In this document: positions 1 through 19,597 of the stretch, piece after piece
Layout of the letters: each line of letters opens with the position of its first letter
Numbering within the stretch: the first letter of the stretch is position 1
Assembly (NCBI GenBank): GCA_040757115.1
Contig: JBFLYA010000055.1
Location: 1 to 19,597 of the forward strand
Source of the DNA: a bacterium
GTDB taxonomy: Bacteria > UBA9089 > CG2-30-40-21 > SBAY01
DNA length: 19,597 nt
Direction of reading: 5' to 3'
Made by a program: the position numbers and the translations under genes
The notes under the pieces: generated by a model
Seen by the model: the letters and a program-made list of their open reading frames with translations, nothing else
What the model was told of the DNA's origin: nothing
The model's database searches: none

Positions 1-94
1 AGATAATGAATAATAAAATTAAGACCGTTAAGGCAGTGCCTAAAAATAATGTTTTCTTGACAATCTGTTCTATAAAGAGCGGCTTGATTCTCAT
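1..94 (-). CDS. pstA: Phosphate ABC transporter permease PstA, N-terminal fragment
   Basis: Only the first 31 codons lie in the window; the gene continues past base 1. The reverse strand reads MRIKPLFIEQIVKKTLF and then a hydrophobic stretch (about residues 17-31), the start of the first membrane helix of an inner-membrane permease. A GGAGG-type ribosome site at about 105-112 precedes the ATG. The family call rests mainly on context: it follows pstC on the same strand, where pstA normally sits. PstA with PstC forms the membrane channel of the PstSCAB high-affinity phosphate importer. Unusually, it is about 600 bp from pstC because a repeat unit with a GxxExxY gene lies between them. Confidence 0.72.
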   Translation of the reverse strand, partial: MRIKPLFIEQIVKKTLFLGTALTVLILLFII

Positions 95-130
95 GCCCTT
101 TGCCTCCCTCCCAGTGTTGAAGTTGACGAG

Positions 131-689
131 GAAACAAGGTAATAGGACGCAGATTTTCGCAGATTAGCAGGATAATAAAAAAATGAATAATCTGCGCATA
201 TCTTCTCTAAAATCTGTATTTATCTGCATACTATCTATTTTCCAATATTATCAAATGCCTTTCGTTTAACTTCTGGTTTAGGTCCAAAATTAAGTAATAA
301 TCCCACTTCTATCTCTGTTGCTTTAAGATAATTTAAAAGTTGTGCCTCGTGTTCGTCTGCAAGGCACTTTGTAGATTTAAGTTCTACAATCACTTTGTTA
401 TTGACCAAAATATCTGCTAAATAATCCCCAACAACCTTCCCCTCATAAATAACCTTGATAGGAGATTGAGGTATTGCCGGAATATCTAACTTTGTCAATT
501 CAATCACCATCGCATTCTCATACACCTTCTCCAGAAAACCATATCCCAGTGTATTATAAACTTTGTAGAATGCCTTTATGATCTTCTCGGTTAATTCTTT
601 ATGTTTAAAATCTTGAAAATCTGCGTTCATCTGCGTCCCCATAAATGAAATTCTTCTGCCCTTAAGTTAAAAAGTAATAACTTGTTTCC
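131..689. mobile_element. Inverted-repeat-bounded unit carrying the GxxExxY gene
   Basis: Two nested inverted repeats surround the GxxExxY gene. The inner pair, at 146-166 and 618-638, is built from CGCAGAT motifs and matches at 18 of 21 positions. The outer pair is GGAAACAAG at 131-139 and CTTGTTTCC at 681-689. The right inner repeat lies inside the beginning of the GxxExxY coding sequence, so it also encodes the residues around MNAD. I see no convincing target duplication. The position between pstC and pstA, which normally abut, suggests insertion. It could instead be an old remodelled spacer. Confidence 0.5.
235..642 (-). CDS. GxxExxY family protein (PD-(D/E)XK nuclease-like)
   Basis: A 135-residue protein with the signature G35-F-L-E38-K-V-Y41 that names the GxxExxY family. 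A PD-(D/E)XK-like core follows: D77 in DYLADILV, then E87-L-K89 in VIVELKST. Biochemical function is not established for the family; a nuclease fold is the usual inference. Two in-frame starts exist, at 642 and 630. The second gives MNADFQDF, and no strong ribosome site decides between them. The codons around the start are made of the CGCAGAT repeat that also occurs inverted beyond the gene's end, so the gene and its repeats appear to be one unit. It lies between pstC and pstA on the same strand and is unlikely to serve phosphate transport. Confidence 0.85.
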   Translation of the reverse strand: MGTQMNADFQDFKHKELTEKIIKAFYKVYNTLGYGFLEKVYENAMVIELTKLDIPAIPQSPIKVIYEGKVVGDYLADILVNNKVIVELKSTKCLADEHEAQLLNYLKATEIEVGLLLNFGPKPEVKRKAFDNIGK

Positions 690-698
690 TTGTTTCTT

Positions 699-1544
699 TT
701 ATACCTCCCGTCTTGCCATAAAATTGGCAATGGTATTTAAAATCATAATGATAATGAATAAGACAATTCCTGTGGCAAACAGTGCCTGGCGGTGTTCTCC
801 AATAGCAAAACTCATTTCTAAGGCAATATTTGCTGTCAGGGTGCGAGCCGGGTCAAGTATTGAATCAGGAATGATAACTGAATTTCCAGCAATCATAATG
901 ACCGCCATTGTCTCTCCCACTGCCCGTCCTACACCGAGGATAATACCTGCAATAATGCCCGAGCGTGCCGCCGGGAGGACGACCATTTTTATTGTTTGCC
1001 ATCGCGTTGCCCCTAAGGCTAATGACCCCTCCCGATATAAATGTGGAACAGCCTTAAGTGAATCAATTGAAATACTGGTAATCGTCGGTAAAATCATTAT
1101 CCCAAGAATGATTGAGGCGGCTAAAATACAAGGTCCCGGCCCACCCAGATAATTACGAATCACTGGAAATAATATTACTATCCCCATAAATCCATAAACT
1201 ACGGATGGGATGCCCGCTAAAAGTTCAATTATTGGTTTAAGAATTTTACTTGTCTTCTGTGTGGAAAATTCAGCTAAGTAAATAGCACAGGCAAGACTTA
1301 ACGGCAGACTAAATATAAGAGCACCAACAGTTATCCATAATGAGCCCATAATCATTGGGAATATCTCAAATCTTCCTTCTCTGGGTGACCAATTAGTCCC
1401 ACAAATAAAATCCTTTATTCCTGCTTTTAGAATAATCGGCAATCCTTCTTTTAAGATAAATAAAGCGATTAAAATAAGGATAGCGATGGTTGAAAAGGCG
1501 GTAATTAACAAGCCAAACTGAATAAATCGTTCACGATACCTCAA
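699..1544 (-). CDS. pstC: Phosphate ABC transporter permease PstC
   Basis: A 281-residue polytopic inner-membrane protein. It has about six hydrophobic segments. The cytoplasmic EAA-type loop region reads EGSLALGATRWQTIK and is followed by GRAVGETMAV, both typical of Pst permeases. Features such as GIPSVVYGFMG and the C-terminal ILNTIANFMARR fit PstC better than PstA. With PstA it forms the channel through which phosphate released by PstS passes. The start codon is TTG (1542-1544), supported by AAGGAG eight bases upstream. A 158-bp MITE-like element sits in the space between it and pstS. Confidence 0.92.
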   Translation of the reverse strand: MRYRERFIQFGLLITAFSTIAILILIALFILKEGLPIILKAGIKDFICGTNWSPREGRFEIFPMIMGSLWITVGALIFSLPLSLACAIYLAEFSTQKTSKILKPIIELLAGIPSVVYGFMGIVILFPVIRNYLGGPGPCILAASIILGIMILPTITSISIDSLKAVPHLYREGSLALGATRWQTIKMVVLPAARSGIIAGIILGVGRAVGETMAVIMIAGNSVIIPDSILDPARTLTANIALEMSFAIGEHRQALFATGIVLFIIIMILNTIANFMARREV

Positions 1545-1597
1545 ATTTATTACTCCTTGTCCCTTGAACCTACGGTCTTACCTTGGGTAAATAATTA

Positions 1598-1755
1598 GTA
1601 AGCGTTCAGCCATCAGGTATCAGCAATCAGTTAACATCCAGGAAATCAGGATAGTAACAAATCCTACAATTTTGCGTAAAGGGTGTCTATGTGTCTGGTA
1701 GTCTATGTAACCCAGACACTTAGACACCCAGATACCAGACTACCTGAACGGTTAC
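1598..1755. mobile_element. MITE-like element, GTAAnCGTTCAG family, copy 1
   Basis: The ends are GTAAGCGTTCAG (1598-1609) and CTGAACGGTTAC (1744-1755), an 11/12 inverted repeat. The 8-bp direct repeat AATAATTA flanks it at 1590-1597 and 1756-1763, as expected of a transposition target duplication. The interior has another long inverted repeat (around GTCTGGTAGTC and ACCAGACTACC) and no coding capacity. It lies between pstS and pstC. Matching ends are found at 3420-3621, 10450-10689 and 12121-12609. Confidence 0.8.
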
Positions 1756-1767
1756 AATAATTACCAT

Positions 1768-2556
1768 TTATTTAACCGGAATCAATCCGTAGTCTGAGAT
1801 TAGTTGTTGCCCTTGTTCAGAAAGGATAAATTCTATAAATTCTCCTATTTTTCCTTCCGCTGGTCCTTTCGTAAGCAAGAAAATCGGTCGAATGATTTTA
1901 TACCTGCCTTTTTTGATATTTTGTAAGGTGGGCGACACTCCATCTATTTTTAAGGATTTTACCCTGTCAGTAACAAGTCCATAAGTGAGGTAACTAATAG
2001 AATTTGGGTCATTTTCAACCATTGTTCTAACAGCACCACTTGAATCCTGAATAAGAGCACCAGCACTAACTTTGGTTCCGGCTAACAGTAATTCTTCAAA
2101 GGAGACCCGTGTTCCAGAACCTTCTTCTCTTGAAATGACCGTAATTGGTTTATCTTCCCCACCTACTTCTTTCCACTTTTTTACCTGACCGCTAAATATT
2201 TGTTGGATTTGGAGTGGCGTTAAATTCGCAATTTTATTATTTGGATGAACAATCAACACCACGGCATCTTTTGCCACAACAACAGTATTCAATCCTTGCG
2301 CCTCTTTTGGCAATGTGACCATATCTGCCATACCAATTTGAGCCACACCGCTTTGTGCCGATTGAATTCCTACCGCAGAACCTCCTCCTTGAACATTAAT
2401 TCGAACATCATTCTTCCCTGCCATATATTCTTCCGCGAGTTTCTCTGCAAATGGTTGAAAAGCCGTCGAACCAGCTATATTTATCGTTTCAATATTAGAT
2501 TTTGCACATCCAATTGCCAGACAAGAAAATAACATACAAAAAATTAACCGATACAT
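1768..2556 (-). CDS. pstS: Phosphate-binding lipoprotein PstS
   Basis: A 262-residue substrate-binding protein of the phosphate ABC importer. The N-terminus is a lipoprotein signal (hydrophobic MYRLIFCMLFSCLAIGC, lipobox LAIGC with Cys17), so the protein should be anchored in a membrane facing outside the cytoplasm. PstS hallmarks follow: INIAGSTAFQPFAEKL, GGGSAVGIQSAQSG and SREEGSGTRVSFEEL, which contribute the phosphate-binding site. AAGGAGG on the minus strand supports the ATG at 2554-2556. It is first in the pst order pstS-pstC-pstA; dedA lies upstream on the same strand. No Pho-box was identified. Confidence 0.95.
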   Translation of the reverse strand: MYRLIFCMLFSCLAIGCAKSNIETINIAGSTAFQPFAEKLAEEYMAGKNDVRINVQGGGSAVGIQSAQSGVAQIGMADMVTLPKEAQGLNTVVVAKDAVVLIVHPNNKIANLTPLQIQQIFSGQVKKWKEVGGEDKPITVISREEGSGTRVSFEELLLAGTKVSAGALIQDSSGAVRTMVENDPNSISYLTYGLVTDRVKSLKIDGVSPTLQNIKKGRYKIIRPIFLLTKGPAEGKIGEFIEFILSEQGQQLISDYGLIPVK

Positions 2557-2576
2557 TCAAAAACCTCCTTCTTTTG

Positions 2577-2611
2577 TTGGTAATTGGTAACTGGTAAAAT
2601 GGTAATTAGCA
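2577..2611. repeat. GGTAAntGGTAAC-type short repeat between dedA and pstS
   Basis: The 84-bp dedA-pstS spacer contains tandem variants of GGTAATTGGTAACTGG. The same motif occurs in both orientations inside the element at 9731-9905 (about 9790-9870) and once near 4499. It probably belongs to the genome's repeat population. I see no gene in it. Confidence 0.45.
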
Positions 2612-2640
2612 TAATCTACCCTCAATACTCTTTTCCTTTC

Positions 2641-3264
2641 TTACTCACTACTCCTATGGTGAAGATGACGTTTAATAAAGATATAGAGTAAGATAATGAT
2701 ACATATACCTATTAAGACATCAAATTTATGGAATATAGGTGATAATGTTGAGTGCCATTTTGCTCCAAAAATCATCCCAAAGTATGTCAGAGCAATATTC
2801 CAGGGCACAGAACCAAGAGTGGTATAAAGACAGAATTTAAGGAAATTCATTTTGGCTATGCCAGCAGGCAATGAGATAAATGTTCTGATAACAGGCATAT
2901 TGCGGGTAAAAAATATGGTTAAGTCACCGTATTTGTTAAACCATCGCTCAGCTACATCCATATCATGCCGGGTCATCAGGATATATTTACCATATTTCAA
3001 GATAAAAGGTCTTCCTCCTATTAATCCAACCCAATAAGCGATGATTGACCCAACCAGGTTACCTAATGTGCCAGCAACCACTACCCAAAATATCTGAAAT
3101 CTACCTTCTGATATGAGATATCCTGAAAAAGGCATAATAATTTCAGAGGGTAGGGGAATACACGCACTTTCAATAGCCATAGCTATTCCTATTCCCCAAT
3201 ATCCTGCGGCATTAATAATTGCGACAACAATTGATGCTAAAAATTCAAGTATTTTTGTTACCAT
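2641..3264 (-). CDS. DedA family membrane protein
   Basis: A 207-residue integral membrane protein of the DedA/SNARE-associated family. Recognisable elements are ESACIPLPSEIIMPFSGYLIS (residues about 33-53), the conserved acidic/proline re-entrant region, and TRNMPVIRTFISLPAGIAKMNF, the conserved arginine-rich second motif. DedA proteins are inner-membrane proteins linked to lipid carrier recycling and envelope homeostasis; the substrate here is unknown. I chose the ATG at 3262-3264 because AGGAGAAG lies just upstream and the protein then begins MVTKILEFLAS. An earlier in-frame ATG at 3330 would add residues encoded by a repeat that also sits before the E2 gene. Confidence 0.9.
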   Translation of the reverse strand: MVTKILEFLASIVVAIINAAGYWGIGIAMAIESACIPLPSEIIMPFSGYLISEGRFQIFWVVVAGTLGNLVGSIIAYWVGLIGGRPFILKYGKYILMTRHDMDVAERWFNKYGDLTIFFTRNMPVIRTFISLPAGIAKMNFLKFCLYTTLGSVPWNIALTYFGMIFGAKWHSTLSPIFHKFDVLIGICIIILLYIFIKRHLHHRSSE

Positions 3265-3419
3265 ATCTTCTCCTGAAAATAAGGAAGTAGAAAGTAGAGA
3301 GTAGAAAGTAGAAAGTAAAGAAAACATCATTCCTCACGCCTATCTCCTTACCTCCCACCTTCTATCTCCTACCACTATTTTTCGACCTGTGAAATAGGTC
3401 GACATGGGAAAACAAAATC

Positions 3420-3621
3420 GTAAGCGTTCAGGTCATTGCGAGATATCTAATAATAATGTAAAATGGGCAATGTAAAATGAAAAATGTAAAATGAGAGGAT
3501 GGATGAAATGAAAGGTGATGATATTACTGAAAGACTAATTGACTTTACAGAATTGACTTTTAAATTTTTAATTGCTCATTTTACATTTTAGAGTTATTTT
3601 TTTAAGTAGCTGAACGCTTAC
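3420..3621. mobile_element. MITE-like element, GTAAnCGTTCAG family, copy 2 (nested)
   Basis: The ends GTAAGCGTTCAG (3420-3431) and CTGAACGCTTAC (3610-3621) are a perfect 12-bp inverted repeat. No flanking target duplication is evident. The element lies wholly inside the 3383-3686 element. Its interior has subterminal inverted AATGTAAAATG / CATTTTACATT tracts around a 30-codon reading frame that looks like a relic gene. Confidence 0.7.
3499..3591 (+). pseudogene. Probable relic of a four-helix-bundle (IVS-type) protein gene
   Basis: A 30-codon frame begins MDEMKGDDITERLIDFT, preceded by GAGAGG. This beginning resembles the N-terminus of the small four-helix-bundle proteins (23S rRNA intervening-sequence family) that often start M-x-x-D-D-I-x-E-R-L-x-D-F. 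After about 17 codons the sequence runs into the AT-rich terminal tract and stops, so the body of the gene is missing. I infer an internal deletion of a once gene-bearing element; a chance match is possible. Confidence 0.4.
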
Positions 3622-3769
3622 TCCTTTATTCTCTTATCCCCCTTCTTATATTAACCACGATCAAAATATTCCTATTTCACAGGTCGCTATTTTTTATCCT
3701 CCTTTGTGTCCACCCTGTGGACATGGCCGTTTCTCCTTTCTTACATCTGAAAGATGCAAGAGTTCACAT

Positions 3770-4477
3770 CTAAATTATTCTCAATATTGCGGGATTTCTT
3801 TGAGTGGAGAGACTTTTTAGGTCATTTATAATATTGACATATTCATCGACACCGCCCTGGACACCTTTTTCTCGTCTTTCTTCCTCAGTTATTTTAATTC
3901 TCCTGCCAATCACAGGTCCAGTGCCGGTATTTTCTCCAAACTGGTCTGTCAGTTCTACAACAGCTAAGCTTTCATCAAATATGGTCATATGTTGAAGTTT
4001 TCGACATAGAACGGGTTGCCATTCTTTAAATTCATTTCTTAAGATAACTATAATTTCGGCACGATTGTTTTCAAAGATTAATTCCCGACGATGGCTTCGG
4101 ATAATCTCTTTGACGCGGTCTTTACCAAATGTATCTTTGGACATAACAAAAAAGTGAAATATCTTTATCTGTCTATCTCTGCGTTGTAATAAGGCTTTAT
4201 TGATGGCTAACATTTTTTGCGGAAATCCTTCAGTTCGCCATCGCTCAACCCAAAAATCCACGCAGGCTAATTCTTTTTGTACCTCTTCTGATTCCTTTAA
4301 AAGTAAATTATACAATTCTCGTCTATCATCTATAAAACACCAACCTTTCTCGGACATATCTTTGGCTCGATGCAACCATTTATTTAATCCATCTTCGATA
4401 ATAGTTACTTCACGAATAGCAACTTTGCGTAAATATGGGTCATCAATACCATCTGCAATCTTTCTTAAATCTTCCAT
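3770..4477 (-). CDS. Unrecognised protein, 235 residues, divergent from the ubiquitin-like operon
   Basis: I do not recognise the family. The gene has a clear start (AAGGAGGA ahead of the ATG at 4475-4477) and no signal peptide or membrane segment, so it is probably cytoplasmic. The N-terminal 100 residues look helical and charged. The middle (about 105-175) alternates hydrophobic strands and helices: IKIFHFFVMSK, then RAEIIVILRNEF, then LQHMTIFDESLAVVEL. A Gly-rich stretch follows near residues 180-192 (FGENTGTGPVIG). It is transcribed away from the E1 gene across a 147-bp spacer, so the two could share control, but a functional link is only an inference. Confidence 0.75.
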   Translation of the reverse strand: MEDLRKIADGIDDPYLRKVAIREVTIIEDGLNKWLHRAKDMSEKGWCFIDDRRELYNLLLKESEEVQKELACVDFWVERWRTEGFPQKMLAINKALLQRRDRQIKIFHFFVMSKDTFGKDRVKEIIRSHRRELIFENNRAEIIVILRNEFKEWQPVLCRKLQHMTIFDESLAVVELTDQFGENTGTGPVIGRRIKITEEERREKGVQGGVDEYVNIINDLKSLSTQRNPAILRII

Positions 4478-4583
4478 ATTGAAAATCCTCCTTATATTTG
4501 GTAATTGGTTAGGATAATTTAACGAAATTATTTTAATGAATTAATAGCGATTTGTCAAGTAAAAAATTAATTTAAAAAATCAG

Positions 4584-4612
4584 TTGACGAATTAAATTAA
4601 ATAAGTTATAAT
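4584..4612 (+). promoter_or_regulatory. Strong sigma70-type promoter of the E1-RING-Ubl operon
   Basis: TTGACG (4584-4589), a 17-base spacer and TATAAT (4607-4612) are near consensus. Transcription would begin near 4619-4620, only about 5-6 bases before the E1 ATG at 4625. No ribosome site fits between, so the first gene is probably translated from a leaderless or near-leaderless mRNA. Confidence 0.8.
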
Positions 4613-4624
4613 TAATGTGCATTA

Positions 4625-5800
4625 ATGGAAGAAAAAATCGTCATTAGTGATTTAGATAAAGATAGATATTCACGATTGGGGCTTATTCCCTGGTGGAATC
4701 AGGAAAAGCTGAAAAACACATTGGTTATGGTTGTTGGCGTTGGTGCATTAGGAAATGAGGTTGTAAAAAACTTAGCCCTTTTAGGCGTAGGGAAAATAAT
4801 TATTGTTGATTTTGACCAGATAGTCAATGCTGATTTAACCCGCTCTGTTCTTTATCGAAAAGAAGATGATGGTAAAAAAAAGGTTGAAATAGCGGCAGAA
4901 AGAATTCAAGAAATTAATCCTGAGGTTAAAATACAACCTTTAGCCGGAAATATCCTCTGGGATGTAGGATTAGGGATATTTAGACAAGTAGATATAGTTA
5001 TTGGTTGTGTGGATAACCGTGAGGCAAGATTAGCTATTAACCAGGCTTGCTGGAGAACAAATACCCCATGGATTGATGGAGGAATAGATGTCTTAAATGG
5101 AGTAGTAAGTATCTTTTGCCCACCAGAAAACGCATGCTATGAATGCACCTTGACAGATTTAGATTATAATATTCTCGGCGTCAGATACTCCTGCCCATTA
5201 CTTAGATATGATGATTTATTAGAAGGAAAGACACCTACAACCTCAACTATTGCCTCGATTATTGCTGGAATTCAAGTTCAGGAGGCAATAAAATTAATCC
5301 ATTGTCTTGAAGTCCCAAAAGGAAAAGGAATAGTTTTTAATGGATTAACCTATGAATGCTATCTTATTGAATATTCTAAAAAAAATGACTGCTTAAGTCA
5401 TGAATATTATGCAGAAATTGTTGAATTGAATAAAGGAGTAGAAAATACTACATTTAGAGAATTACTTGAATTAGCCCGGGAATCACTGGGTAAAGAGGTT
5501 ATATTAGAATTAGACCGAGATATAGTCACTAAATTACACTGTAGTAAATGCCAGGAAGATACGAATATTTTTAAAGTATTAGGTAAGGTAACCATAGAAG
5601 ACGGCAAATGTCCAAAATGTGAAGGGATAAGAAATGTAAGTATGACCAATATAATTTCTCTTGAGGAGAAATTTATAGATAAAAATTTAGCAGAGGTAGG
5701 AATTCCCCCATTCCACATCATTGGAGCAAGAAATGGTAAAAAGACTAAATATTTCGAACTTACTCAAGATAGGAAAAAGACTTTAGGGGAGGTAGTGTAG
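4625..5800 (+). CDS. E1-like (ThiF/UBA family) activating enzyme of a ubiquitin-like system
   Basis: A 391-residue ThiF/MoeB/UBA-type adenylating enzyme. The Rossmann nucleotide loop is VVGVGALGNEVV (G38, G40, G43). D62 and D64 lie in IIIVDFDQ, N68/D70/R73 in NADLTRS, K84-K86 follow, and D130 lies in GCVDN. These residues bind ATP and the C-terminus of a ubiquitin-like protein. C171-x-x-C174 pairs with later CxxC motifs (C306/C309 and C329/C332) as zinc ligands. C190 in RYSCPLLR precedes TPTTSTIASIIAG and could be the thioester cysteine. The C-terminal 140 residues form an added zinc-ribbon-containing domain not found in minimal MoeB/ThiF. It is directly followed by RING, Ubl and E2 genes, which argues for protein conjugation rather than sulfur transfer. 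Confidence 0.9.
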   Translation: MEEKIVISDLDKDRYSRLGLIPWWNQEKLKNTLVMVVGVGALGNEVVKNLALLGVGKIIIVDFDQIVNADLTRSVLYRKEDDGKKKVEIAAERIQEINPEVKIQPLAGNILWDVGLGIFRQVDIVIGCVDNREARLAINQACWRTNTPWIDGGIDVLNGVVSIFCPPENACYECTLTDLDYNILGVRYSCPLLRYDDLLEGKTPTTSTIASIIAGIQVQEAIKLIHCLEVPKGKGIVFNGLTYECYLIEYSKKNDCLSHEYYAEIVELNKGVENTTFRELLELARESLGKEVILELDRDIVTKLHCSKCQEDTNIFKVLGKVTIEDGKCPKCEGIRNVSMTNIISLEEKFIDKNLAEVGIPPFHIIGARNGKKTKYFELTQDRKKTLGEVV

Positions 5801-6013
5801 ATGTTTAATTTATTTGGGGCTAATAAGCCAACGCCTGTGTTATTAGTTTATTCGCAAACACCAATTGAGTGTGCGTATTGTCATACACCAGTAAAAACAG
5901 AAAGTATAGTTGTCAGATGTCCTATGTGTAACACCATTCACCATCCACAATGTTGGAAAGAAGGAAAAGGGTGTAGTGTTTTTGGTTGTAAAAATGCGCC
6001 GAAGAAAAAATAA
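5801..6013 (+). CDS. Small RING-like zinc protein, candidate E3
   Basis: A 70-residue protein that is almost entirely a binuclear zinc domain. The ligand pattern is C24-x2-C27, C40-x2-C43, H47/H48 and C51, C58 and C63, a C4HC3 arrangement like prokaryotic RING and RING-CH cross-brace domains. W52 after the sixth ligand is also typical. Its start follows the E1 stop codon without a gap, with GGGGAGG inside the end of the E1 gene, so translation is probably coupled. In this setting it is the natural E3 candidate, recruiting the charged E2 at 6530-7039. No substrate-binding domain is present; it could also serve as an adaptor. Confidence 0.82.
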   Translation: MFNLFGANKPTPVLLVYSQTPIECAYCHTPVKTESIVVRCPMCNTIHHPQCWKEGKGCSVFGCKNAPKKK

Positions 6014-6030
6014 TTTGGAGGAAAAAAATA

Positions 6031-6300
6031 ATGAGAATTGTTAATATTGAAATAGAAGATGTGACAGGGGCTAAAAGGCAACGAGCGGACATCCCGGATG
6101 ATGTCCCATTAAAAAGGGTTATTTCCGCTTTAGTTTCAAAAATGAAGTTGCCAACAGTTAGCCCAAGTGGTTCTCCGTTGAATTATCAATTACATCATAA
6201 AGCATCAGGTAGGTCTTTAAGTGAAAGTGATACATTAGCCAGTGCAGGAATACGAGAAGGAGCTGTTTTGAAAATACATCCCGTTGTTGTCGCTGGATAA
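6031..6300 (+). CDS. Ubiquitin-like beta-grasp protein
   Basis: An 89-residue protein with beta-grasp pattern: an N-terminal strand pair (MRIVNIEIEDVTGAKRQRAD), a helix around VPLKRVISALVSKM, the strand YQLHHKASGRSLSE and the terminal strand GAVLKIHPVVV. This matches the YukD/EsaB-like ubiquitin-fold group. It ends in ...VVVAG, a single glycine at the extreme C-terminus, so it would not need trimming before activation by the E1. Few lysines lie in the second half. TTTGGAGG supports the ATG. It stands between the RING and E2 genes, making it the probable modifier of the pathway. Confidence 0.85.
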   Translation: MRIVNIEIEDVTGAKRQRADIPDDVPLKRVISALVSKMKLPTVSPSGSPLNYQLHHKASGRSLSESDTLASAGIREGAVLKIHPVVVAG

Positions 6301-6311
6301 TTAGATGAGGA

Positions 6312-6361
6312 AGGTTAAGGTTAGGGAAGAGAAAGTCTCCTCTTCTTCCCTTCCTTAACCT
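6312..6361. terminator. Long hairpin after the Ubl gene
   Basis: AGGTTAAGG (6312-6320) pairs with CCTTAACCT (6353-6361). GGGAAGA and TCTTCCC extend the stem, and the loop is near 6335-6341. AAATCTTTT follows, a weak U-tract. It could attenuate transcription between Ubl and E2, or be a repeat relic. Confidence 0.45.
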
Positions 6362-6368
6362 AAATCTT

Positions 6369-6529
6369 TTATGGAGAAACGGATATGCTAACCCGCTGGC
6401 ATAAAGGACAATGAAAATAGTAGGTAGGAGATAGAAGGTGGGAGGTAAGGAGATAGGCGTGAGGAGTGATGTTTTCTTTACTTTCTACTTTCTACTCTCT
6501 ACTCTCTACTTCCTATTTTCAGGAGAAAG
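6369..6529 (+). repeat. 160-bp leader repeat, copy 2 (uninterrupted)
   Basis: This is the inverted, intact counterpart of the repeat before dedA. It runs from ATGGAGAAACGG through AAAGGA, AAAATAGT, the purine tract and the CTTTCTACT tract to TTTTCAGGAGAAAG at the E2 start. It holds the E2 ribosome site. A tiny frame MLTRWHKGQ (from 6386) corresponds in position to MSTGWTQRR in copy 1; whether it is translated is unknown. It shows the pre-insertion state of the element at 3383-3686. Confidence 0.85.
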
Positions 6530-7039
6530 ATGGAATATCAATCCCCAAGAAATTTACGATTAGAAGAAGATTATAAAAAGATGCAAGAATTGGTGAAAAA
6601 AAGCCCATTTATTACCTTTGAAGTCTCTGGTGATCCACCTAACAGGTATATTATTAACTATACCTGTCGAGGATTAAGGTTAGATGAGATAAGTAAACAG
6701 GTAATTATTGCTAATTTTCATCAAGTAGAAATTTATCTACCAACCGCTTATCCCAGAATAAGACCAAATTTAGAGTGGCTGACACCAATATATCATCCCA
6801 ATATTGGAACAAATAATCAAGTCTGTCTTGGTGGTTGGGCACCTTCAGAAAGTCTGGATAGACTTTGTGTCCGATTAGGGGAGATGATTCAATATAAGAA
6901 TTTTGATGAATATGACCCAATAAACGCCAGTGCCGCGGCCTGGGCTTTGAAAAATCACGATAAATTACCTATTGACCCACGACCATTAGAGGCGGATGAA
7001 CCACAATTAAAAGGAGCATACGAAATTAAATTATCATAA
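6530..7039 (+). CDS. E2-like ubiquitin-conjugating (UBC fold) enzyme
   Basis: A 169-residue protein with a UBC core. YPRIRPNLEWL (74-84) corresponds to the E2 YPxxxP strand. H89-P90-N91 is the HPN motif and C99 in NNQVCLGGW is the catalytic cysteine, at the same spacing from HPN as in eukaryotic E2s (N+8). W103 follows, as in many E2s. Helices flank the core at both ends. It would receive the modifier from the E1 and work with the RING protein. The ATG follows AGGAGAAAG supplied by the leader repeat. Its distance from Ubl (229 bp) and JAB (512 bp) is due to inserted repeats; otherwise the five genes form one operon in one direction. Confidence 0.92.
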   Translation: MEYQSPRNLRLEEDYKKMQELVKKSPFITFEVSGDPPNRYIINYTCRGLRLDEISKQVIIANFHQVEIYLPTAYPRIRPNLEWLTPIYHPNIGTNNQVCLGGWAPSESLDRLCVRLGEMIQYKNFDEYDPINASAAAWALKNHDKLPIDPRPLEADEPQLKGAYEIKLS

Positions 7040-7059
7040 TCAGTGAACAGTGCTGTACC

Positions 7060-7527
7060 TGTTTAGCGTGGTCAGAGAGCACAAATGAATGGTACTGACT
7101 TAGTGCGAAACCACTTCAAACACAACAAATTGTGTAATACAAAATCAAAAATTAAATATTAAAATGCAAAATGACATATCAAATATCAAAAAATCTTGAC
7201 TTCGTGTTTAATTTATTGCCTTACAAGTATACAGGTTTGCAAAAACTTTCTTGAAAGAATTCAAGGGGTCAAGGGATCCAGGGGTCGAGTGAACACCTTA
7301 TTTTTCACCTTCCTTGAATCCTTGACCCCTCGAATCCTTGATCCCTTTTTAGAGCAAAATATTTGCAAACTCAATTTATTTGGGTATATTTTTGCATTTT
7401 GCTTTGTCCTTTTGATTTTTACATTTTGATATTTGCATTAAACTCCTTGTGGAATATTTCGCACCAGTATCCTATTGTTTAACAAAGGTTACTTCTCAAA
7501 TCAACGCAATTTGGAACACTCTAAACA
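7060..7527. mobile_element. 468-bp insertion between the E2 and JAB genes
   Basis: The ends TGTTTAGCGTG (7060-7070) and CACTCTAAACA (7517-7527) form a 10/11 inverted repeat. TGTACCTG occurs at 7054-7061 and 7528-7535, giving a 6-8-bp direct repeat across the junctions. Removing the element leaves a spacer of about 45 bp between E2 and JAB. Inside lie further nested inverted repeats: GTGCGAAA / TTTCGCAC, AT-rich AAATGCAAAATG-type tracts, and a core with CAAGGGGTCAAGGGATCC-like arms. I see no gene in this 512-bp gap; the frame at 7196-7429 is repeat sequence. Confidence 0.72.
7348..7388 (+). repeat. 41-bp exact repeat, copy 1
   Basis: A 41-bp sequence beginning TTTAGAGCAAAATATTTGC and ending TTTGGGTATA. 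It recurs exactly at 10397-10437. Here it is the right arm of the inner inverted repeat of the 7060-7527 element. Confidence 0.85.
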
Positions 7528-7551
7528 TGTACCTGAATTAGGAGAGTTTGA

Positions 7552-8208
7552 ATGAATACCTTTTCAAATGATGAGGAAATATTAAAAATTAGACTAACAA
7601 ACGAAGAGATAGTTAAACCTATCCCTGAAAAAATGCCACTACATAATCCAAATTATGCCATTAGATTATGTGTGGATAAACCAGAATATGCCTTGAAGAT
7701 ATTTGTTCCTATAGAGATAATGAAGCAGATACTTGATTACTCTAAAAAAGATACTACTCGAGAATTAGGTGGGGTCTTAATTGGTGATTATTGCCTTGAT
7801 AATAAGATTAAATCTATAAAAATATCGGATTTTATTGAGGCAAGAAATACTCAAGGTGACAATAGTCATATTAGATTTAACCATGAGACATGGAATGCGA
7901 TTGAACAGGAGAAAAAAACAAAGAAAATTCCTGAAGGAAAACAGATGGTCGGTTGGTTTCATACACACCCTGGCTGGGGAATATTCCTTTCAGAGGATGA
8001 TTTATTCATTCATCAAAATTTCTTTAATCTTCCCTGGCAGGTAGCAATGGTCGTTGACCCGCTTCAAAAAGAACAAGGATTTTTTATCTGGGAAAATGAT
8101 AAAATTATAAAATCAAGGGATTTTTATCTTTATACTATAAAAGAAAGGGAGAGTGAACTAATATCTTTTGTCCATTCACTTTCTCAAAGTAGAAAACTTG
8201 ACCGATAG
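7552..8208 (+). CDS. JAMM/JAB-domain metallopeptidase (deconjugase candidate)
   Basis: A 218-residue protein with a complete JAMM zinc-peptidase signature. E71 lies in RELGGVLIG. H137-T-H139-P-G, then S147 and D150, fit H-x-H-x7-S-x2-D. These residues bind catalytic zinc and activate water in isopeptidases such as Rpn11. The first 35 residues precede the domain and look disordered. AGGAGAG precedes the ATG. In this operon it is expected to remove the ubiquitin-like protein from targets; since that protein already ends in glycine, a maturation role is less likely. A 468-bp insertion separates it from E2, and pdxJ follows 55 bp later. Confidence 0.92.
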   Translation: MNTFSNDEEILKIRLTNEEIVKPIPEKMPLHNPNYAIRLCVDKPEYALKIFVPIEIMKQILDYSKKDTTRELGGVLIGDYCLDNKIKSIKISDFIEARNTQGDNSHIRFNHETWNAIEQEKKTKKIPEGKQMVGWFHTHPGWGIFLSEDDLFIHQNFFNLPWQVAMVVDPLQKEQGFFIWENDKIIKSRDFYLYTIKERESELISFVHSLSQSRKLDR

Positions 8209-8263
8209 AAAATAAGTTGATAAGGCAGAAACTTGTTTTCTTGTTTCTTTAAAAGGAGGAATT

Positions 8264-8980
8264 ATGCCAAAACTTGGAGTAAATGTTGACCATGTGGCAA
8301 CAGTCAGACAGGCACGAAAAGTTAAAGAACCGAACCCAATTATTGCCGCAATGATTGCTGAACTCGCTGGTGCGGATTCTATTGTCGTCCATTTAAGAGA
8401 AGATAGAAGGCATATTCAGGAACGCGATGTGCGAGTTTTACGCGAGATAATTACGACTAAGCTAAACTTAGAAATGGCCTCTACAGACGCTATGGTAAAA
8501 TTTGCCCTATCTTTAAAACCTGACCAGGCAACTTTAGTTCCGGAGCGCCGTGAAGAATTAACCACCGAAGGTGGTTTAAATGTTATTGAAAATAAAGAGA
8601 ATTTAGCCTCAGCCGTTAATTTATTACAAGATGCGGGAATTGTTGTCAGTTTATTTGTTGACCCGGATATTTCACAGATTAAAACCTCCTCAAAGATAAA
8701 TGTTACTGCGATAGAATTACATACTGGAAACTATGCTAATGCTACCAGTCCTCAACAGGCTCAAGAAGAATTAGAAAAATTAGAGGATGCCGCTTCTTTT
8801 GCCATAAAACAAGGTTTAGTCGTCAATGCTGGTCATGGGTTGAATTATCAAAATGTTATACCAATCGCTTCCATTCACGGAATAAATGAACTGAACATAG
8901 GACATTCAATCATTGCCCGGGCGATTTTAGTTGGGATGGACGAGGCAGTAAGAGAGATGTTGGAACTTGTAAGGAGATAG
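8264..8980 (+). CDS. pdxJ: Pyridoxine 5'-phosphate synthase
   Basis: A 238-residue TIM-barrel enzyme that condenses 1-deoxy-D-xylulose 5-phosphate with 3-amino-2-oxopropyl phosphate to form pyridoxine 5'-phosphate. Family blocks are [19 protein letters not shown] at the N-terminus, [46 protein letters not shown] and [11 protein letters not shown]. Length is normal. AAAAGGAGGA supports the start. Its presence shows that vitamin B6 is made by the DXP-dependent route. The next gene begins 10 bp after the stop. A short CTTGTTTTCTTGTTTC motif upstream resembles the repeat flanking the GxxExxY unit. Confidence 0.97.
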
Positions 8981-8989
8981 AGACAAAAA

Positions 8990-9691
8990 ATGTTAAAACC
9001 AGAAGATTTCTTTGATTTGTCTCATTTTGGACATAAAGCAATATTTGAAGATGTAGAGTATGTTTGGGAAGTATTGAAGAAAATCGAAACTTACATTAAG
9101 CAGGTGATTAAACCGCAGATTTCAGGCACAATTATGGATGGTGCGTTTTTAATCGGCGATAATATCCAGATTGGAAAAGGAACAGTAGTCGAACCAGGTG
9201 CTTTTATTGCTGAACCTACCATTATTGGCAAAAATACACAGATTAGACAGGGGGCTTATGTCCGCGGGAGTGTTATTGTTGGAGATGAATGTGTCGTTGG
9301 TCATACGACCGAAATGAAGAATGCGATTATGTTAAATAAGGCTAAAGCAGGTCATTTTGCCTATATTGGCGATTCTATTTTAGGAAATGAGGTTAATTTA
9401 GGGGCAGGAACTAAACTGGCTAACTTTAAATTTGAAAATCTCTCATCCACCGTAGATGTAAGGTGTAACGATAAAATTTATAAAACAGGATTGAGAAAAT
9501 TCGGTGCTATCTTAGGAGATAAAACCGAAACAGGTTGTAATTCAGTGATGACACCAGGTACTCTTTTGGGACCTAAATCCATTGTCTATCCTAATACTAC
9601 CGTTAAAGGTTATTATCCTGCTCATTCCATTATAAAATTAAGACAAAATTTAGAAGTAATTATTCAGCCACTGATTAGCACGGATAAATAA
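8990..9691 (+). CDS. Left-handed beta-helix (hexapeptide) protein, GlmU C-domain-like
   Basis: A 233-residue protein. The first 45 residues form a helical lead-in (MLKPEDFFDLSHFGHKAIF). Hexapeptide turns of a left-handed beta-helix run from about 48 to 125 (IMDGAFLIGDNIQIGKGTVVEPGAFI and so on), and more follow at 165-215. Such domains are found in GlmU and in sugar-nucleotide acyltransferases; this protein lacks a pyrophosphorylase domain. GlmM is encoded about 1 kb downstream, which makes UDP-GlcNAc or related sugar metabolism plausible, but the substrate is unknown. The last 12 codons (VIIQPLISTDK and stop) coincide with a repeat-element end, so the natural C-terminus seems to have been replaced. 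Confidence 0.82.
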   Translation: MLKPEDFFDLSHFGHKAIFEDVEYVWEVLKKIETYIKQVIKPQISGTIMDGAFLIGDNIQIGKGTVVEPGAFIAEPTIIGKNTQIRQGAYVRGSVIVGDECVVGHTTEMKNAIMLNKAKAGHFAYIGDSILGNEVNLGAGTKLANFKFENLSSTVDVRCNDKIYKTGLRKFGAILGDKTETGCNSVMTPGTLLGPKSIVYPNTTVKGYYPAHSIIKLRQNLEVIIQPLISTDK

Positions 9692-9727
9692 ATAGATAGC
9701 AGAAGATAGAGGTCAGAAGACAAAAGT
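9656..9727. repeat. Left end of a GTAAnnnTTCAG element overlapping the beta-helix gene
   Basis: GTAATTATTCAGCCACTGA at 9656-9674, followed by GCACGGATAAATA and a GCAGAAGATAGAGG tract, resembles 12132-12240 over about 70 bases. No matching right end is visible before the next element at 9731. It looks like a truncated insertion whose first bases now encode the end of the upstream protein. Confidence 0.6.
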
Positions 9728-9730
9728 TAG

Positions 9731-9905
9731 TGTGGTGTTGAGTAAGTTTTGCACGGCGTATCATCAGATTTCATAACCTGCAAACGGATAACTGGTAACT
9801 GGTTAAATAGTTTCGTCCTGAGATCAGCCAAACGGTATTTAATTACCAGTTACCAATCACCAGTTACCAGAATCAAATTCCGTGCGTTATTTGTTCAACA
9901 CGACA
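9731..9905. mobile_element. 175-bp MITE-like element with 26-bp imperfect ends
   Basis: The 26-bp ends (9731-9756 and 9880-9905) match as inverted repeats at 19 positions, with shared blocks GTGTTGA and GCACGG. A 4-bp TTAG occurs immediately on both sides. The interior holds an inverted GGTAACTGGT / ACCAGTTACC pair and no gene. It lies between the beta-helix and aspartic protease genes. Confidence 0.6.
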
Positions 9906-9957
9906 TTAGAAGATAGATGAGAACGGAGATTCGCAAAATTAGAGGGAGGTAAAGATA

Positions 9958-10383
9958 ATGGGAAAAATTATGGTAAGGATGAGAATAAGAAACCTTTTTG
10001 ATGAAGTAAGGGCAAAGAGTGGACTAATTAAAGAGGAGGAAGTCAGGGATATTACGGTTAATAATGCCCTGGTTGATACAGGGGCAACAATGCTTTCTCT
10101 ACCTATAACCCTTATTGAGGAATTGGGGCTTGAACAATCTGGAACAAGAGAGGTTAGAACAGCAAATGGTATAGTTACAAGAAGGGTCTTTAGTGAAGTA
10201 AGAGCTGAAATTCAAGGAAGAGAAGGAGGATTTCAGGTTTTAGAGCTGCCAGTAGATGTTGTGCCTCTGGTTGGTCAGATTGTCCTTGAGCAGCTTGACT
10301 TATACCCTGACCCCCAGAATCAAAGACTTACTGGAAGACCAGATGCCCCTGACCATATGGTGGTGGAATGCTATCTATCTTGA
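9958..10383 (+). CDS. Retropepsin-like (clan AA) aspartic protease
   Basis: A 141-residue protein with the single-domain aspartyl protease signature ALVDTGATMLSLP: D40-T41-G42-A43 is the catalytic D-T/S-G triad. A Leu-Gly-containing segment near VVPLVGQIVLEQLDL (about 96-110) corresponds to the second conserved hydrophobic-glycine element of retropepsins. With one triad per chain it must dimerise to be active. GAGGGAGGTAAAG before the ATG is a good ribosome site. No signal peptide or membrane helix is present. Such proteins are widespread in bacteria with unknown substrates; some neighbour toxin-antitoxin genes, which is not so here. Confidence 0.85.
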   Translation: MGKIMVRMRIRNLFDEVRAKSGLIKEEEVRDITVNNALVDTGATMLSLPITLIEELGLEQSGTREVRTANGIVTRRVFSEVRAEIQGREGGFQVLELPVDVVPLVGQIVLEQLDLYPDPQNQRLTGRPDAPDHMVVECYLS

Positions 10384-10396
10384 GGATTTCTTCCTG

Positions 10397-10437
10397 TTTA
10401 GAGCAAAATATTTGCAAACTCAATTTATTTGGGTATA
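10397..10437 (+). repeat. 41-bp exact repeat, copy 2
   Basis: Identical over 41 bases to 7348-7388, but here it stands alone just after the aspartic protease stop codon. It is 12 bases before the target-duplication/element junction at 10450. It is probably the remnant of the same kind of element as the inner core at 7230-7388. Confidence 0.8.
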
Positions 10438-10449
10438 GTTACAAAGGGG

Positions 10450-10689
10450 GTAACCGTTCAGGATATAGCCACAGAGTCACAGAGAACACAGAGGGAATAT
10501 ATAACCACGAATGAACACAAATACAAAAAGATTTGTAGTGCGAGGCGTTAGATTCGCTTCTGGCAAGCCAAAAGGCGAACTTAAAGGTTCGCACTACATT
10601 TATGGGATGTCAGAGGTTAATTCGTATCCATTTGTGACTAATTTCCTTAATTCTCTGTGAACTCTGTGTCTCTGTGGCTGAACGCTTAC
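10450..10689. mobile_element. MITE-like element, GTAAnCGTTCAG family, copy 3
   Basis: The ends are GTAACCGTTCAG (10450-10461) and CTGAACGCTTAC (10678-10689). CAAAGGGG is directly repeated at 10442-10449 and 10690-10697, an 8-bp target duplication. Subterminal AGCCACAGAGTCACAGAG / CTCTGTGTCTCTGTGGCT arms extend the inverted repeat. A second nested inverted repeat (TGTAGTGCGA / TCGCACTACA) lies in the middle. No gene. The right target copy includes the glmM ribosome site. Confidence 0.88.
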
Positions 10690-10707
10690 CAAAGGGGATT
10701 ATTTGTT

Positions 10708-12051
10708 ATGTCAGGATTATTTGGTACCGACGGGATACGGGGCGTGGCTAATCAGTATCCTATGACTGGACAATTTGCCGTCCAACTGGGATTTGCCGCC
10801 ACCAGGAAACTTTCACAAAGACAAAAAGCAAAAATAGTTGTGGGAAAAGACACACGCGTTTCTTCAGATATGCTTGAGGCAGGTTTAATTGCTGGAATTA
10901 CATCCGCAGGCGGCGATGTCCTGAAAGTAGGGATTCTTCCTACCCCAGCAATTGCCTATCTAACAAAATCATTATCTGCCTGTGCGGGCATTGTTATCTC
11001 CGCCTCTCATAACCCATTTCAGGATAATGGAATTAAATTCTTTGGCCCAGATGGACTGAAACTTAAAGATGAAATAGAAAACGAAATAGAAAATGCCTTA
11101 TCAGAAGATTTCAACTATCCACCCGCAGAAAATATTGGTCGAGTTATCGAAATAAAAGATGCAAATATCCAATACTTAAATTTTGTAAAAGAAATGGCAG
11201 GTGATTCATTATCTCTTAAGGGAATGAAAGTGGTTATTGATTGTGCCAATGGAGCGACAAGTTTTATCGCACCAACCTTATTTCAAGAAATAAAGGCAGA
11301 GGTTATTTCCTTGAACTATCAGCCTGATGGGAAAAATATTAATTTTGATTGCGGCTCACTTCATCCAGAAAAAGCCAGCCAAATGGTAAAAAATCAAAAT
11401 GCCTCAATCGGTCTTTGTTTTGATGGGGATGGAGATAGGGTAATTGCCATAGATGAAGAAGGGAAAATCGTGGATGGCGATTTTATAATGGCTATCTGCG
11501 CCAAACACCTTAAAGAAAATGAGATGTTAAATAACAACTTAGTTGTAACCACCGTAATGAGTAATATCGGATTTTATCTTGCTTTAAAAAGATTAAATAT
11601 CGATACAATTACAACTAAAGTTGGCGATAGATATGTTGTTGAACAGATGTTAGAAAAAAAGGCTGTTTTAGGTGGTGAACAATCTGGCCATATTATATTT
11701 TTAAACCATTTTCCTACTGGAGATGGAATGGTTACTGCCTTGCAACTTCTCACCGTTATGCAAAAGACTTCCTTGCCTCTATCTAAATTAACCCAAATAA
11801 TGAAAAAATATCCACAGGTATTGATAAATATTCGGGTTAAGGACAAAAAAACCGACCTTGAGTCTATTTCGGAAGTCCAATCTGCCATTAAATCAGGACA
11901 AGAATCTTTAAAAGAAGAAGGCAGAATATTAGTGCGATATTCCGGAACAGAATATTTAGCCCGAGTGATGGTAGAGGGTCCTACCGAAGATGAAATCAAT
12001 AAAATAGCCAACAATATCGCCAATATCATAAAAGAAAAAATAGGGGTGTAA
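10708..12051 (+). CDS. glmM: Phosphoglucosamine mutase
   Basis: A 447-residue enzyme that interconverts glucosamine 6-phosphate and glucosamine 1-phosphate for UDP-GlcNAc and cell-wall synthesis. The N-terminus MSGLFGTDGIRGVAN, the active-site phosphoserine loop ISASHNP (S100), the Mg-binding GDGDR, the sugar-binding GGEQSGH and the C-terminal phosphate-binding RYSGTE are all present, and the length is normal. The start at 10708 is set by the family N-terminus and by AAAGGGG ten bases upstream; an earlier in-frame start at 10657 lies inside the inserted element. That insertion separates the gene from its original upstream sequence but duplicated the ribosome site. Confidence 0.97.
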   Translation: MSGLFGTDGIRGVANQYPMTGQFAVQLGFAATRKLSQRQKAKIVVGKDTRVSSDMLEAGLIAGITSAGGDVLKVGILPTPAIAYLTKSLSACAGIVISASHNPFQDNGIKFFGPDGLKLKDEIENEIENALSEDFNYPPAENIGRVIEIKDANIQYLNFVKEMAGDSLSLKGMKVVIDCANGATSFIAPTLFQEIKAEVISLNYQPDGKNINFDCGSLHPEKASQMVKNQNASIGLCFDGDGDRVIAIDEEGKIVDGDFIMAICAKHLKENEMLNNNLVVTTVMSNIGFYLALKRLNIDTITTKVGDRYVVEQMLEKKAVLGGEQSGHIIFLNHFPTGDGMVTALQLLTVMQKTSLPLSKLTQIMKKYPQVLINIRVKDKKTDLESISEVQSAIKSGQESLKEEGRILVRYSGTEYLARVMVEGPTEDEINKIANNIANIIKEKIGV

Positions 12052-12062
12052 TGAAAATTTTT

Positions 12063-12120
12063 CGACCTGTGCAGTTAAGATAAACCACGAAGGGCACGAA
12101 GACCACGATGAAAAAATATT
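12063..12120. repeat. Solo CGACCTGTG element end
   Basis: TTTTTCGACCTGTG at 12058-12071 repeats the left end of the element at 3383, and ACCACGATgAAAAAATATT before 12121 resembles the sequence near that element's right end (about 3655-3670). No right terminus is found here, so this is a fragment, possibly disrupted by the next insertion. Confidence 0.5.
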
Positions 12121-12609
12121 GTAACTATTCAGTAATTATTCAGCCACAGATTAACACAGATTGACACGGATAAATAGCAAAGGGCAGAAGGCAGAGGGCA
12201 GAAGGCAGAGGGCAGAGGAGACAGAAGACAGAGGTCAGAGGCGGATTATCCCCCGCTGGCGGGGGTTAGGGATGACTACCTCATTTGGTGAATATTTCAG
12301 AATCGATTATCCCCCGCTGGCGGGGGTTAGGGATGACTACCTCATTTGGTGAATATTTCAGAATCGATTATCCCCCGCTGGCGGGGGTTAGGGGGTAGAA
12401 ATTTCCTCCACTGACACAGATGAAATCAGGCTCGGGGCACCCATGCAGAGCATGGGTCGTGCGCCTACCAGCCTTCCCGAGTCCCGAACCCCGAGTCCCG
12501 AGTCCCGATTTTCAGAAGAACCCTTCAGCCTAATTACGGACACGGATACCGGACACGATTTACGAATTTTCAGTGTTTCATCCGTGTCCATCTGTGGCTG
12601 AATAGTTAC
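12121..12609. mobile_element. Composite repeat element, GTAAnnnTTCAG family, copy 4
   Basis: GTAACTATTCAG (12121-12132) and CTGAATAGTTAC (12598-12609) are perfect 12-bp inverted ends, and subterminal CAGCCACAGAT / ATCTGTGGCTG extends them. No target duplication is apparent. The interior stacks several repeats: a GGCAGAAGGCAGAG purine tract (about 12180-12240), the 61-bp tandem array, a hairpin ACCCATGCagaGCATGGGT and tandem CCCGAGT units (12475-12510). It fills most of the 948-bp gap between glmM and the PIN gene. No believable gene. Confidence 0.7.
12244..12395. repeat. 61-bp tandem repeat, about 2.5 copies
   Basis: Units begin at 12244, 12305 and 12366 and are identical where they overlap. 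Each contains the GC-rich hairpin CCCCCGC-TG-GCGGGGG. With a 61-bp period and no unique spacers it is a minisatellite and not a CRISPR array. Confidence 0.9.
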
Positions 12610-12617
12610 TTTTTTTA

Positions 12618-12646
12618 TTGACATGAGATAAAATTTTTGGTAAAAT
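12618..12646 (+). promoter_or_regulatory. Consensus-like promoter at the start of the accessory array
   Basis: TTGACA (12618-12623), 17 bases, TAAAAT (12641-12646). It points towards the PIN and downstream cassettes and has no obvious gene of its own. A 52-codon frame from 12657 (MNKTEGNIRIRAK...) is arginine/lysine-rich and unsupported. It could be a cassette-array promoter. Confidence 0.7.
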
Positions 12647-12870
12647 ATCCCCGGAATGAACAAAACTGAAGGTAACATCCGAATTCGAGCAAAGCGAGAA
12701 TCCGTAAGAATGTTGCGTAAGCAAAATGTTGCGAAGCAAAAAATGCCCCAAAAAGCAAATTCCTATCAGTTAAAGAGTCCACTGGATACCTTGAACCTGA
12801 AGAAAGGAAGGTGAGAGGTGGCAAAAGATTGTTAATAGAAGGAGTATTCTCGCTTTTCAGCCAGAGTTGG

Positions 12871-12934
12871 GATATCCGAAGTACTTCGGATATCACCCCA
12901 AAATTGGGGGTATATCCGAACTTGTTCGGATATA
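12871..12934. promoter_or_regulatory. Three adjacent palindromes upstream of the PIN toxin promoter
   Basis: A perfect 24-bp palindrome (12871-12894, arms GATATCCGAAGT), a CCCCAA-aa-TTGGGG hairpin (12896-12909) and a second 24-bp hairpin (12911-12934, arms TATATCCGAAC) follow each other. The half-site CGGATAT recurs at 12954-12960 within the PIN promoter spacer. They may be operators for autoregulation, or part of the first recombination site of the array. Confidence 0.6.
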
Positions 12935-12939
12935 AACAA

Positions 12940-12956
12940 GTTATCTGCCATTGCGG
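12940..12956 (+). other. Left boundary of cassette A (PIN/antitoxin)
   Basis: GTTATCTGCCATTGCGG is the inverse complement, at 15 of 17 positions, of CCGCAACAGCAGATAAC at 13669-13685, which lies just after the antitoxin gene. The GTTA core matches those of the other boundaries (13977 and 18738). This is the pattern of integron cassette ends. Confidence 0.65.
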
Positions 12957-12980
12957 ATATATGATAATCTATGGTAAAAT
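12951..12980 (+). promoter_or_regulatory. Promoter of the PIN toxin gene
   Basis: TTGCGG (12951-12956), 18 bases, TAAAAT (12975-12980), then GAGAGGAG and the start codon at 13000. The -35 is weak. A CGGATAT half-site overlaps it, so repression by an antitoxin complex is possible. Confidence 0.55.
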
Positions 12981-12999
12981 ATAGAGAGGAGAAACTCAA

Positions 13000-13479
13000 A
13001 TGAAGAAAGAAAGTTTGTATCTTGATACCTCAGTTCCCAGTGCTTATTATGATGAGAGGGTAATGTGGCGACTTGCATATACAAGAGAGTGGTGGAGGGA
13101 TGAACTTTCTAAATATGATATTTTCATCTCAGAGATAGTGATTGCTGAAATAAGAGGCACAGAGGAATCAAGAAGGAGAACTGAATTATTAGAGTTAGTA
13201 AAAGAATTTGGAGAACTTAAGTTATCTCCTGAAATAGAAGAGATAGCCAAGGGATATGTTAATCAAAAGGTTATCCCTCAAACTCATTTTCCAGATGCTT
13301 TGCATATAGCCCTTGCCTCATTCCATAAGATTGATTTTTTGATTACATGGAATTGTGAACATCTCGCAGAGGCTCATAGACGAAGGAAGGTTAGGTTATT
13401 CAACACCTCTGCAGGTCTGTTTGTCCCTGAAATAGTAACTCCAATGGAACTTGTAGAGGGAGGTGAAGAAGATGTATAA
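13000..13479 (+). CDS. PIN-domain ribonuclease toxin (VapC-like)
   Basis: A 159-residue PIN-domain protein. Conserved acidic positions are D9 in LYLDTSVPSAY, E45/E50 in ISEIVIAEI and D99 in FPDALHIALA, followed by FLITWNCEHLAEA (N118). These form the metal-binding centre of PIN ribonucleases, which in toxin-antitoxin pairs cleave RNA. GAGAGGAG precedes the ATG. The stop codon overlaps the start of the next small gene by eight bases (ATGTATAA), so the two are co-translated. Toxin-first order is the reverse of classical vapBC but is common for this subgroup. It forms, with its partner, a cassette bounded at 12940 and 13685. Confidence 0.88.
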   Translation: MKKESLYLDTSVPSAYYDERVMWRLAYTREWWRDELSKYDIFISEIVIAEIRGTEESRRRTELLELVKEFGELKLSPEIEEIAKGYVNQKVIPQTHFPDALHIALASFHKIDFLITWNCEHLAEAHRRRKVRLFNTSAGLFVPEIVTPMELVEGGEEDV

Positions 13480-13654
13480 AAGAGACCCTATGTTAGAGGA
13501 GATTCATAAGATTAGAAGGAAAATATGGGATGAAAGTGAACATAATCCTCATTCTTTGGTAGAGAATATCCAAAAAGAAGCCAAGGAGTTTATTGAAGAG
13601 TGTGGATACAGATATGTGGATACAGGAGACGGTTATAGAAAGATTGTCAAGTAA
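13472..13654 (+). CDS. Putative antitoxin partner of the PIN protein
   Basis: A 60-residue protein beginning MYKRDPMLEEIHKIRRKIWDE. The ATG at 13472 is chosen because GAGGGAGG lies at 13457-13464; a GTG at 13463 would add three residues. It is highly charged. The helix DPMLEEIHKIRRKI and the following NIQKEAKEFIEECGYRY fit the small proteins commonly encoded with PIN toxins, which bind and block the toxin. No ribbon-helix-helix or other DNA-binding motif is obvious, so autoregulation is uncertain. Identification rests mainly on position and overlap. Confidence 0.75.
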   Translation: MYKRDPMLEEIHKIRRKIWDESEHNPHSLVENIQKEAKEFIEECGYRYVDTGDGYRKIVK

Positions 13655-13668
13655 GATAAAATGCAGAC

Positions 13669-13995
13669 CCGCAACAGCAGATAACACGGTGTAAAAGACT
13701 ACACTTCGTTCCGTCCAAATTCTGCTTACGCAGAACTTCTTTTACACCGAAAACGATAACCAAAATGTCGCTTCGCTCCATTTTGGTTATGGGGATGCGG
13801 ATGAGCGAAAGGCGAAAGCTTTATGTAACTCAAAGGGGATTTTTTGAAAAAGGGAAGTTGCGAAGCGTCACTTCGGCTATCAGCGGCGGGGCACCTGCTT
13901 GCGGGTCGGGGCTGAAGCCAAAATGCCCCCCGACCCACTTCGTGGGTACCCCGGGCACTTCGCTCATCCGCATCCAGTTAGGCGACATTTTGCTT
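13669..13995. repeat. Long attC-like recombination site 1
   Basis: From inverse core AGATAAC (13679-13685) to core GTTAGGC (13977-13983), 305 bp. Internal structure: stem CGGTGTAAAAGA / TCTTTTACACCG (about 13686-13750), short hairpin ATAACCAAAATG / CATTTTGGTTAT (about 13756-13790), then a perfect 17-bp pair GGATGCGGATGAGCGAA (13793-13809) / its complement (13959-13975). The body 13754-13976 is highly similar to 18493-18737. It is GC-richer than the genes around it. The frame at 13765-14013 is an artefact. No separate gene lies in this 371-bp gap. Confidence 0.7.
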
Positions 13996-14025
13996 GGTGA
14001 ACTATACGATTAATGAGGTTGTAAA

Positions 14026-14847
14026 ATGGACAAAATACATCCAAATAATAAATTAAATGATTTACCAGGGGATAAATGGATTTTTTTAACCCAGTCTGTT
14101 ATTAAAACAAATTATCCCAAAAATCACGGATTTTTACTTCGTCAGCAACACGGTGCAAATAAACCACCAGAACTTATGAAAGATTTGATTCTATTTTTTA
14201 CTAAAAAAGACTCAACGGTTTTTGATCCTTTTGCAGGGGTTGGAGGAACTTTATTAGGTGCATCTTTATGTGGGAGAAAAGCTTTAGGAGTTGAGATAAA
14301 CCCAAAATGGATTTCAATATATAAAGAAGTATGCAAAGATGAAAATATTAAGCAACAAGAGATTATTGAGGGTGATTGTCTTGAGATAATGGATGCTCTT
14401 ATACATGCGAAAAAAAAGTTTAGTCTGATTCTTACAGATCCTCCCTACAATATTAATCTTGAAAGAACAATGTGCCGTGGGGACTATCCTAATAGAAATA
14501 GACATACAGATTTTAAAGAGTTTTCTAAATATGCCCAAGATTTCAGCAATTGTAAAACATATGAACACTATTTAGATAAGATGGCACTTTTTATTGAAAG
14601 AAGTTTTAAGTTGCTATTCAAAAATAAATATTTGATAATACTGACTAAAAATGCTTACCAAAATGGCAAATATATATTAGTAAACCAAGATATAGCAAAA
14701 ATAGCACAATCTCGCGATTTTACTTTGAAAGGTGAAATCATCTGGTGTCAAAATGGTGTTCGTTTACGTCCCTATGGTTATCCGTTCAGCTATGTACCAA
14801 ATATAATTCATCACAACATACTTATCTTTAAAAAAGAGGTGTTATAA
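14026..14847 (+). CDS. DNA methyltransferase (N6-adenine/N4-cytosine type)
   Basis: A 273-residue S-adenosylmethionine-dependent DNA methyltransferase. Motif I is FDPFAGVGGTLLGA (D67-T75, AdoMet binding), preceded by the motif X-like HGANKPPELMKDLI (42-55). The catalytic motif IV is TDPPYN (137-142). The order X-I-IV differs from the usual beta-class order. No endonuclease or specificity gene is adjacent, so it either marks self DNA or modifies DNA as part of the mechanism of the following genes. GAGG lies seven bases before the ATG. Its stop overlaps the next start (TAATG), making the first of three translationally linked genes inside cassette B. Confidence 0.9.
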   Translation: MDKIHPNNKLNDLPGDKWIFLTQSVIKTNYPKNHGFLLRQQHGANKPPELMKDLILFFTKKDSTVFDPFAGVGGTLLGASLCGRKALGVEINPKWISIYKEVCKDENIKQQEIIEGDCLEIMDALIHAKKKFSLILTDPPYNINLERTMCRGDYPNRNRHTDFKEFSKYAQDFSNCKTYEHYLDKMALFIERSFKLLFKNKYLIILTKNAYQNGKYILVNQDIAKIAQSRDFTLKGEIIWCQNGVRLRPYGYPFSYVPNIIHHNILIFKKEVL

Positions 14848-17426
14848 TGGATCTACCCCGTAATCCTTTCGATATCATAAGAACTGAAGATTTTAATACC
14901 AATTATAAAATCATAGCTCAATATTTTAGTGACCCACATGCTACTTATTATTCAAATCTGACAAGAAGAGGAAATGTAATTCTTGTTGGTACACGCGGGT
15001 CTGGTAAGACGATGCTATTAAAATCATTATATCTCCCAGTGCAAATTGAAATCATGAAGAAAGAAGGTAAAGACCCATGCACTCATTCATTAGATTTTAT
15101 TGGGATATTAGTTAATTGTGAGAGGTATGAGTTTAAGATATTCCGAGAAAATATTTACAGTTATCAGATGGAGCATAATAACGAAGAAAAAATAAGGTAC
15201 TTCTGGAAACAATGTATGGGACATTACTTTGCTCTTTTTATAATTGAGGAAATGCTAAACACAGTTATTAATTATGGAGCAGATATTGGATTAAACTTGC
15301 AAGACCCATTATATGAAATATTATCAAACCAAATCTGTGAGATATGTCGTATAGAACTATCTGCCTCTTTTGATTCTTTAGGTGATATATTAAAAAGGAA
15401 ACGATTAGAGTTTTCACAACTACTTTCAATGTCTATACTTAATTTAGATTATTCCATTGCGAACAACCGCTTCGATTTATCTGCGGTTATTGAAGTTGGC
15501 AATACCTTAAAGAAAATCCCAAGATTCAAAAATGCAAGATTTTATATCCTGTTAGATGACTTTTTCTATCCAAATTTAGCTGATGAGCAACAAAAAATTC
15601 TTCTGGAATTAATTCGGGTAAGGAATGAACCTCTTGCTTTCAAAATAGCGACACTCCCTGGAGGTATGGTATTTACAGATGCCAGTGGATTTGAATTAAT
15701 GGGGCGAGGTGATGATTTTACTATTGAGTCCATAGAATATTCTGAATTAGGAGAAAGAAGTGATTATTATAAACTCATTAAAGACATAGTTAATAATCGT
15801 GTGAAAGACTATGAATTAGTAGCTGATGATCTATTTCAAAAAAGCAATGATACTATAAAAGATTTTTTGTCAAAACTAAAAGGGGAAGTAGGAAAAGGTC
15901 ATATTAGACCTGAATATGCAGGATTTGATAGTTTAGTCCATATGAGTTCCGGTGTTGTTAGAACATTCTTAGTATTAGCTAAAAAAATCTTGGATAAACA
16001 GCTACAGCAAAAAAATGCAGAGCGATTAGATAGAACTATTTTACCTATCCCAGTTGATATTCAGTCAGAAGTGGTATATTCAGAATCTTCACTATTTTTA
16101 GATGCAATTGCGAGTAGAGAAAAAGGATCACTTATATCAAAGATTGTTTATTTTGTTGGTAATGAATCAAGGCAAAAACTCTTAAATAATCAAGTCGCTA
16201 ATGAGTATATACAATTGCAAATAAAAAATTATGTTGATATTAAACCAGAAGTACAAGAGATACTAACTAAAGCAGTAACCAATAATGTTTTCCATACATA
16301 CCAGTTATCCCATAGAACAACAAGAAGAGGAGCAGTATCTATAGAGTCCCTTATCCTTAACAGACTATTAACTCCTGCATTAAGAATCCCTTATCATGAT
16401 CGGTGGCGGATGGATATAGATGCACAACAAATTAATAAGATACTTGGTGATATTGCTCCGATTGACATTTCTTACCACAAACCGCAACCACAAAAGAGTT
16501 TTATTAGTCAATATTGTCCAGTAATATCTGGTGACTGTGATAGAATAGACCCAAATCTTAAAGAAGATGGTTGCTTTTATGCCTCACCAATAAGAAACGA
16601 TTGGACATCTTTCGCAAAAGATTTATTTAAGAAGCAATTTTCTAAATTTGAAGTTGCAATTGAACAGCCACCAAAGGGTGATTTAACCTGCAAAATCTGT
16701 GAGATGATACATAATGCCCATTTTGGTATATACGAATTAACAGATCTTAATGAAAATGTAGTCTTTGAACTTGCCCTTGCATTATCTCGAGAAAAACATT
16801 GTTTTTTTGTTGCTAACACTGAATATCCGGTAGAGCAAATTGAGGCTATGCTGGGCAAAGAGTATATACCTTATCAGGTAGTAGATAGTGAAATTGAAAA
16901 ACTGTGTCAAGAAAAAATTCTTCCTATTGTAAATTCTGGAGATGAACCATGGAATACAAAGATAATAAAAGGAATAAATACTGTTCCTGCAAACAAAACT
17001 GTATTACTGGCTATGCCAAAAGAATCTCTTTATTATGAGAAAACATTAACCAATGGAGTCAAAGACATTTTAGAGAAAGAATTAGGTTTGGAAGTAATCA
17101 TTCCTTCTCAATATTCTATCGGCAATTGGTTCTCGAATTTAGTTAATGATGTAAAAAGAACAAAATATTGTTTCATTGATACAACTTTACCGAGTCAATA
17201 TAATAACTTTAATGGAAGATTTTCGCCTAAAGAACTTGATTATTTACAAAGAGTATTCATATTCGGACTTAGCGTTGGTTTTAGAAAAATAATTTTACAT
17301 GGATATAATACTGCATATAGTAAAAAGATATTTACAGATATGCAAGGACATTGCCATTTTGAATATTCTGATTCCAAACTGTTTGAAGAGATTAGAAAAA
17401 GGGTACCAGAGGTGTTCCATGAATAA
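14847..17426 (+). CDS. Large P-loop ATPase with tandem nucleoside-deoxyribosyltransferase/TIR-like domains
   Basis: An 859-residue cytoplasmic protein. The N-terminal ATPase has Walker A VGTRGSGKT (47-55) and Walker B FYILLDDFF (232-240), resembling ORC/CDC6- or STAND-type modules; a helical region extends to about 550. CPVISGDC (557-564) leads into a first C-terminal Rossmann-like domain. It starts CFYASPIRNDW (576-586) and contains NENVVFELALALSREKHCFFVAN (635-657), like the NxNVxxELG signature of nucleoside 2-deoxyribosyltransferases, with E641 the probable catalytic glutamate. A second, degenerate copy (717-855; KTVLLAMP, YCFIDTT, VFIFGLSVGFRKIILH) lacks that glutamate. I infer an NTP-driven sensor coupled to a nucleotide-cleaving effector. 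RBS AAAGAGGTG lies inside the preceding gene. Confidence 0.8.
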   Translation: MDLPRNPFDIIRTEDFNTNYKIIAQYFSDPHATYYSNLTRRGNVILVGTRGSGKTMLLKSLYLPVQIEIMKKEGKDPCTHSLDFIGILVNCERYEFKIFRENIYSYQMEHNNEEKIRYFWKQCMGHYFALFIIEEMLNTVINYGADIGLNLQDPLYEILSNQICEICRIELSASFDSLGDILKRKRLEFSQLLSMSILNLDYSIANNRFDLSAVIEVGNTLKKIPRFKNARFYILLDDFFYPNLADEQQKILLELIRVRNEPLAFKIATLPGGMVFTDASGFELMGRGDDFTIESIEYSELGERSDYYKLIKDIVNNRVKDYELVADDLFQKSNDTIKDFLSKLKGEVGKGHIRPEYAGFDSLVHMSSGVVRTFLVLAKKILDKQLQQKNAERLDRTILPIPVDIQSEVVYSESSLFLDAIASREKGSLISKIVYFVGNESRQKLLNNQVANEYIQLQIKNYVDIKPEVQEILTKAVTNNVFHTYQLSHRTTRRGAVSIESLILNRLLTPALRIPYHDRWRMDIDAQQINKILGDIAPIDISYHKPQPQKSFISQYCPVISGDCDRIDPNLKEDGCFYASPIRNDWTSFAKDLFKKQFSKFEVAIEQPPKGDLTCKICEMIHNAHFGIYELTDLNENVVFELALALSREKHCFFVANTEYPVEQIEAMLGKEYIPYQVVDSEIEKLCQEKILPIVNSGDEPWNTKIIKGINTVPANKTVLLAMPKESLYYEKTLTNGVKDILEKELGLEVIIPSQYSIGNWFSNLVNDVKRTKYCFIDTTLPSQYNNFNGRFSPKELDYLQRVFIFGLSVGFRKIILHGYNTAYSKKIFTDMQGHCHFEYSDSKLFEEIRKRVPEVFHE

Positions 17427-18405
17427 CATTCTCAAATACTTTGAAGCGGGTAGACCAAATATCTATTTTTGTGGATACGGTTTTGAAGAGAGATCCATTG
17501 GTTTGCTTTCTATTATTCGTGGAAAAGCATCATTTGACTACGCCTTTTCTATTGGATTTCCCTCGTCATTTTTAGGAACTACCCTTCTTTGGAGACAAAA
17601 TAAAGCATTTACTGATGATTGTCTTGCCACAATGGCTAAAAATTATGAAGTCATAGATATATCTGTAAAACAACCAGTTGAGGTAAGACAAAATCTAAAT
17701 GAGAAAATAAAAAAGTTTAATTTAAACTTTCAGAAATTTAAAACAATTGTAGATATAACTTCATTTCCTAAATCAACATTATTTATGCTTTTAAAAGAAT
17801 TAGTTGAGTCTAAAGCTTCTGGCTATCTTTTTTATATAGAGCCTATTGATTATGAACTTCCAATCTCTTTGGGTGTTAAAGACATCAGAACTTTGCCCTT
17901 TTTTGGTGATAACTACGACTCAAAGAAACAAAAATTACTTATTGAAATATTGGGGTTTGAGGGGCTTAGAGCCTATGCGATATGGGAGACATTTGATCCA
18001 CATAAAACAATAGCATTTATTGGAGTGCCATCTTTATTGAATCAAAAATGGAAGAATATTGCTGAACAGGAAAATGGATTGCTTCTATCTAGACCAAATG
18101 TTATCAAGAGAGAAATTTCCTTTACTAGTATTGAAGAGGCTACCAATACCTTAGAAGAAATATATGAAGAAGAGGGTGATAAATACAACATAATTGTAAG
18201 TTCATTGGGGACGAAACTTTCAGCTATATCACTTTTTTATTTTGCAAATCGCCATAAGAATGTATTTGTTACATTTTCTAGGCCTGAGGAACATACGGAA
18301 CACTATTCATATGGTTGCAAGAAATTGATTGTCATTGCTTTCAATTGTAAGGCTGCTGATGTTATAGATTCGTATGATTTTAAAAATAAAAATGAAAATG
18401 AATAA
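17419..18405 (+). CDS. Unrecognised FEERS-motif protein, Rossmann/CARF-like in outline
   Basis: A 328-residue protein with no family I can name. It begins with strand-loop NIYFCGYGFEERSIGLL (14-30). It later has TIVDITSFPKSTLFMLL (109-125) and NIIVSSLGTKLSAISLFYF (257-275), where a hydrophobic strand runs into a Gly/Ser/Lys loop and then a helix. This pattern suggests two Rossmann-like sheets that bind a nucleotide or small ligand, possibly CARF-like; this is inference. No membrane segment or signal. AGAGGTG lies ahead of the ATG, and its start overlaps the ATPase stop by eight bases. The stop codon is two bases from the inverted end of cassette B. Confidence 0.78.
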   Translation: MNNILKYFEAGRPNIYFCGYGFEERSIGLLSIIRGKASFDYAFSIGFPSSFLGTTLLWRQNKAFTDDCLATMAKNYEVIDISVKQPVEVRQNLNEKIKKFNLNFQKFKTIVDITSFPKSTLFMLLKELVESKASGYLFYIEPIDYELPISLGVKDIRTLPFFGDNYDSKKQKLLIEILGFEGLRAYAIWETFDPHKTIAFIGVPSLLNQKWKNIAEQENGLLLSRPNVIKREISFTSIEEATNTLEEIYEEEGDKYNIIVSSLGTKLSAISLFYFANRHKNVFVTFSRPEEHTEHYSYGCKKLIVIAFNCKAADVIDSYDFKNKNENE

Positions 18406-18406
18406 T

Positions 18407-18757
18407 AAGCAAAACGGTCGCCTAACAGCGTGTTTACGCAAGGGCTAAAGCCACATTGCTCCCTACGGTCGCAACGTCGTAACCACGCAAATCGATAACC
18501 AAAATGTCGTTTCGCTCCATTTGGGTTATCGGGATGCGGATGAGCGAAAGGCGGAAGCTTTATGTAACTCAAAGGGGATTTTTTGAAAAAGGGAAGTTGC
18601 GCTGCGTCACTTCGGCTATCAGCGGCGGCGGGGCACCCACGAAGTGGGTCGCGCTTGCGGGTCGGGGCTGAAGCCAAAACTTGTAGTGAGCCTGTCGAAC
18701 CTATGCCCCTGTGGAGCACTTCGCTCATCCGCATCCCGTTATACGCAATGCCGTGCC
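18407..18757. repeat. Long attC-like recombination site 2
   Basis: From inverse core GCCTAAC (18420-18426) to core GTTATAC (18738-18744), 325 bp. It has the same plan as site 1: a first stem of different sequence (GCGTGTTTACG / CGTAACCACGC), the short hairpin GATAACC...GGTTATC, then the same perfect 17-bp pair (18532-18548 / 18720-18736). The body is highly similar to site 1 but has different inserts in the loop (about 18640-18715). Ahead of it, AAGCAAAACGGTCGCCTAAC is complementary to the start of cassette B at 13977. There is no other gene in this 373-bp gap. Confidence 0.7.
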
Positions 18758-18778
18758 TAAAGAAATTTGGAGGTAAAG

Positions 18779-19258
18779 ATGGCATACAAAGTTTTTATAA
18801 GTCACAGCACTCGAGATCAGCGATTAGTAATTACACTTGCAAATATCCTTTCAAAATTTGGAGTGGATGTATCAGTTGCAGAGTGGTATCTATCTCCAGG
18901 ACAACAACTTGATAAGAAAATATTTGAAAAGATAGAGAATTCTGATTGTGTGATTGTTTTATTAACACAAAATGGTATCCGGTCAAATTGGGTACAACAA
19001 GAAATAGGGTATGCATTGAAGTCTGGTAAATCTCTTATTCCTCTTGTAGAGAAAGGGATAAATCAAAAAGAGTTAGCATCGTTGCAGGGTAAAGAGTATA
19101 TTGAATTTGATTCTTATCAACCTCAACAATCGCTGATTAAAACTTCTACTTTTGTGAAGTCACTGAAGTTAAAAAAGGAGCAACAAGAGAAAGCATTACT
19201 CATTACAGGGGGTATTCTTGCTTTCCTGTTATTACTTTCTGGAGGAGAAAAAGAATGA
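18779..19258 (+). CDS. TIR-domain protein with C-terminal membrane helix
   Basis: A 159-residue protein. The TIR domain spans about 3-130: YKVFISHSTRDQRLV, the middle strand DCVIVLLTQNG, and SNWVQQEIGYALKSGKSLIPLV. E75 in the last motif is the position of the catalytic glutamate in NAD-cleaving TIRs. Residues 139-156 (ALLITGGILAFLLLLSGG) form a single membrane helix at the C-terminus. Bacterial TIR proteins commonly act as NADase effectors in anti-phage defence; activity here is inferred. The ATG at 18779 is chosen because GGAGG lies just before it. The stop overlaps the next start (ATGA). It is the first gene of the cassette beginning at 18738. Confidence 0.88.
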   Translation: MAYKVFISHSTRDQRLVITLANILSKFGVDVSVAEWYLSPGQQLDKKIFEKIENSDCVIVLLTQNGIRSNWVQQEIGYALKSGKSLIPLVEKGINQKELASLQGKEYIEFDSYQPQQSLIKTSTFVKSLKLKKEQQEKALLITGGILAFLLLLSGGEKE

Positions 19259-19536
19259 AAACGATTTCATATCTGCCTCTTAAGGATAAGTTATCATTGA
19301 AGCTTCGCACTGTGAAAGGCAAGCCTACAAAAGAGGTTGGACGATTTAAATTATGGTGGAATAAACAAGGTGTTATTTATGCTCTTGATATTGACCAATT
19401 CTTAGAGGAACTAAAGGAATTTGAAAAAGCACGAGGTTGGATACAGTTAGGAGGCATCTGGAAAAACATAACTATTACTCGATGTTCAAGTTTTTGGATA
19501 GGACTCAATATGATAGAAGTTTTTGGCACGAATTAG
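19255..19536 (+). CDS. Small unrecognised protein coupled to the TIR gene
   Basis: A 93-residue protein of unknown family. It begins MKTISYLPLKDKLSLKLRTVKGKP, then RFKLWWNKQGVIYALDIDQFLEELKEFEKA, a strand-rich part followed by a helix, and ends ITRCSSFWIGLNMIEVFGTN. No membrane helix or signal. GGAGGAGAAAAAG in the end of the TIR gene serves as ribosome site and the ATGA overlap implies coupling. It may be a regulator or partner of the TIR protein. The following 61 bases to the window end contain no recognisable feature. Confidence 0.7.
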   Translation: MKTISYLPLKDKLSLKLRTVKGKPTKEVGRFKLWWNKQGVIYALDIDQFLEELKEFEKARGWIQLGGIWKNITITRCSSFWIGLNMIEVFGTN

Positions 19537-19597
19537 CTAAATAAAGAAAGGTCTTTTGCCGATAGTAGAAATAGTGTGAAGACACGAAATTTACTAT

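Follow-up and report, generated by a model that had tools for sequence, protein, structure and literature searches.

The window, a 19,597-nucleotide stretch of bacterial DNA, contains genes for five small proteins that form a compact set, carry all catalytic residues and belong to a large, multi-phylum family. We conclude, with a probability of roughly 0.8, that they represent a complete ubiquitin-like (Ubl) conjugation cascade, which more probably forms a resident pathway than a mobile cassette against phage. The locus very probably encodes a real Ubl-conjugation cascade, and we lean towards a resident role for it in this lineage (protein modification or quality control) rather than one in defence. 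This reading draws on the presence of the genes, the conservation of their residues, their co-occurrence across phyla, predicted folds, the placement of the E1, the slow change of the Ubl and synteny.

The set resembles a miniature, complete version of the human ubiquitin protein-tagging machinery, in a poorly known bacterium. Most tested bacterial Ubl-conjugation systems are phage-defence cassettes; for conjugation assisted by a RING protein, reconstitution has succeeded with an archaeal system and, to our knowledge, never with the bacterial family found in the window. The set is a simple test case for an E1-E2-RING cascade that serves ordinary cell physiology in bacteria. A literature search returned nothing on Desantisbacteria in connection with ubiquitin, nor under bacterial RING terms.

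Gene order and distribution

The initial annotation described a complete operon in which the key residues of five functional classes were intact. All five open reading frames are present on the plus strand, with Pfam E-values far past chance (Table 1). The E1, RING and Ubl genes are separated by only 0–17 nt, with 229 nt lying before the E2 gene and 512 nt before the JAB gene; the term 'operon' is therefore certain solely for E1-RING-Ubl, and not for the two genes that follow. Part of the gap between Ubl and E2 is occupied by an interspersed repeat of which a further, inverted copy lies at 3277–3373 and the genome holds ∼50 copies in total. The pdxJ gene begins 55 nt downstream of the JAB gene. 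The same adjacency is found in the window and in five relatives from its order, either directly or after a second JAB gene and a STAND/TPR ATPase; within this order the set is chromosomal, with its JAB end adjoining pdxJ.

Table 1. Positions of the cascade genes and adjacent features in the window
Feature	Coordinates	Strand	Length	Match or remark
E1	4625–5800	+	391 aa	Pfam ThiF, 1.6e-51
RING-type finger	5801–6013	+	70 aa	Prok-RING_1, 1.8e-7
Ubl (single-domain, YukD-like branch)	6031–6300	+	89 aa	YukD, 6.7e-13
97-nt interspersed repeat copy, Ubl-E2 gap	6423–6519	+		Repeat search; outside cascade
E2 Ubl-conjugating enzyme	6530–7039	+	169 aa	UQ_con, 1.3e-9
JAB/JAMM metalloprotease	7552–8208	+	218 aa	JAB, 3.2e-12
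pdxJ (pyridoxine 5'-phosphate synthase)	8264–8980	+		Conserved syntenic neighbour; outside cascade

A RING protein alongside the other four classes had been thought less usual. This is contradicted by the loci of related E1 proteins (a pool of at least 474): among the 43 with enough flanking DNA, 39 have the full set of five, most of them in Chloroflexota, Bacillota and Planctomycetota. One carrier of the operon, Clostridium weizhouense (locus L070), can be grown in culture. In sister lineages where the operon is split, the cascade genes are unlinked and still retained. No E2 match came from genome G004, nor from the greater part of the phylum, indicating that the system is dispensable.

Full-length ThiF proteins in the window's own genome are limited to the E1 described here and that of a second operon (on G000:C3), which was found in no relative; a third match is a sub-threshold fragment. 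A proteasome-family search of the same genome returned HslV and no other match. We rejected a 20S proteasome as the sink for conjugates on this basis, as the sole PF00227 match reads as HslV.

Features of the cascade proteins

The E1 comprises one ThiF-type adenylation domain (residues ∼10–261) followed by a C-terminal beta-grasp domain (∼262–380) that resembles a ubiquitin-fold domain (UFD). Its AF2 model has a pLDDT of 91.9 and a pTM of 0.90, with values below 50 in the loop at residues 188–192. In VIA structure comparisons the protein aligned with the UFD-bearing E1 9dqb_B over 312 residues (range 15–382; Z 29.2, rmsd 3.9), and its UFD region was matched only by UFD-bearing E1s. The proposed catalytic residue C190 lies in a flexible crossover loop and is invariant in 71/71 family members, as are two zinc sites: C171/C174/C256/H259 in the adenylation part and the four cysteines C306/C309/C329/C332 in the UFD-like domain. 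The 'zinc-ribbon extension' initially assigned to the C-terminus is instead predicted, from AF2 and VIA, to be a UFD with a zinc site. This domain is the E2-recruiting part of eukaryotic E1s.

The E2 contains an HPN motif at residues 89–91 and a catalytic-type cysteine, C99, eight residues past the asparagine, in agreement with the canonical spacing noted at the outset. A phmmer search matched it to Ubc13, Ubc4 and UBE2N E2s at ∼1e-6, and its HPNxnC region and loop-7 WAP were compared across the family. In the JAB protein the Rpn11-type residues E71, H137, H139, S147 and D150 are in place, and none of the 116 family members departs from the JAMM pattern. Its nearest relatives among solved sequences are proteasomal Rpn11 (2.4e-9) and then Caldiarchaeum Rpn11 (2.3e-7), and its putative role is in Ubl maturation and deconjugation.

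The Ubl ends in ...VVVAG (Ala88-Gly89). The single C-terminal glycine that had been singled out is therefore present, and can be refined to a near-invariant Ala-Gly, found in 88 of 89 complete domains across the family: 41 proteins stop at this dipeptide, 33 continue into a tail and 14 into a fused E2. The exceptions are one non-AG end, in Crinalium, and one truncated protein. Such an Ala-Gly, with a stop, a short tail that could be removed or an E2 fusion after it, implies maturation by the JAB protease. When compared with PDB sequences, the family profile matched the Caldiarchaeum Ubl over its full length and ubiquitin in part.

Within lineages, the Ubl changes more slowly than any other part of the cascade. 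Among 403 within-lineage pairs (defined by an E1 identity of 60% or more, and non-independent), Ubl conservation exceeds that of E1 in 393 and that of E2 in 395. Between the window and genomes G006 and G007, identity is 88% for Ubl, 70–71% for E2, 67% for PdxJ, 57–60% for E1, 57–61% for RING and 43–47% for JAB. Ubiquitin likewise changes slowly relative to its own cascade, and the slow change observed here could simply reflect how many contacts with enzymes so small a protein makes. YukD of Bacillus subtilis, from the same Pfam family, has been reported as not conjugated (PMC1779556).

From these features we infer a catalytic cascade with thioester intermediates, E3 activity, protein conjugates and a cellular function. 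The E1 would adenylate the Ala-Gly terminus of the Ubl with ATP and take up the modifier as a thioester on C190; its UFD would dock the E2, to which the Ubl would pass at C99. The RING protein may then bind the charged E2 and promote attachment of the Ubl to amino groups on target proteins, from which the JAB protease could strip it. In relatives with a tailed or E2-fused Ubl, the same protease would first expose the Ala-Gly end.

Proposed resident pathway and alternative readings

The small stand-alone RING-type protein is a candidate E3 or E2 cofactor. The predicted C4HC3 ligands are present (C24-x2-C27-x12-C40-x2-C43-x4-H48-x2-C51-x6-C58-x4-C63), the Prok-RING_1 score is 31.4 bits (cut-off 29.1) and the AF2 pLDDT is 87. 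If conjugation by E1 and E2 is real, this protein might nevertheless be a PHD/C1-like adaptor or structural zinc finger, with E1 and E2 choosing the targets. The C4HC3 order is common to PHD and RINGv, there are weak PHD_4 and C1 Pfam matches, C1 domains nearly tie with the top structural matches, PHD and C1 folds stayed near RING in the match lists when we tried to split PHD from RING, and the finger lies at the end of longer proteins in other phyla. Across the family, neither the C8 ligand position nor the linchpin position is conserved. Against this, the highest-ranking structures in VIA are RING E3s determined together with E2s (at modest Z scores of 6.3 or below), and the E2-contact positions are conserved (a hydrophobic residue before C27 in 65/65 proteins and W52 in 64/65), with the corresponding Ile and Trp being required in an archaeal cascade (PMC5654768). 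A review also describes the RINGs of prokaryotes as having a C4HC3 layout (PMC11354881). On balance we consider a non-E3 finger somewhat unlikely. Far more improbable is a sulfur-carrier or cofactor pathway, in which a MoeB/ThiF-like E1 would act on a Ubl that carries a thiocarboxylate. MoeB, ThiF and UbaA share with the window E1 the adenylation fold, a CxxC zinc site and a C190-like loop cysteine; the adenylation domain alone (residues 10–261) is closest in structure to MoeB and ThiF (Z ∼32), and C190 occupies a short loop, with no distinct Cys domain present. In the E1 tree, however, those proteins form a separate group (support 100/99, on long branches) and have no UFD, E2 or RING partner, such that the grouping with sulfur-transfer proteins that could have undermined the annotation was not observed. 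Pathways of this kind make no use of a UFD, an HPN/Cys E2, a RING or an Rpn11-type JAB, and the Ubl matches YukD and the Caldiarchaeum Ubl rather than ThiS or MoaD. We rejected this reading on the E1 tree and the partner genes.

The same cascade could instead protect the host from phage, in the manner of Bil or type II CBASS, by conjugating the Ubl to phage or immune proteins. Among bacterial Ubl-conjugation operons, those studied in most depth (Bil, CBASS E1-E2) act against phage (PMC12687455), a CARF6/ORC-CDC6-like/TIR gene cluster lies at the far end of the window, and the restriction of the second operon to this genome is as expected of an accessory system. That cluster is, however, more than 5 kb beyond pdxJ, and no PADLOC model matched the RING, Ubl or E2. 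The antiphage activity initially noted for some bacterial operons finds no local support here. A mobile cassette was also rejected: the E2 was not found in a collection of phage records and has a single match among plasmid records (in Crinalium), while viral contigs gave no E2 match and only one, partial, E1 match. The chromosomal position beside pdxJ, vertically kept in the order, the retention of genes after the operon split and the near absence from plasmids and phages favour a resident pathway, and what is most at odds with defence is the extreme conservation of the modifier together with the survival of all parts after operon break-up. We judge an antiphage role unlikely. Only tentatively, and at less than even odds, do we extend the resident reading to a vertically kept bacterial ubiquitin system of several phyla, in which a near-frozen Ala-Gly modifier, a UFD-E1, an E2 and a dedicated RING E3 would serve general protein control and not phage defence.

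Relation to described systems

Burroughs, Iyer and Aravind reportedly predicted, in 2011, bacterial operons that combine a RING, a YukD-like Ubl, a UFD-bearing E1, an E2 and a JAB protein. The window most likely holds a member of that class: its five genes include a ThiF-type E1 with loop cysteine and UFD, a YukD-like Ubl with an exposed or exposable C-terminal glycine, an active-type E2 (HPN, Cys), a JAMM-type JAB and a co-encoded, operonic RING. Beyond that description are the near-invariant Ala-Gly with tails or E2 fusions, the zinc site in the UFD, the slow-evolving modifier, the genes retained though unlinked and, in the window's order, the synteny with pdxJ.

Bub operons also encode bacterial Ubl conjugation, through oxyester intermediates (Ser chemistry) and a serine protease, whereas the window set has C190, C99 and a JAMM protease. 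In a large share of Bub operons CapW, CapH+CapP or CapK+CapS regulators are adjacent; the divergent neighbour in the window (3770–4477) has no Pfam or PADLOC family match at E 1. Bub operons are widespread, with 544 listed (PMC13373217), and have not been shown to stop phage. BilABCD resembles the window set in its Ubl, E1, E2 and JAB deubiquitinase (DUB), including pre-processing of the Ubl by the DUB, but lacks a RING. BilA has two tandem Ubl domains and BilD an inactive N-terminal and an active C-terminal adenylation domain (PMC11354881), unlike the single Ubl domain and single ThiF stretch found here. The window set is neither Bil nor Bub.

The initially noted resemblance to the set of Caldiarchaeum subterraneum (E1/E2/srfp/Rpn11; PMC5654768, PMC6043591) holds, with a stand-alone Ubl, E1, E2, small RING and Rpn11-type JAMM protease all present and catalytic residues intact. 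That analogue has been reconstituted in vitro and needs its small RING protein (PMC5654768). It is archaeal rather than bacterial, its Ubl has a Gly-Gly tail and its RING is of the RING-H2 type (C3H2C3), in contrast to the Ala-Gly and C4HC3 of the window family, and its E1 has a separate ∼60-residue Cys domain (PMC11354881) in place of a short flexible loop. Some relatives of the window Ubl (at loci L024 and L030) carry pro-Ubl tails of nine residues (HGVQIDRLK in L030), as does Caldiarchaeum CsUb.

Layout and distribution of the five-gene set

The five open reading frames from which the initial annotation assembled a complete ubiquitin-like conjugation operon are present exactly where it placed them, with Pfam matches in the window to ThiF (E1; 1.6e-51), Prok-RING_1 (1.8e-7), YukD (the ubiquitin-like modifier, Ubl; 6.7e-13), UQ_con (E2; 1.3e-9) and JAB (3.2e-12). 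The E1, RING and Ubl genes are spaced by 0–17 nt, followed by a 229-nt Ubl-E2 gap holding one copy of a high-copy genomic repeat (about 50 near-identical copies genome-wide), a 512-nt E2-JAB gap and 55 nt between JAB and pdxJ. The window is one entire contig of a 4.3 Mb, 99.9% complete genome. Directly upstream of E1 lies a divergent ORF without a confident family match, also present in a same-genus genome (G001), that is a possible regulator.

Coordinates of the features discussed (window positions unless a locus, L0xx, is named)
Feature	Position	Strand	Remark
E1	4625-5800	+	
RING	5801-6013	+	
Ubl	6031-6300	+	
E2	6530-7039	+	
JAB	7552-8208	+	
pdxJ	8264-8980	+	pyridoxine 5'-phosphate synthase gene
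97-nt repeat	3277-3373 and 6423-6519		inverted pair flanking E1-RING-Ubl part
235-aa ORF	3770-4477	-	
Retropepsin-like aspartyl protease ORF	9958-10383		
Methyltransferase, ORC-CDC6-like ATPase, CARF6-type protein, TIR-domain protein	14026-19258		in a row
Second, strongly diverged set	L018 (G000:C3:6000-24000) 3538-10218		same genome
FHA domain fused to E2	L047:8158-9867		
FHA domain near operon	L062:5131-6147		
Trypsin-like serine protease	L091:10043-10912		beside operon
Second intact JAB and STAND/TPR ATPase	L022:1430-5356		sister family; between operon JAB and pdxJ

A genome-wide scan with the E1 alignment returned at least 474 E1 relatives, and the best 80 of these, together with loci of relatives, were annotated using purpose-built HMMs. 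E1, Ubl, E2, JAB and RING occur all together in 39 of the 43 loci with sufficient DNA around E1 (Chloroflexota 15/15, Bacillota 10/10, Planctomycetota 9/11, others 5/7). Because this co-occurrence spans distant phyla, we conclude that the five form one set in which RING is a regular component, rather than the less usual addition it was initially taken to be. One and the same operon is shared by locus L022 of the relative G007 and locus L029 of Candidatus Desantisbacteria CG2_30_40_21, a member of the window's order.

Predicted chemistry of the cascade

In a maximum-likelihood tree, MoeB, ThiF and UbaA form one group with 100/99 support, and both the bacterial E1s and eukaryotic UBA1/UBA7 lie outside it. 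The E1 is thus not placed with the sulfur-transfer proteins, the outcome that the initial annotation would have counted against conjugation; the UBA rows are partial and the branches long, and we claim no specific eukaryotic sister group. The AlphaFold2 model of E1 (pLDDT 91.9, pTM 0.90) was compared with known structures (VIA). MoeB and ThiF cover residues 10-261 only (Z about 32), whereas E1s bearing a ubiquitin-fold domain (UFD; 9dqb_B, UBA1/UBA7) extend the match to residue 380, with the SUMO E1 9dqb_B aligning over 312 residues (range 15-382, Z 29.2, rmsd 3.9). On the model, the best reading of the C-terminal extension, previously described as a zinc ribbon, is therefore a UFD that holds a zinc site. 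Both zinc sites (C171, C174, C256, H259 and C306, C309, C329, C332) and C190 are invariant in 71/71 sequences. The model is not confident in loop 188-192, home of C190, and a mobile loop there would suit a transfer cysteine.

The RING finger has the ligand order C4HC3, which is common to PHD and RINGv as well. The closest structures to its model (pLDDT 87) are RING E3s solved with E2s (ZNRF1, Z 6.3; RNF165, RNF12, RNF38; VIA), with C1 domains ranking just after them, and a review describes C4HC3 as the prokaryotic RING layout (PMC11354881). The hydrophobic residue preceding C27 (kept in 65/65) and W52 (64/65) match, by motif position, an Ile and a Trp whose mutation damaged an archaeal cascade (PMC5654768); the linchpin position varies across the family. 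The protein is likely an E3, albeit a putative one.

Ala-Gly forms the last two Ubl-domain residues in 88 of the 89 complete domains counted, after which 41 proteins end, 33 carry a tail and 14 continue into E2, some tail lengths perhaps reflecting misread starts or stops in draft genomes. Judged from sequence, a cleavable tail or fusion behind a fixed dipeptide would mark a modifier in need of trimming, for which the neighbouring JAB would be the obvious candidate protease. The Ubl family profile matches, among PDB sequences, the Caldiarchaeum Ubl at full length and ubiquitin in parts. Direct Ubl-E2 fusions after Ala-Gly, alongside a second free Ubl, are seen in L048, L057, L062, L063 and other Chloroflexota loci and resemble ubiquitin fusion precursors.

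The E2 has HPN, a canonically spaced C99 and WAP in loop 7, and the JAB protein is nearest by sequence to Rpn11 and Caldiarchaeum Rpn11. The best-supported reading is an E1-E2-RING-JAB chain, of which we infer every catalytic step: adenylation by E1 would precede a Ubl thioester on C190, the UFD would guide Ubl transfer to E2 C99, RING would assist transfer to targets, and JAB would mature and remove Ubl.

Several loci carry additional parts. A second E2-like protein without HPN...Cys, possibly a UEV-like partner, is encoded near E1 in L050, L075, L083, L087, L097, L099, L103 and L104 (mostly Planctomycetota). FHA domains at the L047 and L062 operons hint at phospho-threonine control; similarly long E2s occur in other Clostridia loci. 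The trypsin-like protease of L091 recurs beside the operon in 12 further loci, mostly Bacillota.

Conservation, function and related systems

Compared with another family of the same order, the window's proteins show identities of 88% (Ubl), 70-71% (E2), 67% (PdxJ), 57-61% (E1 and RING) and 43-47% (JAB). Across the whole family, Ubl outconserves E1 in 393 and E2 in 395 of 403 pairs with E1 identity of at least 60%; the 403 are not independent of one another, but within lineages the same trend keeps returning. Slow sequence change is the behaviour of ubiquitin. Between phyla, Ubl identity drops to about 40% and no longer exceeds that of E1.

The JAB end adjoins pdxJ in six genomes of the order, window included, either immediately or with a second JAB and a STAND/TPR ATPase in between. 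E1-RING lies apart from Ubl-E2-JAB-pdxJ in a sister genus, as does E1-RING-Ubl from E2-JAB in another relative (G005); all parts persist though unlinked. E2 was found in 0 of 50,697 phage records and 1 of 72,556 plasmid records. We lean towards a resident modification pathway, with less certainty than for the cascade chemistry. Counting against it are the absence of a detected E2 in the relative G004 and in most of the phylum, and the genome's only proteasome-family match, HslV.

Identity with BilABCD is ruled out by the single Ubl domain and single adenylation domain of the window set, and identity with Bub by the latter's serine chemistry. Overall the set resembles the Caldiarchaeum system, from which its Ubl tail, finger and Cys loop set it apart, and it agrees with the RING/YukD operons reportedly predicted in 2011. 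Its interest lies in breadth, slow modifier evolution and testability. Complete operons have been noted in some bacteria (PMC5654768).

The diverged set at L018, on the minus strand, comprises a 432-aa E1, a TM protein whose end is RING-like, a 371-aa protein with no type assigned, an N-extended E2, a JAB+TM protein and a coiled coil; its E1 was found in none of the relatives. The window also encodes a retropepsin-like protease and, at 14026-19258, a row of genes that may be a defence cluster and does not belong to the five-gene set.

Follow-up and report, generated by a model that had tools for sequence, protein, structure and literature searches.

In described integrons, the additional domain (I2 helix) of the integrase is treated as the defining feature of IntI and as a requirement for cassette capture (PMC9668308, PMC7790495). 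This helix is said to be absent from other proteins, and intermediates in the evolution of integrases are lacking (PMC7790495). The recombination sites of cassettes, attC, measure 57–142 nt in their canonical form (PMC2727003). An integron with an integrase devoid of the additional domain, here termed patch-less, was not reported in the literature searched, which left most subscription papers and bioRxiv outside its scope. Within this study, a stretch of 19,597 nucleotides (the window), representing the complete contig C55 of a metagenome-assembled genome from a phylum that includes UBA9088, was analyzed. Based on comparison, the window is likely to belong to a distinct class of patch-less integrons in which recombination involves a folded strand. 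All evidence for this class is comparative, and recombination was not observed.

Chromosomal genes fill positions 1–12400 of the window, comprising phosphate-transport genes, a ThiF/E2/JAB cluster as well as glmM-like and pdxJ-like genes; names of genes without a family match were assigned by reading the open reading frames (ORFs). The integron starts at position 12773 and consists of the 3' remnant of an integrase gene, an attI composed of two palindromes and three cassettes in one orientation (Table 1). With high confidence, the window can be interpreted as the platform end of an integron array, i.e., the attachment site and the first cassettes. Misbinning of the metagenome-assembled genome is possible, yet the array is continuous with the chromosomal genes. 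Moreover, the same integron system is carried by G001, a genome of the same genus.

Further features were observed outside the integron. Consecutive genes at 4625–8208, encoding E1-like (ThiF), E2-like (UQ_con) and JAB-domain proteins and including a small ubiquitin-like ORF, were read as a bacterial ubiquitin-like conjugation cluster. Part of this cluster is bracketed by a 97-nt inverted repeat (3277–3373 and 6423–6519; 96% complementary, copies 3 kb apart). Just 5' of the integron, a 61-bp unit starting with GATTATCCCCCGCTGGCGGGGGTTAGGG forms 2.5 mismatch-free repeats (12244–12393).

Table 1. Features of the integron part of the window.
Feature	Position	Strand	Basis
3' remnant of patch-less integron integrase gene, KSPLDTLNLKKGR followed by stop	12773..12814	+	in-frame match to C-terminus of C154 fragment
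attI	12871..12939	+	palindrome 1 (12871-12894), CACCCCAAAATTGGGGG spacer, palindrome 2 (12911-12934), AACAA before crossover
R' extended end, cassette A, GTTATCTGCCATTGCGG	12940..12956	+	sequence, pairing
Cassette A gene 1, PIN-domain protein	13000..13479	+	Pfam PF01850
Cassette A gene 2, 60-aa ORF overlapping PIN gene	13472..13654	+	read from sequence
R'' extended end, cassette A, CCGCAACAGCAGATAAC	13669..13685	+	complementary to 12940-12956
Site 1, ordinary attC hairpin (L'' ... L')	13686..13749	+	L''/L' stem covarying across 33 sites
Site 1, added gene-less module	13755..13976	+	repeat, fold; stem 2 13755-13790; stem 3 arms 13793-13809 and 13959-13975
R' extended end, cassette B, GTTAGGCGACATTTTGCTT	13977..13995	+	sequence, pairing
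Cassette B gene 1, N6/N4 DNA methyltransferase	14026..14847	+	Pfam PF01555, PADLOC MTase_II
Cassette B gene 2, ORC-CDC6-like ATPase	14847..17426	+	Pfam PF24389, 207 bits
Cassette B gene 3, CARF6-like protein	17419..18405	+	PADLOC CARF6 model, 108 bits
R'' extended end, cassette B, AAGCAAAACGGTCGCCTAAC	18407..18426	+	sequence, pairing
Site 2, ordinary attC hairpin	18427..18492	+	site comparison, covarying stem
Site 2, added gene-less module	18494..18737	+	repeat comparison
R' extended end, cassette C	18738..18757	+	sequence, pairing
Cassette C gene 1, TIR-domain protein	18779..19258	+	Pfam PF13676, 81 bits
Cassette C gene 2, 93-aa ORF without family match	19255..19536	+	ORF list, Pfam search

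The initial annotation, made from sequence alone, stated that the window contains no integrase gene. This is true of an intact gene; the in-frame 3' end is still present and matches a fragment on contig C154 of the same genome, a tyrosine recombinase truncated to 168 aa that stands before an attI. This broken gene is the genome's own patch-less integrase, and intact patch-less copies were found in related genomes. Sites resembling the attI of the window also occur on C154, C96, C258, C58 and C69, and the first cassette behind them differs in each case. The integrase 3' end together with attI was identified on C55, on C154, on contig C62 of G001 and in G019, and C96 retains a remnant of it. Behind AACAA/GTT, which lies at position 12940 in the window, the first cassettes differ among C55, C154, C258, C58, C69, G001, G042 and G019. 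The attI is located at the 3' end of the recombinase gene, and cassettes are joined to it at AACAA/GTT. Furthermore, the arms of the attI palindromes co-vary (8.5/11 within loci vs. 5.6/11 between loci); such greater likeness within a locus would be anticipated for integrases that each bind a sequence of their own. The window genome also encodes a full patch-bearing IntI on C39 (368 bits) as well as IntI fragments; since its own patch-less integrase is truncated, present cassette movement in this genome could depend on IntI in trans. Weak matches to the IntI profile TIGR02249 at C50 and C157 were rejected, as the tree placed them among Xer-like housekeeping enzymes.

For cassettes A and B, the initial annotation claimed that each start recurs as an inverse complement before the following site, and this held base for base. 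The ends of cassette A are complementary in 15 of 17 positions, for which the probability by chance is about 6e-5 over 746 bp. The accompanying claim of an integron cassette logic is supported by cassette-specific ends, GTTRRRY cores, common orientation, copies in the genome and the integrase–attI platform. An inverse complement of the start of cassette C was predicted to follow soon after position 19597, which cannot be checked directly because the contig ends there. On contig C96, the sequence GGCACGGCACAGCGTATAAC, close to the predicted GGCATTGCGTATAAC, directly precedes another full site; no overlap between C96 and the window end was found, and C96 is therefore not shown to hold the same cassette.

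Regarding the cassette genes, the second ORF of cassette A might encode an antitoxin, which is an inference only. The type of gene set found in cassette B is probably an anti-phage system travelling as a cassette. A counterpart of cassette B (13977–18737) was observed in the distant genome G019 (L169, C82, 6611–10378), where a cassette encodes ORC-CDC6-like and CARF6-like proteins. The first 17 bases of both cassettes, GTTAGGCGACATTTTGC, are identical and the gene families are shared, with proteins only 23–32% identical. A common origin of the two cassettes is conceivable and was left undecided.

In total, 40 cassettes were compared, the first 16–21 nt of which pair with the bases before their own attC. 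Own pairs reached a prefix score of 13.2 versus 5.9 for shuffled partners (top of 2000 shuffles: 7.3), and end-pair identity was mostly 0.8–1.0 through position 16. Position 11 is occupied by A in 38 of 40 R' ends and by G in 36 of 40 reverse-complemented R'' ends; the resulting A:C mismatch (C before attC) corresponds to a G:T pair on the bottom strand. As the R'' partner was defined as the best-scoring downstream place for each cassette, the pairing length is biased upward, whereas the position-11 mismatch is unaffected. Outside the discovery set, this mark was present in all eight cassettes considered (five from Rufibacter, one from Chryseobacterium, blaVEB-1 and tet(X3)), and the class 1 cassette aadB, serving as a control, lacks it. 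Since aadB pairs over 12 nt without the mark, moderate extension alone is not diagnostic. The possibility that all integrons share the extended pairing was ruled out for the ordinary IntI arrays in this genome set, in which pairing spans approximately 8–10 nt and falls to background by about position 10. Within one such IntI-type array on C39 (L041, C39:5000–24000), a cassette with extended ends and the position-11 mark was observed at 14477–17671, which indicates that the two integron classes have exchanged material within a single cell.

Folding of the sites was evaluated as well. The L'' and L' boxes of 33 sites are highly variable in sequence while their pairing is kept, with 30–33 of 33 sites paired at positions 2–10 compared to 11–28 after shuffling. 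Canonical attC are characterized by extrahelical bases on the R''-L'' arm; here, the L box comprises 10 bp without a bulge, and a CTTC motif before L' hints at an opposite-arm asymmetry deeper in the stem. For 19 of 20 canonical sites, the bottom strand was more stable, by 4.5 kcal/mol on average (DNA parameters, rejoined attC). Every cassette is thus equipped with an attC that is able to fold and whose ends match the start of the respective cassette by pairing. Cassette-specific paired ends, the position-11 mismatch, bottom-strand stability and covarying L boxes together represent the signature of a site that is recognized as a folded strand.

According to the initial annotation, the two site bodies of the window are nearly the same and the attC sites span about 300 bp. 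The first claim held (D1 91%, D5 100%, D9 96% identical), and the pair GGATGCGGATGAGCGAA and TTCGCTCATCCGCATCC was found in both window sites; about 15 site copies are distributed over eight contigs of the window genome. The second claim held in part: the sites are composites in which a hairpin of 64–66 bp (stem 1), the attC proper, is followed by a module of about 220 bp at the place of the expected next GTT core. The hairpin is ordered as AAC, one base, L'' box, loop, L' box, approximately five bases and the next core. The module begins with GATAACC in place of GTTRRRY and ends with CTTCGCTCATCCGCATCC(N)GTTRRRY. Hairpins of the same type were found without and with the module (canonical C84:3449 vs. 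composite C154:623; C258:3719 vs. C65:17114), and module-free sites of the same genome run straight into GTTRRRY, which places the module exactly at the cassette crossover point. Most module-free hairpin sites are 55–124 nt long, two being longer, and fit the canonical attC length, whereas composite sites (207–345 nt) exceed it. Shorter versions of the module occur on C84 and C150, in G001 and in UBA3073.

The module may represent a gene-less cassette that was inserted at the crossover of an ordinary attC, became fixed by a GTT-to-GAT change and would now be carried along with many cassettes. This inferred reading is the weakest part of the interpretation, the left core being GAT and not GTT. 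Alternatively, the module could be a small non-autonomous element targeting attC, comparable to IS1111-attC or group IIC introns. Near-identical copies behind many different attC hairpins speak for this explanation, as does the left core GAT, which is odd for cassette integration. It is opposed by the lack of terminal inverted repeats at the two ends of the module, by the absence of a transposase, an intron-encoded protein or any protein-coding family, and by the right end, which equals one half of a canonical attC (L' and an ATCCC spacer) and also occurs in the short site C65:3207. An Rfam search of the module returned no family match. The element explanation is considered less likely than not, and a non-autonomous, attC-targeting form cannot be excluded. 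A further rival explains the entire array as genomic debris, namely REP-like hairpins that multiplied around ordinary genes without recombination. Many small GC-rich palindromes are present in the genome, and parts of the module (D6) resemble them. Cassette-specific complementary ends, the conserved A:C position, junctions between attI and first cassettes and covarying stems contradict this explanation, which can practically be dismissed.

Intact copies of the patch-less recombinase gene are provided by related genomes. When GTDB contigs were scanned for exact matches to the right end of the site, few true relatives (L112, L114) emerged, leading to UBA3073. In this genome (L114), an attI and a cassette start follow an open frame of 322 codons at a distance of about 100 bp. 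The integrase gene was detected in 12 of 147 genomes of the UBA3073/WOR-3 phylum, and in six genomes of this phylum besides UBA3073, long open frames stand before an attI. Behind the intact copies lies an attI and, if the contig extends far enough, a cassette start with GTTRRRY. In the alignment, the distance from the K box to HxxRH amounts to 64–65 residues versus 106 in IntI of the same genome set; all patch-less integrases are about 41 residues short at the position of the additional domain (I2 helix) and fail the test for this IntI-specific domain. No match to TIGR02249 above the curated cut-off of 265 bits was obtained for the UBA3073 genome. The best match therein consists of two pieces (129 and 100 bits) split around the missing domain, the profile being matched at 2–180 and 233–315, and the G112 copy also remains below the cut-off (225 bits). 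One intact copy scored 244 bits, above the cut-off, with NF040815 (recomb_XerA_Arch). The top PDB match was IntI4 (157 bits), residues 172–238 of the chain being unaligned, followed by XerA (139 bits). In the phylogenetic tree, the patch-less group (support 95/94) adjoins IntI (100/99), both being separate from XerC/D (100/99).

Patch-less relatives were also found beside IS91-type transposases (G024), so that the occurrence of the family is not restricted to integrons. Among 80 relatives kept by the protein scan, no attI was detectable in a screen that recognized few ORFs, and viral contigs gave no attI match. The N-termini of the patch-less integrases (L243, L244 and L246) are extended by a region (YNPxFVxxIKTIxGHRWHPxxKYWxFP...) that matched no Pfam family.

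Relatives of the recombinase also reside on plasmids, including those of Bacteroidota. Behind the integrase of Rufibacter tibetensis stands an array of small genes in one orientation, comprising at least five cassettes, each of which shows the position-11 mark. Chryseobacterium plasmids harbor the integrase, an attI (ATATAAACAA/GTT) and a cassette that likewise bears the mark. On Acinetobacter tet(X3) plasmids, the upstream 'tyrosine-type recombinase' belongs to the patch-less family and lacks the additional domain; it is followed by GGATATATACGCCATTTGGCGTATAGCCACTT/GTTATGTGCCATTTTT and then tet(X3), whose end pairs with its own start at 12 of 16 positions and bears the mark. In K. pneumoniae JM45, a related recombinase remnant and attI directly precede blaVEB-3. 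In most other plasmids, similarity starts at or a few bases from that G/TT; these include class 1 integrons with blaVEB-1 as a cassette, which possesses the mark, its neighbor aadB being without it. The blaVEB cassette is present both at a patch-less-type attI and in class 1 integrons, the junction falling on an identical base. This double occurrence provides only indirect evidence for excision and integration by the integrase, recombination itself not having been observed. It is also inferred that blaVEB and tet(X3) derive from patch-less integrons, probably in Bacteroidota. In the records of the clinical plasmids, the recombinase–attI remnants directly 5' of tet(X3) and blaVEB-3 (L347, L348) are annotated merely as tyrosine recombinase or not at all.

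An opposing view holds that the arrays are CALINs, ordinary integron arrays lacking an integrase of their own, which are served in trans by a standard IntI with the additional domain, and that the patch-less recombinase adjacent to attI is an unrelated Xer-like enzyme. The complete and fragmentary IntI genes of the window genome, the single cassette of the extended-end type inside an IntI-type array and the carriage of blaVEB-1 cassettes by class 1 integrons are in line with this view; IntI1 evidently handles one such cassette too. However, the IntI arrays in these genomes represent a different attC family without extended ends, the patch-less gene was located immediately beside attI at numerous loci from several phyla, and the UBA3073 genome contains arrays in the absence of an IntI above the cut-off. 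The CALIN explanation is accordingly regarded as improbable, and a patch-less integron class is preferred. Three criteria for an integron are fulfilled, namely a recombinase gene beside attI, different cassettes at the G/TTRRRY junction and a foldable attC favoring the bottom strand.

For this class, it is proposed that a recombinase without the additional domain was once encoded directly 5' of the two-palindrome attI, its last codons remaining in the window. By inference from known integrons, this enzyme would join circular cassettes to attI via the folded bottom strand of attC, and the G:T pair at position 11 would aid strand choice by making the bottom-strand hairpin more stable. In a bolder reading, a second integron class occurs in four or more phyla, Bacteroidota among them, and recombines cassettes as folded single strands. 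Its integrase either lost the I2 helix or never possessed it, an extended R box and a G:T strand mark being used in its place, and the class would be the source of blaVEB and tet(X3) in clinical plasmids. Taken as a joint claim, this reading is favored, albeit with considerable reservation. If functional, an integron without the I2 helix would represent one of the lacking evolutionary intermediates or an independent solution, and searches for integrons would have to change what they look for. As blaVEB-1 and tet(X3) show the same signature, it is suggested where these two important resistance genes may have originated and why genes of Bacteroidota reach class 1 integrons and Acinetobacter plasmids.

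Compared to known systems, the window class shares the attI platform, cassettes in one orientation, the G/TTRRRY crossover and a foldable R''-L''-L'-R' attC with IntI integrons (class 1 and sedentary chromosomal ones), whose integrase is related to the patch-less enzyme. In contrast to these integrons, its integrase has no additional domain (I2 helix), its cassette ends pair over 15–21 nt with a conserved mismatch at position 11, and its L box is bulge-free over 10 bp with spacers of about 1 and 5 nt. Archaeal integrons likewise feature attI immediately 3' of the integrase gene, but their IntI possess the additional domain (PMC9668308). XerA and other Xer recombinases resemble the patch-less integrases in having a catalytic domain without this addition; unlike them, the patch-less group clusters with IntI rather than with the XerC/D of the hosts and is located at an attI with cassettes. 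Finally, the plasmid regions described as 'xerD'–tet(X3) and recombinase–blaVEB show, like the window family, a recombinase directly 5' of an attI-like palindrome and a gene; their records annotate separate pieces, which are read here as a platform and its first cassette.
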